The notes under the pieces: generated by a model
Databases searched by the model: none
Seen by the model: only the letters and a program-made list of their open reading frames with translations
Told to the model about the DNA's origin: nothing
Assembly (NCBI RefSeq): GCF_003259375.1
Contig: NZ_QLLN01000002.1
Span: 682,001-746,000 of the forward strand
Length of the DNA stretch: 64,000 nt
Direction: 5' to 3'
Origin: Arenibacter echinorum
GTDB lineage: Bacteria; Bacteroidota; Bacteroidia; Flavobacteriales; Flavobacteriaceae
Shown: in pieces, positions 1 through 64,000 of the stretch
How the letters are laid out: every line of letters starts with the position of its first letter
Position numbering within the stretch: the stretch's first letter is position 1
Program-made: the position numbers and the translations under genes

Positions 1-561
1 TATATAGAAAACAATCGGGAATGTAAGGATGGGGATATGTTATTGATGGATGTAGCGGCCGAATACGCCAACTATTCTAGTGATCTTACCCGTACCATTC
101 CCGTCAACGGCAGGTTTACGCCAAGGCAAAAGGCCGTTTATGATGCCGTGCTACGGGTAAAGAATGATGCTACGGCCATGTTGGTACCAGGCACTATGTG
201 GGGGGAATACCATAAGGAAGTAGGTAAATTAATGACTTCCGAACTATTGGGACTGGGCTTGCTGGATAAGGCCGATGTTCAAAATGAGGATAAGGACTGG
301 CCTGCCTATAAGAAATACTTTATGCACGGTACCAGCCATCATATTGGGTTGAACACCCATGATTATGGGGCTTTAAAAACACCTATGGTGGCCAACATGG
401 TCTATACCGTGGAGCCTGGAATATATATCCCTGATGAAAAGATGGGGATTAGATTAGAAGACGATGTGGTAATCCAAGAAAAAGGGGCTCCTTTTAACCT
501 CATGGCAAATATCCCTATTGAAGTAGAGGAGATTGAGGAATTGATGAATGCCAATTCTTGA
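1..561 (+). CDS. pepP: Aminopeptidase P family (M24) metallopeptidase, C-terminal part
   Basis: This is the C-terminal half of an Xaa-Pro aminopeptidase, which removes an N-terminal residue when proline follows it. The frame is open from base 1, so the gene starts upstream of the window. The pita-bread metal ligands are all visible in order: Asp in MDVAAEY, Asp in SSDLTRTIPV, His in HGTSHHIGLNTHD, Glu in TVEPGIYIP and Glu in RLEDDVVI. The motif set is complete, so the enzyme is probably active. A bidirectional hairpin terminator follows the stop codon and separates it from the convergent transporter gene. Only about 187 residues are inside the window, so the N-terminal creatinase-like domain cannot be judged. 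Confidence 0.93.
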   Translation, partial: YIENNRECKDGDMLLMDVAAEYANYSSDLTRTIPVNGRFTPRQKAVYDAVLRVKNDATAMLVPGTMWGEYHKEVGKLMTSELLGLGLLDKADVQNEDKDWPAYKKYFMHGTSHHIGLNTHDYGALKTPMVANMVYTVEPGIYIPDEKMGIRLEDDVVIQEKGAPFNLMANIPIEVEEIEELMNANS

Positions 562-582
562 ATCATATTACGTAGTTATTTT

Positions 583-614
583 AAAAAAGAGCTGGATTTT
601 AACAGCTCTTTTTT
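583..614. terminator. Bidirectional intrinsic terminator between pepP and brnQ
   Basis: A 12-bp perfect stem (AAAAAAGAGCTG with CAGCTCTTTTTT) with an 8-nt loop. The A-run and T-run flanks let it work for both convergent genes, pepP (plus) and brnQ (minus). Confidence 0.85.
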
Positions 615-642
615 ATTTTTCAGGACCTTCTTTTTAGCTATC

Positions 643-1920
643 CTACTTGGAAGATAAGTACTCACTTGAAAGATTCGAAACTACAAATGCCGCCACAGCT
701 GGTAAAACCCAGCCCAATTGGTAGGTACTAAAAGGTATCCAGTCAAAGACTTCCTTTTTAGGAGCCCAGTTTCCCAAACTGCCCAAAAAATCCGGGATAC
801 TAAATATGATAGTAGTGATTACCACGGCCTTAAACACCAATGGTGAAGCCCATTTTTCCGGTATTACGTTAAGGAGGATCAATATTATAGTGATGGGGTA
901 TATAAACATAAGTGCGGGAAAAGCCACCGTAATAATATAGGCTACATTAAATTGCCCTATGGCAATCCCAAGAAGGCATCCCATTATTGCCGTTAATAAA
1001 TAGGCATTTTTGTATTTGGGGAGTCGGTCCTTGATGAAATCGGAAGACCCGGTAACAATGCCCACGGCAGTGGTAAAGCAGGCCAGACTTACCAAAATAC
1101 TCAGGAAAATATTGGCGTTATTACCCAAGCTTTGTTTGCTTATTCCGGTAAGCAATTCTATTCTGGTGATATTCAATTCAAAATTGGGATAGTTCAGGGC
1201 TCCGGTAAGGATAAGGCCACTGTAAATTATAAAAAGGCTTAATCCGGCCAGCCAGCCAGCATTGCGGACCAAAGTTTTCTTCTCTTTAAAGGATGCGTTG
1301 GACTTTAGATTGATGGACACAATGATTACACCTCCGACCACCACGGCCCCAATCGCATCAAATGTTTGATAGCCCTCCAAAATGCCATCGCTAAAAGGAC
1401 TGGTAATTTCGGTGGCCCCAAAATTGAAGTCGAGCGTAAAAAGGCTCGTAAAGATTATCAAAACCAAAATCAATATTATGGTAGGGGTAAGAAATTTACC
1501 CAGTATGTCCATTAATTTGGAACGATTTATGACAAAAATAAAAACCAAGGAGAAATAGACGATACTGCTGAGGAGGGCAGAAGAATTGAAGAAGGGCTGC
1601 ACGGCTATTTCATGGGTTACGGCAGCTGTACGCGGTGAGGGCAAGCTTAAGGAAATAGCATAGATCAACAAAGAATAGATAAGGCTAAAATTTGGGGAGA
1701 CCTTTTTCCCGAAGTCATAAATGGTACCCTGTAATTTGGCATGGGCCAAAATTCCCAATATGGGTACCAAGACCGCAGACATTGCAAACCCTAAGGCTAC
1801 CAGCCACCAATAATTTCCGGACCGAAACCCTAATAGGGGAGGGAGAATCAAATTTCCTGCCCCAAAAAATAAGGAGAATAATGCAAAGGAGGTGATAATG
1901 GTATCCTTAGTATTGGGCAT
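643..1920 (-). CDS. brnQ: Branched-chain amino acid transporter, LIVCS family
   Basis: A 425-residue polytopic inner-membrane protein that imports leucine, isoleucine and valine with a cation. The N-terminus has the family pattern FFGAGNLILPPLLG directly after a short cytoplasmic leader, and about twelve hydrophobic segments follow. The length is normal for BrnQ. The ATG start is supported by the conserved segment beginning only about 15 residues later. It stands alone: convergent with pepP and divergent from the small zinc-ribbon-like gene. A near-consensus box (TATCTTTC) lies just upstream and could be its promoter, but the last base differs from the usual -7 box. Confidence 0.92.
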   Translation of the reverse strand: MPNTKDTIITSFALFSLFFGAGNLILPPLLGFRSGNYWWLVALGFAMSAVLVPILGILAHAKLQGTIYDFGKKVSPNFSLIYSLLIYAISLSLPSPRTAAVTHEIAVQPFFNSSALLSSIVYFSLVFIFVINRSKLMDILGKFLTPTIILILVLIIFTSLFTLDFNFGATEITSPFSDGILEGYQTFDAIGAVVVGGVIIVSINLKSNASFKEKKTLVRNAGWLAGLSLFIIYSGLILTGALNYPNFELNITRIELLTGISKQSLGNNANIFLSILVSLACFTTAVGIVTGSSDFIKDRLPKYKNAYLLTAIMGCLLGIAIGQFNVAYIITVAFPALMFIYPITIILILLNVIPEKWASPLVFKAVVITTIIFSIPDFLGSLGNWAPKKEVFDWIPFSTYQLGWVLPAVAAFVVSNLSSEYLSSK

Positions 1921-2184
1921 TTAAGGCAATTTTGGCGAAAGATAGTTTAAAAACCGTTTGGTTTAAATGGGTAAATAAACACCCAATAAGTGCAGTTGGT
2001 CGAAAAAATCAAATTTTGCTAAAAAAAAACGAAAAAAAAACAGGTTGTACTCAATAAAAGGAAGGGTGTTGGCGTTAATTATCTGAAAGTCATTTACTAA
2101 GTGCTTTCACCTGTTAACCTAAAGTTTAATTTTTGCATTTTACGGTCCCCTAAGCCTTACCAATGCCACATAAAAACCTGCATT

Positions 2185-2436
2185 ATGAAGAAAGTTATGA
2201 CAGACTACGGAACAAGACTCAGCGCCCTTTGCTGCAGCATTTTTGGACACCACTACATAGTATCCAAGAAGGTTACCTTACACATCAAGGAATATAAATG
2301 TGTTCATTGTAATAAAGAGGTGACTACGGATGTTAGTGGAAATCTATCCAACTTGACCCCAGAATTGCAGGATATCAACAATACATTACAAGATATTTAT
2401 CAGAAAAGACATAGGGCTACCCAACAGGTGGCCTAA
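2185..2436 (+). CDS. Small CxxC-containing hypothetical protein
   Basis: An 83-residue protein that I cannot assign to a named family. The frame opens further upstream (2101, GTG), but the first ATG at 2185 begins a more typical small protein; ATG 2197 is also possible. It has a CVHC pair followed by KEV, and an earlier CC/HH cluster (LCCSIFGHH), so a small zinc ribbon is plausible, similar in layout to short prophage-type zinc-ribbon proteins. The C-terminus is polar. It is a single gene between brnQ and thiL. The function is unknown, and the metal site is an inference from cysteine and histidine spacing only. Confidence 0.6.
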   Translation: MKKVMTDYGTRLSALCCSIFGHHYIVSKKVTLHIKEYKCVHCNKEVTTDVSGNLSNLTPELQDINNTLQDIYQKRHRATQQVA

Positions 2437-2615
2437 ACCATGCTTGGCAATTTAATTCCGACCTTAAGCGGTATCGGAGTTTTTGAAGTTATTCCCGTAA
2501 ATTAATAGTACGCCCATATTCTTGGCTGTCCTGCGCCCCACGACAGTTAAGTAAGGAACGTCCTAGGTTTTCGGGAATTCTTCTTTTCTAAATAATCCCA
2601 ATAGTTCCCTTTCTT

Positions 2616-3659
2616 TTATGAAAAGGAATTCCAACCCTGGGCAGTAATAGGAATTTTAGTGTTGCTTCTGGAAACCAAATGAACGCCTTCATTTTTATCC
2701 GTCATATGGCCCACTACCGTGAAATGTGGATTACCCTTTATTTTTGGAAAATCCTTTTGGTCTATGGTAAACAGTAATTCATAATCTTCACCTCCACTTA
2801 AGGCAACCAGTGTACTGTCCATTTTAAATTCTTCACATGCCGCAATTACTGTTGGATCCAGCGGAATTTTATCCTCGAATAAATTACAGCCCACCTCACT
2901 TTTATCGCAAATATGTAAAATTTCGGAGGAAAGTCCATCGCTGATATCTATCATAGCGGTGGGGAGAATCTCCAGCTTTTCCAACAAGCCTTTTATATCC
3001 CTTCGGGCTTCGGGCTTCAGTTGGCGTTCTACGATATAGGTGTAAGGTGATAGGTCAGGTTGATTGTTTGGATTAACCTTGAAAACTTCCTTCTCCCTTT
3101 CCAAAACCTGTAAACCACAATAGGCACCTCCTAAATCCCCCGAAACCACTAAAAGATCGTTGGGTTTGGCCCCACTCCTGTAAACAATATTCTCTTCCTT
3201 GGCTTCCCCTATTGCGGTAACACTAACCAACATTCCTTTGGTAGAGGAAGTAGTGTCTCCCCCAACTAGGTCTACCTTATATATTTCACAGGCTAGGGCA
3301 ACCCCGCTATAGAATTCTTCCAAGGCTTCCAAGGGAAATCTATTGGAAACGGCAATGGAAACAGTTATTTGTGTGGCCGTGGCGTTCATGGCATAGATAT
3401 CGGATAAATTTACCATGACCGACTTATAGCCCAAGTGTTTCAGGGGCATATAGCTGAGGTCGAAATGCACTCCTTCAATCAAGAGATCTGTAGATATTAC
3501 GGATTTCTTGTCCTTGAAATCCAACACGGCGGCATCATCTCCTATACCTTTTATGGTGGACGTTTGTTGTAGGGTGAAATCTTTTGTAAGATGTTTTATC
3601 AATTCAAACTCTCCCAACTGATCCAGTCCCGTCTTTTCTTGATTCTTGTCTTCTATCAT
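2616..3659 (-). CDS. thiL: Thiamine-monophosphate kinase
   Basis: ThiL phosphorylates thiamine monophosphate to the cofactor thiamine diphosphate, using ATP. The 347-residue length matches the family. Visible motifs are the N-terminal GIGDDAAVLD nucleotide/Mg segment, VGGDTTSS, IDISDGLSSE and SGGEDYELLF, all typical of the PurM/ThiL fold. The gene is monocistronic: it is convergent with the small CxxC gene, and the next gene upstream on the same strand ends in its own terminator. A perfect -7 box lies only 5-12 nt before the ATG, which would give an almost leaderless transcript (see findings). No TPP riboswitch motif was seen. Confidence 0.94.
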   Translation of the reverse strand: MIEDKNQEKTGLDQLGEFELIKHLTKDFTLQQTSTIKGIGDDAAVLDFKDKKSVISTDLLIEGVHFDLSYMPLKHLGYKSVMVNLSDIYAMNATATQITVSIAVSNRFPLEALEEFYSGVALACEIYKVDLVGGDTTSSTKGMLVSVTAIGEAKEENIVYRSGAKPNDLLVVSGDLGGAYCGLQVLEREKEVFKVNPNNQPDLSPYTYIVERQLKPEARRDIKGLLEKLEILPTAMIDISDGLSSEILHICDKSEVGCNLFEDKIPLDPTVIAACEEFKMDSTLVALSGGEDYELLFTIDQKDFPKIKGNPHFTVVGHMTDKNEGVHLVSRSNTKIPITAQGWNSFS

Positions 3660-3663
3660 GCTG

Positions 3664-3671
3664 CAAAAATA
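3664..3671 (-). promoter_or_regulatory. Putative -7 promoter box of thiL
   Basis: Read on the minus strand this is TATTTTTG, an exact match to the Bacteroidetes -7 consensus TAnnTTTG. It ends 4 nt before the ATG, so transcription would begin at or next to the start codon. No clear -33 TTG was found. Confidence 0.5.
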
Positions 3672-3753
3672 AGTAGTAAATTAATTATATCCTTTTTTTG
3701 TGGTAAATAAAGACTTGCCTAGTGGATTTTCGGTTTCAAGAAAATTTTCCATC

Positions 3754-3808
3754 AAAAAGCCGGACCTAAATAGGTATTCTACGATACTTATCTAGTCCGG
3801 CGTTTTTT
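3754..3808. terminator. Long bidirectional hairpin terminator
   Basis: GCCGGAC (3759-3765) pairs with GTCCGGC (3795-3801). An imperfect inner stem with G-U pairs continues almost to the loop. There is a T-run on either strand, so it ends the minus-strand oxidoreductase gene. Confidence 0.85.
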
Positions 3809-3830
3809 ATTCAGATTATAACTTAATGGT

Positions 3831-5285
3831 CTATCCTAAAGAATATCCCGCTCTATAGTTACGTTTTACATATTTGTTGGCGGGTTCAAAGTTGGTAACC
3901 CTCATGTTTTCTGCATCCCATAACAAACGTTTTCTTCCGTTGTATTTTGAGCCTCCCCAGAAGCTGCCCTTATCGGCATTGGGGTCTACTTCAAAATAGG
4001 CCTTAAGGGCCAAGTTACCTATAAGGATACTTTCTGTAAACGGACCTGCATAATCGAATGAAGAACTGGTTTCGGCATTGCCATAACCGGCCATACAGGC
4101 ATTTACCCATTGTAAATAGTGACCTTCAGGAACTCTGGCAATGGTTTCAGCAACTTCGAACTGTTCGTTTAAAGACAACGGAAGCAATCTTGGATTGGCA
4201 CCATAACAGTCGGCCAATAATTTTCCTTTGGTACCAATAAATAATACACCACCATCCCAGTTGCCCAAAGCTTCATCATCGCCCATTTCATCTGGTCTTT
4301 CTGGCAAGAGTCCACCATCCATCCAAGTAACTTTTACGGTGCCTTTACCATCTGTTCTTGGGTAGCTAAGGTGTATTTTACTGGAATTGGGGAAACTCTT
4401 AGGATAATCAGCTGTTTCGAATTTGCCTTTAAAGGAGTCGGAAACGCTGCATTCCACTTGGTTAGGATATAGAATAGGTAGAATTCTGTATACGGGATCC
4501 ATGATATGGCAGGCCATATCACCTAATGCTCCTGTTCCAAAATCGGACCATCCCCTCCAATCAAAAGGAAGATAAGCATCGTTATAATCTCTCATTTCAG
4601 CGGTACCCAACCACAGATCCCAATTTAACCCTTTTGGTGTTTTGTCTGCTTTTGTAGGTGTTTGCAGTGCCTGTGGCCAAATTGCCCTGTTCGTCCAGCA
4701 TTTTACAGTATGTACTTCGCCTATGATACCCGTATCATAAAGTTCTTTCATTTTTCGTACTCCATCACCGGAGCCACCTTGGTTTCCCATTTGGGTAACT
4801 ACCTTGAATTTTTTTGCTGCTTCGGTAAGCATTCTGGCTTCCCAGATATCATGGGTCAAAGGTTTTTGAACGTAAACGTGCTTGCCCATTGACATCGCCA
4901 TATAGGCTGCAACTGCATGGTTGTGATCTGGAGTCGATACCGATACGGCATCAATATTGTCCTTTTCGTTTTCCAACATTTTTCTAAAATCGGCATAGTA
5001 TTTTGCCTTGGGGAACGATTTCCTGGACTCAACAGCCTGTCTGTCATCCACATCGCAAAGTCCTACAATATTGACATTTGGACTTTCTGCGAAGGATGAA
5101 ATATCACTTCTACCTTTACCACCGGCACCAATGCCGGCAATATTTAGTTTGTCACTAGGGGCAACATAACCTGGACCTCCCAATACGTGTCTTGGGACGA
5201 TCATAAATCCGGCAGTTGCCAAGCCGGTACCTTTAATAAAATCTCTTCGCGAATTGTTACTAAATGCGGTCTTTTTTTTGGACAT
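3831..5285 (-). CDS. Gfo/Idh/MocA family oxidoreductase, Tat-exported (paralogue 1)
   Basis: A 484-residue NAD(P)-dependent dehydrogenase of the glucose-fructose oxidoreductase family, probably acting on a sugar or sugar derivative. A twin-arginine signal (SRRDFIKG, Arg13-Arg14) begins the protein, so it should be folded with its cofactor and exported to the periplasm. The Rossmann motif GIGAGG is at residues 51-56. The usual EKP catalytic motif reads QKP (140-142), followed by LTH; a nearly identical motif occurs in the second copy at 55.6 kb. It is divergent from a large cytochrome c lipoprotein over a 322-bp gap, which suggests a shared periplasmic carbohydrate oxidation role. The substrate cannot be told from sequence. 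Confidence 0.9.
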   Translation of the reverse strand: MSKKKTAFSNNSRRDFIKGTGLATAGFMIVPRHVLGGPGYVAPSDKLNIAGIGAGGKGRSDISSFAESPNVNIVGLCDVDDRQAVESRKSFPKAKYYADFRKMLENEKDNIDAVSVSTPDHNHAVAAYMAMSMGKHVYVQKPLTHDIWEARMLTEAAKKFKVVTQMGNQGGSGDGVRKMKELYDTGIIGEVHTVKCWTNRAIWPQALQTPTKADKTPKGLNWDLWLGTAEMRDYNDAYLPFDWRGWSDFGTGALGDMACHIMDPVYRILPILYPNQVECSVSDSFKGKFETADYPKSFPNSSKIHLSYPRTDGKGTVKVTWMDGGLLPERPDEMGDDEALGNWDGGVLFIGTKGKLLADCYGANPRLLPLSLNEQFEVAETIARVPEGHYLQWVNACMAGYGNAETSSSFDYAGPFTESILIGNLALKAYFEVDPNADKGSFWGGSKYNGRKRLLWDAENMRVTNFEPANKYVKRNYRAGYSLG

Positions 5286-5607
5286 AATTTTTGAAAGTTT
5301 TCTATTTTTTTAAAATCGATTTGAATTTAAATTAATTTTTTGTAATCTGCATAAGGATGTTTTAATAAATTTCTATATATTTTGTTAATTTATCAGTTAT
5401 TGCCTCAAAACTAATTTCGGGTTGAAGGGTTGTTCATGGATTTAGTATGATGATAATTAGTGTCTTAACGCAATAACATGGGGTTTAGAAACACATCTGG
5501 CGGCATAATTTTATTTTGATTTTTAATCGTTTAAGCAAGTGTCGAATTATTATAAACTTATTATATCTTGTAATCTTATTTTACTTAAAACTTTTTATTA
5601 CTAAGAA
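5286..5607. other. Divergent intergenic region, AT-rich
   Basis: This holds the promoters for the oxidoreductase (minus) and the cytochrome lipoprotein (plus). It is very AT-rich, and I found no exact TAnnTTTG box, hairpin or small gene. Confidence 0.5.
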
Positions 5608-8541
5608 ATGAAATCTACTACGTTCTCCCGCTTGCCCATTATCTTATTTTTCATAGTTCTTAATTTTTCATGTGAGCATAAAGTGGACTATGATCGACCA
5701 ATTGATACATGGGTGTTTAGATCGGTCATGGATAAACAGCCACGTATGTTGACAGTGGCCCTTAACCAGGATCTCTATACCTGTTACAACCTGCAATCCG
5801 GAAATTTATACAAAGTATGGAAGGGTGGGGTTAATTATGAGGGAGCTGTTTATACTACGGCACACGGCATACAACCTACAAGTTTTGGTTTTGCCTATGT
5901 GCAGGATGATTCCCAGCAAACACAATGGAATTTAAAGAGTGAAGATGGAATGGAAATTCCTGAAATCAATTATATGGGTTATTCCATGATCAACGGTCAG
6001 GTAGGAATAAACCTTGAATTGATATCAAAAACGGGAAAATCGGTTAAGATTCGTGAAATTCCTGAGTACGCATTGGAAGAAGGTCGTTCAGGATTGGTGA
6101 GGAACTTTACTATTCTTGAGGGTTCATCCAAAGACCTGGTACCCGTATTGAATTATGGCACTGACGATAAATTGATATTTAAGGAAGTCCTGCAGGGGGG
6201 TAAAAGGAATGAAAACAACAATGGGTTGGAACTTGCCCAAAATACTGTGGTTAAGACCTATTTCAATCCTGTTCCGGCAGATTGGACAGCCCCAATTGCA
6301 GATGATATAGGAATGATCGCCGTTGGAAGGAAAGTAGTTGAAGGGAGCGATTGTAGTGCCTGCCATCTTCAAAAAGAGAACCTGGTTGGCCCTGCATATG
6401 ATTCCATTGCTAAGAGATACCCTTTTAATTGGGCCAGTGTTGATGCCTTGGCAGACAAAATTAGGCTGGGCGGTTCTGGGAATTGGGGAACTATTGCCAT
6501 GTCGGCACATCCTGATATATCAAGGTCCGATGCACAGAATATGACCTATTATATTTTGTCTTTGGATGGTGAGACAGAACCCCAGGAAAGGGTTGTGGAT
6601 ATCGCATTGAATACACCCGATATTACTTTTGCCTTGGACAATGAAGATCGAAGTGGTGGTGATAAAAAGGAAAAGCAGGCCGGGGCGGCAGTAAGTTTAT
6701 ATTTGGTTAATGACAGTGGGGATCTGTATGAGGATCTGACCAAAAGCACCCTGCCAATATTAAACGGAATAGCTCCTGCTATTCATTTACCTACCTCCGG
6801 GGTGTTGGGAGAAATAACAGAACATTTCTATATGGAGTTTAAAGGGTTTATAAAATCAGATAAAAAGGTAAACAAAACATTTAGACTAATAAGTGATGAT
6901 GGTTCGGTATTGAAGCTTAATGGCTCCGAAATAATTGATAACAGAGGAGATCATGGTGCTGAGGCCGTAAACGCTTTGGTAATATTGGAAAAGGGATGGA
7001 ATGAATTTTTACTGCAATTTCAACAAGGCGGTGGAGGTTACGGTCTTTCGCTTCAATGGTCCGATGATGGGGAGCAGTTTACAGTGGTCCCGGATTCCGT
7101 ATTTTATCACGACAGCAGTGCTTTTCGAAAATTATTGCCTTATGTTTCAAAAAAGGCGAGTACGGTTCCTGGAGACCAAATGCCTTTGAATGCGGTCCAC
7201 CCGTCTTTCGATATGTTTCAGGCCAAACCCTCGGAATTTCATCCAAGGATAGGCGGTATAGATTTTATAGACAAAGACAAAATGGTCATCTGTACCTGGG
7301 ACGCCTCCGGCTCTGTGTACATTTTGAAAAATTACAATACCGAAGACCCGGATTCTATAGAAGTGAAGCAAATAGCCAAGGGATTGGCCGAGCCTTTGGG
7401 AATTAAAATGGTAGATGGGGAATTATATGTGTTACAAAAACAGGAACTTACCAAATTGATCGATAACGATGGCGACGAGATAATAGACGAGTACCAAAAA
7501 GTTTGTGATTCTTGGAACGTTACCTCGCATTATCATGAATTTGCCTTTGGATTGGTGTATAAGGAAGGTAGTTTTTATGCCACCTTGGCAACGGATTTAG
7601 GTTCGGAATTTAAAGAAGTAAAGGACAGGGGGAAGGTAGTCAGAATTAGCAAGGACGGAAGTGAAGTTGAGGTTATAGCCGAGGGCTTTAGAACCCCCAA
7701 TGGTATTGCAGAAGGACCTGATGGGGCACTTTATGTGGCAGATAACCAGGGCAATTGGATACCCACCAGTAAAATTGTACGCGTGGAAAAGGGCAAATTT
7801 TACGGTTTTAAACATGCGGATTGGGAGCGGGTAAAGGATTATAAGGAAGATCCTCCTTTGGTTTGGCTTCCACATGGCGAAATTAGCAATTCCCCAAGTC
7901 AGCCGGCAATTCTAAATTTAGGACCTTATAAGGATCAAATGATTCATGGGGACGTTACCCATGGCGGCATTAAAAGGGTATTTATTGACGAGGTGGACGG
8001 CGTAAAACAGGGTGCTGTTTTTCGTTTTATTCAAGGATTGGATGCTGGGATAAATAGGACAGTCTGGGGCCCCGATGGTAATCTATATGCCGGCGGGGTG
8101 GGTTCCGGTGGAAATTGGAGGCATGAGGGGCGACTTTGGTATGCCTTACATCGATTTAAATACAATGAAAAATCCACTTTTGAAATGTTGGCTGTCAGGG
8201 CGAAAAGCAAGGGTATGGAAATAGAATTTACCGAGCCGATAGCTTCTGATGAATTGGTAAATGCCGATGCTTTTGAGGCGCAACAATTTTATTACGAAGC
8301 TACAGAGGAATATGGAGGTCCAAAATTGGGAGTTGAAGGGCTTAAGATCAAATCGGTGAACCTTTCTGCAGACAGGAAAAAAGTATTTTTGGAGATCGAT
8401 AGTATTCAAGAAAATAAGGTGGTTTATATACATATAACAAAGCCTTTGAAAAGTGAAAATGACCAATCCCTGTGGTCAACGGAAACCTGGTATACCATGA
8501 ACAAAAAACCTGTGGACAGCCCAGGAATTAAAAATCCTTAA
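5608..8541 (+). CDS. Modular lipoprotein: cytochrome c, PA14 and beta-propeller domains
   Basis: A 977-residue secreted lipoprotein. The signal peptide ends in a lipobox with Cys22. A single c-type haem site CSACH lies at residues 249-253 in a domain of about 90 residues. A PA14-like domain follows around 410-505 (FRLISDDGSVLKLNGSEI, QLQWSDDG-type core), and then a sorbosone-dehydrogenase/NHL-like propeller around 535-860 (for example EGFRTPNGIAEGPDGALY). A beta-sandwich tail closes the protein. This order is typical of large membrane-bound dehydrogenase-like proteins of Bacteroidetes and Planctomycetes. Its divergent neighbour is an exported Gfo/Idh/MocA oxidoreductase, so it may bind sugars or glycans and pass electrons in the periplasm; that is inference. 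Confidence 0.85.
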   Translation: MKSTTFSRLPIILFFIVLNFSCEHKVDYDRPIDTWVFRSVMDKQPRMLTVALNQDLYTCYNLQSGNLYKVWKGGVNYEGAVYTTAHGIQPTSFGFAYVQDDSQQTQWNLKSEDGMEIPEINYMGYSMINGQVGINLELISKTGKSVKIREIPEYALEEGRSGLVRNFTILEGSSKDLVPVLNYGTDDKLIFKEVLQGGKRNENNNGLELAQNTVVKTYFNPVPADWTAPIADDIGMIAVGRKVVEGSDCSACHLQKENLVGPAYDSIAKRYPFNWASVDALADKIRLGGSGNWGTIAMSAHPDISRSDAQNMTYYILSLDGETEPQERVVDIALNTPDITFALDNEDRSGGDKKEKQAGAAVSLYLVNDSGDLYEDLTKSTLPILNGIAPAIHLPTSGVLGEITEHFYMEFKGFIKSDKKVNKTFRLISDDGSVLKLNGSEIIDNRGDHGAEAVNALVILEKGWNEFLLQFQQGGGGYGLSLQWSDDGEQFTVVPDSVFYHDSSAFRKLLPYVSKKASTVPGDQMPLNAVHPSFDMFQAKPSEFHPRIGGIDFIDKDKMVICTWDASGSVYILKNYNTEDPDSIEVKQIAKGLAEPLGIKMVDGELYVLQKQELTKLIDNDGDEIIDEYQKVCDSWNVTSHYHEFAFGLVYKEGSFYATLATDLGSEFKEVKDRGKVVRISKDGSEVEVIAEGFRTPNGIAEGPDGALYVADNQGNWIPTSKIVRVEKGKFYGFKHADWERVKDYKEDPPLVWLPHGEISNSPSQPAILNLGPYKDQMIHGDVTHGGIKRVFIDEVDGVKQGAVFRFIQGLDAGINRTVWGPDGNLYAGGVGSGGNWRHEGRLWYALHRFKYNEKSTFEMLAVRAKSKGMEIEFTEPIASDELVNADAFEAQQFYYEATEEYGGPKLGVEGLKIKSVNLSADRKKVFLEIDSIQENKVVYIHITKPLKSENDQSLWSTETWYTMNKKPVDSPGIKNP

Positions 8542-8876
8542 ATCTTAGGGCTTTATTGGGTCCAGTTATTTTAAGGCTACGACAAAGAACTATCTGGTAA
8601 TATTTTTTACAAAATCTGGTCAATGGTTTTTTAGCGTTGGTCCGAAGGACATTCCGTATAGATATTCAATGGATTTCTAAGGGGATGTGGGGGCTAATTC
8701 TTCTTCGGGTAATTATAGGTAAAGGACCATATTATAAGGTTTCCGGCCATAGTTTCTATAAAAAATCCAGGCGGTGTTTCCAATAACGATGCCCTTGGAA
8801 TAAGTGGTCCACTTTTATCATCCATTCGCCTATAAGAAATTTTGATTTGGCTATTCGTTATATTAATGTTAGGAAT
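8542..8876. other. Intergenic region before the suf operon
   Basis: No gene or convincing hairpin was seen here. The region separates the lipoprotein gene from the suf promoter. Confidence 0.5.
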
Positions 8877-8908
8877 TATGGTAAAACCCTACTTATGTAC
8901 TATATTTG
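8877..8908 (+). promoter_or_regulatory. Putative suf operon promoter
   Basis: A perfect -7 box TATATTTG (8901-8908) lies 29 nt before the sufA ATG. TATG at 8877-8880 sits 20 nt further upstream at the -33 position and differs from TTTG by one base. No obvious IscR- or Fur-type palindrome was seen. Confidence 0.6.
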
Positions 8909-8937
8909 TAAACTATTTAGATTAAATCCAATTAAGA

Positions 8938-9267
8938 ATGATTAAAGTATCTGAAACAGCTAAGCAGAGGGTAATGGCCCTAATGGCCGAAGGAGGCTTT
9001 GATGCCAGCAAGGATTATGTGCGGGTAGGTGTTAAAAGCGGAGGTTGCAGTGGATTGTCCTATGAGCTTGATTTTGATAAGAAGACCACGGAAACCGATA
9101 AAATTTTTGAGGATAACGCAGTGCGTATTGTAGTGGATAAAAAAAGTTTTCTTTATCTAGTTGGTACCGTGCTGGAATATTCCGGGGGACTTAATGGCAA
9201 AGGATTTGTTTTTAATAATCCCAATGCCCAAAGGACTTGCGGATGTGGAGAGAGTTTCTCTCTTTAA
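8938..9267 (+). CDS. sufA: A-type Fe-S cluster carrier protein SufA/IscA
   Basis: A 109-residue HesB/IscA-type protein that carries Fe-S clusters to target proteins. The three invariant cysteines are present: Cys37 in SGGCSGLSY, and Cys101 and Cys103 in TCGCGES. It is the first gene of a complete SUF operon and is preceded by a good promoter, so I choose the ATG at 8938. Length and motifs are standard. Separating SufA from IscA or ErpA by sequence is weak; the operon context favours SufA. Confidence 0.93.
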   Translation: MIKVSETAKQRVMALMAEGGFDASKDYVRVGVKSGGCSGLSYELDFDKKTTETDKIFEDNAVRIVVDKKSFLYLVGTVLEYSGGLNGKGFVFNNPNAQRTCGCGESFSL

Positions 9268-9366
9268 TGTAGCAATGAAGAAAAAGTAAAAATGTACCAA
9301 TGCGTGCATTAGAGATGAAAAGTAATTAACCAATTGTTACATTGAGCAATTGTTAAATTAGGAAGA

Positions 9367-10812
9367 ATGGCATATACAGAGGAAGAATTAAAGAAAGAAC
9401 TGGAGACCAAGGAGTATGAATATGGTTTCTATACAGATATAGAATCGGATACGTTTCCCAATGGATTAAATGAGGAAATTGTAATAGCTATTTCCAAGAA
9501 GAAGGAAGAACCCGAATGGATGACTTTATGGCGATTGGAATCCTTTAAAATCTGGAAGGAAATGGTGGAGCCCGAATGGGCAAATGTAAAATATAAAAAA
9601 CCCGATTTTCAGGCTATTTCCTATTATTCCGCACCCAATAAGAAACCGAAGTACGATAGTTTGGACGAGGTAGATCCGGAATTGCTGGACACCTTCAAAA
9701 AACTAGGTATTTCTTTGGACGAACAAAAGAAGCTGGCCGGAGTAGCTGTGGATATCGTTATGGATTCGGTATCTGTTGCAACTACCTTTAAAAAGACACT
9801 TGCAGAAAAGGGAATTATTTTTTGTTCCATTTCTGAGGCCATTAAGGAGCATTCAGAACTGGTCAAAAAGTATATAGGCTCTGTGGTTCCGCAAAAGGAT
9901 AATTTTTATGCGGCCCTTAACTCAGCGGTTTTTTCCGATGGGTCTTTCTGTTATATCCCAAAAGGCGTTCGCTGCCCTATGGAGCTTTCCACTTATTTTA
10001 GAATTAATCAAGCCGGAACTGGACAGTTCGAAAGAACCCTCGTAATTGCTGATGAAGGTAGTTATGTAAGTTACTTGGAAGGGTGTACCGCGCCTTCGCG
10101 TGATGAAAATCAGTTGCATGCTGCAGTGGTAGAGTTGATAGCATTGGATGATGCCGAAATAAAGTATTCCACGGTGCAAAACTGGTTTCCTGGAAATAAG
10201 GAAGGTAAGGGTGGTGTTTTCAATTTTGTAACCAAAAGAGGATTGTGTGAAAAGAATGCAAAAATTTCTTGGACGCAGGTTGAAACCGGTTCTGCAGTTA
10301 CTTGGAAATATCCTTCCTGTATTCTTAAAGGGGACAATTCTATTGGGGAATTCTATTCCATAGCTGTAACCAATAATTATCAACAAGCGGATACCGGTAC
10401 CAAAATGATCCATTTGGGAAAGAACACCAAGAGTACTATCATTTCGAAAGGAATCTCGGCCGGGAAGTCCCAAAACAGTTACCGTGGATTGGTACAGGTA
10501 AACAGTAGGGCGGATAATGCCAGAAACTTTTCCCAATGTGATTCCTTGCTAATGGGGAACGAATGTGGTGCACATACCTTTCCTTATATTGAAGTAAAGA
10601 ATAAAACTGCACAAATAGAACATGAGGCCACAACCAGTAAGATCGGGGAGGATCAGATATTCTATTGCAATCAGCGGGGTATAAATACTGAAAAGGCAAT
10701 TGCCCTGATCGTAAATGGTTTTAGTAAGGAAGTACTGAATAAATTACCAATGGAATTTGCGGTGGAAGCCCAAAAATTATTGGAAATAAGTTTAGAGGGA
10801 TCTGTAGGATAA
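9367..10812 (+). CDS. sufB: Fe-S cluster assembly scaffold subunit SufB
   Basis: SufB is the scaffold subunit of the SufBCD complex on which new Fe-S clusters are built. The 481-residue length is normal, and the protein has the beta-helix core and the late conserved segment [15 protein letters not shown] with its cysteine, followed by [13 protein letters not shown]. It is separated from sufA by about 100 nt and from sufC by about 130 nt, so these gaps may hold extra RNA signals, but I found no terminator in them. It acts in the cytoplasm with the ATPase SufC and with SufD. Confidence 0.96.
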
Positions 10813-10945
10813 CAGAAATTTCTTATATGGCTAGTTAAGAATAATAAATAAAGGAAAAACACTACTGTTTCTTTAAACATAAAGAGAAGATTTTAATAAA
10901 ATGCCGAAGGCGCCCAATTATTTTAAATAATTAGAATTAAGAACA

Positions 10946-11698
10946 ATGCTGAAAATCAACAACTTACACGCTAGAGTAGAGGATAAGGAGATATTAAAAG
11001 GAATAAACCTAACGGTTAATGCAGGTGAAGTACATGCCATTATGGGACCAAATGGCTCAGGTAAAAGCACCTTGGCTGCTGTAATCGCCGGGAAAGAAGA
11101 ATTTGAGGTTACCGAAGGGGAGGTGTTTTTGGAAGGAGAAAACCTGGAAGACACATCACCTGAGGACAGGGCACACAAGGGAATATTTCTATCCTTTCAG
11201 TATCCAGTGGAAATTCCTGGAGTATCTGTTACCAACTTCATGAAAACAGCCATCAATGAGTCTAGAAAGGCCAAAGGATTGGAAGATATGCCAGCGAAGG
11301 ATATGTTGAAATTGATCCGTGAGAAATCGGAAATGTTGGAGATTGACAGGAAATTTTTGTCGCGCTCTTTGAACGAAGGCTTTTCCGGAGGAGAGAAAAA
11401 GCGTAACGAGATTTTCCAAATGGCCATGTTGGAGCCCAAATTGGCCATTTTGGATGAAACTGATTCCGGATTGGATATTGATGCCTTACGTATCGTGGCC
11501 AATGGGGTAAATAAATTAAAGAGCAAGGATAACGCTGTCATAGTTATTACCCACTACCAACGTTTGTTGGAATACATAGTACCTGATTTTGTGCACGTGT
11601 TGCACAATGGAAAGATCGTAAAATCGGGCACTAAGGATCTTGCATTGGAATTGGAAGAAAAAGGATATGATTGGTTGAAACAGGAGACTGTTATATAA
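10946..11698 (+). CDS. sufC: Fe-S cluster assembly ATPase SufC
   Basis: A 250-residue ABC-type ATPase that powers conformational change in the SufBCD scaffold. Walker A is GPNGSGKST, the signature is SGGEKKRNE, and Walker B is AILDETDSGLD. The signature and the absence of membrane segments fit soluble SufC rather than a transporter. It lies between sufB and sufD; the 72-nt gap to sufD contains a 7-bp tandem repeat described separately. Confidence 0.97.
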   Translation: MLKINNLHARVEDKEILKGINLTVNAGEVHAIMGPNGSGKSTLAAVIAGKEEFEVTEGEVFLEGENLEDTSPEDRAHKGIFLSFQYPVEIPGVSVTNFMKTAINESRKAKGLEDMPAKDMLKLIREKSEMLEIDRKFLSRSLNEGFSGGEKKRNEIFQMAMLEPKLAILDETDSGLDIDALRIVANGVNKLKSKDNAVIVITHYQRLLEYIVPDFVHVLHNGKIVKSGTKDLALELEEKGYDWLKQETVI

Positions 11699-11733
11699 AT
11701 GAGTTGGCAGTATTCACTGCACAGTTGGCAAAG

Positions 11734-11766
11734 CTGAATACTGAATACTGAATACTGAATACTGAA
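11734..11766 (+). repeat. 7-bp tandem repeat before sufD
   Basis: CTGAATA is repeated four times in full plus CTGAA, ending 4 nt before the sufD ATG. An upstream CAGTATTCA (11708-11716) is the reverse complement of repeat sequence TGAATACTG, so the leader could fold into alternative hairpins over the sufD start. Confidence 0.9.
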
Positions 11767-11770
11767 AAAG

Positions 11771-13087
11771 ATGGATTTAAAAGAAAAATTAGTTTCCTCA
11801 TTCTTGGCTTTTGAAAATGGTGTGGATGTAGATCATCCCGTACACGATATACGATCGGAGGCCATCAAGAATTTTGAGACAAAGGGGTTTCCCACCAAAA
11901 AGGAGGAGGCCTGGAAATATACTTCCTTAAATACACTACAGAAAATAGATTTCAGCATCTTTCCAAAAAAGGAGAGTATGTTGGAATACAGGGATGTAAA
12001 AAAATATTTTCTTCATGAAATAGATACCTTCAAAATTGTTTTTGTAGATGGGGTATACAGTTCCTTTTTATCAGAGACTACCCATGACGGTGTAGATGTG
12101 TGTTTAATGAGCTCTGCCTTGAACAAACCTATGTACAAGCAGATAATAGATGTTTATTTTAATAAAATAGCATCTAAGGATGATTCCTTGACCTCATTGA
12201 ATACCGCATTCAGCAAAGAAGGGGCATATATTTATATTCCCAAAAATAAGATTCCAAAAAAGCCTATAGAGATCGTTCATTTTTCAACTGGCAATGAAGC
12301 TGCACTGTTATTACAGCCTAGAAATTTGATTATTGCAGAGGAAAATGCAGAAATGCAGATTATAGAACGCCATCAGAGCCTAACGGCGAATGAAGTGTTT
12401 ACCAACTCGGTAACCGAGATTTTTGCGGCCAAGAATTCCAACGTGGATTATTATAAGGTGCAGAACGATTTAACCACCGCCTCGCTGATAGATAATACGT
12501 ATATTGATCAGAAAGATGGCAGTGTTGTAAATGTTCACACGTTTTCTTTTGGGGGTAAACTGACCCGTAACAATCTTAATTTCTACCAAAATGGGGAACG
12601 TATAGATTCTACCATGAAGGGGGTTACCATTATTGAAGAAAAGCAGCATGTGGATCATCATACTTTGGTGCACCATATTCAGCCCAACTGCGAAAGCCAC
12701 CAGGATTATAAAGGTATTTATGGAGAAAATGCCACAGGGGTTTTCAACGGGAAGATTATTGTGGACAAGATTGCCCAAAAGACCAATGCATTTCAGCAAA
12801 ACAATAATATTTTGGTTAGTGATAAGGCTACTATCAATACAAAACCGCAATTGGAGATTTTTGCAGATGATGTAAAATGTTCCCATGGTTGTACCATAGG
12901 CCAATTGGATGAGGAGGCCTTATTTTACCTTCAGTCCAGGGGAATTCCAAAAAAAGAAGCAAGGGCCTTACTTATGTATGCCTTTGCCAATAACGTATTG
13001 GAAAGTGTACGGATCCCGGAACTTAAAGTGAGGATCAATAAGCTGATCGCCAACAAATTGGGGGTTCGTTTAGGATTCGACCTATAA
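11771..13087 (+). CDS. sufD: Fe-S cluster assembly subunit SufD
   Basis: A 438-residue partner of SufB with the shared beta-helix core and the conserved C-terminal segment around KCSHGCTIGQLDEEALFYL. The N-terminal helical part includes KKEEAWKYTSL, which is typical of SufD. SufD helps acquire iron and stabilises the SufBC2D complex. The gene follows sufC and is followed by sufS after 40 nt. The start is set by the ATG just after the tandem repeat. Confidence 0.95.
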   Translation: MDLKEKLVSSFLAFENGVDVDHPVHDIRSEAIKNFETKGFPTKKEEAWKYTSLNTLQKIDFSIFPKKESMLEYRDVKKYFLHEIDTFKIVFVDGVYSSFLSETTHDGVDVCLMSSALNKPMYKQIIDVYFNKIASKDDSLTSLNTAFSKEGAYIYIPKNKIPKKPIEIVHFSTGNEAALLLQPRNLIIAEENAEMQIIERHQSLTANEVFTNSVTEIFAAKNSNVDYYKVQNDLTTASLIDNTYIDQKDGSVVNVHTFSFGGKLTRNNLNFYQNGERIDSTMKGVTIIEEKQHVDHHTLVHHIQPNCESHQDYKGIYGENATGVFNGKIIVDKIAQKTNAFQQNNNILVSDKATINTKPQLEIFADDVKCSHGCTIGQLDEEALFYLQSRGIPKKEARALLMYAFANNVLESVRIPELKVRINKLIANKLGVRLGFDL

Positions 13088-13127
13088 AATCTTTGTTCAA
13101 CCCTATTCCCGTCATTGAATTTTTATC

Positions 13128-14354
13128 ATGATACAAACTGTTCTAGATATATTAAGTATACGAAAGGACTTTCCAATACTAAATAGAAAAGTCAATGGGT
13201 ATCCCTTGGTGTATTTGGACAATGCCGCTACCTCCCAGACTCCGCAAAAGGTTATAGATACCATTGTGGATTATTACAGTAGGTACAATGCAAATATCCA
13301 CAGAGGGGTACATACCCTATCACAAGAGGCAACGGATGTTTACGAACAGGCTAGGCAGAAAATACAGAAGCATTTTAATGCTGCCAAGCCTCATGAAATT
13401 ATTTTTACCTCAGGAACAACCCATGGTATAAATTTAGTGGCCAATGGTTTTGCCTCTTCCTTAAAAAAGGGGGATGAGATTATTGTTTCTTCCTTGGAAC
13501 ACCACTCCAATATTGTGCCTTGGCAAATGCTTTGTGAACGTACCGGGGCTGTTTTAAAGGTGATTCCAATGGGTTTGGATGGTAAATTGATTATGGAGGA
13601 ATACCACAAATTATTGTCCCAACGCACCAAATTGGTGTTCTGTAACCATGTTTCCAACGCCCTGGGGACTATTAATCCTATAGAGGAAATTGTAGGGGCT
13701 GCCCATAGTGTAGGTGCTGCGGTCCTGATAGACGGTGCGCAAGCAGCTCCGCACATAAAGGCCGATGTACAAAAATTGGATGTGGATTTTTATGTGGTTT
13801 CCGCCCATAAAATGTGCGGTCCCACTGGAGTAGGAATGTTATATGGAAAAGAGGAGTGGTTAAATAAATTACCTCCTTATCAAGGTGGGGGCGAAATGAT
13901 TGCCGAGGTAACTTTTGAAAAAACAACCTATGCCGATCTTCCCCATAAGTTTGAGGCAGGTACCCCAAATATTTGTGGAGGTATTGCCTTTGGTGCTGCC
14001 TTGGACTATATGAATGCTATCGGATTTGATGCCATTGCCCAATACGAACACGAGCTATTGGAATATGCTACCAAAGAACTTCTGGCAATAGAGGGACTAA
14101 AAATTTACGGGGATTTAAAAGAAAAGACGGCCGTTATTTCGTTTAACATTGAAGGGCTTCACCCTTATGATATTGGGAGCATTTTGGATAAGTTGGGGGT
14201 AGCCGTAAGGACGGGGCATCATTGTGCACAGCCCATTATGGATTTTTATAAAATTCCTGGTACGGTAAGGGCAAGTTTTAGTTTTTACAATACCAAGGAA
14301 GAAGTGGATATATTGGTGGCAAGCGTAAAGAGGGCAAAAACAATGCTTTCTTAA
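13128..14354 (+). CDS. sufS: Cysteine desulfurase SufS
   Basis: A PLP enzyme that takes sulfur from L-cysteine and passes it as a persulfide to SufE. The PLP lysine is Lys228 in SAHKMCGPTG, and the sulfur-carrying cysteine is Cys366 in RTGHHCAQP; this short active-site loop marks group II (SufS) desulfurases. The 408-residue length is normal. It lies between sufD and sufE, and a separate promoter for sufE lies in the following gap. Confidence 0.96.
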   Translation: MIQTVLDILSIRKDFPILNRKVNGYPLVYLDNAATSQTPQKVIDTIVDYYSRYNANIHRGVHTLSQEATDVYEQARQKIQKHFNAAKPHEIIFTSGTTHGINLVANGFASSLKKGDEIIVSSLEHHSNIVPWQMLCERTGAVLKVIPMGLDGKLIMEEYHKLLSQRTKLVFCNHVSNALGTINPIEEIVGAAHSVGAAVLIDGAQAAPHIKADVQKLDVDFYVVSAHKMCGPTGVGMLYGKEEWLNKLPPYQGGGEMIAEVTFEKTTYADLPHKFEAGTPNICGGIAFGAALDYMNAIGFDAIAQYEHELLEYATKELLAIEGLKIYGDLKEKTAVISFNIEGLHPYDIGSILDKLGVAVRTGHHCAQPIMDFYKIPGTVRASFSFYNTKEEVDILVASVKRAKTMLS

Positions 14355-14387
14355 CTACATTGGGTTAGTTTTCAATCTTTTAAATTA

Positions 14388-14418
14388 TTGATAAGCAAAA
14401 TTACTTGTTGTATTTTTG
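14388..14418 (+). promoter_or_regulatory. Putative internal promoter before sufE
   Basis: TTG (14388-14390) and the exact -7 box TATTTTTG (14411-14418) are spaced by 20 nt, the best complete -33/-7 pair in the window. It would allow sufE, sufT and DUF2480 to be transcribed apart from sufABCDS. Confidence 0.6.
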
Positions 14419-14460
14419 CTGGGAATTGTTACCATTATAAAGTGGGCACAAAATTTAGAT

Positions 14461-14883
14461 ATGAGTATAAAGGAAATACAAGAGGAGATTGTTGATGAAT
14501 TTTCCATGTTCGAGGATTGGATGCAGCGCTATGAATATATGATAGAGCTTGGAAAATCGCTTCCGATGATCAAGGAGCAATATAAGACAGAGGATAATAT
14601 AATAAAGGGCTGTCAGAGCAAGGTTTGGGTTCATGCTGAATTGGAAGGCGATAAATTGGTTTTTACGGCCGATAGTGATGCCATTATTACCAAAGGCATC
14701 ATTGCTATTTTGATCAGGGCCTTTAGCAATCAAAAACCTAAGGATATTATAGAGGCAGATACCGGTTTTATTGATGAAATTGGCCTAAAGGAACATCTAT
14801 CACCTACCAGGGCTAACGGTTTGGTAAGTATGATAAAACAATTGAAGTTGTATGCCGTGGCATACCAAACACAATTAAATTAA
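14461..14883 (+). CDS. sufE: Sulfur transfer protein SufE
   Basis: A 140-residue sulfur acceptor that stimulates SufS and delivers sulfur to SufB. The acceptor cysteine is Cys51 in IKGCQSKVW, the same motif as in characterised SufE proteins. The frame is open further upstream to a TTG at 14416, but that start would overlap the likely promoter, so I choose the ATG at 14461. It lies directly downstream of sufS in the SUF operon. Confidence 0.94.
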   Translation: MSIKEIQEEIVDEFSMFEDWMQRYEYMIELGKSLPMIKEQYKTEDNIIKGCQSKVWVHAELEGDKLVFTADSDAIITKGIIAILIRAFSNQKPKDIIEADTGFIDEIGLKEHLSPTRANGLVSMIKQLKLYAVAYQTQLN

Positions 14884-14943
14884 TTTCCTTTATTGGGGGA
14901 TTTATTGGATAAAGCCTTTGTGCAAACCATAAAGATTAAAATA

Positions 14944-15276
14944 ATGAGCGAAGAAATAGAAACTATAGACACCCAGGAATTGGGCGAAAAAATAGTAAGG
15001 GTCCTAAAAACAATTTATGATCCTGAAATACCTGTGGATATCTATGAATTAGGGTTAATTTATGATGTTTTCGTCAATGAGGACAATGAAGTTAAGATCT
15101 TGATGACCTTGACCTCCCCTAATTGTCCGGTTGCGGAGTCGCTACCAATGGAAGTGGAAGAAAAGGTTAAGTCCATCGACGAACTTAAGGATGTTGAGGT
15201 AGAAATAACTTTCGACCCACCTTGGACACAAGAATTAATGAGCGAGGAAGCCAAATTGGAACTAGGAATGCTATAG
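14944..15276 (+). CDS. sufT: SufT-like / MIP18-family Fe-S maturation protein (DUF59)
   Basis: A 110-residue DUF59 protein related to PaaD, SufT and eukaryotic CIA2/MIP18, which take part in Fe-S protein maturation. Family motifs are YDPEIPVDIYELGLIYD near the N-terminus and LTSPNCPVAESLP with the conserved cysteine. The frame is open to a TTG at 14893, but the ATG at 14944 gives the usual compact start. It follows sufE in the SUF operon, which supports a role in cluster delivery. The name sufT is by family and position; the exact client proteins are unknown. Confidence 0.88.
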   Translation: MSEEIETIDTQELGEKIVRVLKTIYDPEIPVDIYELGLIYDVFVNEDNEVKILMTLTSPNCPVAESLPMEVEEKVKSIDELKDVEVEITFDPPWTQELMSEEAKLELGML

Positions 15277-15374
15277 TTAGGGCTTCTGATTTTATTTGCG
15301 ATTGGTGATGAGATATTATCATGTAAACAATCGGAATTGCCGAAATTAATCCAATATTGCAAAACTGAAAATTT

Positions 15375-15878
15375 ATGTCTGATATTATAAATCGTGTCTC
15401 ACAAAGCAAATTGGTAACCTTTAATCTTGAGGACTACTATTCCAAGGGGAACAGGGTGGTTCTGGATATTAAGGATTGGTTGTTTGAAGGTTTAATTCTC
15501 AGGGAAAAGGATTTTAGGACTCAATTGGAGGATTGTGATTGGAGTCAATTCCAAGATTGTTATGTGGCTTTAAGCTGTTCTACCGATGCCATAATACCTG
15601 GTTGGGCGTATATGCTTATTTCCACCAAATTACAGCCCTACGCCAAGAAAATCATTATAGGGGATTTGGAAATGCTGGAATCCTCACTCTATCAATCCGT
15701 AATAGAAAATTTAGATGTGTCCGAATTTGTGGACAAACCCGTTATTATCAAGGGTTGTTCCAACAAACCTGTACCTGCAAATGCTTATTTGTGGGCAACT
15801 ACTAAGATTCAATCGGTAGCAAAAAGTGTAATGTATGGAGAAGCCTGCTCTTCAGTACCGCTATTTAAGGCAAAATAA
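15375..15878 (+). CDS. DUF2480 family protein
   Basis: A 167-residue protein that I recognise as the Bacteroidetes family DUF2480; no function is known. It contains several cysteines, in DCYVALSCSTD, IKGCSNKP and GEACSS, which might bind metal or a cluster. There is no signal peptide or membrane segment, so it is likely cytoplasmic. Its place at the end of the SUF operon suggests an Fe-S link, but this is context only. Confidence 0.8.
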   Translation: MSDIINRVSQSKLVTFNLEDYYSKGNRVVLDIKDWLFEGLILREKDFRTQLEDCDWSQFQDCYVALSCSTDAIIPGWAYMLISTKLQPYAKKIIIGDLEMLESSLYQSVIENLDVSEFVDKPVIIKGCSNKPVPANAYLWATTKIQSVAKSVMYGEACSSVPLFKAK

Positions 15879-15915
15879 CGGTCAATATCTTTCCTACAAT
15901 TAATTCAACATTCCT

Positions 15916-15923
15916 TATTTTTG
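15916..15923 (+). promoter_or_regulatory. Putative -7 box of the DUF3078 gene
   Basis: An exact TATTTTTG match 28 nt before the ATG at 15951, so the DUF3078 gene probably has its own promoter. No clear -33 TTG. Confidence 0.5.
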
Positions 15924-15950
15924 CACTACTATAAATAAACATTAACTATT

Positions 15951-16883
15951 ATGAGGAAAATTGTATTAGCGATAGTCGCTTTGTTGGCTATGAACATCAC
16001 TGTTGCCCAAACTTTGGAGGAATTAAAGGCGGAAAAAGCCAGTAAAAAGGATTCCATTTCAGCGATCCAAGGAAGGGTAGACGCCATTCAAGGTAAAATT
16101 AACGCCATTCCTGGGTGGAAAAAGGGTGCTTTTGGGACCATTGGTGCCAGTCTTTCCGGATTTAATAATTGGTATTCCAAAGGTACTCCAAATTCCAGTG
16201 CTGGGAATATCGGCATTACCACCAATGCCTTTGCCAATCTTAATCAACCAAAATTTTTCTGGAGAAATTCGTTGAATATCAATCTTGGGTGGGTAAAAAT
16301 AGATGACAAGGATATTGATACCGATGATGATAGTTTTCGTTCGGCTACAGATGTTTTTAATATAACCTCATTATACGGTCAGAAACTGAGCGAGAAATTC
16401 GCTATTTCCACCCTAGGGGAATATAGGACAACAATTATAGATAATTTTAATGACCCCGGGTATTTGGATTTGGGGGTTGGAGCAACTTGGACCCCTATTG
16501 CAGATTTGGTAGTGGTTATTCATCCCTTAAACTACAACTTTGTTTTTAGTAGTGAGGATACTGTGTTCGAATCATCATTAGGTGCTAAGATAGTAGCCGA
16601 CTATACTAAAAAATTGGGCCACGTTAATTTTAAAACCAATCTATCCCTGTTTCAAAGCTATAAGAGTGCGGATTATTCCAACTGGACATGGACCAACTCT
16701 TTTGGATATACTTTATGGAAGGGAATTGGTCTAGGTTTTGAATTTGGTCTAAGAAACAACAGACAGGAAGCCCTAAGCTATGCCATTGATAATCTTGATG
16801 TGGGCGACCCCACGCCTACTTTTGATTCCATAGACAATGATCTGCAGACTTATTGGCTATTTGGATTAAATTATTCGTTCTAA
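15951..16883 (+). CDS. DUF3078 domain protein, predicted outer-membrane beta-barrel
   Basis: A 310-residue exported protein with a clear signal peptide (about 20 residues, ending VAQ). A short coiled-coil-like stretch follows (residues 20-50, with repeated DSISAIQGRVDAIQGKI-type spacing). The rest alternates polar and aromatic residues and ends in LNYSF, an aromatic C-terminus typical of outer-membrane beta-barrels. It matches the Bacteroidetes family DUF3078. The function is unknown. It follows the SUF genes but has its own promoter box, and a strong terminator ends the unit. Confidence 0.82.
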   Translation: MRKIVLAIVALLAMNITVAQTLEELKAEKASKKDSISAIQGRVDAIQGKINAIPGWKKGAFGTIGASLSGFNNWYSKGTPNSSAGNIGITTNAFANLNQPKFFWRNSLNINLGWVKIDDKDIDTDDDSFRSATDVFNITSLYGQKLSEKFAISTLGEYRTTIIDNFNDPGYLDLGVGATWTPIADLVVVIHPLNYNFVFSSEDTVFESSLGAKIVADYTKKLGHVNFKTNLSLFQSYKSADYSNWTWTNSFGYTLWKGIGLGFEFGLRNNRQEALSYAIDNLDVGDPTPTFDSIDNDLQTYWLFGLNYSF

Positions 16884-16911
16884 AAATTGATATCGATTAG
16901 CATAAAAAAAT

Positions 16912-16939
16912 AAAAAGGCCCTCATAGAGGGCCTTTTTT
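16912..16939 (+). terminator. Intrinsic terminator after the suf/DUF3078 unit
   Basis: AAAAAGGCCCTC pairs perfectly with GAGGGCCTTTTT around a 3-nt loop, followed directly by T residues. Confidence 0.93.
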
Positions 16940-17246
16940 GCAAAGTAGGATTTGTCAATTTTGGTTAGGCGATATATATTTTAAATTCCTGTTAGGATAA
17001 GACGTCTTATGCTTGTGCAGCTAAAATATAAAGAAGTTGATCGGCAAATAAATTTTTGTTGTAAACCATTAAAATTGTCTTGTGAATTAGCTATTGGTTG
17101 AGGTAAGGCCTTTTAAAAAGCCAATTTTGGGATCGTATTCATACAATTAGGAACTATAGTCTTAATGTAGCTGATCCCACAATTATAATTTTGATTGCGG
17201 GTGGAAACCTTAATTTTCGATATCTTGTAAGTATAATTCGACGGAG
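16940..17246 (+). other. Leader region of the hybrid regulator gene
   Basis: It contains a 14-nt perfect palindrome (16997-17010, ATAAGACGTCTTAT) and an exact -7 box TAATTTTG at 17186-17193, 53 nt before the ATG. No gene was seen. Confidence 0.5.
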
Positions 17247-20200
17247 ATGAAAAAGCTTATTCTCCCCCTTTTATTATTTTATTCCTTTTTTGTGCTTTCG
17301 CAGAAAGAAGAGGATGGCCTTCAATTGGGAAATATCCCTATAGAAAATTATAATCAAAAACAATATTCGGCACATCATCAAAACTGGTTTATTACCCAAG
17401 ATCAAACGGGTTTTATTTATGCAGCCAATGGCGAAGGCATACTGGAATTTGATGGCGCCTCATGGAGATTGATCGCTTTTCCTGGCTTAAGGGCAGTACG
17501 GACCGTAGTCGTTGATCAGAACAATGTAAAATGGGTTGGGGGAGACAGGGAATTGGGCTATTTGGCTCCTGACTCCTTAGGAACATTAAAATATAAGTCA
17601 ATAAAGGAAAAGATTCCGGAATCCCATCCCTTAACGGCAAATATATGGCAGATCTTTCTAGAAGGGGACCGTGTTATTTTTGCATCGGACAATACACTTT
17701 ATAGTTTTAAAAACGGCTTATTTAAGGTGATATCACATCCAGGGACTGGTGCTATTTACAGGGAATATCAGGTCCATGGAAAAGTGTATGTCAGTATTAT
17801 AGGCGAGGGGATGTTCTTCCTAAAAGGGGATGAGTTGGAACTAATGCCAGGAGGTGAATTTTTCAAAAATGTCAGGGCGACGGTTGCCCTTCCTTTTGGA
17901 AAGGACTCCGTACTTTTTGTTAGTAAAGGCGCAGGGATGTACCTGTACAATGGGACAACCATAACTAAAATGTCCAATGAAATTGAGCCTTATCTAGACG
18001 AAAATCTTCTGTATGCGGGGCAAAGATTAACCAGGTCAACCTATGCATTCGCTACCCTTAGAGGGGGTGTAATAGTTATGGATGATAAGGGCAAACATAT
18101 CAGGAATATTACTGAAAATGACGGTATTGCCAACAATCAGGTCCATGCCATGACCGTGGATAGAGAGGGCGCCCTTTGGCTGGCACATCAAACAGGCATT
18201 TCCAAAGTAGCACTTCAGCTTCCCTATACCTATTACGATAATCGAAATGGACTTGAGGGTACTGTTTCCAGTATTGTCAAACATAAAGGCAGGTTATATG
18301 TAGGCACATATAGCGGACTTTATGTGTTCGATGGCCAGATTCGGTCCAATCAGCCTAAATTTCAAAAGATTGATGGGATTACATCTGGTTGTTTCTCCTT
18401 GCTCTCTAGGGAAGGGGAACTTTTTGCCGCTTCGGCAAATGGGGTTTTTACAATATCGGAAAAAGGGGTTCTTCAAGTAAGTAATTTGCCTGGATGCAGG
18501 GCCTTGGGCCTTTCAAAATTGAATTCCGATAGAATTTTTATTGGACACCTGCACGGATTGTCCAGTATTAGATATATTGGCGGCGAATGGCTGGCAGAAA
18601 ATGATTTAGGGCAAATAAAAGATGATATATTCTCTATAACCCCCGATGAAAATGGAGATCTTTGGTTGGGTACATCCCTTAGCCCTATTCTTAAAGTTGA
18701 ATTTCAGGGCTCAGAAAATTCGAATTCTGATCTTGATATTGAAAATCTCTCGGTAGAACGATACACCGAAGGAATACCAGAGGGCTCTACTAATGTTTGG
18801 AGGGTTGACGAAGAATTATTTGTGACCACCGATGGAGTAGGTGGACCCTTGTATAAGTTGGATCCAAGCTCTAAAGTCTTTCTTCCTGAAAAGGAATTTG
18901 GAAAAAAGTTTGGTCTGGATTCCCTATATATTTATCCTCGGGCCTACCAAAATAAAGGACAATATATTTTACTGGAATCCAAACCGGTACAAGGAAAGGT
19001 TTTCAGATTTACGGCTTCCATAAATGGTAATGGAACGTTTGATGTCCAAAGATTTTATGATGAAGCTATAAGAAGTACCACTGACACCCATCTTTTTTGG
19101 GAGGATGAAAATCACATTTGGTCCGGGGGAGAAAGTATGTACAAGTATGATTTAAATAACAAATATAATTTTAAAGACCTTTTTCATACCTATGTTCGCA
19201 AAGTTACGGTTGGAAATGATTCCATAATCTATGGTGGGGATCCATCGATTCATCCTAATACAGTTCTTAATTATTCCAATTTTGGGATAAGGTTTGAATT
19301 CGCGTCCCTAACAAGTCAGCCTGAGGCCAACACCTATCAATATAACCTATTGGGTTTTGACGGGAGATGGTCCGAATGGTCCTATGAAAAGCAAAAAGAT
19401 TACACCAATCTCCCAGAAGGGGATTACAGCTTCCTGGTCAGATCGCGGAATATTTATGGAGATATAGGTCAAGTGAATACTTTCGATTTTATTATACTCC
19501 CTCCTTGGTATAGGACCTGGTGGGCCTATCTACTTTATTTGGTTCTTTTTGTAGGCTTTCTTTGGATAATTTTGCAATTACGCTCCCGCCAATTAAAGGT
19601 TCGTAACGAGGCTTTGGAGAAACTGATAGAAGTAAGGACAGCTGAAGTTCAACATCAGGCCAACCAGCTAAAAATACAGGCTGAGAAATTACTGGATTTG
19701 GACAGGGCAAAATCGCGTTTCTTTGCCAATATTTCACATGAATTCCGTACACCACTTACCCTTATAAAAGGGCCTATAGAGCAGTTGGAACAGAATTTTG
19801 ACCAAAAATTAAGTATGGAAACGGTAAGGATGATCCGTAGGAATGCCAATCGCCTGCTAAACATGGTCAACCAACTCTTGGACCTGTCTAAAATTGACGA
19901 AGGAAGTTTAAAACTGTCACCCACCGAGGGGGACGTATTCAAATGTCTTAGGGCGGCAGTCTCGTCCTTTAATTCTCATGCAGCTCAACGCAATATTGAC
20001 TATAGGGTAAGAATACCAACTAATTTGCTTTGGGCTTCATTTGATCGTGATAAACTGGAAAACATAGTGTACAACCTTTTGGGAAATGCCTTTAAATTTT
20101 CTGATAATGGTTCAGAAATTTCCTTTGTTGCAGATTATTATGCAAATAATCTGCAAATACAGGTATCCGATACCGGGTTGGGAATTCCAGCAGAAAGGTT

Positions 20201-21224
20201 GCCATTTATTTTTGATCGATTTTATCAGGTCGATAATAGCGCCACCAAGGAGAAGGAAGGTTCTGGAATTGGACTTTCCCTTTCCAAAGATCTTATTGAC
20301 CTAATGGAGGGTACCATAACCGTTTCAAGTGAAGAAAAAAAAGGTACTTTCTTTACGGTTCTGATACCATTACAGGAAATAAAAACAAGGTCGAATAAAG
20401 TCGAATTGACCGAGGCTCCTAAGGTGATTTATCCAAATATGCCCAATATATATGAACTAATTCCTAGTGATCACAGGAATCTCCCAAAAATATTGCTTAT
20501 AGAGGATAATAGCGATATGAGACAATTTATAAAAGGGCAGCTTATTGGGACTTATAAGGTAATTGAAGCGGTTAATGGTGAAGCGGGTTTGCAGTATGCA
20601 CTAAAGGATCCGCCAGATTTGATTGTTACAGATCTTATGATGCCGCGGATGGATGGTATTGAACTTTGCAGGAATTTAAAGACAGATTTGCATACCAGTC
20701 ATATACCTGTGATTATGCTTACGGCGAAGGCCGGAAGGGAAAACAAAATTGAAGGTTTGGAAACTGGCGCGGACGATTACCTTACCAAACCTTTTGATGG
20801 GAAGGAACTTTTGGTAAGGATTAAGAATCTAATAGAGCAGCGAAAATATCTTAGGGAGCTTTTTAGCAATAAGGATATAGGGATAGATCCCAAAAAAGTA
20901 ACGGTCACTTCAGTAGATCAAAAATTTTTGGAAGAGGTCCTGGCCTTGTTGGAGGATAAATTTTCAGAACCAGATTTTGGAGTTCTGGAAATGCAAGTTG
21001 CGCTGGCCATGAGCAAGACTCAATTGCATAGAAAAATTAAGGCCCTTACCAATGAGTCGCCAGGGGAACTGCTGCGCAACTTCAGGTTGAAAAGGGCAGC
21101 CCAATTGTTGCGCCAAAAAGTGGATAGTGTTACTCAGATAGCCTATATGGTTGGCTTTAATAACCTCTCTTATTTTGCCAAATGTTTTAAAGGATTATAT
21201 GGTGTTCCGCCTTCGGCCTTTTAA
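17247..21224 (+). CDS. Hybrid two-component system sensor/regulator (HTCS-type)
   Basis: A 1325-residue single-protein signalling system. A signal peptide leads into a periplasmic sensor of two-component-regulator propeller repeats (to about 690), then a Y_Y_Y domain (about 690-755) and one membrane helix (about 759-781). The cytoplasmic part has the H-box ISHEFRTPLT with His831, the ATPase N, G1 and G2 boxes (NLLGNAFKFS, VSDTGLGIP, GSGIGLSLS), a receiver with phospho-acceptor Asp1129 in VTDLMMPRMDG, and a C-terminal AraC helix-turn-helix. Such proteins usually sense oligosaccharides and control a neighbouring polysaccharide locus. No SusC/SusD pair lies beside it here; its nearest downstream genes encode two lipoproteins. 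Confidence 0.93.
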   Translation: MKKLILPLLLFYSFFVLSQKEEDGLQLGNIPIENYNQKQYSAHHQNWFITQDQTGFIYAANGEGILEFDGASWRLIAFPGLRAVRTVVVDQNNVKWVGGDRELGYLAPDSLGTLKYKSIKEKIPESHPLTANIWQIFLEGDRVIFASDNTLYSFKNGLFKVISHPGTGAIYREYQVHGKVYVSIIGEGMFFLKGDELELMPGGEFFKNVRATVALPFGKDSVLFVSKGAGMYLYNGTTITKMSNEIEPYLDENLLYAGQRLTRSTYAFATLRGGVIVMDDKGKHIRNITENDGIANNQVHAMTVDREGALWLAHQTGISKVALQLPYTYYDNRNGLEGTVSSIVKHKGRLYVGTYSGLYVFDGQIRSNQPKFQKIDGITSGCFSLLSREGELFAASANGVFTISEKGVLQVSNLPGCRALGLSKLNSDRIFIGHLHGLSSIRYIGGEWLAENDLGQIKDDIFSITPDENGDLWLGTSLSPILKVEFQGSENSNSDLDIENLSVERYTEGIPEGSTNVWRVDEELFVTTDGVGGPLYKLDPSSKVFLPEKEFGKKFGLDSLYIYPRAYQNKGQYILLESKPVQGKVFRFTASINGNGTFDVQRFYDEAIRSTTDTHLFWEDENHIWSGGESMYKYDLNNKYNFKDLFHTYVRKVTVGNDSIIYGGDPSIHPNTVLNYSNFGIRFEFASLTSQPEANTYQYNLLGFDGRWSEWSYEKQKDYTNLPEGDYSFLVRSRNIYGDIGQVNTFDFIILPPWYRTWWAYLLYLVLFVGFLWIILQLRSRQLKVRNEALEKLIEVRTAEVQHQANQLKIQAEKLLDLDRAKSRFFANISHEFRTPLTLIKGPIEQLEQNFDQKLSMETVRMIRRNANRLLNMVNQLLDLSKIDEGSLKLSPTEGDVFKCLRAAVSSFNSHAAQRNIDYRVRIPTNLLWASFDRDKLENIVYNLLGNAFKFSDNGSEISFVADYYANNLQIQVSDTGLGIPAERLPFIFDRFYQVDNSATKEKEGSGIGLSLSKDLIDLMEGTITVSSEEKKGTFFTVLIPLQEIKTRSNKVELTEAPKVIYPNMPNIYELIPSDHRNLPKILLIEDNSDMRQFIKGQLIGTYKVIEAVNGEAGLQYALKDPPDLIVTDLMMPRMDGIELCRNLKTDLHTSHIPVIMLTAKAGRENKIEGLETGADDYLTKPFDGKELLVRIKNLIEQRKYLRELFSNKDIGIDPKKVTVTSVDQKFLEEVLALLEDKFSEPDFGVLEMQVALAMSKTQLHRKIKALTNESPGELLRNFRLKRAAQLLRQKVDSVTQIAYMVGFNNLSYFAKCFKGLYGVPPSAF

Positions 21225-21491
21225 ATGCTTTGGCCAGCTTATAATTGTCTTGTATTGGTATTCATAATCTTTCCGTGTTTCCATCGAAATACAATTCGTC
21301 CCCTTCACTAACAATACAAGCTCTTTTAACGGATTATGAGTCTCCTCTTCATTAAAAGCAACAATTATAGGTTGGAACTATGTTGTTAGAATATGGAACA
21401 TTTATGTTAGTTAGCCAATAATGGTTGTAATAGCTTTGGATAGAACAAGAAATATTCCCCCTCAAGTTTGTTTAACTCTAAAACTGTTATT

Positions 21492-22478
21492 ATGAAAACA
21501 ACAAGAGCGTTTGGGACATTTGTATTTACAAAAATTGTTAAATGGATAAAATCTATATGGATTTTACAGTTGATATTGGTAATCATTTTAACTTGTACGG
21601 CCCTTAGCTGTATTAAATCTGATACCGATTTTCCAGTGGATCTCACCGGCAAGATAAAGGGGACTGTAAAGGATGAACTAGGCAATCCATATCCCAAAAC
21701 TAAGGTATCATTTACCAATGGATCTGATACAGTAGAGATGGTTACTGATATGAAGGGTAATTTTTCTGGGGAAACCAAGGATTTAGGCCAGTACAGTGTC
21801 AGTATTATTCCTCCATTATCCACAGAATTGGTAACGGCCATTCCAATTTCGGTTAATCTTCGGTATCATCAAGTGGCGAAAGTAGATTTTGTCGTTAAAC
21901 CTACGCATGTCAGTGCCCATCTAAACTTTGGGAGCGTTCAATTACTGGAGGAAATTGTTGACAAGGAGGGTAATACCCCAACAGATCCCAATGAGCCCCT
22001 TTTTGCAGCGAATATATTTGATGATCCCATTGGTCTGCTCACACCAATAATGGCTCCGGACGATCATCAGATAACTCTATCAGAATTTCAAACCGCGAAG
22101 GGGAATTTGGTGGTGCACTGTAATGGCAATTCATCTAAGGTAGAGGTAAATCTTGAGGGAATGATTCCCAACGGAACTTATACCTTTTGGTTGGCCTATC
22201 TTAATAAAACCAGATCTGTAGGAGAGCAAATCGATTTTATGAACGATTTTGTGAATTTCAACAATCCTCCTATAGGTCCTGATACGGGTACAGACAATAT
22301 TGCCGTTGCAGATGAGAACGGAGTGCTAAAAGTTACTTTGGAACACGGATCCTGTATCCTAACAGATGAAGCGGCGCTGGTTATACCTGTGTTATACCAT
22401 ATCAATGGAAAAACCTTCGGAGGTGGACATGTCCCCGACCCCGAGGAAATGGTACATATGCTCGTTTATTTTCAATAG
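21492..22478 (+). CDS. Lipoprotein with carboxypeptidase-like regulatory domain
   Basis: A 328-residue predicted lipoprotein. I choose the ATG at 21492 over a TTG at 21468. A long hydrophobic leader ends in TALSC, with Cys40 as the lipidation site. Residues about 48-115 resemble a carboxypeptidase regulatory-like (transthyretin-fold) domain: KIKGTVKDELGNPYPKTKVS and DMKGNFSG. The remaining 200 residues form a beta-rich domain I do not recognise (YTFWLAYLN, ENGVLKVTLEHGSC). It is followed after 63 nt by a second small lipoprotein, probably in one transcript. An exact TAnnTTTG box (TAGCTTTG, 21431-21438) lies upstream. The function is unknown; it may be a surface binding protein controlled by the preceding regulator. 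Confidence 0.75.
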   Translation: MKTTRAFGTFVFTKIVKWIKSIWILQLILVIILTCTALSCIKSDTDFPVDLTGKIKGTVKDELGNPYPKTKVSFTNGSDTVEMVTDMKGNFSGETKDLGQYSVSIIPPLSTELVTAIPISVNLRYHQVAKVDFVVKPTHVSAHLNFGSVQLLEEIVDKEGNTPTDPNEPLFAANIFDDPIGLLTPIMAPDDHQITLSEFQTAKGNLVVHCNGNSSKVEVNLEGMIPNGTYTFWLAYLNKTRSVGEQIDFMNDFVNFNNPPIGPDTGTDNIAVADENGVLKVTLEHGSCILTDEAALVIPVLYHINGKTFGGGHVPDPEEMVHMLVYFQ

Positions 22479-22541
22479 AATTGGTTTTGGCGGTGGAAAA
22501 TGTTCCCCAATAAATTAGGTAACAATTAAAATAAAGAAATC

Positions 22542-22991
22542 ATGAAAACAAGATGTAATCCAATTAACGGGATAATCGGAATTGTAATAATATTGAGCTT
22601 TCTAACTGCCATGAATGGCTGTAGCAAAAGTGATGATGGGGGCTCAGATGCCGCTATCAATAAAGTATCCATAAAAAGTAAGACACCCAATACCCCAGCT
22701 TCCTTAAAATTTGATGAAGAGGTAATTATTATTTATGATTATGAGATTGCGGATCCAAATGGTGGTAGAATATGGGTTCAGCCTTATACCAACGGGAGTA
22801 TTTCCCCCAAGTATAGCTATACTTCATCCCCATTACTTACTGGAAAGGGTACAAGAACGGTTATGATTTCTATTACTTCGGGCACCGATGCCGTAATAGT
22901 GGATCAATTAATGGTCGAAATTGCATCAGCGGATGGCAAACAAACCGTATCGGAATCCTTTGAGACTGTTAACTATACATTTTCGAATTAG
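22542..22991 (+). CDS. Small predicted lipoprotein
   Basis: A 149-residue protein with a signal peptide and lipobox (AMNGC, Cys27), then an acidic linker (SKSDDGG) and a beta-rich domain of about 110 residues. No family is recognised. It sits directly behind the larger lipoprotein gene and before a strong terminator, so the two probably form one unit. Confidence 0.72.
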   Translation: MKTRCNPINGIIGIVIILSFLTAMNGCSKSDDGGSDAAINKVSIKSKTPNTPASLKFDEEVIIIYDYEIADPNGGRIWVQPYTNGSISPKYSYTSSPLLTGKGTRTVMISITSGTDAVIVDQLMVEIASADGKQTVSESFETVNYTFSN

Positions 22992-23055
22992 TTTACGCAA
23001 ATAAGTGGAATATAAAATAGTAAGCTTTTCTGGAAATATTCTGCAAAAGCAGGCA

Positions 23056-23088
23056 AAAAAAAGCCCCTTGTAAGAGGGGCAATTTTTT
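23056..23088 (+). terminator. Intrinsic terminator after the lipoprotein pair
   Basis: GCCCCT pairs with AGGGGC around a short loop (23063-23080), with an upstream A-run and a downstream run of six T. Confidence 0.9.
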
Positions 23089-23477
23089 AGTTAAGTAGGT
23101 CTTTCAGTAAAATTTGGTTTATTATTTTAAAGCGTTACTTTAAGGTTAAGTGCTGATTTGGGGAAAAAGCACTTGGAATTAAGTTTCGCGTTTGATTTGG
23201 GGTGAAACACTATCACTTAAATACAATGTAAAGATAGGAGGATTGGGCAGTCCTACTTAATTTTTGTTGTGAACATACTCCAGAATGTTGTGAAAAAAAC
23301 CAACGGTATCCTTTCTTCGATAAACAGCATAATTATTATTTTCCCTATCTTCTTTTTTATCCGTTAATTAATTTGGAATCAACTATTTGAACTGTGCAAT
23401 TGGGATTATTTAGTCCAAATATTGGGTGCACTAATAGATTGGGTTTACTTTGATGGTACTGTTGTTCCAAAACAGAT
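23089..23477. other. Intergenic region before the esterase gene
   Basis: No gene, hairpin or repeat that I can support. The sequence is AT-rich and non-coding in appearance. Confidence 0.5.
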
Positions 23478-23485
23478 TATCTTTG
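23478..23485 (+). promoter_or_regulatory. Putative -7 box of the esterase-pepA unit
   Basis: An exact TATCTTTG match 23 nt before the ATG at 23509. It supports that start over the in-frame TTG at 23422, which lies upstream of the box. Confidence 0.55.
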
Positions 23486-23508
23486 TCTGCATTTGTTGGG
23501 ATAAAATT

Positions 23509-24333
23509 ATGGAAAAGAGCATGTTGGGGCAGAATATCAACGACGAAGGAAGTCAAGATGAAAATCACATTTCCTATAGGCCTGAGATTCGTATAATAGC
23601 TGAGGATTATGAAATTCCACAGTTAAATAGGAAAAGGAGAATATCGGTGCTCCTTCCCAATAACTATGAGTCCAGCGCAAAAAATTATCCAGTATTGTAT
23701 TTACACGATGGTCAAAATTTATTCGATGGTGGCGGCCCTTATGGTAACTGGGCCATTGATGAAAAGCTTGCGGATTTGGCAAGAAAGGGAATGGGAGATG
23801 TTATTGTGGTGGCCATAGACCATGCAGAGGAGGAAAGGGTATTGGAATTTTCACCCTTTAAGGAAACCAAATGGGGTATAGGGGACGGTAAAAAGTACCT
23901 TAAGTTCTTGGTGGAAACCCTAAAACCCCATATCGACAAAAATTTTAGGACCTTAAAAGAACGGGAATTTACCGGAGTTGGAGGGAGTTCTATGGGGGGG
24001 CTTATAAGTATTTATGCAGGTTTAAGGTATCCTTCAGTGTTTGGAAAATTGATGATTTTCTCTCCTTCGCTCTGGATTACCCCTAAGATCTATTTCGATG
24101 CTATAGCATTTCATCAACCTTATTCTACAGATATCTATTTATATGCTGGTGGGGCTGAAAGTGTAAATATGGTGGGGAATGTGAAAAGATTGAAACAAGT
24201 TCTTGAAGATAAGAACAAAGAGGGTGCTATGGTGAACATTGAACTGCATATTGATCCCCAAGGTAAACATGAGGAATGGTTTTGGAGTCAAGAATTCCCG
24301 GCAGCCATGGAATTTCTTTATTTTAGGAATTAA
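23509..24333 (+). CDS. Alpha/beta-hydrolase (esterase D / enterochelin esterase-like)
   Basis: A 274-residue cytoplasmic alpha/beta hydrolase. Visible features are YPVLYLHDGQNLFD (oxyanion-side strand), the nucleophile elbow GGSSMGGLIS, and a late HEEWFWSQEFP segment holding the likely catalytic histidine. It is similar in type to esterase D/Fes proteins, which cleave ester bonds of siderophores or acylated metabolites. It lies 15 nt upstream of leucyl aminopeptidase, so the two are probably co-transcribed. A second, different esterase lies at 32 kb in the facing operon. The substrate is unknown. Confidence 0.85.
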   Translation: MEKSMLGQNINDEGSQDENHISYRPEIRIIAEDYEIPQLNRKRRISVLLPNNYESSAKNYPVLYLHDGQNLFDGGGPYGNWAIDEKLADLARKGMGDVIVVAIDHAEEERVLEFSPFKETKWGIGDGKKYLKFLVETLKPHIDKNFRTLKEREFTGVGGSSMGGLISIYAGLRYPSVFGKLMIFSPSLWITPKIYFDAIAFHQPYSTDIYLYAGGAESVNMVGNVKRLKQVLEDKNKEGAMVNIELHIDPQGKHEEWFWSQEFPAAMEFLYFRN

Positions 24334-24348
24334 ATTTAAAACACTTTT

Positions 24349-25845
24349 ATGATCAGCATAACAAAGGATAGAGATCTTTTATTGGAAACCCTTTTAGTAC
24401 CGTTGGTACAAGGGGAAAACTTGGAGTCGGACATTGCTAATTTAGCTGAGGAACTAAAGCTCCCCAAGACACTGTTAACGGAACAAATAAAGGCCGAAAA
24501 AAAGGAAGTCTCCTTGTTTTATCCCGTTGCCCATAAAAGTATAAAGAGGGTATACTGTTTGGGCTTGGGAACAAAACCAACCCTTAAGATGGTGATAGAT
24601 GCTTTTAAGCGCTTTCTTCAAATGGAAGCGGCCAAATTGCCTTCCAATTTGAGCATTGATATAAGCAACGGAAATTTTGACCCTGAATTTATTCCAGTAT
24701 TGACTGAAGGTCTGGTTAGTGGATTGATATTAGGGACTTACAAAAAGGGATTGTACCAAACATCCAATGTTCCTGAACATAAATGGGATTCCGAACAATT
24801 GAAGTTGCAATTCTTTGTTAAGGACAATTTTGATGCTAAAGTAAAAATAGCAGCAGACAAAGGCAGGGCCATAGCGGAAACCCAGCTTAAGATACTAAGA
24901 TTGGTAAACGCCCCTAGCAATAAACTTACCCCTATTAAAATGGGTCAGGAAGCAGTTATGTCCGGTAAGGAATTTGGTTATAAGGTGGAAGTACACGACG
25001 AAAAGGCCATTGAAAAATTGGGATTATTTGCACTCATGGCAGTTGGCCAGGGGAGTGAAACACCCGCCAGATTTATTGTAATGGAATATAAGCCAAAAGT
25101 AACTGGCACAATACTACCCAAAGTGGGCTTGATCGGCAAGGGAGTTACTTTTGACACAGGGGGCTTGTCCATCAAGGGTTCCTCCAATATGCATTATATG
25201 AAAAGTGATATGGGCGGTGCGGCAGCGGTTCTTGGAACCATTGAGTTGACCGCCAAACTAAAATTGCCCGTACATCTTATTGTTGTAATTCCCACCACTG
25301 AAAACTGTGTTGATGCCAAAGCTTTAAAACCAGGAGATGTTATTAGGTCTTACGCGGAAAAAACAATCGAGATTATTGATACCGATGCAGAAGGACGCTT
25401 AATATTGGCAGACGGAATTGCCTATCTAAATAAAAATTACAGTCCGGATGTAATGATAGACGTAGCTACCCTGACCGGAAGTTGTGTGCAAACCTTGGGC
25501 TATGAGGCAGGCGGGTTATTTACGAACAATGACGATCTTGCCCTTGGACTGATAACTGCCGGGGACCGCTGCGGGGAACGTCTGTGGCGACTTCCATTAT
25601 GGGATTCCTATGAGGGAGATATAAAATCCGATATTGCGGATGTGAAGAATTATAGCGGCAAGCCTATTGCAGGAGCCATCAGTGCTGCAAAATTTTTGGA
25701 ATTTTTCTCTGATAAGCATGCCAATTGGGCCCACTTGGATATTGCTGGGGTGGCCTTTGGGGATGCGGAATTTTATACCCAGAAAACGGCAACTGCATTT
25801 GGGGTTAGATTGCTTACGGATTTTATTGCCGGTTTGGAGAAATAG
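24349..25845 (+). CDS. pepA: Leucyl aminopeptidase family protein (M17)
   Basis: A 498-residue two-metal aminopeptidase that removes N-terminal residues from peptides. The metal-binding and catalytic signatures are present: GKGVTFDTGGLSIK with the conserved lysine, and DTDAEGRL, which has Asp where many family members have Asn. The N-terminal non-catalytic domain is complete. It follows the esterase gene closely and precedes an ATP-grasp gene by 175 nt. In this setting it may either be a general peptidase or trim products of the neighbouring peptide-bond-forming enzymes. Confidence 0.92.
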   Translation: MISITKDRDLLLETLLVPLVQGENLESDIANLAEELKLPKTLLTEQIKAEKKEVSLFYPVAHKSIKRVYCLGLGTKPTLKMVIDAFKRFLQMEAAKLPSNLSIDISNGNFDPEFIPVLTEGLVSGLILGTYKKGLYQTSNVPEHKWDSEQLKLQFFVKDNFDAKVKIAADKGRAIAETQLKILRLVNAPSNKLTPIKMGQEAVMSGKEFGYKVEVHDEKAIEKLGLFALMAVGQGSETPARFIVMEYKPKVTGTILPKVGLIGKGVTFDTGGLSIKGSSNMHYMKSDMGGAAAVLGTIELTAKLKLPVHLIVVIPTTENCVDAKALKPGDVIRSYAEKTIEIIDTDAEGRLILADGIAYLNKNYSPDVMIDVATLTGSCVQTLGYEAGGLFTNNDDLALGLITAGDRCGERLWRLPLWDSYEGDIKSDIADVKNYSGKPIAGAISAAKFLEFFSDKHANWAHLDIAGVAFGDAEFYTQKTATAFGVRLLTDFIAGLEK

Positions 25846-26020
25846 GCTCAAATAGGCTCATAAATTCCTCTAACACCCTTTTGGATTTTGTTTGCCGGAA
25901 AATGGGTAATAAAGGGAACAAGAATCTCTCTAAACAGTATTGAAAGTTTTTTTATAGTGTTTCTAACGCTGATTGGGGATTAATAGGTATTTTACAGTTA
26001 ATAAGTTATACCTCACGACC

Positions 26021-27220
26021 ATGACAGGAAAAGCCGATCAAACCACCTTTTTGTGTATTAGCAGTTTTTTTAAGGGAGAAGATTTTTTAAGATCTTGTAA
26101 GGCTTTGGGCAACAAGGTGTTACTTATCACCTCCAAGGGATTGGAACACAAAAAGTGGCCTCGCGAATCTATCGATGAAATTTTCTACATGCAGGAAAAG
26201 CGGGAAGGGGTATGGAATATGGACGATTTAATTTCTGGCCTCGCTTTTTTAATGCGTAATCAAAAAATAGACAGGATCGTAGCCTTGGACGATTTTGATG
26301 TGGAGAAAGCCACCTTGGTAAGGGAACATTTTAGAATTCCCGGTATGGGACAAACCACAGGTAGGTATTTTAGGGATAAATTGGCTATGAGAATGAAAGC
26401 GGCGGAGTCCAATATTCCCGTTCCGGCATTCACCGCATTGTTCAACAATAGTGATATAGAAGAATATACAAGGAGGGTAGCTGCGCCATGGTTAATTAAG
26501 CCCAGATCGGAAGCCTCTGCAACGGGGATACGTAAAATATTCTCGAATGAAGAACTATGGGCAGTGTTGGAGTCTTTGGGCGATCGTAGACATGAGTACC
26601 TATTGGAGAAATTTGCTCCGGGCGACGTGTATCACGTAGATTCTTTATCAGTGGATGGTAAGATTGTTTTTACACAAGCTTCCCAATATTTAAGTACGCC
26701 TATGGATGTGGCACACGGTCACGGTATCTTTAGATCCATCACACTTAAAATGGATTCTCCAGATGCCTTGGGCTTAATGGAAATTAATGAAGAAGTCCTA
26801 AAGGCCTTCGGGATGCGATTTAGCGCCTCGCACAGCGAGTATATAAAATCTCGGGACACTGGGAAGTTTTGTTTTCTGGAAACGGCCTCAAGGGTCGGTG
26901 GGGCCCATTTGGCAGAAATGGTGTCCTTTGCTTCTGGAATTAATTTGTGGGCAGAATGGGCAGTGATCGAAGATGCCATGGCAAAGGGAAAACCTTATAA
27001 GCTACCTGCGGTAAAAAACCAATATGCGGGTATTGTGGTTTCCTTATGTCGTTTTCAATACCCTGACTATTCCTGTTTTACAGATCAGGAAATATGCTGG
27101 CAATTACAAAAGGAGTACCATATAGGCCATATTGTACAATCGGAGAGTCAGGAACGGGTGCTGGAATTGCTAAACGAGCATACCAGACGTATCCAAATCG
27201 ACTTTCACGCAAGTACCTGA
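26021..27220 (+). CDS. ATP-grasp domain protein (amidoligase-type)
   Basis: A 399-residue ATP-grasp enzyme, expected to join a carboxylate to an amine or similar nucleophile through an acyl phosphate. An N-terminal Rossmann-like preATP-grasp region (to about 110) ends in DDFDVEKATLVREHF. The ATP-grasp core begins with RDKLAMRMKAAESNIPVP, and later has WLIKPRSEASATGI and the metal-binding segment CFLETASRVGGAH. I choose the ATG at 26021 rather than a TTG at 25973. It converges on the five-gene amidoligase operon with a 46-nt gap. The substrate is unknown; the carbamoyl-phosphate-synthase-like layout suggests an amino acid or peptide ligase. Confidence 0.85.
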   Translation: MTGKADQTTFLCISSFFKGEDFLRSCKALGNKVLLITSKGLEHKKWPRESIDEIFYMQEKREGVWNMDDLISGLAFLMRNQKIDRIVALDDFDVEKATLVREHFRIPGMGQTTGRYFRDKLAMRMKAAESNIPVPAFTALFNNSDIEEYTRRVAAPWLIKPRSEASATGIRKIFSNEELWAVLESLGDRRHEYLLEKFAPGDVYHVDSLSVDGKIVFTQASQYLSTPMDVAHGHGIFRSITLKMDSPDALGLMEINEEVLKAFGMRFSASHSEYIKSRDTGKFCFLETASRVGGAHLAEMVSFASGINLWAEWAVIEDAMAKGKPYKLPAVKNQYAGIVVSLCRFQYPDYSCFTDQEICWQLQKEYHIGHIVQSESQERVLELLNEHTRRIQIDFHAST

Positions 27221-27266
27221 TATGTCTTGGGAAGAGCTCTAAGGAGGTGAAAAATTTGAATGTATT

Positions 27267-28460
27267 CTAGTCCTCAAAGAAACCTACGCTGGCGCCCACC
27301 CAGTCCTTATCCTTGTTAAAGCGTACCCCGACCATTTCCCCTTTGCTTATACGTACCAAATTGTTGACTACCCTTGCTTTTTTTTCGCCTTTTTCCCATA
27401 TCATCAACATCCTGATTTCACACTTTGCCAGACCTGTTGGGGTCTTTATTGCCGGGGCATAAACTACTTTCTTCTGTAAGATGTAGTTTTCTCTATCTTG
27501 TACAGCATCAAGATCTTGTTTGGTGACATTGATGAGTACCCCCGATCCGGCAAAGGAAAATAATGGTTTTAACACATAATTTTCCAGATCCTCGGGATAC
27601 TTTACCAGTTGGTGCAAAAAATGACATAGGGGCACATAGGAACTGTTGATCAAAGGCATGGTAAATTTGCTTATCCTAAAAAACCAATTGGGATGTCCTA
27701 TCCATTCCACGTTGTATTCCTTAGTAAAATCGAATTGCCGTTTAAGATCGTCCCTTTTAAAGAGCTCATCAAAAATTACGCGATTATATATCCGTCGTAC
27801 TTGGATTTTCAGGTCATTTTTATCCGTATAAAAAACATTCTTTCCTTCGGTGATTAATTCGCTTATACAAACTACTTTTATTCCTAAATGGTGGGCCGTT
27901 GCCAAAAAATCTATTTGGGTTGCTTGTTTGTGGGGTTCAATTTCTAAAAGAATAACATTTTCGGGGGAACAGTCGCCCACAATTATCTCCCTCAATTTTT
28001 CTACATATTCTGAAGAGGATATATCGTTTAAATGATGATAGTTGGATGGAATATCAAAGTACTTCCTATATCCTTTGGCCATGAGTTCCTGAAAAAAATA
28101 TAGCGTGGGAAAGCCTTGTACTTCTACCATTTGTGGGATTAATTTTCCTTTTTCATCCAAACATATTCCAAAATCCATTTGAAGAAAAGTAGTGTGCTCA
28201 TCTTCCCCTGGGACCAATCGGGATGCATCTTGAAGGGCATTATTGGTCAGCTCTTTAAAATCGGGCTTGCAGATAACACTGTTCACCTCATCGCAAGCCT
28301 CCAATAAACTATGCTTTAGGTATTTTGGAATAAAGATCGGGGTCTCGGCAATGCGAAAAGGGGGTTTGTGGTCATAGGTGTAACGTATAGATTCTAAAAA
28401 TGCCGTATATTTTTCATCCGTGAATTCGGCATTATATTGCTTACGAAGATGTTCTACCAT
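27267..28460 (-). CDS. Divergent ATP-grasp-like protein (possible circularly permuted type)
   Basis: A 397-residue protein, last gene of a five-gene minus-strand operon. I do not recognise a named family. The C-terminal third carries ATP-grasp-like elements: VLKPLFSFAGSGV (nucleotide-binding loop), YILQKKV, EIRMLMIW, and a final RISKGEMVG segment ending in VGASVGFF, close in style to circularly permuted ATP-grasp and glutathionylspermidine-synthetase-like proteins. The N-terminal half includes MDFGICLDEKG and VEVQGFPTLYF, where acidic residues could bind metal. No signal peptide. The gap to the amidotransferase gene is 11 nt. The ATP-grasp assignment is my reading of motifs and needs a profile search. 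Confidence 0.7.
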   Translation of the reverse strand: MVEHLRKQYNAEFTDEKYTAFLESIRYTYDHKPPFRIAETPIFIPKYLKHSLLEACDEVNSVICKPDFKELTNNALQDASRLVPGEDEHTTFLQMDFGICLDEKGKLIPQMVEVQGFPTLYFFQELMAKGYRKYFDIPSNYHHLNDISSSEYVEKLREIIVGDCSPENVILLEIEPHKQATQIDFLATAHHLGIKVVCISELITEGKNVFYTDKNDLKIQVRRIYNRVIFDELFKRDDLKRQFDFTKEYNVEWIGHPNWFFRISKFTMPLINSSYVPLCHFLHQLVKYPEDLENYVLKPLFSFAGSGVLINVTKQDLDAVQDRENYILQKKVVYAPAIKTPTGLAKCEIRMLMIWEKGEKKARVVNNLVRISKGEMVGVRFNKDKDWVGASVGFFED

Positions 28461-28471
28461 GAAAACCTATG

Positions 28472-29308
28472 TTATGAGAGTTGTTTGGATAATCCAATCT
28501 TTTTAATAGCATTGTCAATAAATCCGGGTATTATGGAATTGTAGGTAGATTCCAAATTATCCGTATCCCTTATATGGGTCATCATATTGTCATATTTTTT
28601 TTTCCCGTAGGTGGCAACTACCTTCTCTTCGTTTTCTGGTTTGGCAAAATGTGCTTCCATACTGACAGGTTCGGCCTCGGGATGAAATTGTACGCCAACA
28701 AATTCTTCAGAAAAACGTACCGCCATAATGGCCCTCTCATATTCCACATGTGTCCTGATTTTCTCCAGAGCCAATATTTTTGCGCCTTTTTCTTCAAAAA
28801 CCTTCAATCGTGGTTGAATAAGTTGCCAATCCCTGGAATCAACTGCAAAGAACGGATCGGGTAATTTGGAAAACAACTCATCGGCCTTACCATGTTTGGT
28901 CTTATGGATGGGTAGAACCCCGAAAGATGGTGATTTTCGTTTGGTTATGTCTCCTAGTCCAAAATGATGGCATACCATCTGATAGGAATGGCAAATAAAG
29001 AAAATGTATTTTTTGGGATAGTCGCCGTTTGCATTGTGTTCCCATAATTGGTCTATGAGGGAATAATACTTTTTATCCCAGATACCGTCTCCTTCCAAGG
29101 GATTTCCTGGCCCTCCCGAAGATATGTAGATATCATAGCTGGTATCGGGAACTTCATTCTTGGTCCTAACGTCAAAAAATTGGTAATCGGCTACTGCGCT
29201 GAATTTATCCAATATTTCCCGTATACATCTCAGGCCTTGATTTGGAATTCCATTATAAAGGTCTAAAACGGCAATCTTTTTTTTTCTATCCAACATTTTC
29301 TTGTTCAT
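28472..29308 (-). CDS. Class I glutamine amidotransferase-like protein
   Basis: A 278-residue GATase1-fold protein. The nucleophile elbow reads FFICHSYQM, with Cys in place but Ser in the position usually held by Gly. The partner histidine and glutamate are in VQFHPEAEP. SGGPGNPLEGDG is the usual oxyanion-loop region. Family members release ammonia from glutamine, or hydrolyse gamma-glutamyl bonds. The ATG at 29308 directly abuts the stop of the GCS2 gene (TAAATG), so translation is probably coupled. It lies between two ligase genes, so it could supply ammonia or cleave a gamma-glutamyl product. Annotation pipelines may call it GMP synthase; it lacks the synthase domain. Confidence 0.85.
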   Translation of the reverse strand: MNKKMLDRKKKIAVLDLYNGIPNQGLRCIREILDKFSAVADYQFFDVRTKNEVPDTSYDIYISSGGPGNPLEGDGIWDKKYYSLIDQLWEHNANGDYPKKYIFFICHSYQMVCHHFGLGDITKRKSPSFGVLPIHKTKHGKADELFSKLPDPFFAVDSRDWQLIQPRLKVFEEKGAKILALEKIRTHVEYERAIMAVRFSEEFVGVQFHPEAEPVSMEAHFAKPENEEKVVATYGKKKYDNMMTHIRDTDNLESTYNSIIPGFIDNAIKKIGLSKQLS

Positions 29309-30403
29309 TTAAATCCCTGCAACCGTCTCCTTCAAAATAAAATCGACCACATCATTAAGGTTTTTGGTTTTTTCAAAAACGGCCAATTGTCTGTCCGCCC
29401 CGGTCCCTTCATTCAATATTTTATGGATTTTATTGATTTCATCCCTGCTTCCAAGTTCATCTACCACATCATCTACAAATTCCAGCAGCTCCAAAATTAA
29501 TTCTTTTGTTGGAACTTCTATAGATTTTCCAAAGTCGATCATCTTGCCCTCAATCCCATATCTTGAGGCCCTCCATTTATTCTCATTGATCAATGCCCTT
29601 TTGTAAATAATAAAGTTGAGGTTGCTTCTTCTTAAAATATAAAGTTTGGCCACCAAAGCCTGAATCAATGCCGTTATGGCGACTGTTTCATCTACGGTCA
29701 AAGGAACATCACAGATCCTAAATTCTATAGTCGGGTAAAAAGGGTGTACCCTTACATCCCACCATATTTTTTTGGCGTTGTCAATGCACTTTGTCTGTAC
29801 CAAGAGATCAACATAGCGCTCGTATTCCCCTGCACCCGTAAAGAAATCGGGAATACCGGTACGCGGAAATTTATCGAACACTTTGGTGCGGAAAGATTTA
29901 AAACCCGTGTTCCTTCCTTCCCAAAAAGGGGAGTTGGTAGATAGGGCGTAAATATGGGGCAAAAAGTAGCGGACGGAATTATAGATGTGTATAGCCATTT
30001 CCCTGTCTTCAATGCCCACGTGTACATGAAGTCCAAAAATAAGGTTGGACCTGGCAGCATCCTGCAATTCCTGCACAATTTCATCATATCTCGGGTGCAC
30101 GGTTATCAATTGCTTTTCCCATTCCGAGAATGGGTGTGTACCTGCCGCTGCTATTCGAAGGCCTAGGCCGGAGGCAACCTCCGATATTGTTTTTCGCAAA
30201 TGCGTTACTTGTGAGCGCACCTCCTTAATGTCCTTGCAAATGACCGTACCCACTTCAACCACGGCCTGGTGCATTTCTGCCTTTACTTGTCCTTCCAAAA
30301 TCTCGTCGGCAATTTCTACAATTTTTTGCTCATGTGAAGTCAGTTCACGGGTATTGGGATCTATTACTTGATATTCTTCTTCTACTCCTAATGTAAAATC
30401 CAT
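29309..30403 (-). CDS. Carboxylate-amine ligase, GCS2 (YbdK) family
   Basis: A 364-residue enzyme of the glutamate-cysteine ligase type 2 superfamily (glutamine-synthetase fold), which makes an amide bond with ATP. The N-terminus has LGVEEEYQVID with the metal-binding glutamates, and the conserved HVHVGIEDREMAI and TIEFRICDVPLTVDE segments follow. It is the middle gene of the amidoligase operon, 36 nt after the tailed ATP-grasp gene and directly abutting the amidotransferase. E. coli YbdK has weak glutamate-cysteine ligase activity, but the natural substrate of the family is mostly unknown. Confidence 0.92.
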   Translation of the reverse strand: MDFTLGVEEEYQVIDPNTRELTSHEQKIVEIADEILEGQVKAEMHQAVVEVGTVICKDIKEVRSQVTHLRKTISEVASGLGLRIAAAGTHPFSEWEKQLITVHPRYDEIVQELQDAARSNLIFGLHVHVGIEDREMAIHIYNSVRYFLPHIYALSTNSPFWEGRNTGFKSFRTKVFDKFPRTGIPDFFTGAGEYERYVDLLVQTKCIDNAKKIWWDVRVHPFYPTIEFRICDVPLTVDETVAITALIQALVAKLYILRRSNLNFIIYKRALINENKWRASRYGIEGKMIDFGKSIEVPTKELILELLEFVDDVVDELGSRDEINKIHKILNEGTGADRQLAVFEKTKNLNDVVDFILKETVAGI

Positions 30404-30439
30404 TGGTCTCCAGGTATTACAGTTTGGGCATTGTCAAAA

Positions 30440-31603
30440 TTATTTTGACTTGCGTTTGGTTGTTATGGCCTTTTTGACCGGTTTTTTGGGGGCGGCCGCT
30501 GTTGTTTTGGCCTTCGTTGTCGTTGTTTTTTTAGCTGCAACTGTCTTGGTGGTTGCTACAGCCTTTTTTGCTTTGGTCGGCGTTGTTTTTGCCGCAGGGG
30601 TTTTGACTGCCGGGGTAGCTTTTTTTGCAGGAGTTTTTTTGACTGCTGGTTTTTTTGTGGTCGGGGCAACCGCATTCTTGACAAATGTTCCCCAAGTAAG
30701 GTTCATTTGACCTGGTTTGTGCTCCTGTGCCTTTTTTATGGCCATATTTGCCGCGGTCTCCACGACCCATTCAAAATTTTCCTGGCCAACGGAATTAATA
30801 TCGGCATCCGGAGCCGGATTGCAAAAATCTATTGCGTAGGGAATACCGTCCCTTACCGCGAATTCTACGGTGTTAAAATCATACCCCAAAGCTGCATTGA
30901 GTTTTATGGTGTAGTCTTTAACGGTATCCAGGAGTTTTTTGCTCAGCGTAGGGCCATCATGTACATATCTCAGGTGATGTGGGTTGCGCGGCTCGTATTG
31001 CATAATACGTACTTCATCCCCGCCAAGGCAATAGCAACGGAAATATTCGTTAAAGACGATTTCCTCTTGCAACATCATTATTAGTTGTCCGGTTTCGCTG
31101 TGACTCTTAAAAAACTCATCGGCATTGTTGAGTTTATAGACATTTTTCCATCCACCTCCGGCAAAGGGTTTCATATAGGCGGGAAAACCGATATGTTCAA
31201 AAATACCATCCCAGTCCATGGGATACTTTAAATTTCGGAACGAATTTTCAGTGGTATCATCCGGTCTGTCTTTTGAAGGCAGTAGCACTGTTTTTGGAAC
31301 CGGAACTCCAGTTTTTATGGCCAGCGCATTATTAAAAAATTTTTCATCTGCACTCCACCAAAAAGGATTGTTGAGAACTGCGGTACCCGATATGGCTGCG
31401 TTTTTTAGGTATGCCCTGTAAAAGGGAACATCTTGTGAAATGCGATCTATGATAACGGCATATTCCGTTGGGTCGGCCTGCATTACCTTATCTATCAGGA
31501 CGGCCTCGGCCATGATCCCGTTTATTTTTTTTTCGTTTATTCTATCTATAAAGGCTTGGGGAAAGGTATTTTCCTGGCCGAATAGTATTCCAATTTTTTT
31601 CAT
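30440..31603 (-). CDS. ATP-grasp protein with long Lys/Ala/Thr/Pro-rich C-terminal tail
   Basis: A 387-residue protein. The ATP-grasp part (to about 310) begins MKKIGILFGQENTFP and contains AYMKPFAGGGWKNVY (ATP loop), YFRCYCLGGDEVRIM and EFAVRDGIPYAIDFCNPAPD (metal ligands). The last 73 residues are almost only Lys, Ala, Thr, Pro and Val (for example KKTPAKKATPAVK), like histone H1 or AlgP tails. I choose the ATG at 31603; the TTG at 31663 would overlap the preceding esterase gene. It lies 20 nt after that gene. The tail may bind nucleic acid or other polyanions, or might itself be a substrate for the neighbouring ligases; both are inference. Confidence 0.87.
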   Translation of the reverse strand: MKKIGILFGQENTFPQAFIDRINEKKINGIMAEAVLIDKVMQADPTEYAVIIDRISQDVPFYRAYLKNAAISGTAVLNNPFWWSADEKFFNNALAIKTGVPVPKTVLLPSKDRPDDTTENSFRNLKYPMDWDGIFEHIGFPAYMKPFAGGGWKNVYKLNNADEFFKSHSETGQLIMMLQEEIVFNEYFRCYCLGGDEVRIMQYEPRNPHHLRYVHDGPTLSKKLLDTVKDYTIKLNAALGYDFNTVEFAVRDGIPYAIDFCNPAPDADINSVGQENFEWVVETAANMAIKKAQEHKPGQMNLTWGTFVKNAVAPTTKKPAVKKTPAKKATPAVKTPAAKTTPTKAKKAVATTKTVAAKKTTTTKAKTTAAAPKKPVKKAITTKRKSK

Positions 31604-31623
31604 ACGGTATATGGTATTAAAGT

Positions 31624-32328
31624 TTACATTAAGGATAAATAATGGGGAAACATTTCGCGCCATATAGGCCAGTCGTGACTTGCGTTGGGCCTATTGTCCA
31701 ACCAATGATCAATACCTTTATTTTTTAAAATTGCCGACATTCCGAGATTGGCACCCAAGCAAATATCATGTTCGCTGGTACCTAAAATTATTTTCATATT
31801 ATACAGTTCGGGATGATGCATATTGGGCAGGTAATCCACGGGATTATTGAAATAAACATTATCGTCGTAATAGCCATCCAATTGGTCCCTGATATCAAAT
31901 GCCCCGCTCATAGTAAAGAGGTGGCTAACCTTTTCGGGATGTCTAAAGGCAAAATTGGCGGCATGGTAGCCTCCGAAGCTACAGCCTGAAACTGCTACTT
32001 TGCCAATAGGGGATTCGTGTTGTACTTTGGCAACTACTTCCTCCAAAATCATTTTGTCGTACCAAATATGGTTTTTAACTCGGTCTGCAGGATGTATGGA
32101 TCTATTATACCAACTGTATTCGTCAATACTATCCAAGCAATATACCTTCACCTTGCCTTGTTCTATAAACCAGGAAATGGAATCGATTAAATGAAAATCC
32201 TTGCTTTCGTAATACCTCCCTCTGGTGGTAGGAAAGATTAACAAAGGATAGCCCCAATGACCATAAACCATCATTTCCATTTCCTTGCTTAGATTCGGGG
32301 AATACCATTTATGATAGTTCTCTTCCAA
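31624..32328 (-). CDS. Alpha/beta-hydrolase fold esterase, first gene of the amidoligase operon
   Basis: A 234-residue esterase. The nucleophile elbow is SGCSFGGYHA, a likely acid is in GTSEHD, and a histidine is in ASHDWPIW near the C-terminus. The N-terminus YHKWYSPNLSKEMEM is typical of this family, so I keep the TTG start at 32328, although an ATG at 32280 is possible. A -7 box lies 50 nt upstream. It leads the five-gene operon, so all five enzymes should be made together. It is distinct from the esterase at 23.5 kb. Confidence 0.85.
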   Translation of the reverse strand: MEENYHKWYSPNLSKEMEMMVYGHWGYPLLIFPTTRGRYYESKDFHLIDSISWFIEQGKVKVYCLDSIDEYSWYNRSIHPADRVKNHIWYDKMILEEVVAKVQHESPIGKVAVSGCSFGGYHAANFAFRHPEKVSHLFTMSGAFDIRDQLDGYYDDNVYFNNPVDYLPNMHHPELYNMKIILGTSEHDICLGANLGMSAILKNKGIDHWLDNRPNASHDWPIWREMFPHYLSLM

Positions 32329-32377
32329 AATGTATTTATTAATGGTTGGGGAAGTATCTCCCTGTCTTAAAGTTAGC

Positions 32378-32385
32378 CAAAATTA
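32378..32385 (-). promoter_or_regulatory. Putative -7 box of the amidoligase operon
   Basis: Read on the minus strand this is TAATTTTG, an exact -7 match, 50 nt before the TTG start of the esterase gene. No clear -33 TTG. Confidence 0.5.
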
Positions 32386-32572
32386 TGATGCCAACAAATC
32401 TGATTTAAGGAAAGATCGGCATTTATGGATGTGCCTTAAATATGTTTTTTCATAAGGGCAGGGGAAAATGTTCCAAAAGTATTGATATTCAATGCCTTTG
32501 GACTTATGTTGGAAATAGAAATTAGTATTTATTAAATGTAAATTTTTGTTTTAGAGTCAATAGCGGTGCCGC

Positions 32573-33784
32573 CTAATACTCATCCAAATGTTCCGGATAT
32601 AGAAAGTTGTTATATGGAAATCTGGTTATGTGAATGTCCCGAACTTCATCATAAACACGTTTTCTGAATTCTTCCAAATTTTCCTTGTTTAGGGCCGAAA
32701 TAAATAGGGCCCTATCACCAACGCGACGCATCCAAGTATTCTTCCACTCTTCAATAGTGAAGTGTTTATTGGTTTTTTCAGTGATCAAATCATCGTCGTC
32801 AATGGTCTTGTGTTCGTATTGATCTATTTTGTTAAAGACCATGATGGTTTTCTTATCCGAACTTTTTATTTCGGTAAGAATTTGGTTTACAGAATCTATA
32901 TGCTCTTCAAAATTTGGATGGGAAATATCAACTACATGTAATAACAGATCAGCTTCCCGTACTTCATCCAAAGTACTTTTAAAACTTTCTACCAATTGTG
33001 TGGGCAGTTTTCTAATGAATCCCACTGTATCACTCAATAAAAAGGGAAGATTGCCTATCACCACTTTCCTAACCGTAGTGTCCAGGGTAGCGAATAGTTT
33101 GTTTTCTGCAAAGACATCGCTTTTGCTAATAACGTTCATCAGGGTAGATTTGCCTACGTTGGTATACCCTACCAAAGCTACACGTACCAATGCCCCGCGA
33201 TTGCCCCTTTGGGTTTCCATTTGTTTGTCGACCTTCAATAACTTTTTCTTCAGAAGGGAAATTCGATCACGAACAATTCGTCTATCGGTTTCGATCTCCG
33301 TTTCACCGGGTCCACGCATTCCTATACCCCCTTTTTGTCGTTCCAAGTGGGTCCATAGACCTGTAAGTCTGGGAAGTAAATATTCGTATTGGGCCAGTTC
33401 CACTTGGGTGCGGGCATAACTGGTCTGTGCCCTTTGGGCAAAAATATCCAGGATTAAACTGGTACGGTCCAGGATTTTGCATTTTAATTGCCTTTCAATA
33501 TTTCGCTGTTGTCCAGGGGTAAGCTCATCATCAAAAATTACCGATCCAATGTCATTGCTTTTTACATAGGCCTCCACTTCCAACATTTTTCCGCTTCCAA
33601 TGTAGGTTTTAGGGTTGGGCAAGTCTATTCGTTGTACAAAGCGCTTACAAACCTCACCACCTGCAGTATAGGTAAGGAATTCCAGTTCATCCAAATATTC
33701 GTTTACCTTTTCCTCATTCTGGTCTTTGTTCATTACCCCTATGAGTACCGCCTTTTCATATTCTATAGTCTTCTTCTCTAGCAT
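32573..33784 (-). CDS. hflX: Ribosome-associated GTPase HflX
   Basis: A 403-residue GTPase that binds the large ribosomal subunit and helps split or rescue ribosomes. The N-terminal HflX domain includes YIGSGKMLEVEAYV and FDDELTPGQQRNIER, and a GPGETEIETDRR linker leads to the G domain: G1 GYTNVGKST, G3 DTVGFIRKLP, G4 FNKID. Length and motifs are standard. It is monocistronic and divergent from the nuclease gene, with an exact -7 box 17 nt before its ATG. Confidence 0.96.
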   Translation of the reverse strand: MLEKKTIEYEKAVLIGVMNKDQNEEKVNEYLDELEFLTYTAGGEVCKRFVQRIDLPNPKTYIGSGKMLEVEAYVKSNDIGSVIFDDELTPGQQRNIERQLKCKILDRTSLILDIFAQRAQTSYARTQVELAQYEYLLPRLTGLWTHLERQKGGIGMRGPGETEIETDRRIVRDRISLLKKKLLKVDKQMETQRGNRGALVRVALVGYTNVGKSTLMNVISKSDVFAENKLFATLDTTVRKVVIGNLPFLLSDTVGFIRKLPTQLVESFKSTLDEVREADLLLHVVDISHPNFEEHIDSVNQILTEIKSSDKKTIMVFNKIDQYEHKTIDDDDLITEKTNKHFTIEEWKNTWMRRVGDRALFISALNKENLEEFRKRVYDEVRDIHITRFPYNNFLYPEHLDEY

Positions 33785-33800
33785 ATACTTATTTAAAGTA

Positions 33801-33808
33801 CAAATCTA
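33801..33808 (-). promoter_or_regulatory. Putative -7 box of hflX
   Basis: Read on the minus strand this is TAGATTTG, an exact -7 match, ending 16 nt before the hflX ATG. Confidence 0.55.
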
Positions 33809-33861
33809 ATCAATACTTGCCAAGGGTTTTTCGTAATTTAGCAATCGATTAAATATTTTGG

Positions 33862-34836
33862 ATGAAATTTTCATTTTTTAAGAAAAAATCGATCAATACC
33901 CTCCATACTGTGGCTTTCTATAATCTAGAAAACCTATTCGATGCCAAAAATGACTTCAACAGGTTGGATGATGATTTTACTCCCAATGGATCTAAGAAAT
34001 GGACCCCAAAGCGCTATCAGAACAAATTGTCAAGACTCTCCAAGACTATAAGTCAAATTGGGCGCGAATCAACAGGGTTTCCTCCTGTCCTGGTCGGTGT
34101 GGCAGAGGTTGAAAATGGGAAGGTAGTTCAGGATTTGTTGTCTACAGATCCCTTAAATGCGTACAACTATCATTATGTTCACTACGATTCCCCGGATGAG
34201 AGGGGAATAGATAACGCCTTGCTATACAATAGGGATAACTTTGAAGTAATAAGATCGGAAGCTATTCCCTTGATAATACATAATGATAACGGCCAACGCG
34301 ATACCACAAGGGATATACTATACGTAAATGGAGTTCTAAATGGTGAGGAGCTCCATATTTTTGTGAACCATTGGCCTTCCAGAAGGAATGGAGAGCTAGA
34401 AACCGATTATAAACGTATTGCCGCAGCTAAAACCATCATTGAGTATATGGAGGACCTGGAGCAAAGTATTGAAAATCCCAATTATATTGTAATGGGCGAT
34501 TTTAATGATGGTCCTTCTTCTGCCAGTCTACAGACCTTGATGCGTGGGAATAGTTTGCATAACCCTATGGAGGGATTAAAAACGCCGGATCGAGGAAGTG
34601 CCAACTATAAAAGGTCTTGGAGTCTTTTTGATCAAATTATAGTGTCCCATAATTTTTTTAATTACGAACGTGGCACCCACAGTTTTACCGAGGCCAATAT
34701 TTTTGATGAAGCCTTTCTCACGGAATACAAAGGAAAGTACAAAGGCAATCCACATAGAACCTATGTGGGAAGGCGGTATATGGGTGGTTTTAGTGATCAT
34801 TTTCCAGTTTACGTACAATTTAAGTTCAATATTTAA
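33862..34836 (+). CDS. Endonuclease/exonuclease/phosphatase family protein
   Basis: A 324-residue enzyme of the DNase I-like (EEP) superfamily. The metal-binding and catalytic pattern is present: FYNLENLFD, VAEVENGKV, NHWPSRRNGE, MGDFNDGPSS and a terminal SDHFPVYVQF. Members cut nucleic acids or phosphoesters; the substrate cannot be told. There is no clear signal peptide, only a basic N-terminus (KKKS). It is a single gene, divergent from hflX. A weak 9-bp hairpin without a T-run lies after it (34855-34888). Confidence 0.87.
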   Translation: MKFSFFKKKSINTLHTVAFYNLENLFDAKNDFNRLDDDFTPNGSKKWTPKRYQNKLSRLSKTISQIGRESTGFPPVLVGVAEVENGKVVQDLLSTDPLNAYNYHYVHYDSPDERGIDNALLYNRDNFEVIRSEAIPLIIHNDNGQRDTTRDILYVNGVLNGEELHIFVNHWPSRRNGELETDYKRIAAAKTIIEYMEDLEQSIENPNYIVMGDFNDGPSSASLQTLMRGNSLHNPMEGLKTPDRGSANYKRSWSLFDQIIVSHNFFNYERGTHSFTEANIFDEAFLTEYKGKYKGNPHRTYVGRRYMGGFSDHFPVYVQFKFNI

Positions 34837-34951
34837 AATTATTCTTCCCCTAAAGTGAACCTTTCATGTCGTTTTTTTGAAGGTTCACAACAAAACTATG
34901 CCATTCATCGAATAAAAAGGTGCGTTAATCGATAATATTTGCTTGATATAG

Positions 34952-34959
34952 TATATTTG
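34952..34959 (+). promoter_or_regulatory. Putative -7 box of the subtilase gene
   Basis: An exact TATATTTG match 29 nt before the ATG at 34988. Confidence 0.55.
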
Positions 34960-34987
34960 TAGTCCAAATCTTACTATAAACTTTATC

Positions 34988-37192
34988 ATGGCTTACGCAA
35001 ACCCTACTTTGTTAAAGATTAGCAAGTGTTTACTTACAGTAGCTTTTTGCCTTGCTACCTATAGCTCGTTTGCACAAACCGAGAAACAAATCCATATCAT
35101 TAAGGACAAGTATCGTAGTTCCAAATTAGGGGTATTTACCAATGACCTTAAAAAGAACTTTGACAAGGATAACAATAAATTGTTACAGGCCGCTAAGACC
35201 AATGGCTGGAAATTAACAGAAAGATTGGTAGACGGAAATTTTAGCGAGCTTACCGCTATTGGTGATGATGGTACCCCTCTTTATTACAGTACTTTCAGTA
35301 CAAGCATAAATAACGCCACCAGAGCCAACGCCTTGCATGATAATGGACTTTTGGATATAGGTATTAACGGAGAGAACATGATGGTAGGGATATGGGACGG
35401 AGGAGCTGTCTTAACAAACCACAAAGAATTTGGCAATAGGATAGAGACTTTGGATGAGAGTGAGGTTGTGGATTCGCATGCCACTAGGGTTGCCGGTATT
35501 TTGGTAGCGGAAGGATTGGATAAAAATTCGAAAGGCGTTGCCTACAAGGCAAAGGCTGTTTCCAACGACTGGAGAAGGGATAAAATTGAAGTTGCGGAAA
35601 TGGCAGCCAATGGCATGTTGTTATCCAACCATTCTTACGGAATTATGTCCGACCGAGTGCCAGATTGGTATTTTGGATCCTATATCCAAGTTTCTAGGGA
35701 TTGGGACAAAATTATGTACAATGCTCCTTATTATTTAATGGTGACCGCTGCAGGGAATTCCCAAAAAAGCAAAGACAATGAGGCTCCTATTTTTGGTTCG
35801 GCTTCCAACGGTTTTGATTTGATGTTGGGATTTGCAACCTCCAAAAACGGTGTTACTGTTGCCGCGGCAGATATTGAAACCAATAATCAAGGGCAATTGT
35901 TAAGCGCATCGGTAACTTCTTATTCCAGTTTTGGACCTGTTGATGATGGACGTATTAAGCCGGACATTGCGGCTTATGGCACCAATATTTATACTACCGG
36001 TATTACAAATGATACCAAATATGAGACCGCAAACGGAACATCGGTAGCTGCACCGGGTGTAACCGGATCTATGTTGTTGATCCAAGAATATCACGAACAA
36101 ATGGAAGGTAGTTTTATGAGGGCTGCCACTTTAAAAGGATTGGTACTGCATACTGCGGACGATGTTGATGCTCAAGGCCCCGATTACAAAATGGGTTGGG
36201 GAATCATTAATTCAAAGTCGGCCGTAGAGGCAATAGCAAACAAAGGGTTCTCCTCTATGATTTCGGAAGAAACACTTAACGAAGGTGAAACTAAAACCTA
36301 TAAGGTTGTAGCAAATGGAACAGGGCCTTTATCAGCCTCTATTTCTTGGACAGACCCTGCTACAGGAGCGGTAAATTCAGGAACTTTAAATGATATGTCA
36401 GCAGCCTTGATCAACGATTTGGATATTAGGATTACCAAGGACGTCAAAACCTTTTTACCTTGGAAACTTAATGCAGCCAAAGCAGATGCGCCAGCAGTTA
36501 ATGGAGACAATAGAGTGGATCCATTTGAAAAAATAGATATCCAGAATGCCAAGGGTGATTATACTATTACAGTAACCCATAAAAACACCCTTAACCTAGG
36601 ACCACAGAATTTTTCCATCGTTGTTACAGGGATTGCCCTTACCGACTGTGTATTAGTTACGCCTGAAGATATTGAACTGACTACTTCTGATGAAACCGGG
36701 ATAACGCTTAATTGGACAGCCAATACAGATGCACTTTTCCAAATTGAATACAAAAAGAAGGATAGTAACGAATGGAATGTGGAAACAACTTTCGATAATT
36801 TTATTAGCTTAAATAATTTAGTAGAGGGAACGAATTATAGTCTTAGGGTAAAGACATTTTGTTCCGAAAATGTAAGTTCAGAATATAGTGAAGAATATGA
36901 ATTTACCTTTAAGGGTACCGAAACCGAACTTTTGGATTATATGGAATACGAAACCTTGACCTTGGAAGTACAGTTTTCCATTTTCCCCAATCCAGTACAG
37001 ACTTCAATGACCATTAATGGTGATGTCTCTGAAGATGCCATGTATAAAATAGTTTCCCTTAACGGTGTCGTGGTAAAATCCGGGAAGGCAGAGCAAAAGC
37101 AGATTTATATTGCCGATCTAACTACCGGCTTATACGTGCTAACCTTAGCCGATCTGGAAGGTTCAAAATCGATTAAGTTCTATAAGTCCTAA
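34988..37192 (+). CDS. S8 (subtilisin-like) peptidase with type IX secretion signal
   Basis: A 734-residue secreted serine protease. A signal peptide (ending SSFAQ, about residue 30) is followed by the peptidase domain with the triad Asp137 (GIWDGG), His164 (DSHATRVAG) and Ser352 (NGTSVAAPG). After a beta-sandwich region, a fibronectin type III domain lies at about 555-640. The last 75 residues form a type A T9SS sorting domain (FSIFPNPVQ and a terminal KFYKS). It should be exported by the Por/T9SS pathway and released or anchored at the surface. It is a single gene, converging with the exonuclease gene with a 25-nt gap. Confidence 0.94.
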   Translation: MAYANPTLLKISKCLLTVAFCLATYSSFAQTEKQIHIIKDKYRSSKLGVFTNDLKKNFDKDNNKLLQAAKTNGWKLTERLVDGNFSELTAIGDDGTPLYYSTFSTSINNATRANALHDNGLLDIGINGENMMVGIWDGGAVLTNHKEFGNRIETLDESEVVDSHATRVAGILVAEGLDKNSKGVAYKAKAVSNDWRRDKIEVAEMAANGMLLSNHSYGIMSDRVPDWYFGSYIQVSRDWDKIMYNAPYYLMVTAAGNSQKSKDNEAPIFGSASNGFDLMLGFATSKNGVTVAAADIETNNQGQLLSASVTSYSSFGPVDDGRIKPDIAAYGTNIYTTGITNDTKYETANGTSVAAPGVTGSMLLIQEYHEQMEGSFMRAATLKGLVLHTADDVDAQGPDYKMGWGIINSKSAVEAIANKGFSSMISEETLNEGETKTYKVVANGTGPLSASISWTDPATGAVNSGTLNDMSAALINDLDIRITKDVKTFLPWKLNAAKADAPAVNGDNRVDPFEKIDIQNAKGDYTITVTHKNTLNLGPQNFSIVVTGIALTDCVLVTPEDIELTTSDETGITLNWTANTDALFQIEYKKKDSNEWNVETTFDNFISLNNLVEGTNYSLRVKTFCSENVSSEYSEEYEFTFKGTETELLDYMEYETLTLEVQFSIFPNPVQTSMTINGDVSEDAMYKIVSLNGVVVKSGKAEQKQIYIADLTTGLYVLTLADLEGSKSIKFYKS

Positions 37193-37217
37193 TCAGGAAA
37201 GTAACAATTGCCTCTAG

Positions 37218-37931
37218 CTAAATTCTTTTTATTTCACTTTCATCCAATAATTCATCATTCCGTAAGCGCAAAAATACCTGTGCTGTAGTGATCACGTCCA
37301 GTTCGCAATATTTTACAATGCGGTCCAAGTCCTTATCTTCATAGTAAACGGTTTTTACCATGCTGCCGTCTATATCTTCTTTTGGAGAGGGAATGCCAAG
37401 GATATTGGCCATTAGCTTAAGGGAGGTATAATGCTTGAAGTCCCCAAATTTCCAAAGCTCCATAGTGTCCAAATGGGCTATTTCCCAAGGCTTTTTGCCA
37501 AAAAGATCCAGCTTGTTGGGCAAATCTACCTTGTTGATGATCATGCGTCTCGCGATATATGGAAAATCGAATTCTTTGCCATTGTGCCCGCACAGTAGGT
37601 GGTGGGGACGATTGAAATGGGTGTCCAATAAATTCTTAAAATCTTTGAGGATCTTAGGCTCCTCCCCATAAAACGAAGTAACTCTAAAAGTCCGATTGTC
37701 TCCTTTATAATTAAAATAGCCTACTGAAATAGTAATGATCTTTCCAAATTCTGCCCAAATTCCAGCCCGGTCATAGTATTCCTCGGCCGTATATTCGTCT
37801 TTTCGTTGGTAGTGCGACTTATGTTCCCAAAGTTCTTTTTTGGTGTCGTCCAGCTTATTAAAATTCTCTTCCTCTGGAACCGTTTCTATGTCCAAAAAGA
37901 GTATGTGTTCCAAGTTAATTTTATGTAACAT
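37218..37931 (-). CDS. Predicted 3'-5' exonuclease (PolB-like DEDD family)
   Basis: A 237-residue protein of the ribonuclease H-like exonuclease superfamily, close to the PolB exonuclease-domain family. The DEDD residues can be followed: LFLDIETVP at the N-terminus, CGHNGKEFDFPYIARR in the middle, and YCELDVITTAQVFLRL near the end. No polymerase domain is attached. It probably trims DNA or RNA 3' ends in repair or RNA processing. It stands alone. Confidence 0.87.
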   Translation of the reverse strand: MLHKINLEHILFLDIETVPEEENFNKLDDTKKELWEHKSHYQRKDEYTAEEYYDRAGIWAEFGKIITISVGYFNYKGDNRTFRVTSFYGEEPKILKDFKNLLDTHFNRPHHLLCGHNGKEFDFPYIARRMIINKVDLPNKLDLFGKKPWEIAHLDTMELWKFGDFKHYTSLKLMANILGIPSPKEDIDGSMVKTVYYEDKDLDRIVKYCELDVITTAQVFLRLRNDELLDESEIKRI

Positions 37932-38238
37932 CCAAAGTTTCTTAAAACCTAAATGGCTCGATTATAATTTTGATAAACGAAGCGGGAATTATAAATATAC
38001 AAACAAATTTAGAATTGTCGTGAAGGGTATTTTATGTGTTGGTTAGCGTCAATTTTTGAGTTAGGAGGATGGATGTACTGCAAGGTAGGAACCGACCGAA
38101 CGGTTTGTGAACCACTCTGAAATTCCGATACAAATTGTGGGTGCTTCCATAAAGTATATAGTTTTATCGATGTATGACCGCTGCGGACTAGTAATATGGT
38201 GTCAAGGGATGAACTACAAACCGTAGGGTCTGTAAAAA
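37932..38238. other. Intergenic region
   Basis: Upstream of the exonuclease gene and downstream of ogt. No gene, terminator or repeat that I can support. Confidence 0.5.
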
Positions 38239-38712
38239 TTAGAAAAGGGTTTGCTGTTTTACAGGGCTTTCATGTTCCAAAAGCCATTTTTTACGGTGTA
38301 GGCCCCCTGCATATCCGGTCAGGGAACCATCGCTGCCAATGACCCTATGGCAAGGCACAACGATCCATAACGGATTTTGCCCATTGGCCGAAGCAATGGC
38401 CCTAATGGCTTTGACATCGCCCAAGGTTTTGGACAGCTCCAGATAGGAAACTGTTTTGCCATATGGGATTTGTTGTAGGGCCTGCCAAACCTTTTTTTGA
38501 AAATCTGTTCCTTCTGGGTTGAGCGTTAAGCTAAATTCCTTTCGTGTACCATCAAAATATTCCCGTAACTGATATACAGCATCTTCGAGCAATTCAGGAA
38601 CAATATCCGATACTTTTTCCTCACTATCGAACACAGTAATGGAGGTTAATCCGTTTTCATCGCCTTCAATTTTTGCGATACCCAAACGCGTATGTATATA
38701 CACAGTCTCCAT
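38239..38712 (-). CDS. ogt: Methylated-DNA--[protein]-cysteine S-methyltransferase
   Basis: A 157-residue suicide repair protein that takes the alkyl group from O6-alkylguanine. The acceptor motif is VVPCHRVIG, and the DNA-binding segment RAIASANGQNP precedes it. I choose the ATG at 38712 because it overlaps the stop of the CNNM/CBS gene by one base (TAATG), a usual coupling arrangement. A longer frame to 38769 would overlap that gene. The Ada-type N-terminal domain is missing, so this is the Ogt/MGMT form. Confidence 0.94.
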   Translation of the reverse strand: METVYIHTRLGIAKIEGDENGLTSITVFDSEEKVSDIVPELLEDAVYQLREYFDGTRKEFSLTLNPEGTDFQKKVWQALQQIPYGKTVSYLELSKTLGDVKAIRAIASANGQNPLWIVVPCHRVIGSDGSLTGYAGGLHRKKWLLEHESPVKQQTLF

Positions 38713-39833
38713 TATTCCTTTTCTCTCTTTCCTTGAATAATTCCCAAGCGCTTTGCCCTCTCGTTCCAATTTTTCCGCGCCAGGTGTTGCAGGTTTTCCA
38801 CGTTATCGCTTTCATCCATGATTTCTAGGCCCAATAAGGTCTCTAAAATGTCTTCCATAGTTACCACCCCGCTAACGGAACCATATTCATCCACCACTAG
38901 GGCAATATGCTCCCTTTTGGAAATAAATGTTTCAAATAATTCAGGGATAGGGGTTTGTCTGTTACTTACTAATATTTCCCTTTTAATACTTGATAGTGGT
39001 GCGCTGCCATTCTTTTTTATTATTTCCTCCAAGATCATGTCCTTTAGGACGAATCCGGTGATATTATCCATTTTTTTATTGAATACGGGAATTCTAGAAA
39101 ACGGCATTTTGGGGTTGGCATTGTAAAATTCCTTGATTGTGGCGGATTCCGAGGCAATTTTTACTACCGCCCTTGGGGTCATGATGTCCTTTACCTTAAT
39201 TTCGTCAAAGTTTAGGAGGTTTCTAATTATGGTGGATTCCGATTCTTGAAATACACCTTCCTCGTGGGCAATATCGGTCATGGCACTAAAATCTTCCCGG
39301 CTAAATACACTTCCATGAACGCCTTTTTTTCCCACCAGTCTGGTGAAAAGCTGCAATAGCCATAGAATTCCGGTCCAACGAAGGGCCCACACCATTATTT
39401 TTAGGGAAGTTGTAGAAGCGTGTGCTAATTGCTTCCAATAGGTAGCGCCAATAGTCTTGGGGATAATTTCCGAGGCCACCAAGATGAGAATGGTCATGAT
39501 GGTAGAAACCAATCCTACCATGGCGGCTTCTGAAAACTGAATTCCAAGAAGTGTTTTTTCGGTATTGCCATATATTTCGGAGTATGCAATTTTGGCTTGT
39601 ACCCCTACCAAAATTGCACCAACGGTATGGGCAATAGTATTTAAGGTGAGAATGGCAATGAGGGGCTTGTCCACATCCTTTTTTAACACTTCCAATTCCA
39701 ATGCAAAGGATTTGCCTTCCTTTTTCATTAGATTGATAAAGGTTTGTGGAACACTCAATAATACCGCTTCCAAAATAGAGCATATAAAGGATACGAGGAT
39801 GGATATGAGTGCATAAAATATAAGTAACCCCAT
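38712..39833 (-). CDS. CNNM-domain and CBS-pair membrane protein
   Basis: A 373-residue inner-membrane protein. A DUF21/CNNM transmembrane domain (residues 1-175, several hydrophobic helices, ETIPKTIG-like IIPKTIG segment) is followed by two CBS motifs (about 200-340; VKDIMTPRAVVKI, VVDEYGSVSGVVTMEDILE). It belongs to the CorC/hemolysin-like group, members of which handle Mg2+ or Co2+, but the usual C-terminal CorC_HlyC domain is absent. Its stop overlaps the ogt start, so they are translationally coupled. Its physiological ion is not known. Confidence 0.88.
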   Translation of the reverse strand: MGLLIFYALISILVSFICSILEAVLLSVPQTFINLMKKEGKSFALELEVLKKDVDKPLIAILTLNTIAHTVGAILVGVQAKIAYSEIYGNTEKTLLGIQFSEAAMVGLVSTIMTILILVASEIIPKTIGATYWKQLAHASTTSLKIMVWALRWTGILWLLQLFTRLVGKKGVHGSVFSREDFSAMTDIAHEEGVFQESESTIIRNLLNFDEIKVKDIMTPRAVVKIASESATIKEFYNANPKMPFSRIPVFNKKMDNITGFVLKDMILEEIIKKNGSAPLSSIKREILVSNRQTPIPELFETFISKREHIALVVDEYGSVSGVVTMEDILETLLGLEIMDESDNVENLQHLARKNWNERAKRLGIIQGKREKE

Positions 39834-39881
39834 AAAAAAGTATAAAATACTAATGTACTAATTAAAATAGAATTTCTTAAC

Positions 39882-41201
39882 TCAATCGATTATGGCGTCA
39901 TAAAATACCTGTTGTACAGCAGAGCGGATATTAAATTTGTAAATATTGGCATGGGACCTACTGGGGTATACCCGGTTGGACAAGAATATATAAACCATTT
40001 GGGTTTTCGGATCCGCCCACACAAAGGTACCCGTAAACCCGCTATGTCCAAAACTGTCGGGACCGGCACTAGGTGCAGGATAGGAATCGGCTAGAGTAAG
40101 CTCTTGGTTATTTATTTCCGGCTTATCAAATATTAGACCTCTTCTGTTTTCATTTTCTGGATATTGTACTTTGGTAAATTCCTTCACCGTGGTTTCTGAC
40201 AAATAACGCTTTCCACCATAAGTTCCATAATTCATGTACATCTGCATCATTTTCGCCAAATCAGTGGCCGATGCGAATAGTCCTGCGTTTCCGGACACCC
40301 CGCCCATTAGGGCTGCGTTTTCGTCATGGACCCAATTCTTGGTCAGTTCGTGTCTAAATAAGGTGTCGATTTCCGTGGGTATTATTTTATTTGGATAATT
40401 TTTGTTTTTAGGATTGAACCCCAAAGTAGTTGCCCCTAAAGGAGCATAAAAGTTTTGGGTAACATAGGTTTCATAGTCCATATTGGTCAATCGTGAAATG
40501 ATTTCGGGATAGAGCAAAAACGTAAGTCCTGAATATTTGTATTTTTTAATATCCGATACTTTGGAGCTGTTGATCTTCCGGTATATTTTGTTCCTAAACC
40601 TATCCTTGATATATATGTTTTCATAGGCTCTGGTATTGAATCGGCGACTAGGTTCGAGTCTTACAAAACGATTTTTTACTGAACCGTTCTTTTTCATCAC
40701 CTCTTGAAGGAAAATTATGTAGGGTACCAATCCCGCCTGATGCGCAAAAACTTCCCTTATGGTCAGCTCCTTTTTATCCTTTCTATTTTTCCACTTAGGC
40801 CATAAGGTACTGAAGGGCGCATCCAAATCCACTTTTCCTTCGTCGTGTAGTTTCATCAAGGCTGGTAGCGGCCCCATTATTTTGGTTACTGATGCCAGAT
40901 CATAGATATCGGTCAGCCCTACAGGCTGTAAACTATCGTAGGTATGAAAGCCATAGGCTTTATGAAAAATGATCTTGTTATTTTTGGCCACCAATACCTG
41001 TGCTCCTGGGAAGGCTTCCTCTTTAATGGCCATGGTCATTATGGAGTCTACCTTGGATTGAATAAATAATGAATCCATTCCTACAGATGAAGGAACGTCA
41101 TAGCTCAGTGTCTCTGAATTAGATATTTGTGCGGATAATATCTGTACACTAAAAAATATACTTAACAGTATAATAATGGTGGTATAATTACTTTTTTTCA
41201 T
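39882..41201 (-). CDS. Serine hydrolase, beta-lactamase/penicillin-binding fold
   Basis: A 439-residue exported enzyme with a signal peptide (about 25 residues, ending SAQI). The catalytic SxxK is SVTK in DLASVTKIMG, the tyrosine motif is YSG in KYKYSGLTF, and the third motif is HSG in FGHSGFTGT, as in class C beta-lactamase-like esterases. It probably acts on peptidoglycan peptides, D-peptides or esters in the periplasm; real beta-lactam resistance cannot be inferred. It lies 10 nt downstream of the DinB gene and is likely co-transcribed. Confidence 0.9.
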   Translation of the reverse strand: MKKSNYTTIIILLSIFFSVQILSAQISNSETLSYDVPSSVGMDSLFIQSKVDSIMTMAIKEEAFPGAQVLVAKNNKIIFHKAYGFHTYDSLQPVGLTDIYDLASVTKIMGPLPALMKLHDEGKVDLDAPFSTLWPKWKNRKDKKELTIREVFAHQAGLVPYIIFLQEVMKKNGSVKNRFVRLEPSRRFNTRAYENIYIKDRFRNKIYRKINSSKVSDIKKYKYSGLTFLLYPEIISRLTNMDYETYVTQNFYAPLGATTLGFNPKNKNYPNKIIPTEIDTLFRHELTKNWVHDENAALMGGVSGNAGLFASATDLAKMMQMYMNYGTYGGKRYLSETTVKEFTKVQYPENENRRGLIFDKPEINNQELTLADSYPAPSAGPDSFGHSGFTGTFVWADPKTQMVYIFLSNRVYPSRSHANIYKFNIRSAVQQVFYDAIID

Positions 41202-41211
41202 AGCGAATCAG

Positions 41212-41724
41212 TTACCAACCCACATATTTTGGGGGTTCAATATTATTGAGATTTAAATATACAATTAATTGGCCCCGATGATGGGTCACATGGTCCTGTA
41301 AGAGATTTAATATCTGTAATTTGGTTTTTTCACCGGCAAAAAATTCAACCTTTTCCGAAAGATCATCGGAAGGAGTGTTTTTCAAAATAGCGCTAACCCC
41401 ATCAAATCCTTTGACTAATAAACTTATGGTTTCTTCTTTTGTTAATTTGGAATTATTATCGCTGTTCTTTTCCGTAAGTTGCCCACCAAAATATGTGCTG
41501 CTTAACCAATCCATATTACTTTTTATGTGCAACAATTGATCTTGAAAACCCTTTTGTCTTTCAGTAGGCTTAAAATCATATTTCTCAGGCGGCATGGCTT
41601 CCGCCACGGCCACTAAATAGGATTTGGAATTTTCCCATTTTTCCAAAAAAGCGGGAATAACTAGGTCTTGGGATTGAAGCGGGATCATAAAAAGAACGAT
41701 AAGTATAAAAGGTAAATCTTTCAT
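41212..41724 (-). CDS. DinB-family protein with signal peptide
   Basis: A 170-residue four-helix DinB/YfiT-like protein with an unusual export signal (FILIVLFMIPLQSQ). The metal-binding histidines can be placed in LLHIKSNMDWL and LLQDHVTHHRGQLIVYL. The family includes thiol-dependent transferases and many uncharacterised proteins. It is followed closely by the exported serine hydrolase, so both probably work in the periplasm. The precise function is unknown. Confidence 0.87.
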   Translation of the reverse strand: MKDLPFILIVLFMIPLQSQDLVIPAFLEKWENSKSYLVAVAEAMPPEKYDFKPTERQKGFQDQLLHIKSNMDWLSSTYFGGQLTEKNSDNNSKLTKEETISLLVKGFDGVSAILKNTPSDDLSEKVEFFAGEKTKLQILNLLQDHVTHHRGQLIVYLNLNNIEPPKYVGW

Positions 41725-41793
41725 TTGGCAATAAAATAAGATGAGCGCTATAATAACTTTTGGATTGTCTTAGGCGAAATTTAGTTGATTGCC

Positions 41794-42768
41794 TTATCCC
41801 AATACACGAACTACGTCCTTGGCAAAGTAACTGGCAATAATGTTGGCGCCGGCCCTTTTAATGGCTGTCAACTGCTCCATCATCACGGCATCGTGATCCA
41901 GCCATCCTTTTTCGGCTGCGGCCTTTACCATGGCATATTCACCTGACACCTGATATACCGCTACGGGAACATCCACTTCGTTTTTTATTTCCCTTACAAT
42001 ATCCAAATAACAAATACCGGGCTTTACCATAACGATATCGGCACCCTCGTCAATGTCCATTTCAGTTTCCTTTATAGCTTCGAACCTATTGGCATAATCC
42101 ATTTGATAGGTCTTTTTGTCGCCAAAACCTGGAGCCGAATCCAAGGCATCCCTGAAGGGACCGTAGAATGCACTGGCATATTTGGCGCTATAGCTCATAA
42201 TTCCGGTATCTATAAATCCTTCATCTTCCAAGGCCTCCCTAATACTCAATATCCTCCCATCCATCATATCGCTGGGCGCTACAAAATCGGCCCCTGCTTC
42301 CGCATGGCTTACGCTCATACTGGCCAATACCTCCACGGTATCGTCGTTAACGATTTGTCCGTCCTCCACAATTCCATCATGTCCATAGGAGGAATAAGGG
42401 TCCAATGCCACATCGGTCATCACCAACATCTCGGGACATGTATTTTTAACTGTTTTAATGGCCCTTTGCATCAGGCCCTTGGGATTTACCGCTTCCTTGC
42501 CTTTATTGTCTTTTAAGTGGTCCGGGACTTTAACAAAGAGTAGTACAGATTTAAGACCCATAGCCCAAAGATCTTTTACTTCTTTTTCCAACAGGTCCAA
42601 GCTATATCTGTAATAATTGGGCATGGATGTAATTTCTTCCTTGACCCCTTGGCCTTCCACAACAAAAAGTGGCACTAAAAAGTCGTTCGGCGAGATAATG
42701 GTTTCACGGACCAGTGATCTAATGGACTCATTGGTGCGCAGTCTTCTATTTCTTCTTAATGGGTACAT
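41794..42768 (-). CDS. hemB: Porphobilinogen synthase (delta-aminolevulinate dehydratase)
   Basis: HemB joins two 5-aminolevulinate molecules into porphobilinogen, the second committed step of haem synthesis. The 324-residue length is normal. Schiff-base lysines are in SYSAKYASAFYGPF and VMVKPGICYLD. The metal-site segment reads DVALDPYSSYGHDG, with Ala/Asp in place of the cysteines of zinc enzymes, so it is probably of the magnesium-dependent class. It has its own -7 box and lies at the end of the haem cluster, 75 nt from the YchJ-like gene. Confidence 0.97.
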   Translation of the reverse strand: MYPLRRNRRLRTNESIRSLVRETIISPNDFLVPLFVVEGQGVKEEITSMPNYYRYSLDLLEKEVKDLWAMGLKSVLLFVKVPDHLKDNKGKEAVNPKGLMQRAIKTVKNTCPEMLVMTDVALDPYSSYGHDGIVEDGQIVNDDTVEVLASMSVSHAEAGADFVAPSDMMDGRILSIREALEDEGFIDTGIMSYSAKYASAFYGPFRDALDSAPGFGDKKTYQMDYANRFEAIKETEMDIDEGADIVMVKPGICYLDIVREIKNEVDVPVAVYQVSGEYAMVKAAAEKGWLDHDAVMMEQLTAIKRAGANIIASYFAKDVVRVLG

Positions 42769-42788
42769 TTTATGTTTATTTTGAAATT

Positions 42789-42796
42789 CAAAGATA
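42789..42796 (-). promoter_or_regulatory. Putative -7 box of hemB
   Basis: Read on the minus strand this is TATCTTTG, an exact -7 match, ending 20 nt before the hemB ATG. Confidence 0.55.
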
Positions 42797-42843
42797 AAGG
42801 AACAAGTCCTAAATTTTATAAATTGAATTGGTTAATCCTGTTA

Positions 42844-43230
42844 TTATTTCGCTAGGCCTAAATACATCCATAAACCTTTTTCCTTTACGAATTCCGACTT
42901 TTCATGAATGACATCCACCTTGCCATTTTCAAAAAAATATGCGTTAAAGGTAACCGTGCCATTTTGGTCGTTTATTTCTCCCTTTTCCCTGTCCAAAACT
43001 TCCAACTTGATCCAACTGACAGATTTAGCCCAAGCTTCAATAGCTTTCTTTTCCTTTTTAGGCCTTGTAGAGCTGTGATGACTATCCATCAAATAATTTC
43101 CATTGCCCAATACGAAGGCGGAATACCGGGAACGCATCAACTGTTCTGCCGTAGTTGCAGCTGAAATGTCTTTATGTGCCATACCGCAGCATTCGGCATA
43201 GGACTTATGGGATCCACAGGGACAATCCAT
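42844..43230 (-). CDS. YchJ-like SEC-C motif protein
   Basis: A 128-residue protein. The N-terminal zinc-binding motif CPCGSHKSYAECCG is the SEC-C type, and the rest has the NTF2-like fold of the YchJ/UPF0225 family (LMRSRYSAFVLGNGNYL). The function is unknown. It lies within the haem cluster between a small basic protein gene and hemB, but a link to haem is only positional. Confidence 0.87.
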   Translation of the reverse strand: MDCPCGSHKSYAECCGMAHKDISAATTAEQLMRSRYSAFVLGNGNYLMDSHHSSTRPKKEKKAIEAWAKSVSWIKLEVLDREKGEINDQNGTVTFNAYFFENGKVDVIHEKSEFVKEKGLWMYLGLAK

Positions 43231-43282
43231 GTTTTTTGTTTAAAAAATTATTCTTGGTTTAAGGCGACAGTACCAATTTTAG

Positions 43283-43450
43283 CTACTTTTTTTCCTCATT
43301 CTTTTGTTGTTCCCGATGATTGGTTATGATGTTCTTTAGTCGCTCTTTCCGGGTTTCCTTTTCTTTTTTGAGCTTGTTTTTTTTTCTGTTGAGAAGTTTG
43401 GTATGTTTTGCCTTGTTTGCCGTATTTTTTTCCTTGCCTTTTTTGCCCAT
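43283..43450 (-). CDS. Small Lys-rich protein downstream of hemF
   Basis: A 55-residue open frame with an ATG at 43450 and a TAG stop at 43283-43285. It lies 19 nt after hemF and 52 nt before the YchJ-like gene on the same strand. Its composition is extreme: 18 Lys and 4 Arg, no Cys, Trp or Phe, and helical coiled-coil character (KKNKLKKEKETRKERLKN). It may bind nucleic acid or ribosomes. There is no recognised family. The compact position argues for a real gene, but composition alone could be accidental because A-rich sequence gives Lys codons. Confidence 0.5.
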   Translation of the reverse strand: MGKKGKEKNTANKAKHTKLLNRKKNKLKKEKETRKERLKNIITNHREQQKNEEKK

Positions 43451-43469
43451 ATTACTTTGTTTAGCTTTG

Positions 43470-44387
43470 TTAGACCCAGTCTTTGGGTTGGGCCAGTACT
43501 TTCAACAGGCGTTCTTCTTCACTTCCCTTATCCGGATGATGGTCATAAACCCATTGTACATGTGGGGGTAGGCTCATAAGAATGCTTTCTATTCTGCCAT
43601 TGGTCTTTAACCCGAACAAAGTGCCCTTGTCGTGAACCAGGTTAAACTCTACATAACGCCCACGACGGATTTCCTGCCAATCCCGCTGTTCTTTGGTATA
43701 GCGCGAATCCTTTCTTTTCTCAACGATTGGTACATAGGCCTCCAAGAAGCTATTGCCTACTTCAGTTTCAAAATTGTACCAATCTTCCATGCTCATGCTG
43801 TCGGTGGCTTTGCAGTAATCATAAAACAAGCCGCCAATCCCTCTGGCCTCGTTCCTATGCGTATTCCAGAAATAATCGTCGCACTTTGCCTTATAGGTGG
43901 TATAGAAATCCGGATTATGTTTATCGCAGGCCTCTTTGCATACCTTATGAAAGTGTTGTGCATCCTCATCAAACAAGTAGTACGGGGTAAGATCCTGTCC
44001 CCCACCAAACCATTGATCCACTAAATTACCTTGCTTATCGTACATTTCAAAATAGCGCCAGTTGGCATGTACTGTAGGAACCATAGGATTATTGGGGTGA
44101 ATGACAAGGCTTAGACCACAGGCAAAAAAATCGGCATCCTGTACCCCAAAATAATTTTGCATGCTTTTTGGCAGGGCGCCATGAACAGCAGATATGTTTA
44201 CACCTCCTTTTTCAAATACAGCGCCATTTTCTATGACCCTGGATCGTCCGCCCCCGCCTTCAGATCTTTCCCATAGGTCTTCCTTGAATTTGGCAACACC
44301 GTCTACCTTTTCCAATTTGGCGGTAATCGTATCCTGAAGTTGTTGAATGTATGCGTAAAATTTATTTTTCATGTTTTTTCTTTTCAT
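43470..44387 (-). CDS. hemF: Oxygen-dependent coproporphyrinogen III oxidase
   Basis: HemF converts coproporphyrinogen III to protoporphyrinogen IX by two oxygen-dependent decarboxylations. The 305-residue protein has the family segments NPMVPTVHANWRYFE, WFGGGQDLTPYYL, and ARGIGGLFYDY. It acts as a soluble homodimer. The ATG at 44387 is near another ATG (sixth codon). A palindromic repeat begins only 8 nt before the start, so the leader is filled with hairpins. Downstream lies the small Lys-rich gene. Confidence 0.96.
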   Translation of the reverse strand: MKRKNMKNKFYAYIQQLQDTITAKLEKVDGVAKFKEDLWERSEGGGGRSRVIENGAVFEKGGVNISAVHGALPKSMQNYFGVQDADFFACGLSLVIHPNNPMVPTVHANWRYFEMYDKQGNLVDQWFGGGQDLTPYYLFDEDAQHFHKVCKEACDKHNPDFYTTYKAKCDDYFWNTHRNEARGIGGLFYDYCKATDSMSMEDWYNFETEVGNSFLEAYVPIVEKRKDSRYTKEQRDWQEIRRGRYVEFNLVHDKGTLFGLKTNGRIESILMSLPPHVQWVYDHHPDKGSEEERLLKVLAQPKDWV

Positions 44388-44394
44388 ATTCTCA

Positions 44395-44613
44395 GACCTA
44401 CAAGGTTTTTGAAACCTTGCAGGTCACGTGCTGAGTCCTGTTGATTCCCTAACCTGCAAGGTCTTCCCGACCTTGTAGGTTTTGGTTTGCACTCGGTTGG
44501 TTACCTAACCTGCAAGGTCTTTGCGACCTTGTAGGTTTCTTTTCCAACTCAACGGCCAATTTTTTTCGGTTTCATGTTTTTAGACCTACAAGGTTTTTGA
44601 AACCTTGCAGGTC
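44395..44613. repeat. Array of four palindromic (REP/BIME-like) repeats
   Basis: Four 31-nt hairpin units at 44395-44425, 44451-44481, 44507-44537 and 44583-44613 occupy the whole gap between the EI24 gene and hemF. The first and last are identical (GACCTACAAGG, short loop, CCTTGCAGGTC). The middle two are in the opposite orientation with different loops (TCTTCCCGA, TCTTTGCGA) but keep the stems. Units one to three are spaced exactly 56 nt apart. Each stem has one A/C or G/U position, so the units are asymmetric. Confidence 0.95.
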
Positions 44614-44618
44614 CTATG

Positions 44619-45368
44619 CTATCCAATTTCTTTTTCCACTTTCAATAGTTCTACCGTCCTTATGGTCGCAGCGGTAACCGATAGTGGCAGCACTAGAATT
44701 ACACCAATTACCGGAATAAAAAGAAAGAACATAAAGACAATTCCGTTGCCTATGGCAATGCCTTTGTTCTTTCGAACAAAATTTAGACTTTCGGCGTATT
44801 TAAAATGTCGCTCCAAAGTATAGTCCATATTTCCAAAACCAGCATAATAGGCCTGTATTAGAAATAATAGCACAGTGGAAACCAATCCAATTACCGGAAT
44901 TAGACCAATTAATAAAATAGGGATGGTCAACAAAATTTCCATAATCAAGTTTCTTAGGTTGATACGGATTCCGCGCCATAATTGTTCCCCGAAAGTAGTA
45001 TCTCTATGTTTTTCTGTCGAGTTTCCCAATAAGTGTGCTTCAATTTTTTCTGAAACTGGGCTCATAAAAGGCGCGGAGAGTGCCATGACAATGTGTTTGT
45101 ACAATATAAAACCAACCACAATAATTAGAAGACCACCAAAGATTTCACTGATCAGGTTTACTGTTTGCTTTCCCCAGTCCCAGGTCCACCATTGCGAAAG
45201 AAATCCGCCTATATTGTCGGATAGCCCATAAGCAGAGGTGAAAATTATAATGGCTATTACTACACTTATAAATATGGGAATCCAAAAATATCGCCAAAGC
45301 CCCAATTGGGAAAGGATTTTAAAGGTGCCAAAATAGGCTTTAATACCGCTCAGTATATGTTGGGTCAT
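44619..45368 (-). CDS. EI24 / CysZ-like membrane protein
   Basis: A 249-residue inner-membrane protein with about five hydrophobic segments, of the EI24/CysZ family (CysZ transports sulfate). Visible parts are IFISVVIAIIIFTSAYGL, GGLLIIVVGFILYKH, LIGLIPVIGLVSTVLLFLIQ and a C-terminal amphipathic region. It lies in the haem cluster between hemE and the repeat array before hemF. The conserved neighbourhood suggests a role linked to haem, but sulfate transport is only a family-level guess. Confidence 0.82.
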   Translation of the reverse strand: MTQHILSGIKAYFGTFKILSQLGLWRYFWIPIFISVVIAIIIFTSAYGLSDNIGGFLSQWWTWDWGKQTVNLISEIFGGLLIIVVGFILYKHIVMALSAPFMSPVSEKIEAHLLGNSTEKHRDTTFGEQLWRGIRINLRNLIMEILLTIPILLIGLIPVIGLVSTVLLFLIQAYYAGFGNMDYTLERHFKYAESLNFVRKNKGIAIGNGIVFMFFLFIPVIGVILVLPLSVTAATIRTVELLKVEKEIG

Positions 45369-45511
45369 ACTATTGATTTTGCGTAAGCGATTGTAGTGAC
45401 ATCCTTTTATTTTTATCGGTAGGAATGCTTCTAGGGGCGTAATTTTAGTGTTTTAAACGGTGCCCTGAAATAATGCTTCCATAAAAATAAAAGATATAAC
45501 GGAAAGCTCGA

Positions 45512-45542
45512 CCCTTTTTTCCTGAAAGGAAGAAAAAAAGGG
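45512..45542 (-). other. Inverted repeat between hemE and the EI24 gene
   Basis: CCCTTTTTTCCT and AGGAAGAAAAAAAGGG face each other around GAA, with a 4-nt bulge. It could be a weak terminator or attenuator after hemE, though it is not GC-rich. Confidence 0.5.
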
Positions 45543-45552
45543 ATACGCCCTT

Positions 45553-46584
45553 CTAATTCTGTCGGTACTCCTTTACCGCATCTATAAAGGCCTTGGCGTT
45601 GTCCAAGGGAACATTGGGCAAAATACCGTGGCCAAGATTTACTACATATTTATCCTTACCAAATTCATTGATCATTTGAGTTACCATTTTTTTGATTACT
45701 GCCGGAGGAGAAAGCAATCTTGCTGGGTCAAAATTCCCCTGAAGGGTTATATTGCCTCCTGAAAGGTAACGTGCATTACGTGCGGAACAGGTCCAGTCCA
45801 CTCCAAGGGCAGCGGCTCCTGATTTGGCCATATCGCCCAAGGCGAACCAGCATCCTTTACCAAAAACGATTACGGGAGCCTCGTCCTTAAGGGCATCTAT
45901 AATCTGTTGTATATATTGGAACGAAAATTCCTGGTAATCTACTGGTGACAACATACCTCCCCAAGAATCGAATACCTGCACGGCATCTACACCGGCATTA
46001 ACTTTTGCCTTTAGATAGGCAATGGTAGTATCGGTGATTTTTTGCAGTAGCTGATGTGCCGCAACTGGATCGGTAAAACAGAATTCCTTGGCCTTGTCAA
46101 AGGTTTTGCTACCCTGGCCTTGTACTACATAGCATAAAATGGTCCAAGGTGAGCCTGCAAAGCCGATTAAGGGGATATCATTGTTCAAAAGTTCCTTTGT
46201 CGCTTTTATGGCCTGCATCACATAGTCCAATTCCACGCTTACGTCTGGGACAATAACTTCGTCCACACCTTTCTGGTCCGTAACCGGATTTGGCAAATAA
46301 GGGCCGAAATTTGGTTTCATCTGCACTTCAATGTTCATGGCTTGGGGGATTACCAAAATATCGCTGAACAAAATTGCGGCATCCATGCCGTATCGGCGTA
46401 TGGGCTGTACCGTAATTTCACTGGCCAATTCCGGCGTACGGCAGCGGGTAAAGAAGTCGTACTTATCACGGATTGCCATAAATTCCGGTAGATATCTTCC
46501 TGCCTGGCGCATCATCCAAACTGGTGGGCGCTCTACGGTTTCTCCTTTTAATGCTCTTAAGAATAAATCGTTTTTAATGCTCAT
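45553..46584 (-). CDS. hemE: Uroporphyrinogen decarboxylase
   Basis: HemE removes four carboxyl groups from uroporphyrinogen III. The 343-residue protein has the diagnostic [16 protein letters not shown] segment and the later [16 protein letters not shown] and [13 protein letters not shown] choose the ATG at 46584 over the first in-frame ATG at 46614, because it gives the usual short leader before the conserved segment. It follows hemD after an 85-nt gap. Confidence 0.96.
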
Positions 46585-46669
46585 AATATTTAGGTGTTCT
46601 TCTTGCCTACCCATTTTAAACTGCCCCTTGATTATATTCCGTTAAGGGATAGTTGTTGTGTATGCCGGT

Positions 46670-47347
46670 TTAATTGCTTTTTATTTTTAAAGTATCTATA
46701 ACCCTTTCCAAGACACTTTCTATCGTTGGTTTTTGGGCAATAATTATATTTTTGGTGTGTTTTTTGGCTTCCGAGGCGGTGGTAGTACCAATACAAAATG
46801 CAACACTTTTCTTTAAATTATTTCTGGCTATAAAGCTTTCAATACCGCTGGGACTAAAAAACAGAATACCATCAAAATCGGTGTCAAAGGTAAGATGATT
46901 TGGGGTATTTTGATATACGGTCTGTTCCTTAAATGCCACCTTGTGTTTTGTTAGGTAGGAGGGAATTTCATCCCGACGTTTATCACCGCACAAAAACAAA
47001 AAAGTTTCATTTGAGTGCTTATTTACCAAAATCTCGGCCAATTCTGCTCCATAATTAGTCATTTCCATGACATTTATGCCATTTTTCTCTAAAACCGATT
47101 TTGTTTTTTCACCCACACAAAAGGCAGAATAGGAATTTTTTTTGACGTTTTGAGGACCCATTATCTTTAGAAAAGCCTTTACGGTATTTTGGCTGGTAAA
47201 TATGATATTTTTGAAATCTGGGTCTATATTGGGAGTTAAGTATTCAATATTGATGGCATCATACTCTTCCGCTTTAATATTGGCATTGGTCAGTATTGCT
47301 TTTTGGGAGGCTGTCAAGATTTTTGTAGAAAGAACGGTCATGCTCAT
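46670..47347 (-). CDS. hemD: Uroporphyrinogen-III synthase
   Basis: HemD closes and inverts ring D of hydroxymethylbilane. The family is weakly conserved; the evidence is position directly after hemC, length (225 residues) and typical segments (FTSQNTVKAFL, FCVGEKTKSVLEKNGI, FFSPSGIESFI, FCIGTTTASEAKKH). The start is the ATG at 47347, though 47341 is equally possible; the TTG at 47371 is less likely. Confidence 0.88.
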   Translation of the reverse strand: MSMTVLSTKILTASQKAILTNANIKAEEYDAINIEYLTPNIDPDFKNIIFTSQNTVKAFLKIMGPQNVKKNSYSAFCVGEKTKSVLEKNGINVMEMTNYGAELAEILVNKHSNETFLFLCGDKRRDEIPSYLTKHKVAFKEQTVYQNTPNHLTFDTDFDGILFFSPSGIESFIARNNLKKSVAFCIGTTTASEAKKHTKNIIIAQKPTIESVLERVIDTLKIKSN

Positions 47348-47378
47348 GATACTTTGGTTTGTAATTCCCAAGCTGGGG

Positions 47379-48290
47379 TCATGCCAATTCCTTTTTTATC
47401 TCCACCATCAATTCCTTACCGCCATTGTCCAATATTTCTTGGGCACACAACTTGCCAAAGTGGATATATTCATTGGCGGGAATAGATTTTTTGACCATTA
47501 ATTTCTGCTTGCCATCCAAGGAAAGTAGTACACCTTCAAAATGGAGGTTATCCTGTTCTATTTTGGCCAAAGCCCCTATGGGTGCTGTGCAGCCCCCTTC
47601 CAATACTTGTAGAAATTCTCGCTCCACATGGGTACAGATATATGTCGCGGAGTCGTTCAACTTGCGGACTGCTTCCGTTGAAAACGCATCGTTTTCCATA
47701 CTGACCACTACCATAGCCCCTTGAGCCGGGGCTGGAACCATCCAATCCAAATCTATATGGTTCTGGGGCAGTACTTCTATTCGTTCTAAACCTGCTTTTG
47801 CAAAAATGGCCCCGTTCCAAGGGTTATCCTGAAGTTTTTGAAGACGCGTGTTAACGTTTCCCCTTAGGTCTACCACCTTGTGGGAAGGGTACTTGTTTAA
47901 CCATTGCGCCTGTCTGCGCAGGCTTCCAGTGGCAATAGTGCCATTGAATTTTAAAAAATCCAAATCTTTATACACCAATATATCTTGGGTATTTGCCCTG
48001 GGCAGTACAGCACTTTGAACAATTCCTTTGGGAAGTCGCGTTGGTACGTCTTTCATGGAATGCACCGCTATATCAACAGTGCCATTGATCATGGCGATGT
48101 CCAGGGTTTTGGTAAATATTCCGGTGATACCCAGCTCGTACAAGGGCTTGTCCAACAATAGGTCCCCAGTAGATTTTACGGAAATTATTTCGGTGTTATA
48201 GCCTAGAGCTTCCAATTGGTCCTGAACGGTGTGGGCTTGCCAGAGTGCTAACTGACTATCACGGGTACCAATGCGTATTGTTTTACTCAT
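47379..48290 (-). CDS. hemC: Hydroxymethylbilane synthase (porphobilinogen deaminase)
   Basis: HemC joins four porphobilinogens on a dipyrromethane cofactor. The cofactor-binding cysteine is in LEGGCTAPIGA, and the conserved GTRDSQLALWQA start, HSMKDVPTRLP and LRRQAQWL are present. The 303-residue length is normal. Its ATG overlaps the hemA stop by 4 nt (ATGA), a tight operon arrangement. Confidence 0.97.
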   Translation of the reverse strand: MSKTIRIGTRDSQLALWQAHTVQDQLEALGYNTEIISVKSTGDLLLDKPLYELGITGIFTKTLDIAMINGTVDIAVHSMKDVPTRLPKGIVQSAVLPRANTQDILVYKDLDFLKFNGTIATGSLRRQAQWLNKYPSHKVVDLRGNVNTRLQKLQDNPWNGAIFAKAGLERIEVLPQNHIDLDWMVPAPAQGAMVVVSMENDAFSTEAVRKLNDSATYICTHVEREFLQVLEGGCTAPIGALAKIEQDNLHFEGVLLSLDGKQKLMVKKSIPANEYIHFGKLCAQEILDNGGKELMVEIKKELA

Positions 48291-49543
48291 TTAGACTCCA
48301 ATTCTAGTTGAAAAACTCGTTGTATAAGCTCTAAACTGGTATCGGAATCTATTTCGGTATCTTTAAGATGATTGGCAAATTGCTTGGTAATTTTCTGAAT
48401 GATGCGTTCCGAGATAATATCGGCTTGTACAGAATTGAAATCGGAAAGCTTTTTGCTTTGGAAGTCCAATTCTTCATCCTTCATGGTCTTCAATTTTTTC
48501 TTAAGCGCCTTAATAACTGGGGCAAACTTTCTAGTTTCCAACCATTTTATAAATTCTTCCTTTACTTCTTCAATAATGGCCTCGGCCTGAGGTACGGATT
48601 CTTTTCTTTTCTCCAAGGTGTCATCCGTCATTTGGGATAAATGATCTAAATGTATTACGGTAACATTCTCCAAATCCGTGACATTATCCGATACATTTTT
48701 TGGAATTGAAAGGTCCAATATCAACAAAGGTTTCTTTGTGTAGATCAATTCTTTGGAAATAGTGGGCGATTGTGCCCCGGTGGCCACGATAAGCACATCG
48801 GTGTTTCTGATTTCGGTCTGTAGGTCCCCGTAATTTTTGACTATCAGATTAAATTTGCCAGCTATTCGCTCAGCCTTGTCCTTGGTACGGTTAATAAGGG
48901 TGATGTGCGAATTTTTGGTATGCTTAATTAAATTTTCACAAGTATTTCTGCCAATTTTCCCGGTGCCGAACAACAGAATATTTTTTTCTGATATATCGGG
49001 TACGGTATTAATGATGTATTGTACCGAGGCAAAGGCTACCGAGGTGGCGCCCGAAGAAATATTGGTTTCGTTCTTTATTCTTTTGCTGGCTTGGATAACG
49101 GAATTGCATAAACGCTCCAAGAACGGATTGGCTATATGCTGCTTTTTTGAACGATTGAAGCTTTGTCGTAATTGACTAATAATTTCGAAATCGCCTAAAA
49201 TTTGGCTGTCCAATCCTGTGCCCATCCTAAAAAGATGGTTTATAGCATCGTTATTTTTATACACATAGGCTACTTCCTGAAATTCCTCCACGGTGCCATG
49301 TGTATTATCGCACAATAATTTTATTAACTGGTAAGGATGCTGGGCAAATCCATGCAATTCGGTACGGTTACAGGTAGAAGTTACCAAGAGACCGTCCAGT
49401 CCTATTAGTTTGGCTTGCTCCAATATGCGATCTATGGCGTTTTCATCCAAGCTAAATTTACCACGCACTTCGGCATCTGCCTTTTTGTAGTTAAGGCCAA
49501 TGGTATAAAATGAATTATTTTTGGAAATGTGATAATCTTTCAT
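48287..49543 (-). CDS. hemA: Glutamyl-tRNA reductase
   Basis: HemA reduces glutamyl-tRNA to glutamate-1-semialdehyde, the first step of C5-pathway haem synthesis. The active-site cysteine is in TSTCNRTEL, and the Rossmann part has LLFGTGKIGRNT. I choose the ATG at 49543 (418 residues): a -7 box ends 20 nt upstream of it, and an earlier in-frame start at 49564 would overlap the box. It leads the hemA-C-D unit and is divergent from the AraC regulator. Confidence 0.96.
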   Translation of the reverse strand: MKDYHISKNNSFYTIGLNYKKADAEVRGKFSLDENAIDRILEQAKLIGLDGLLVTSTCNRTELHGFAQHPYQLIKLLCDNTHGTVEEFQEVAYVYKNNDAINHLFRMGTGLDSQILGDFEIISQLRQSFNRSKKQHIANPFLERLCNSVIQASKRIKNETNISSGATSVAFASVQYIINTVPDISEKNILLFGTGKIGRNTCENLIKHTKNSHITLINRTKDKAERIAGKFNLIVKNYGDLQTEIRNTDVLIVATGAQSPTISKELIYTKKPLLILDLSIPKNVSDNVTDLENVTVIHLDHLSQMTDDTLEKRKESVPQAEAIIEEVKEEFIKWLETRKFAPVIKALKKKLKTMKDEELDFQSKKLSDFNSVQADIISERIIQKITKQFANHLKDTEIDSDTSLELIQRVFQLELESK

Positions 49544-49563
49544 AGGTACTCTTGAGAGCGTCA

Positions 49564-49571
49564 CAAAAATA
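49564..49571 (-). promoter_or_regulatory. Putative -7 box of the hemA operon
   Basis: Read on the minus strand this is TATTTTTG, an exact -7 match, 20 nt before the hemA ATG at 49543, and it lies in the gap shared with the AraC regulator. Confidence 0.55.
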
Positions 49572-49747
49572 AGAGCATCAAACTTATAAAAGTAACGCTA
49601 GAGGAACAATAAATATCGTTTGTGGTTTTTTAACGCTGTTTTGGGTATGAAAACCCTTGAAATAGTATATTTTAGCGATGTTAAGGGAATTCTTGTCATT
49701 GGTAATTTAGAATGTTTCTAAATAGATAAATTTAATATAATGTCGAC

Positions 49748-50638
49748 ATGGAGGAAGAAAATATCGCTCAAGGGTCTTTCGAGGAAGTATTTATTGAAGA
49801 CGGGTTCTATGTGTTGAAAATTCAAAACGATGGTATTCATAACCAGACGGTTACCCGAGAAATAGACAGTTCCTTTATTCAGTTTCATTTCTGTTTAAAG
49901 GGCAGTGCCAAGTTTGTATTTAATGAAGGAAGGTATGCCTTGGAGGTCAATGAAGACAACTCGCTCCTCTTGTACAATACTCAGGTAGATCTACCTCTTA
50001 ATCTTGTTTTAAATACCAATTCCTGGATGGTCTCCATTATAATGACCATCCGGAAATTCCATTCCCTGTTCTCCAAGGAAGCCGATTATATACCTTTTTT
50101 AAGCTCGGATAACAAAGATAAAAAGTACTATTCTCAAGAGGCTGTATCCCCCGCGATAGCGGTAGTTCTGAGTCAGGTAATGAACTATAACCTTCATCGT
50201 TCCATAAAGGAGTTGTATATAAAGGGGAAGGTTTATGAACTAATTTCTCTCTATTTTAATAAGAGTGAGGATGCCGATGTGGAACAATGTCCCTTTTTGG
50301 TGGACGAGGACAACGTTAAGCGCATTCGGAATGCCAAGGAAATAATTATTTCTAGAATGGCCGAACCACCTAGTCTACAAGAGCTGTCCGAAGAAATTGG
50401 GCTTAGCCTTAAAAAATTGAAAGAAGGCTTCAAGCAGATATATGGGGATTCCGTATACAGTTTTTTATTCGATTACAAGATGGAATATGCCCGTAAAATG
50501 TTGGAATCTGGCAAGCACAATGTCAATGAGGTTGGGCTGAAGGTAGGCTATAGTACTTCCAGTCACTTTATTGCAGCATTTAAGAAAAAGTATAGTACCA
50601 CTCCAAAGAAATACCTGATGTCTTTGGCCAGCGGTTAA
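49748..50638 (+). CDS. AraC-family transcriptional regulator, divergent from hemA
   Basis: A 296-residue regulator. The C-terminal 100 residues hold the double helix-turn-helix (PPSLQELSEEIGLSLKKLKE, then VNEVGLKVGYSTSSHFIAAF). The N-terminal part has a cupin-like sensor (FIQFHFCLKGSAKFVFNEGR). It resembles PchR-type regulators of iron and siderophore genes in layout. It is divergent from hemA over about 200 nt, so it may control haem synthesis in response to iron or haem; this is inference from position. Confidence 0.9.
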   Translation: MEEENIAQGSFEEVFIEDGFYVLKIQNDGIHNQTVTREIDSSFIQFHFCLKGSAKFVFNEGRYALEVNEDNSLLLYNTQVDLPLNLVLNTNSWMVSIIMTIRKFHSLFSKEADYIPFLSSDNKDKKYYSQEAVSPAIAVVLSQVMNYNLHRSIKELYIKGKVYELISLYFNKSEDADVEQCPFLVDEDNVKRIRNAKEIIISRMAEPPSLQELSEEIGLSLKKLKEGFKQIYGDSVYSFLFDYKMEYARKMLESGKHNVNEVGLKVGYSTSSHFIAAFKKKYSTTPKKYLMSLASG

Positions 50639-50856
50639 GTTGGTTGTGTTCCTCAGCTTGTATTATTCATTATATTTTTATGTTTTCGGATCTGCAATAC
50701 TGCTTATTCCGCTCAAAAGACGGGAATTTTTATTTCTAACAAGTAGGGGTATTATTGTGAGAACTCTAGTATATTTTGGAATTATTGATAAATTATGTGT
50801 TTTGTTGCGGTAAATTTTAGATATTTAGAACTTCAAATTGATAATCGATAACTTTT

Positions 50857-51666
50857 ATGCACTTATATAAATGTACTATTGCCTTAATTGCGCTAGTAGT
50901 TGTGATTGGATGTGGTAGCACCAAAATACAGGAAGAGGTTACCTTAAATCCAAACCTTCACAATACACCTGTACAGATTCCAGAAAAAATAATTTCCGCC
51001 AACACATTGGCCAAGGATAGGGTTTTGGTGTTTTCCAAAACCAATGGTTTCCGTCATAAGTCCATTGAAAAGGGGGTAGCCACTTTTGTAAAATTAGGTG
51101 TAGCCAATAATTTTGCGGTAACCCATACCGAGGATTCTCTACAATTTAATAGCGAAAATCTTAAGAAGTTTAAATTAGTGGTCTTTTTAAGTACTACTAT
51201 GGATGTGTTGGGCGACGAGCAACAATCGGCCTTTGAGAAATATATACAAGCTGGCGGAAGTTTTATGGGTGTTCATGCTGCGGCGGATACGGAATATGAA
51301 TGGCCATGGTATAACAAATTAGTGGGGGCTTATTTTTTGAGTCACCCCAAACAACAAACAGCTAGGATAGACGTGGTAGACCACAACCATCCTGCAACCA
51401 AACATTTGGCCGATATCTGGACGCATTTTGATGAATGGTACAACTATAAAAATATTAATCCAGAGGTTCATGTGCTCATGAAACTGGATGAAAGCTCTTA
51501 TGAGGGGGGTAAGAATGGTGATAACCACCCTATTGCATGGTACCATGAGTATGACGGCGGACGTGCCTTTTATACTGGCTTGGGACATACTGAGGAAGCT
51601 TTTGACGACCTTAATTTCCGTCAACATTTGGTGGGCGGAATTGAATATTGCCTAAAGAGGAATTAA
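50857..51666 (+). CDS. ThuA-domain lipoprotein
   Basis: A 269-residue predicted lipoprotein (lipobox IGC, Cys19) with a ThuA-like GATase1-fold domain: RVLVFSKTNGFRHKSIEKG at the start, GGSFMGVHAAADTEYEWPWY in the middle and AWYHEYDGGRAFYTGLGHTEEAF near the end. ThuA proteins work with Gfo/Idh/MocA dehydrogenases in 3-keto-sugar metabolism (for example trehalose in Sinorhizobium). Two exported Gfo/Idh/MocA proteins are encoded in this window, so a role in carbohydrate use is likely. Confidence 0.88.
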   Translation: MHLYKCTIALIALVVVIGCGSTKIQEEVTLNPNLHNTPVQIPEKIISANTLAKDRVLVFSKTNGFRHKSIEKGVATFVKLGVANNFAVTHTEDSLQFNSENLKKFKLVVFLSTTMDVLGDEQQSAFEKYIQAGGSFMGVHAAADTEYEWPWYNKLVGAYFLSHPKQQTARIDVVDHNHPATKHLADIWTHFDEWYNYKNINPEVHVLMKLDESSYEGGKNGDNHPIAWYHEYDGGRAFYTGLGHTEEAFDDLNFRQHLVGGIEYCLKRN

Positions 51667-51737
51667 CTCTTGGGCATTTACAAAACAAAGTTAACCACCA
51701 ATACTTTGTAATTTTAATAACCACCAACCTTTACTGT

Positions 51738-51821
51738 AGTCCTGCAAGGTTCTATCGACACCCAATCAACCAACGCTAAATTTATTTAGTGTGTCGGTAT
51801 CAATCTCGCAGGACTTTTTTT
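51738..51821 (+). terminator. Long structured terminator after the ThuA gene
   Basis: Outer stem AGTCCTGC with GCAGGACT, middle stem TATCGACAC with GTGTCGGTA (one G-U), and an inner CTAAA/TTTAG stem, followed by a seven-T run. It is much longer than a normal terminator and could be a small RNA with its own terminator. Confidence 0.75.
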
Positions 51822-52208
51822 GTTTAATTTTTACTGAAGCCTATCTAGAGGGTTACTTAGTTATGGAGTTTGGTTATAAGGTATTTGTATGATATATCAC
51901 TTAAGAATAGGAAATGCCCCCTATATCAATCTTCAATTAAAAATTAAAAGCACATAAATCCCAATTATTTAGGGCGTCGATTACATTCCAAAATAGACTG
52001 GATAGTCGGTTTGTTTTGTTTTTAGGCAACTAAGCGATATAATATTGGTATTTCAAAGACTTAATTACGTTTTATATCGAACTAACATGGCTCATCTGGT
52101 TCTTCAGATGCAACAAGAACCGACCAAGTGGTTGGATTTGAAATTTTGCACAAAACTGCAAGAGGAGTCCAAATATGAAAGTTAATAACCAGGTTAAAGA
52201 GGCCAACC
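51822..52208. other. Intergenic region
   Basis: No supported gene. A 32-codon open frame at 52087-52185 and overlapping short inverted repeats (CATCTG/CAGATG, GGTTCTT/AAGAACC) were seen but not judged real genes. Confidence 0.4.
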
Positions 52209-53174
52209 CTAGTTCTTTTTGGGGCTTTTTGGAAAATGTACTTCTACCTTGTCGTGCATGGTATATAGTCTAAACTGGTCTCCATCCGGAACTAGGATGC
52301 CACTGGATCTGTTCTCTTCCATTATCGGATTTTGGAGATATTTTTTCCAATGTACCAAGTCTTTTGATGCAGCCACATTGGTGGACCAAAGGCTCCAGTC
52401 TTTAAAAGGGGTGCCATGGTAATAAGCATAATACCATCCTTTGTATTTAATGATCTGGTTTACAGCCACGCCATATTTATCGTAGGCTTCGGGCCCCATT
52501 GTTATTACAGGTTCATCCTGAACATTGGTCCATACTTTTAGATCTTTGGAGGTGGCGAGCCAAATGCCCAAGTCGTTGCGCTCATAGAATAAATACCACA
52601 TGTTGTTTTCCCTCCAAACGGTAGGTGTGCCGTAAGGACCTTCGCTCAAGGGGGAACCATCGGCATTGCGCATGTCTAGGGAACCATGGTCTGTCCAATG
52701 AATGCGATCGGTGGAGGTAAGCCTATGGGCTACATCGTTTTTACCTTCGGCAAACATATGATAAGTGCCATCCACTTTTATGACCATCATGTCCTCGGTC
52801 CAACTCTCATTAAAAACGGGGTTATTGTCATGGCGCTTCCAAGCAATACCGTCTAAAGAGGTAGCATAACCTAGGGAAAGGGGCTCCTTTTCCGTTTGAA
52901 AGCCCGTATACCACATATGATAGGTGCCATCTTCCTTTAGAATATACCCGCGTTCGCGAATTTTTTGATCCCAAGTATCCGAACCTGTACCAGTAAAAAC
53001 AGGATTTTCGGCTGGGGTTTGAAAATGTGTCAATTCGCTGGGAAAAGGTACGGAGTCTTGGGGAGCAACAACGGTCAGTTGGTCTATGCTCACATTTTCC
53101 TTGGTTTTTTGGTGGTCTTTGCAGGACAGAAGAAAGACCATGAGGGATGTAAGAAGTAGAAGACGTGTTATCAT
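52209..53174 (-). CDS. Five-bladed-propeller glycosidase-like lipoprotein
   Basis: A 321-residue secreted protein (lipobox LLSC at residues 15-18 from the ATG at 53174; an earlier start is less likely). It has repeated propeller blades (YHMWYTGFQTEKEPLSLGYA, WYLFYERNDLG, WYYAYYHGTPF) of the kind found in GH32/43/68/117-like proteins. The product may cleave or bind a plant- or algae-derived sugar, but I do not see a catalytic acid clearly enough to name a family. It is divergent from the GH16 gene. Confidence 0.78.
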   Translation of the reverse strand: MITRLLLLTSLMVFLLSCKDHQKTKENVSIDQLTVVAPQDSVPFPSELTHFQTPAENPVFTGTGSDTWDQKIRERGYILKEDGTYHMWYTGFQTEKEPLSLGYATSLDGIAWKRHDNNPVFNESWTEDMMVIKVDGTYHMFAEGKNDVAHRLTSTDRIHWTDHGSLDMRNADGSPLSEGPYGTPTVWRENNMWYLFYERNDLGIWLATSKDLKVWTNVQDEPVITMGPEAYDKYGVAVNQIIKYKGWYYAYYHGTPFKDWSLWSTNVAASKDLVHWKKYLQNPIMEENRSSGILVPDGDQFRLYTMHDKVEVHFPKSPKKN

Positions 53175-53289
53175 AATGCGTTTATTTTGGTAGTGTAGGT
53201 TTACTGTGTTTTGTTGGAACAAGGAAGATAATAATTCCTTTTTATCCGCTGCCAATTAATGGCACAAAAATGACTATCCATATGCTATA

Positions 53290-53373
53290 GTGTGTGAGGG
53301 ATAGCAGTGAAAAGCCCACAGGCCTCAGGCCGAGGACTTGAAGCGGATAGCCCGGCCCCTTAGGGACACACCC
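53290..53373 (+). other. Structured GC-rich intergenic element
   Basis: Flanked by GTGTGT (53290-53295) and ACACAC (53366-53371), which can pair. Inside are GGGATAGC, the palindrome GGCCTCAGGCC, and GCGGATAGCCCGGCCCC. It is far more GC-rich than its surroundings. It resembles a dispersed intergenic repeat I recall from flavobacterial genomes; that likeness is from memory. Confidence 0.6.
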
Positions 53374-53390
53374 AAACATTCTACTTAATG

Positions 53391-53460
53391 GTTAAAATTA
53401 TAACAGTTTTTGATAGAATCTGCCACATAATGTCGTTTCAGGTGTGTTATCTTGCTGTTG
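53391..53460 (+). promoter_or_regulatory. Element shared with the region upstream of the second oxidoreductase, copy 1
   Basis: By my count 53 of 70 positions match 55151-55220 without a gap. The conserved parts are the start (GTTAAAATTATA, AGTTTTTGA, AGAATC) and the end (TTATCTTGCTGTT). It lies 138 nt before the GH16 ATG. Confidence 0.75.
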
Positions 53461-53597
53461 ATCCAAATCGTTAATTATATGTTGTTTCAGTTGAATTTTG
53501 ACAATGGGAATATTCTATTGAATATATAAGGACATGAAAAACATATAAGCTGACAAATGTTTTGTGTAGAACCATTGAAGGTTACAAATCTATTAAA

Positions 53598-54380
53598 ATG
53601 AAATTAACCCCTGTATTTTTATTCCTGTTTGTTATAGGATTTGCCTTTGCGCAAGGCCCGGCCCAGGGACCTATGTCCAAAAAGCGGTTTAATCCTGAAA
53701 AAATGGGTTACAAATTAGTTTGGGAAGATAACTTTAAGGGCAAAACTTTGGATACTACAAAATGGACTGTAAGAGGAGTGGGGCCAAGGGCCATAGCTTA
53801 TGTGTCCGAGGAAGCGGTAAAAGTGGAAAAGGGATATTTAAAATTATATGCTATTAAAAAGGGGGACTCCCTCTTGGGCAGTGCGGTAGGTACCCAAGGC
53901 AAGTTTATGTCCAAATATGGCTATTATGAATGTAGGGCCAAATTACAAAAATCACAAGGGGTCTGGGCCGCTTTTTGGTTACAATCCCCGCAGATAAGTC
54001 AGGGGGAAGATCCGTCCAAATTTGGGGCTGAAATAGATATAATGGAGTTTTTTAAAAAGTTGGGCACCGATATTGTTTCCCATAATGTGCATTGGGCCTA
54101 CGGACCCCATCAACAATCTACCAAGGGAATGCAAAGTTACCGAAGAGGGGTAAGTTTGGGGTTTCATACTTTTGGTTTGGAGTGGTTCCCCGACAAATAT
54201 ATTTTTTATGTGGATGGGTATAAGTATTACGAGGTTACGGCCGGTATCTCCAATATTGAGGAATATATGATTTTGAGCATGGAATACCCTGGCAAAAAGG
54301 AGGAGATATTAAAAACGATTTTCCCCGATGTATTTATGGTCGATTACGTTAAGGTTTACCAAAAAGAGGAGGGTTATTAA
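53598..54380 (+). CDS. Glycoside hydrolase family 16 protein
   Basis: A 260-residue secreted enzyme with a signal peptide (ending FAFAQG). The catalytic GH16 motif is EIDIME, with Glu145, Asp147 and Glu150. Further family segments are YGYYECRAKLQKSQGVWAAF and FHTFGLEWFPDKYIFYVDG. GH16 enzymes cut beta-glucans (laminarin, lichenan), agar, porphyran or carrageenan; the substrate cannot be told here. The ATG at 53598 begins a good signal peptide, while the upstream frame does not. It shares an upstream element with the second oxidoreductase gene. Confidence 0.93.
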   Translation: MKLTPVFLFLFVIGFAFAQGPAQGPMSKKRFNPEKMGYKLVWEDNFKGKTLDTTKWTVRGVGPRAIAYVSEEAVKVEKGYLKLYAIKKGDSLLGSAVGTQGKFMSKYGYYECRAKLQKSQGVWAAFWLQSPQISQGEDPSKFGAEIDIMEFFKKLGTDIVSHNVHWAYGPHQQSTKGMQSYRRGVSLGFHTFGLEWFPDKYIFYVDGYKYYEVTAGISNIEEYMILSMEYPGKKEEILKTIFPDVFMVDYVKVYQKEEGY

Positions 54381-54401
54381 TTACGAATAAAGAAGTTTAT
54401 T

Positions 54402-54409
54402 TAAATTTG
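54402..54409 (+). promoter_or_regulatory. Putative -7 box of the acetyltransferase gene
   Basis: An exact TAAATTTG match 51 nt before the ATG at 54460. Confidence 0.45.
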
Positions 54410-54459
54410 CAAACTTTTGAAACCTGAGGTTTTATAAGGAATATTTTAAAAATGAAACC

Positions 54460-54906
54460 ATGAAAATAGCCCTACTACAAGAATCTGACGTAAACCCTGA
54501 TATGGAGCAACAACTGGCCGGATTGTTCCGCCAATTGAATGCCGATATAAAACAAATTAATCTTAAACAGGTGCTCGACCCTGAAAATCCAATATGCCTA
54601 GTATATTGTAAGGAAGGTGATAAAGTAATGGGAATGGCCTTGATGTGCACTTATACCGTTATATCTGGTATCAAAGGCTGGGTTGAGGATGTGGTTGTGG
54701 ATGTGGAACACCGGGGAAAGGGCATAGGCAGAAAACTAATGGAAAAATTGGTAGAATTGGGAAAAGAAAAGGGCCTAACCGAAATCCTTCTTTTTAGCGC
54801 AGATAAGCGTATAGAAGCCATTAACCTTTATAAAAGTTTGGGTTTTAAGGAAAAGGAAAGTCGTATTTATGTGCTTAAAACCGAAGCTTTGATTAAAAAG
54901 GGCTAA
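54460..54906 (+). CDS. GNAT family N-acetyltransferase
   Basis: A 148-residue acetyl-CoA-dependent transferase. The acetyl-CoA loop is VVVDVEHRGKGIGRKLMEKL, followed by LLFSADKRIEAINLYKSLGF, as in the GNAT superfamily. The substrate is unknown. It follows the GH16 gene with an 80-nt gap and a -7 box of its own. Confidence 0.88.
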   Translation: MKIALLQESDVNPDMEQQLAGLFRQLNADIKQINLKQVLDPENPICLVYCKEGDKVMGMALMCTYTVISGIKGWVEDVVVDVEHRGKGIGRKLMEKLVELGKEKGLTEILLFSADKRIEAINLYKSLGFKEKESRIYVLKTEALIKKG

Positions 54907-55150
54907 AACCTTTAGCAATATTCTAATGTTGGCAGCCTCGCACTTGGCTGTCACAGCTAATTTTTGATCTATTCAAAATCCAAACTTATTAAAACTACCC
55001 TACCATTCGGGTAGGTCCTGCCATTCTATTATGTAAAGTATTAGCTGGCATTATGCTTTGTAGAATGATATGCCGCCAGGAGAATTGTCTAGCGGTGTTT
55101 ACTTATTTATTCGCCTTGCCTGTGTAACAGGGCCAAGGTTTTTTCCTAGG
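54907..55150. other. Intergenic region before shared element copy 2
   Basis: No gene seen. A short inverted repeat (CCTACC with GGTAGG around ATTCG) near 55010 has no T-run. Confidence 0.4.
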
Positions 55151-55220
55151 GTTAAAATTATAGTAGTTTTTGAGAGAATCTTAGAGAAAATGTCTAAGAA
55201 TATGTTTTATCTTGCTGTTT
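55151..55220 (+). promoter_or_regulatory. Element shared with the GH16 upstream region, copy 2
   Basis: Ungapped partner of 53391-53460. It lies 343 nt before the second oxidoreductase ATG, with no supported gene in between. Confidence 0.75.
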
Positions 55221-55562
55221 CCCAGGGGATTCTTTTAAGTGTTTAGAACAAATTGTAACGCTTAGGAGTATGATGCCATGTTGGTAAAGTCTAGGCATCA
55301 GTCATGGAAAAGCTTGGGAGAAGTCGCCTGCCGAAAGTGAAAAAAACGGTTTGGAGCCATAAGAAGATCCGTAACCTAATCTTTTGGCATAAGAATATTT
55401 TCATCTATGGGAGTTTATAAAATTCTTCAACTTTAAAAGGATATAGCCCTTGATGAGGTGGGAATTTCAGACCGTCCATTTCGGCAAATGGCGTGAGAAG
55501 GTGGATGGGAATGTTCTTGCATGGGAATAGATCAATAATGTAAACTGTAATAATCAACAATT
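55221..55562 (+). other. Long leader of the second oxidoreductase gene
   Basis: Non-coding in appearance. A 38-codon frame at 55304-55420 has basic composition but no other support. Confidence 0.4.
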
Positions 55563-57029
55563 ATGAAGAAAAAAAAATCAAATAAATCTGTGGATTCACG
55601 CAGATCATTTATTAAAAAAGGTGCTATGGCATCCTCCATCTTTTTCGTGCCTAGGCATGTGCTTGGAGGTGTAGGGTATACGGCTCCCAGTGACCGCTTG
55701 AATGTAGCGGCCATAGGTGCCGGTGGAAAAGGTGCCAGTGACATTCGCAATGCCTCCGTAGGAGGTAGGGAAAAAGTGGTTGCCTTATGTGATGTGGATT
55801 TCTCCGGATCGGCAAAAAAATCAGTTGAACTCTTCCCAAAAGCAAAGCTTTATGCAGATTTTAGGGAGATGTTGGACAAGGAAAAAGGAATCGATGCGGT
55901 TACTATTTCCACCCCAGATCACGTTCATGGGCCGGCAGCGGCATATGCTATGGAGCGAGGTGTAAATGTTTATGTTCAAAAACCGATGACCCATAATATA
56001 CGGGAAGCTAGAATGCTGACCGAGATGGCAAGAAGTAAAAAAATAGTGACTCAGATGGGGAACCAGGGAGGTTCCAATCCGTTATTGGGCATGGTTCAAA
56101 AATGGGTGGATTCCGGGGAACTGGGTAAGATATCAAAAGTACAGGTGTGGACCAACAGACCTGTTTGGCCACAAGGTGGGGCGTTTCCAAAACCAGACCC
56201 GAGTGCCAAACCAAAAGACCTTAATTGGGACCTATGGTTGGGGCCATCCGAATTTAAGCCTTATACCCCTAACTTGCATCCTTTTGGATGGAGAGGTTGG
56301 TGGGAATACGGTACCGGAGCTTTGGGAGATGTAGGATGTCATTTGATCGATATTCCTTTTAGAACCTTGGGGCTTAAATATCCAACAGATGCGGAATGTA
56401 GCGTCGGGGCGGTATATACCAATATGTGGAATGCAGATTATCATCCAGAAGGATGTCCGGCTTCATCATTTATAACATTACACTTTGGAGCTACGGAAAA
56501 GAGTCAATCACCAATAGAAATGACCTGGAGCGATGGAGGTATAAGACCATCACATCCAGAAATAATTCCTGCCGATCACGAAATTGGGGGTAACGGAAGT
56601 CAGAACGGCGTATTGATCATTGGAGAAAAGGGAATTATTTCTACCAATATCAACGATAGTTCCCCTTTGACGCCAAAGTTGTATATGAACGATGGCTCAA
56701 CGGATTTTGGCCCTGAAGTGGAACCCAATGATGAACCTGAATACGGACATCAACGCCTATGGATAGATGCTTGTAAGGCCGGGTTTGGCAGCAAGGAACA
56801 TCTTGGTTTAACCTCTTCCTTTGATTATGCTGGACCTATGACCGAGACCGTTCTAATGGGGAACCTGGCCATTCGCAGTTATTTGTTGCAAAGGGAGAAC
56901 GAGAAAGGTAAAATGGAGTTCTTTGCCCGTAAGAAACTGCTTTGGGATGGAGAAAATATGCGTATTACCAATCTTGAGGAAGCAAATCAGTTTGTAACCA
57001 GAAATTACAGGCCTGGCTTTGTAGTATAA
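55563..57029 (+). CDS. Gfo/Idh/MocA family oxidoreductase, Tat-exported (paralogue 2)
   Basis: A 488-residue paralogue of the protein at 3.8-5.3 kb, sharing the Tat motif (SRRSFIKKG, Arg13-Arg14), the VPRHVLGG junction after it, the IGAGGKG dinucleotide motif, and QKP followed by MTH in place of EKP. The C-terminal half carries ENMRITNLEEAN and RNYRPGF, very close to paralogue 1. It probably oxidises a sugar in the periplasm with tightly bound cofactor. Neighbours are GH16, ThuA, a propeller glycosidase and an SGNH esterase, so this copy sits in a carbohydrate-use region. A terminator follows. Confidence 0.9.
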   Translation: MKKKKSNKSVDSRRSFIKKGAMASSIFFVPRHVLGGVGYTAPSDRLNVAAIGAGGKGASDIRNASVGGREKVVALCDVDFSGSAKKSVELFPKAKLYADFREMLDKEKGIDAVTISTPDHVHGPAAAYAMERGVNVYVQKPMTHNIREARMLTEMARSKKIVTQMGNQGGSNPLLGMVQKWVDSGELGKISKVQVWTNRPVWPQGGAFPKPDPSAKPKDLNWDLWLGPSEFKPYTPNLHPFGWRGWWEYGTGALGDVGCHLIDIPFRTLGLKYPTDAECSVGAVYTNMWNADYHPEGCPASSFITLHFGATEKSQSPIEMTWSDGGIRPSHPEIIPADHEIGGNGSQNGVLIIGEKGIISTNINDSSPLTPKLYMNDGSTDFGPEVEPNDEPEYGHQRLWIDACKAGFGSKEHLGLTSSFDYAGPMTETVLMGNLAIRSYLLQRENEKGKMEFFARKKLLWDGENMRITNLEEANQFVTRNYRPGFVV

Positions 57030-57047
57030 TATAGAAAATAGAGAATT

Positions 57048-57096
57048 GAACACCCTTAAGGGCTTTTAAATAAGTTTTTAAGGGTGTTCTATTTTT
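57048..57096 (+). terminator. Intrinsic terminator after the second oxidoreductase
   Basis: GAACACCCTTAA pairs with TTAAGGGTGTTC (57048-57059 with 57078-57089), followed by a T-rich stretch. Confidence 0.85.
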
Positions 57097-57161
57097 AATA
57101 ATTAACTAAAATTTATAAGCTCCATAAGGATTAAGGGCATAGACGGCTTAGCGTATTTTGC

Positions 57162-57169
57162 TATATTTG
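57162..57169 (+). promoter_or_regulatory. Putative -7 box of the FKBP gene
   Basis: An exact TATATTTG match 20 nt before the ATG at 57190. Confidence 0.55.
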
Positions 57170-57189
57170 GCCCTTAAAAAAGAATAACT

Positions 57190-57654
57190 ATGAAGAATAC
57201 ACTTTTTTTTGCTTTGGCCCTAGTGCTTTTTATTTCCTGCGATAACGAGAAGAAAACAGAGGAGGACATTGATTATGTTGCCAAGAACGAGGCAGATATC
57301 CAGGCCTATGTTGAGGAGAACAATTTAACCGCCGTACGAAGTAATTCAGGACTTTATTATGTAATCGAAGAAGAAGGGACAGGAACACAGGCGGTGGCCA
57401 GTTCCAATGTAACGGTGGCCTATAAAGGGTATTTTCTTAATGGAGCTGTCTTCGATCCAGGTAATGCAGAAGGAATTACCATTGGTTTAAACCAGGTTAT
57501 AGCAGGTTGGACAGAGGGGATTACCTATTTAAAGGAAGGTGGGAGCGGAATACTTTTGGTGCCCGCCCACTTGGGATACGGTAGCAGGGATTATAATGGA
57601 ATCCCAGGGGGTTCCGTACTTATTTTTGAGGTTACTCTTATTTCTGTGAACTAA
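57190..57654 (+). CDS. FKBP-type peptidyl-prolyl isomerase, lipoprotein
   Basis: A 154-residue predicted lipoprotein (leader ending in LFISC). The FKBP domain includes VTVAYKGYFLNGAVFDPG, VIAGWTEGITYLKEGGSG, and LGYGSRDYNGIPGGSVLIFEV, covering the usual core. It should assist folding of exported proteins by proline isomerisation. Own promoter box and terminator show it is a single-gene unit. Confidence 0.92.
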   Translation: MKNTLFFALALVLFISCDNEKKTEEDIDYVAKNEADIQAYVEENNLTAVRSNSGLYYVIEEEGTGTQAVASSNVTVAYKGYFLNGAVFDPGNAEGITIGLNQVIAGWTEGITYLKEGGSGILLVPAHLGYGSRDYNGIPGGSVLIFEVTLISVN

Positions 57655-57711
57655 ACAATACCTAATTTTTTAAATACTCCTTGGCTTTTGCCCAATGGCA
57701 ATAATATACAT

Positions 57712-57737
57712 AAAAACCAACCGGAAGGTTGGTTTTT
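57712..57737 (+). terminator. Intrinsic terminator after the FKBP gene
   Basis: AAAAACCAACC pairs perfectly with GGTTGGTTTTT around a GGAA tetraloop. Confidence 0.93.
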
Positions 57738-58018
57738 GTATTTGGTCTAACTTTAGCCGAGAACACCAAACATAGATGTAATACCATATTGACCAATGAA
57801 ATGCATAAAAATGATCATAAACTAAGGTTTGCAATAATATTTCCGACCTACTGGTTTGTAGATGATTCATCCGTGGATTATTTTCTTTGGTTTAAATTTA
57901 AATAAGCGCAGATACTTTTCTAAAATTCTTCCTACTTATCCTTCATGTCGTTATATTTAAAGTTTCAAAATAATCCATGGATGGTTATGGCATCCCTGTT
58001 TAAAAAGTATATGGAATA
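57738..58018 (+). other. Intergenic region before the ClC remnant
   Basis: No clear gene. A 24-codon frame ends at 58019 just before the remnant (starting near 57944), and I did not find the missing ClC N-terminal motifs in this stretch. Confidence 0.4.
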
Positions 58019-58405
58019 GTGAAGCTAAAACGGAGAAGAAAACTAATTACTTATCTGAATATTTTGGACCAGCCCATTCGGTTTAATCCTTTTGTATTCA
58101 GTCGCACCTTTTTGTTGTGGGCCGTTCTGGGTTTGGTGGGCGGATTTATTATTCCTTTATTTTTTGTTGGGGTTAGTCTAGGGTTGATATTGTATGTAAT
58201 GTTCCCGTCAATTAATTCAACATTAGCCATAATTAGTTGCATGGCCGCCATAAATGCCTGTGTTACCAGAACACCGATGAGCACCACAATTCTTTTGGCT
58301 ACTTTGACAGGCTTTGGATATTTTATCCCTATTCTGTTTGCTAGCCTTACGGGCTATTTTTTGGCTCCCAGAATTCCTTTTATCAGTTCCCAAATGGAGA
58401 AATAG
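58019..58405 (+). pseudogene. C-terminal remnant of a ClC-type chloride channel/transporter
   Basis: An open frame of 128 residues (GTG start at 58019; stop codon in frame at 58001). Residues about 35-120 match the end of ClC proteins: VGGFIIPLFFVGVSLG corresponds to the filter segment GGxFxPxxxxG, and MAAINACVTRTPMSTTILLA and YFIPILFASLTGYFLAP to the last helices. Whole ClC proteins are over 400 residues and their N-terminal motifs are missing here, so it is most likely a degraded or truncated gene. A small functional membrane protein cannot be excluded. Confidence 0.72.
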
Positions 58406-58455
58406 CATGGAATGATGTTAAACAACAAATGTGATGATGCCAAATAGTTTTAGAT

Positions 58456-58947
58456 ATGTTTCTACGTGTTGAAAAAGTGTCCGAAAAAAAATTGATCGGA
58501 AACCGATTGGTTATGTCCTTGGCAGAGGATAGGACCAGAGAACTTTGGCAGGGATTTATGCCCAGAAGAAAGGAAATTGGGAATCCTTTGTCCAAAGACC
58601 TGATAAGTATGCAGGTATATGACGGTCTACTTAAGGTTAAGGAATTTAATTTAACTACCCAATTTGAAAAATGGGCAGTAGTTGAGGTTAAGGATTATGC
58701 CAAAATACCTGAAGGACTGGCTTCCTATACCTTGTCCGGAGGTTTGTATGCCGTTTTTGTTCATAGGGGGTTGCCCAGTTCCTTTCCAAGGACGGCGCAA
58801 TATATTTTTGGGGAATGGTTGCCAAATTCGGAATATCAATTGGATCATAGGGAGCATTTTGAGATTATGGGTGATAAATACAGGAACAACGATCCAAGTT
58901 CGGAAGAAGAGGTATGGGTGCCAATTAAAAGAAAAAATCAAGAATAA
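58456..58947 (+). CDS. GyrI-like effector-binding domain protein
   Basis: A 163-residue single-domain protein of the GyrI/AraC effector-binding fold (RLVMSLAEDRTRELWQGFMP, LSGGLYAVFVHRGLP, YIFGEWLPNSEYQLDHREHFEIM). Such proteins bind small hydrophobic or cationic molecules or inhibit gyrase. No DNA-binding domain is attached. It is 6 nt upstream of the SGNH gene and is probably co-transcribed with it. Confidence 0.88.
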   Translation: MFLRVEKVSEKKLIGNRLVMSLAEDRTRELWQGFMPRRKEIGNPLSKDLISMQVYDGLLKVKEFNLTTQFEKWAVVEVKDYAKIPEGLASYTLSGGLYAVFVHRGLPSSFPRTAQYIFGEWLPNSEYQLDHREHFEIMGDKYRNNDPSSEEEVWVPIKRKNQE

Positions 58948-58953
58948 AGAGAT

Positions 58954-60741
58954 ATGGAAAGAAAGTCACTTTTAGGTTTATGGGCAATAATCCTGTTATT
59001 TCAATTTTCAATGGCCCAAGAGAATGTTGCTATTTCTTGGTGGAATCCCGCAGAATCCAATTCCTTGGTAGTTGAAGGTCAGGCTTGGCAAGGAGAGGTG
59101 GTCTCTACTTATCAGCGCTTACCAAAACTGGCCGAGGGAGTAGTCCGGGAAGCGGTCTGGAACTTGTCCAAACATTCGGCAGGACTTTCCCTTAGGTTTA
59201 GGACTGATGCAAAATCGATTATGGTACGGTACAAGGTTAAAGGGAACCACGCCATGCCCCATATGCCGGCAACCGGAGTTAGCGGGGTAGATCTTTATGC
59301 CAAGACCAGTGATGGGGATTGGAGATGGTATAGAGGAAAATATTCCTTTGCTGATACCATTCAGTACAAATATTCCAACATCGACCCCAAAGAGAAATAC
59401 CATGATAAGGGAAGGGAGTACCAGCTGTACCTGCCATTGTACAATGAGGTGGAATGGTTGGAGATTGGTATACCGGAAGATGCTGTTTTGGAACCTTTAC
59501 CATTAAGGCAGGAGAAACCAATTGTGGTTTATGGAACTTCTATAGCACATGGGGCCTGCGCCTCGCGCCCGGGAATGGCATGGACCTCCATTTTAGGGAG
59601 AGGATTGGATAGGCCACTTATTAATTTGGCATTTTCGGGAAATGGCAGAATGGAAGAAGAAGTAATCAATTATATTACGGAAATAGATGCTAAAATCTTT
59701 GTGCTGGATTGCATGCCGAATCTGGGCGCCACCAAGGATCGCTCGTTGGAGGAGGTACGGCAGCTTATTATTTCTGGTGTCAAACAGATAAGGAAAAAGC
59801 ATAGCTCAACGCCAATTTTGTTGGTGGAACACGACGGATACTCTGATGGGGCTGTTGATGCTGATCGTTACAAAACCTATACGGACTTAAATAGAATTGT
59901 CAAGGAGGCCTTTGCTCAATTACAGTCAGTAGGGGTAAGGGATATCTATTTGTTGACCAAGGAAGAACTGAATCTTTCCATGGAAAGTTTTGTGGATGGT
60001 ACCCATCCCACGGATTTGGGCATGATGGAATATGCCGTGGCCTATGAAAAAGCCTTACGAGGCATATTAAAGGAGCCCATGGGAGATATTTCTACAACAA
60101 TTCCGGTCACCCAGGCTAGGGAGCCAGAAATGTACCCTTGGGAGGGTCGTCATCAGGAATTGTTAAAAATGAATCGGGATAGTGCCCCAAAAATATGTTT
60201 TTTCGGAAATAGCATAACCCATTATTGGGGGGGTGAGCCAAAGGCAACTTTAAGCAATGGTGCCGATTCCTGGAAGGCCAATTTGGACGAATTGCAGGTG
60301 CGCAATTTTGGATTTGGCTGGGATAGGGTAGAAAATGTACTTTGGCGCATATATCATGATGAATTGGATGGCTTTGAGGCTCAGCAAATTGTGCTTATGA
60401 TAGGTACCAATAACGAACACCTGAATACCGACGAGGAGATATTGCAGGGACTGGAATTGGTAATCAATGCCATAAAGGACAGACAGCCCAATGCTAGGGT
60501 GCTATTGCTAGGATTGTTGCCCAAGGTAGACAAGGAGGAACGTATGAGGAATTTAAACCAGGCAATAGCGGCATTGGCAACCTCAAAAAACGTGAATTAT
60601 ACAGATATTGGGGGAGTGCTATTGGATAAGGACCAGAAAATTGATGCCAGTCTTTTCTCGGATGGCCTGCACCCTAACGCCAAGGGATACCGTAAATTGG
60701 GCAAGATATTAAAACTAGCCCTACATGAAGGTGCAAACTAG
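58954..60741 (+). CDS. Tandem SGNH/GDSL esterase with N-terminal GxDLY-type domain
   Basis: A 595-residue exported protein (signal peptide ending SMAQE). An N-terminal beta-sandwich with GVDLYAK (about residue 108) leads into a first SGNH domain with Ser196 (YGTSIAHG), SGNGRMEEE and DGTHPTDLG. A second SGNH domain has Ser420 (FFGNSITHYWGG), GFGWDRVEN, MIGTNNEH and DGLHPNAKGY. Both catalytic sets look complete. Such proteins remove acetyl or other ester groups from polysaccharides, so it fits the carbohydrate region. Two active domains may serve two ester positions or substrates. Confidence 0.88.
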   Translation: MERKSLLGLWAIILLFQFSMAQENVAISWWNPAESNSLVVEGQAWQGEVVSTYQRLPKLAEGVVREAVWNLSKHSAGLSLRFRTDAKSIMVRYKVKGNHAMPHMPATGVSGVDLYAKTSDGDWRWYRGKYSFADTIQYKYSNIDPKEKYHDKGREYQLYLPLYNEVEWLEIGIPEDAVLEPLPLRQEKPIVVYGTSIAHGACASRPGMAWTSILGRGLDRPLINLAFSGNGRMEEEVINYITEIDAKIFVLDCMPNLGATKDRSLEEVRQLIISGVKQIRKKHSSTPILLVEHDGYSDGAVDADRYKTYTDLNRIVKEAFAQLQSVGVRDIYLLTKEELNLSMESFVDGTHPTDLGMMEYAVAYEKALRGILKEPMGDISTTIPVTQAREPEMYPWEGRHQELLKMNRDSAPKICFFGNSITHYWGGEPKATLSNGADSWKANLDELQVRNFGFGWDRVENVLWRIYHDELDGFEAQQIVLMIGTNNEHLNTDEEILQGLELVINAIKDRQPNARVLLLGLLPKVDKEERMRNLNQAIAALATSKNVNYTDIGGVLLDKDQKIDASLFSDGLHPNAKGYRKLGKILKLALHEGAN

Positions 60742-60913
60742 GAGCCTTTAAATTGATGGAACATAATGGCCCTATTTTTTGAAATATGACCATAGGATTT
60801 AGGAACAGGCACGTAAAGGGGTCTCTTGATGCCTTTAGTCTATATGATTTTGGGATCAAGGGCGGGGCTATATCATTTAACAAATTTCAATTCAAGGACA
60901 ACAACTGATGGAT

Positions 60914-61756
60914 TTATAACGGGCGTGCAACCATTATTCCAGTATTGCTCTTAATGCCTTTTAAGTAATCGGCCAAGGGTAGTTTCGAGACCTCTACCTC
61001 CATGGATCCCGTGGAGGCATGTAGCAAATGTATTCTCCCATCAGCTTCCCTTGTAGCGATTCCGGTATGGGTAATGTCCAAGCCCTTTATGGAGGTGGTC
61101 AGGGCAATTATGTCGCCAGATTGGATTTGGTGCTCCTGTCCTTCGATCTGGTCCTGGGGGAGGATGCAGATGGACTGCCTTTTCAAAAATTCCTCGGAGG
61201 ATTTAATTTTATTATAGTTGTCCGTGTCTTTTAGAAATGGATACAGATCGCGATGTGAACTCATAAAATTGATGTCCTTACTACTTTCCAACCCCCCTAT
61301 TTCGGAAGTCATATCTTTTAATAGCCCCTTTTGTTCGTTGTTGGCGATCCATTCAGAAAAATAATGAAGCCTTGAGGCATAACCATTGAGCTCACCATCT
61401 TTATACCGAATGGTTTCTAAATAGTGGATGTAGGAATCAAAATCTATTTTATGGTTTTTAACCATTAAGCCAAAGGCCAATACATTCTCTACAAAGGTGG
61501 TACAGTCCAAGCCTTGTAAATTAATGACCAAAGATTCGGTCTCCCCAATTTCTAGAGTTTTGGCCACATAGGGAATGCCTATAAAAGTTTTTCCTATAGC
61601 TACCATGTTTGTTCCAATTTCTTGATTATCCAAATCTGAAATGGATCTAATCTTCGAATTAAAAGCTTCTTTGTCCTGCGATGAACAAACAATATTTTGT
61701 GCAGATCCATGAGAGATAAGACAGAGGAAAAAGAGATGAAAGACAATGGATTTCAT
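60914..61756 (-). CDS. DUF1460 family protein, N-acetylmuramoyl-L-alanine amidase-like
   Basis: A 280-residue exported protein (leader ending GSAQN). It has the NlpC/P60-like DUF1460 features: the catalytic cysteine segment LDCTTFVENVLAF, a histidine in DITHTGIATREADG and HLLHASTGS. Family members cleave cell-wall or lipid-linked amide bonds; the activity here is not proven. It stands alone on the minus strand. Confidence 0.85.
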   Translation of the reverse strand: MKSIVFHLFFLCLISHGSAQNIVCSSQDKEAFNSKIRSISDLDNQEIGTNMVAIGKTFIGIPYVAKTLEIGETESLVINLQGLDCTTFVENVLAFGLMVKNHKIDFDSYIHYLETIRYKDGELNGYASRLHYFSEWIANNEQKGLLKDMTSEIGGLESSKDINFMSSHRDLYPFLKDTDNYNKIKSSEEFLKRQSICILPQDQIEGQEHQIQSGDIIALTTSIKGLDITHTGIATREADGRIHLLHASTGSMEVEVSKLPLADYLKGIKSNTGIMVARPL

Positions 61757-62051
61757 TTAGAGTGTTAGTTTTATGTTTATTAAATAACTAATTGTATATA
61801 AATTTATTACATATATTATTGTGCCGACCAGTATTAAATATTTTGCACTTTTCAGTGTATCTCATTTTGTCTATTGATTTCCTCTTAGTTGGATTATATA
61901 GCGCTTTAGAATTCATTTGTTCCAATCAATTAGAACTTACCATAGTTGGTGATCTAATAAATTACAATCTTACAAAATATTCATTTTTTTTACGGTTACT
62001 GATTTCTGTGTTAGTCGATATCAAAGACTTTTTGGGATCATAGCCTTTTTT

Positions 62052-64000
62052 CTAGTGGGAAAATCCTGTGTACCCTGATGGATTGTTCACTATGGCACGT
62101 TGCCTGTCCTTTAAATTATACTCTTCGGTTGTTAATTTCAATACTTCTTCCTCCGTATTAATGTCAGCTATGCTAAAGCCTTGGTTGATGTAATAGGGTT
62201 TGTACTGAATATGATCAGTATCTTTGAACACTAACATAAACATTTTCAAATTGTTACTATAGTTATCTTTCTCTTTTACTTTAAAAAAGTAGCTGTGATA
62301 ATTTGTTGATGGATAATACATTTTTTGGTCCTTTACGAATTCTATAGAATGCTGTTCAAGGTTTAATTCTAGGGTATTGTAGAGTATGGATTCTGCTATT
62401 GCTGTTTGGTTTCTAAAATTGGAAGGGAAAAAATCCAGTTTTCCAATTTGTTGTAATTTTTCAAAAAGTAGTAAACGGGTTTCGGCCTTTTCTGCCAGCG
62501 AGTTTATTAAACTTGTTGGTATTTTATTGGGACCAACAAACGGATTTTCTTCATTTTTCAAGCGAAGGGCAAGGTATGAAGCTTGAATTTGGGGGTCGTT
62601 TACCTTGGAGAGGCGTTGAAAGAATATGGCTACCTCATTTTCCTTGATATAGGGGTAAAGCAATACCGTATAATTTTCCAATATATCATAATTGTTATCT
62701 GGGTTGCTAGCTGAGGATTCCTCGTTGAACTGGTCCATGGTAAGGCCTAATTGCCTCTTTAGTTGGATCTTGGCATCGTTGAGAATCTGATTTTTATATT
62801 TTTTGTAGCTCCTTGGCTTGATCAATCCACGGGCCTTAAGCTTTGCAAGCATGGAAAAGATTGGGGATTTATATTCTTCTATTGCACTGTAGTCCAGTAT
62901 TTCGGGGAATAATTGGCGGGCAAGGGGTAGACTATCCAAATAGGGCTGGAATATATTTTGAATCTCCTGCTTGCTCGATACCAAGGGCAAATCGGTGGAC
63001 ATAAGGCGTAAGAGCAGTTCTAATGAACTTTCATTTTGGTTTTTGCTTATGGCCTGTAATATTTTCGTTTGTGCCTTGGAGTTGTTGTAGGACTTTGTGT
63101 AGTAATTCTCAAAGAAGCGGGTGGCATCAACGTCTGGCATTTCGGCCAATTTTTGGATTAAATGGGCCTGTAAATATTTCTGATTGTCTTTAAAGTCGAA
63201 CTCCGATATATAATATTTAAGGGAATCCAAGTGCTTCTTATTAAATTTTAAAAAGGCATATCCATCATGGACTATGCTATCGTTTTGTCTAATGGCCTTG
63301 AAAAAATAGGAGGTTTTATCACTTAAAATCGATGAACCTACAAGGGTATCGGAGGGTGCAAAATTGTTAAAAAATTCTGTGACAAATTTACTTGGGGGTT
63401 TAACGGTATCTATTAGTGCCTTAACTTCGTATAGTAGCCCCCCTTTAACAATGTTCTTTATCAATATTCCTCTAGTACTGGCCGTATCGGTCAGGGTTAG
63501 GTTTATTTCATGATATTTTTCATTGTACTGCGGGCGTTCCTCCCTGATAATATTAAAAGTATTTTGGCGGTACAGTTTTCTTCTTAGCAGCCAAACGGAA
63601 TCTATATTAGGAAACATAAGAAAATCATGGGCCTTGTTTACAGTTACCAAGATGGCCTCATTGTTTTTATTCTGATAAACGGTTTTCTTGGTGTAGGCGC
63701 TATAGGGTTTTGGTTTCTTGTGGCGTTCGTAATAATTATTGCTGTTTTCTACAAATTTTGATGGGTCAACGGGGCTGATGGTAGAAAAAAACATAGCCGT
63801 ATCCCGAACCTTTTTAAACTCTTCGGTATAATTGGGTTCCCTGATCTTAAATGAATTGAAATATTGCCGTGCTTCGTTACTGTCATTGGCTACACTTCCC
63901 AAGAGATAGTAGTTGTTATCCCAAATAATGGTCTTTAAATAAAGTTTATTTAATCCGTTGGGGTCAAGCCTGGCGGAAGAGGTCAGGCTTTGTTCATCGA
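62052..64000 (-). CDS. Large protein of unknown function, C-terminal part
   Basis: The frame is open to the window edge, so the start lies beyond base 64000; the first start-like codon at 63902 is an internal TTG. About 649 residues are visible. No signal peptide or domain can be assigned. It is rich in charged and aromatic residues with helical stretches (LARQLFPEILDYSAIEEYKS, AKIQLKRQLGLTMDQFNEE), suggesting helical repeats in the C-terminal half. I do not recognise the family. It ends in SGYTGFSH. Confidence 0.8.
   Translation of the reverse strand, partial: DEQSLTSSARLDPNGLNKLYLKTIIWDNNYYLLGSVANDSNEARQYFNSFKIREPNYTEEFKKVRDTAMFFSTISPVDPSKFVENSNNYYERHKKPKPYSAYTKKTVYQNKNNEAILVTVNKAHDFLMFPNIDSVWLLRRKLYRQNTFNIIREERPQYNEKYHEINLTLTDTASTRGILIKNIVKGGLLYEVKALIDTVKPPSKFVTEFFNNFAPSDTLVGSSILSDKTSYFFKAIRQNDSIVHDGYAFLKFNKKHLDSLKYYISEFDFKDNQKYLQAHLIQKLAEMPDVDATRFFENYYTKSYNNSKAQTKILQAISKNQNESSLELLLRLMSTDLPLVSSKQEIQNIFQPYLDSLPLARQLFPEILDYSAIEEYKSPIFSMLAKLKARGLIKPRSYKKYKNQILNDAKIQLKRQLGLTMDQFNEESSASNPDNNYDILENYTVLLYPYIKENEVAIFFQRLSKVNDPQIQASYLALRLKNEENPFVGPNKIPTSLINSLAEKAETRLLLFEKLQQIGKLDFFPSNFRNQTAIAESILYNTLELNLEQHSIEFVKDQKMYYPSTNYHSYFFKVKEKDNYSNNLKMFMLVFKDTDHIQYKPYYINQGFSIADINTEEEVLKLTTEEYNLKDRQRAIVNNPSGYTGFSH

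Follow-up and report, generated by a model that had tools for sequence, protein, structure and literature searches.

A conserved eight-gene set encoding four predicted amide-forming ligases in Arenibacter echinorum and related bacteria

The window analyzed here, a 64,000-nt stretch of contig NZ_QLLN01000002.1 of Arenibacter echinorum, contains 8 genes in 2 convergent units (Table 1). The minus-strand unit is transcribed in the order est2, grasp1, gcs2, gat1, and grasp2div, with gaps of 20, 36, 0, and 11 nt, and converges with a plus-strand unit in the order est1, pepA, and grasp3. A previous sequence-only reading had described 8 genes, tightly spaced on the minus strand, with an esterase, an ATP-grasp protein, a GCS2 ligase, a class I amidotransferase, and a divergent ATP-grasp protein on the minus strand, as well as an esterase, a leucyl aminopeptidase, and a further ATP-grasp protein on the plus strand; all 8 reading frames were found to be open and the proposed domain classes present. 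For 2 of the ATP-grasp genes, no Pfam match was obtained and the class was assigned from structural comparison. The 244-nt spacer between hflX and est2 probably holds the operon promoter, judging from its sequence, and includes TAATTTTG, which we take to match the Bacteroidota -7 element. Since grasp1 homologs begin at MKKIGI, a further ATG upstream (31663) is probably not the start of this gene. The grasp3 open reading frame opens at 25973, and the alignment of homologs points to a start at 26021.

Table 1. Genes and features of the eight-gene locus in the A. echinorum window.
Feature	Position	Strand	Basis
est1, CE1-type alpha/beta-hydrolase esterase	23509..24333	+	PF00756 E=2e-28 on longer ORF
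pepA, M17 leucyl aminopeptidase	24349..25845	+	PF00883 E=6.4e-111
grasp3, ATP-grasp of L-amino-acid-ligase type	26021..27220 (probable)	+	profile vs PDB; homolog alignment
grasp2div, glutathione-synthetase/GspS/YgiC-fold ATP-grasp ligase	27267..28460	-	AF2 model, Foldseek, VIA
gat1, class I glutamine-amidotransferase-like	28472..29308	-	PF00117 E=3.1e-9
gcs2, YbdK-type carboxylate-amine ligase	29309..30403	-	PRK13515, TIGR02050, PDB 1r8g
grasp1, RimK/LysX-like ATP-grasp, Lys/Ala/Thr-rich tail	30440..31603	-	AF2 model, RimK 4iwx match
est2, small CE1-like alpha/beta-hydrolase, TTG start	31624..32328	-	PF00561/PF00756; CE1/feruloyl-esterase PDB matches
Intergenic hflX-est2, 244 nt	32329..32572	-	candidate promoter region, contains TAATTTTG

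Predicted structures and profiles place the 4 ligases encoded by this set near amide-forming enzymes. Gcs2 is classed by sequence as a YbdK-type carboxylate-amine ligase, as the curated scores of PRK13515 (537.9 bits, cut-off 371) and TIGR02050 (308.5 bits, cut-off 176.4) are reached, and its profile matches YbdK (PDB 1r8g) with E=1.5e-53. The plus-strand ATP-grasp, Grasp3, could be assigned more precisely to the L-amino-acid-ligase kind, based on profile matches to 4wd3 (E=1.2e-24), 3vot (1.5e-12), and BacD (3wo1, 1.2e-9), and may form dipeptides; unlike for the L-amino acid ligases to which this profile kinship extends (4wd3, BL00235, and BacD), its linked genes encode an M17 peptidase and an esterase. 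Gat1 scores 37.2 bits against PF00117 (cut-off 22.8), and its triad Cys106/His209/Glu211 is invariant in 36 of 36 sequences. The nucleophile elbow of class I glutamine amidotransferases reads G-x-C-x-G; it is missing from the Gat1 alignment, which has [IV]-C-[HY]-[SA]-[FY]-Q and no Gly two positions before the Cys. Among the esterases, Est1 retains an intact nucleophile motif, GGSSMGG, in the alignment, and Ser117 and His218 of Est2 are invariant (22/22).

The AF2 model of Grasp1 (pLDDT 82.0) most closely resembles RimK (4iwx; Z 21.1, rmsd 2.9, 261 residues aligned) and LysX/ArgX (Z about 20), with Ddl and synapsin close behind (Z 17-18) and the graspetide ligases PsnB and MdnC also among the structural matches. 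While Grasp1 shares the fold and probably the acyl-phosphate chemistry of RimK/LysX/ArgX, it stays below the curated RimK family score (rimK_fam TIGR00768, 33.2 bits vs. a cut-off of 143.4) and forms a conserved family of its own, with 70-79% identity to the window protein in all 29 aligned relatives, taken from the best 80 matches.

For the protein previously called a divergent ATP-grasp-like protein, the ATP-grasp ligase assignment held and could be refined, as the model (pLDDT 92.2) was confidently assigned the glutathione-synthetase/GspS/YgiC fold by Foldseek (E 4.1e-14) and VIA. The best VIA matches, YjfC and YgiC, reach Z 26.2 (rmsd 3.4, 342 residues aligned); YjfC, YgiC, and GspS together span Z 22-26 (rmsd 3.3-3.9, 331-347 residues) and glutathione synthetases Z 20-24, so that the fold group overall lies at Z 19.6-26.2, followed by 3k1t (12.2) and LysX (8.4). 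Thus, Grasp2div shares its whole-length fold with YgiC/YjfC, GspS of E. coli, and eukaryotic-type glutathione synthetase, but identity is only 8-12%, and unlike these, grasp2div sits with GCS2, GAT, and 2 further ATP-grasp genes. No curated family was matched above cut-off, including Pfam GSP_synth (PF03738; 15.9 bits vs. a gathering score of 29.3), for which E<=0.01 is reached by 5 of the 46 aligned members, the lowest value being 0.00094. D96 and E113 are invariant and residue 115 is Gln in all 46 members; with positions taken by motif rather than superposition, the Cp1B-type R-x-D and E-x-N are not found, as there is no Arg at 94 and E-x-Q stands in place of E-x-N. Cp1B itself (9cjn) has the Grasp2div fold (Z 23.2). 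According to PMC12568646, YgiC/YjfC are termed peptidylpolyamine synthetases, and Cp1B makes a pseudodipeptide in the biosynthesis of E-64 in fungi, where stand-alone ligases add building blocks singly, a logic like that of the pathway proposed below. The eight-gene set is bacterial and has other partners than that route (Cp1B plus a separate amide synthetase): the oxygenase Cp1A and the amide synthetase Cp1D, as described in that source, have no counterpart among the 8 proteins.

The gene order is well conserved in related bacteria, as neighborhood comparison revealed. Among 86 loci retrieved by a grasp1 match, some of which stop at contig ends, the order est2-grasp1-gcs2-gat1-grasp2div is intact in 65, and the remaining 21 hold subsets in the same order. 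Within the genus of the window, all 8 genes occur together in 7 of 18 genomes, i.e., in all 7 carriers including the window, and 10 of the 11 non-carriers show an empty site, while the 11th sequence stops at a contig end. Since the layout is repeated in 7/7 genus carriers and the order kept in 65/86 loci, it is not a chance arrangement. In 2 loci (L022 and L023), all 8 genes form a one-strand array. No match to grasp1 or gat1 was found in plasmid records at 1e-5.

We then extended the analysis to 395 genomes of the phylum, counting only strong matches (134 of 144 genomes for grasp1, 114 of 115 for grasp2div, and 80 of 101 for grasp3); some of the omitted weak grasp3 matches sit in genomes without grasp1. 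The co-occurrence values are raw genome counts, uncorrected for kinship. A strong grasp1 match was found in 134 genomes, or in 127 to 134 if 7 matches (G066, G145, G217, G343, G413, G425, and G445; E 1e-63 to 1e-102) are considered, which are probably paralogs, as their genomes lack grasp2div, grasp3, the circularly permuted (CP) ATP-grasp, gcs2, and gat1. Of the 114 genomes with grasp2div, 110 also carry grasp1, as do 80 of the 80 with grasp3, and all 3 genes are found together in 66. It had been proposed beforehand that a scattered, unlinked distribution of homologs would refute a common system. Such scatter was observed in part, for 64 of 80 grasp3 and 47 of 110 grasp2div genes, where "unlinked" denotes another contig or a distance of more than 20 kb from grasp1 and includes pairs parted by contig ends, but co-occurrence with grasp1 persists. 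As none of the 261 genomes without grasp1 has a strong grasp3 match, the scatter of grasp3 does not indicate independence. Of the 134 grasp1 genomes, 54 lack a strong grasp3. Dispersed grasp3 or grasp2div genes mostly have no recognized partner gene nearby (20 loci examined each): grasp3, pepA, and est1 were together in 3 of 20 (L161, L163, and L164), and gat1 adjoined grasp2div in 4 of 20. The composition also varies, with gat1 present in 14 of 24 grasp2div genomes hand-picked from the 110, and gcs2 absent from 4 of these 24 and from 8 of 16 genomes with the CP ATP-grasp. Therefore, a single fixed product for all carriers is unlikely.

In the 24 genomes that have grasp1 without grasp2div, a CP_ATPgrasp_2-like gene was found in 16, adjoining grasp1 in all 16 cases; it was detected in none of the 24 hand-picked genomes with both grasp1 and grasp2div and in none of 12 genomes hand-picked from the 261 without grasp1. 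Here, one amide ligase has probably taken the place of the other in nature. A common origin of the 2 ligases is only suggested, by motif, permuted fold, and weak Pfam matches to CP_ATPgrasp_1 and CP_ATPgrasp_2 in 1 of 46 Grasp2div members each, because the profile-profile link is weak (hhalign probability 1.5%, E 0.034).

The earlier view that the set fits neither known glutathione nor cyanophycin synthesis is in line with our results. Glutathione biosynthesis proper was set aside, as Gcs2 scores 73.7 bits against gshA_cyano (cut-off 249.05) and the A. echinorum genome carries the bacillithiol enzyme BshA (562.7 bits, cut-off 273.7); another thiol is thus probably made. None of the 8 proteins matches the PADLOC profiles, which cover described defense systems, at 1e-5, and no paper on this gene set was among the search results listed from the open-access literature. 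Iyer et al. 2009 reportedly predicted amidoligase neighborhoods with linked ATP-grasp, GCS2, GAT, and peptidase genes, a general idea with which the eight-gene set agrees.

Because the genes recur together, whether ordered or scattered, it is probable that they serve one shared end, building one kind of small peptide-like molecule or modifying a protein. The proposal of one coherent multi-ligase system is thus strengthened by gene order, block presence and absence, and unlinked co-occurrence, although some protein labels had to be corrected. More specifically, we propose, at a probability of about 0.48, that the 8 genes form one modular pathway, gained or lost as a unit, in which a small soluble pseudopeptide is assembled non-ribosomally through successive ATP-dependent amide bonds. 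Judging from the chemistry of the respective families, Grasp3 would, like L-amino acid ligases, couple 2 amino acids, while the hub enzyme Grasp1 would activate a carboxylate as acyl-phosphate, in the manner of RimK/LysX, and add an amino acid. Gcs2 might add a gamma-glutamyl-type or similar cap, dispensable in some lineages, and the GS/GspS-fold ligase, or the CP ATP-grasp in other lineages, could add the final amine or amino acid. Gat1 may either provide ammonia for a terminal amide or take off a gamma-glutamyl group, and PepA and both esterases may trim, proof-read, or recycle intermediates.

Rather than a free molecule, the product might be a modified protein. Grasp1, like RimK and LysX, would then append amino acids to a carboxylate of this protein; the tag would be extended or capped by Gcs2 and the GS-fold ligase and edited or removed by PepA, the esterases, and Gat1, and the Lys-rich Grasp1 tail may be a site of docking or itself the target. 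The best structural matches of Grasp1, RimK and LysX/ArgX, have proteins as acceptors, Lys-rich tails of at least 20 residues (K+R 12-40%) are found in 43 of 86 loci, and weak matches to the R2K family, a clade proposed in PMC4431377 to act as protein modifiers, occur in 6 of 30 Grasp1 members. However, the tail has at most 5 residues in 36 of 86 loci, the fold leaves the substrate open, given that Ddl and synapsin are nearly as close, and no target stands out, since the most frequent neighbor family apart from the system and its esterase is found in only 20 of 86 loci; we regard protein modification as rather unlikely. A graspetide-type RiPP with an overlooked precursor peptide, to which the PsnB and MdnC matches might point, appears improbable, although its precursor might be encoded at a distance: the gaps within the window core (0-36 nt) offer scant room for a precursor, 2 longer gaps hold, besides gene overlaps, just ORFs of 20-41 aa, none precursor-like by eye, and the 45 commonest ORF families of at least 60 aa include no precursor-like one.

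The synthesis or recycling of a glutathione-like or polyamine-conjugated thiol or peptide, in strict analogy with glutathione and glutathionylspermidine, appears improbable as well. The presence of GCS2 alongside ATP-grasp ligases, one of them of the glutathione-synthetase/GspS fold, would agree with it, as would 2 GSH-S_ATP (PF02955) domain matches above cut-off elsewhere in the genome and the ability of M17 peptidases to cleave Cys-Gly, but the gshA_cyano score, BshA, and the absence of GCS2 from part of the carriers argue against it. We likewise give little credence to 2 separate pathways (the core five and est1-pepA-grasp3) that are neighbors in some lineages by happenstance. While the opposite strands in the window, the frequent distance between the units, the separate grasp3-pepA-est1 modules, and the grasp1 genomes lacking grasp3 would fit such a division, it is at odds with the absence of strong grasp3 matches from genomes without grasp1, with the one-strand arrays, and with the joint gain and loss of all 8 genes in the genus.

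If the pseudopeptide pathway is extended to the whole sample, approximately one-third of the sampled phylum genomes may carry the hub of an uncharacterized, co-inherited, modular pathway with up to 4 amide ligases that differ in mechanism, new pseudopeptides, and interchangeable GS-fold and CP ATP-grasp ligases, a suggestion to which we assign somewhat less than an even chance. Bacillithiol, NAGGN, and ergothioneine are widespread metabolites that became tractable after their ligase genes had been recognized. The present set provides testable orphan enzymes of 4 ligase kinds, and the retention of its genes within the same genomes, also where they lie far apart, points to a product or modification that is broadly useful.

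A cyanophycin link was rejected as a general feature, as the A. echinorum genome has no CphA match at 1e-30 and CphA was absent at 1e-10 from all 80 named loci. Of the 395 phylum genomes, 45 have a strong CphA match (E 1e-200 or better); grasp1 is present in 21 of these and absent from 24, a mild excess compared to the 134/395 overall. Separately, it should be noted that genes for CphA, cyanophycinase, and isoaspartyl peptidase, named by eye, adjoin the cluster in L022 and L023.

The cluster, in a host genome of 5.19 Mb whose phylum, judged from the closest named relatives, is probably Bacteroidota, is bounded by a gene of unknown role and hflX, with other genes also inside (table). Its plus strand carries est1 (esterase), pepA (M17 peptidase by Pfam) and grasp3 (ATP-grasp ligase), and its minus strand est2 (esterase), grasp1 (ATP-grasp ligase), gcs2 (carboxylate-amine ligase), gat1 (amidotransferase-like) and grasp2div (divergent ATP-grasp), all eight being intact. 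Gene calls and family searches confirmed the coordinates and domain classes that the sequence-only reading had given for these genes. A TTG start at the position equivalent to that in window est2 was also seen in a relative (L020).

Within the genus, gcs2 is present in 7 of 18 genomes, each of which carries all eight genes in an identical arrangement, and hflX is present in all 18. In 10 of the 11 gcs2-negative genomes, both flanking genes face each other with 65 nt to 1.9 kb between them, and the 18 kb retrieved at each of these empty sites showed none of the eight genes at 1e-10; in the eleventh, the contig ends 0.5 kb beyond hflX. One surveyed genome (G009) holds the eight genes between the same flanks without the other tested window genes. 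The eight genes behave as one unit. Some of the sensor/regulator and lipoprotein-like genes have matches adjoining the cluster in four relatives (L014, L015, L016 and L019), and L018 yielded none; they therefore seem to have been inserted separately in the place where the cluster sits.

Features of the window and of loci of relatives (L numbers)
Sequence	Position	Feature
Window	15951-16883	gene of unknown role, cluster boundary
Window	17247-22991	1325-aa hybrid sensor/regulator and two small lipoprotein-like ORFs (named by eye), adjoining cluster
Window	26021	most likely grasp3 start, from homologues
Window	30440-30650	Lys/Ala/Thr-rich tail of grasp1
Window	31603	most likely grasp1 start, from homologues
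Window	32328	TTG start of est2; nearby in-frame ATG absent
Window	32573-33784	hflX, cluster boundary
L053	8255-8980	second, diverged est2-like gene
L061	8140-8886	second, diverged est2-like gene
L089	1784-3115	methylthiotransferase-like gene
L022	3715-4836	est1, N-terminal extension
L057	18098-19252	est1, N-terminal extension
L073	19863-20993	est1, N-terminal extension
L022	12785-17465	cyanophycin synthetase, cyanophycinase and isoaspartyl peptidase genes
L023	13701-18392	cyanophycin synthetase, cyanophycinase and isoaspartyl peptidase genes

Gene order was compared in 86 loci, all chosen by grasp1, namely the best 80 grasp1 matches of at least 532 relatives (by record titles Flavobacterium, Algoriphagus, Mucilaginibacter, Dyadobacter, Pedobacter, Aureispira, Ignavibacteria and others) and six genome loci. 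In this selection, 65 of the 86 loci have est2-grasp1-gcs2-gat1-grasp2div on one strand in that order, and the remaining 21 hold subsets of these five with the order kept; median intergenic gaps, measured on first-start ORFs, are 6 to 42 nt. Among the best 80, gcs2 was found in 75, est2 in 71, grasp2div in 70, gat1 in 68, and pepA and grasp3 in 12 each. est2 is on the operon strand in 70 of these 80 loci, and 28 of the 70 have, divergent and upstream of it, a PF00756 esterase distinct from est2. Two loci (L053 and L061) carry upstream, on the opposite strand, an est2-like gene with 24-25% identity to window est2. Apart from the genes of the system and the PF00756 esterase, the commonest neighbour is a methylthiotransferase-like family (MtaB/MiaB type, by eye), present in 20 of the 86 selected loci.

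Among 395 genomes of the phylum, strong matches were counted for grasp1 in 134, grasp2div in 114, grasp3 in 80, and all three in 66. Of the 114 genomes with grasp2div, 110 also have grasp1, and in 47 of these the two genes are on different contigs or separated by more than 20 kb; all 80 genomes with grasp3 have grasp1, the pair being unlinked in 64. Among 20 inspected loci with a dispersed grasp3, three hold grasp3-pepA-est1 (L161, L163 and L164) and one grasp3-pepA (L169); gat1 lies beside or near grasp2div in 4 of 20 dispersed grasp2div loci (L178, L180, L191 and L192), and partner genes were not recognised in most others of these 40. Six loci (L136-L141) contain distant grasp1-like genes without system partners nearby, probably a separate ATP-grasp family.

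In seven distant-family loci (L134, L135 and L142-L146), a gene related to CP_ATPgrasp_2, a circularly permuted ATP-grasp, lies between grasp1 and gat1; three such genes tested scored 31.6, 29.0 and 37.5 bits against the Pfam cut-off of 32, which one passes. A comparison covered 60 genomes: the 24 with grasp1 and without grasp2div, 24 chosen with grasp2div, and 12 chosen without grasp1. The CP_ATPgrasp_2-like gene occurs in 16 of the first 24, always adjoining grasp1, and in none of the 24 chosen grasp2div genomes or the 12 without grasp1. Seven of the remaining eight look like carriers of grasp1 paralogues, unlike G437, a grasp1-positive genome lacking both ligases. All 16 CP_ATPgrasp_2 genomes have gat1 and 8 have gcs2 (a weaker match in G310), on another contig or 108 kb distant; the chosen grasp2div genomes have gcs2 in 20 and gat1 in 14 of 24, and all 12 without grasp1 lack both at 1e-20. 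This distribution is as expected if one ligase had replaced the other at the same step, but their sequence profiles align weakly (probability 1.5%).

Profile and PDB comparisons identify gcs2 as a YbdK-type enzyme and relate grasp3 to L-amino acid ligases. Window grasp1 has no Pfam match at 0.01; in structural comparison its predicted model (pLDDT 82.0) matched RimK and LysX/ArgX best (Z about 20-21), followed by Ddl-type ligases and synapsin (Z 17-18). Its basic tail spans at least 20 residues in 43 and at most 5 in 36 of the 86 selected loci, the longest being 172 aa; by eye, a stretch of the L059 tail resembles a helix-hairpin-helix domain. For grasp2div, previously described as divergent ATP-grasp-like, a more precise placement emerged, since the whole chain of its confident model (pLDDT 92.2, pTM 0.90) matches YjfC, YgiC, GspS, eukaryotic glutathione synthetases, trypanothione synthetase and fungal Cp1B (Z 19.6-26.2), far above the next structures (3k1t, 12.2; LysX, 8.4), and Foldseek supports this fold (E 4.1e-14). 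All 46 aligned sequences share Asp96, Glu113, Lys298 and Pro299; however, Gln115 stands where Asn is usual, and no Arg is found two positions before Asp96. Because the motifs agree only partly, its substrate probably differs. In gat1, the Cys-His-Glu triad is kept in 36 of 36 aligned sequences, whereas the nucleophile-elbow glycines usual in class I amidotransferases are lost, so that gat1 may either deliver ammonia or perform gamma-glutamyl cleavage.

Together, the predicted activities comprise formation of several ATP-dependent amide bonds and hydrolysis of esters and amino-terminal residues. grasp1 is the component that stays constant, in the loci because they were chosen by it, yet in the phylum counts as well, so it would catalyze the defining step of the pathway. 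Three parts have each been lost in certain lineages (gcs2; the GS-fold ligase together with gat1; grasp3), a pattern that suggests several related products and not a single one. The synthesis of E-64, whose chemistry is known, offers a comparable scheme: an ATP-grasp of the GS fold and another ligase take turns to attach one amino acid and one amine (PMC12568646). On this basis a small pseudopeptide is the favoured putative product. Modification of a protein is kept alive as the other reading by the resemblance of grasp1 to RimK/LysX and by its basic tails.

As far as tested, glutathione synthesis as known (family scores, genome profile search), cyanophycin metabolism (genome search) and membership of a PADLOC defence family were not supported; as a caveat on glutathione, two GSH-S_ATP (PF02955) domain matches above the cut-off occur elsewhere in the genome. 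No precursor peptide was recognised in the gaps inspected. Literature searches of the open library listed no paper on the gene set; a 2009 amidoligase survey may mention part of it.

Both est1 and est2 retain CE1-like catalytic motifs in alignments and PDB hits. The N-terminal extension of est1 in three loci appears CBM48-like (glycogen-binding) by eye. In L022 and L023, from two genomes of one genus, neighbouring genes resemble glycogen branching enzyme and glycogen synthase, and the cyanophycin-related genes adjoin the eight-gene array.
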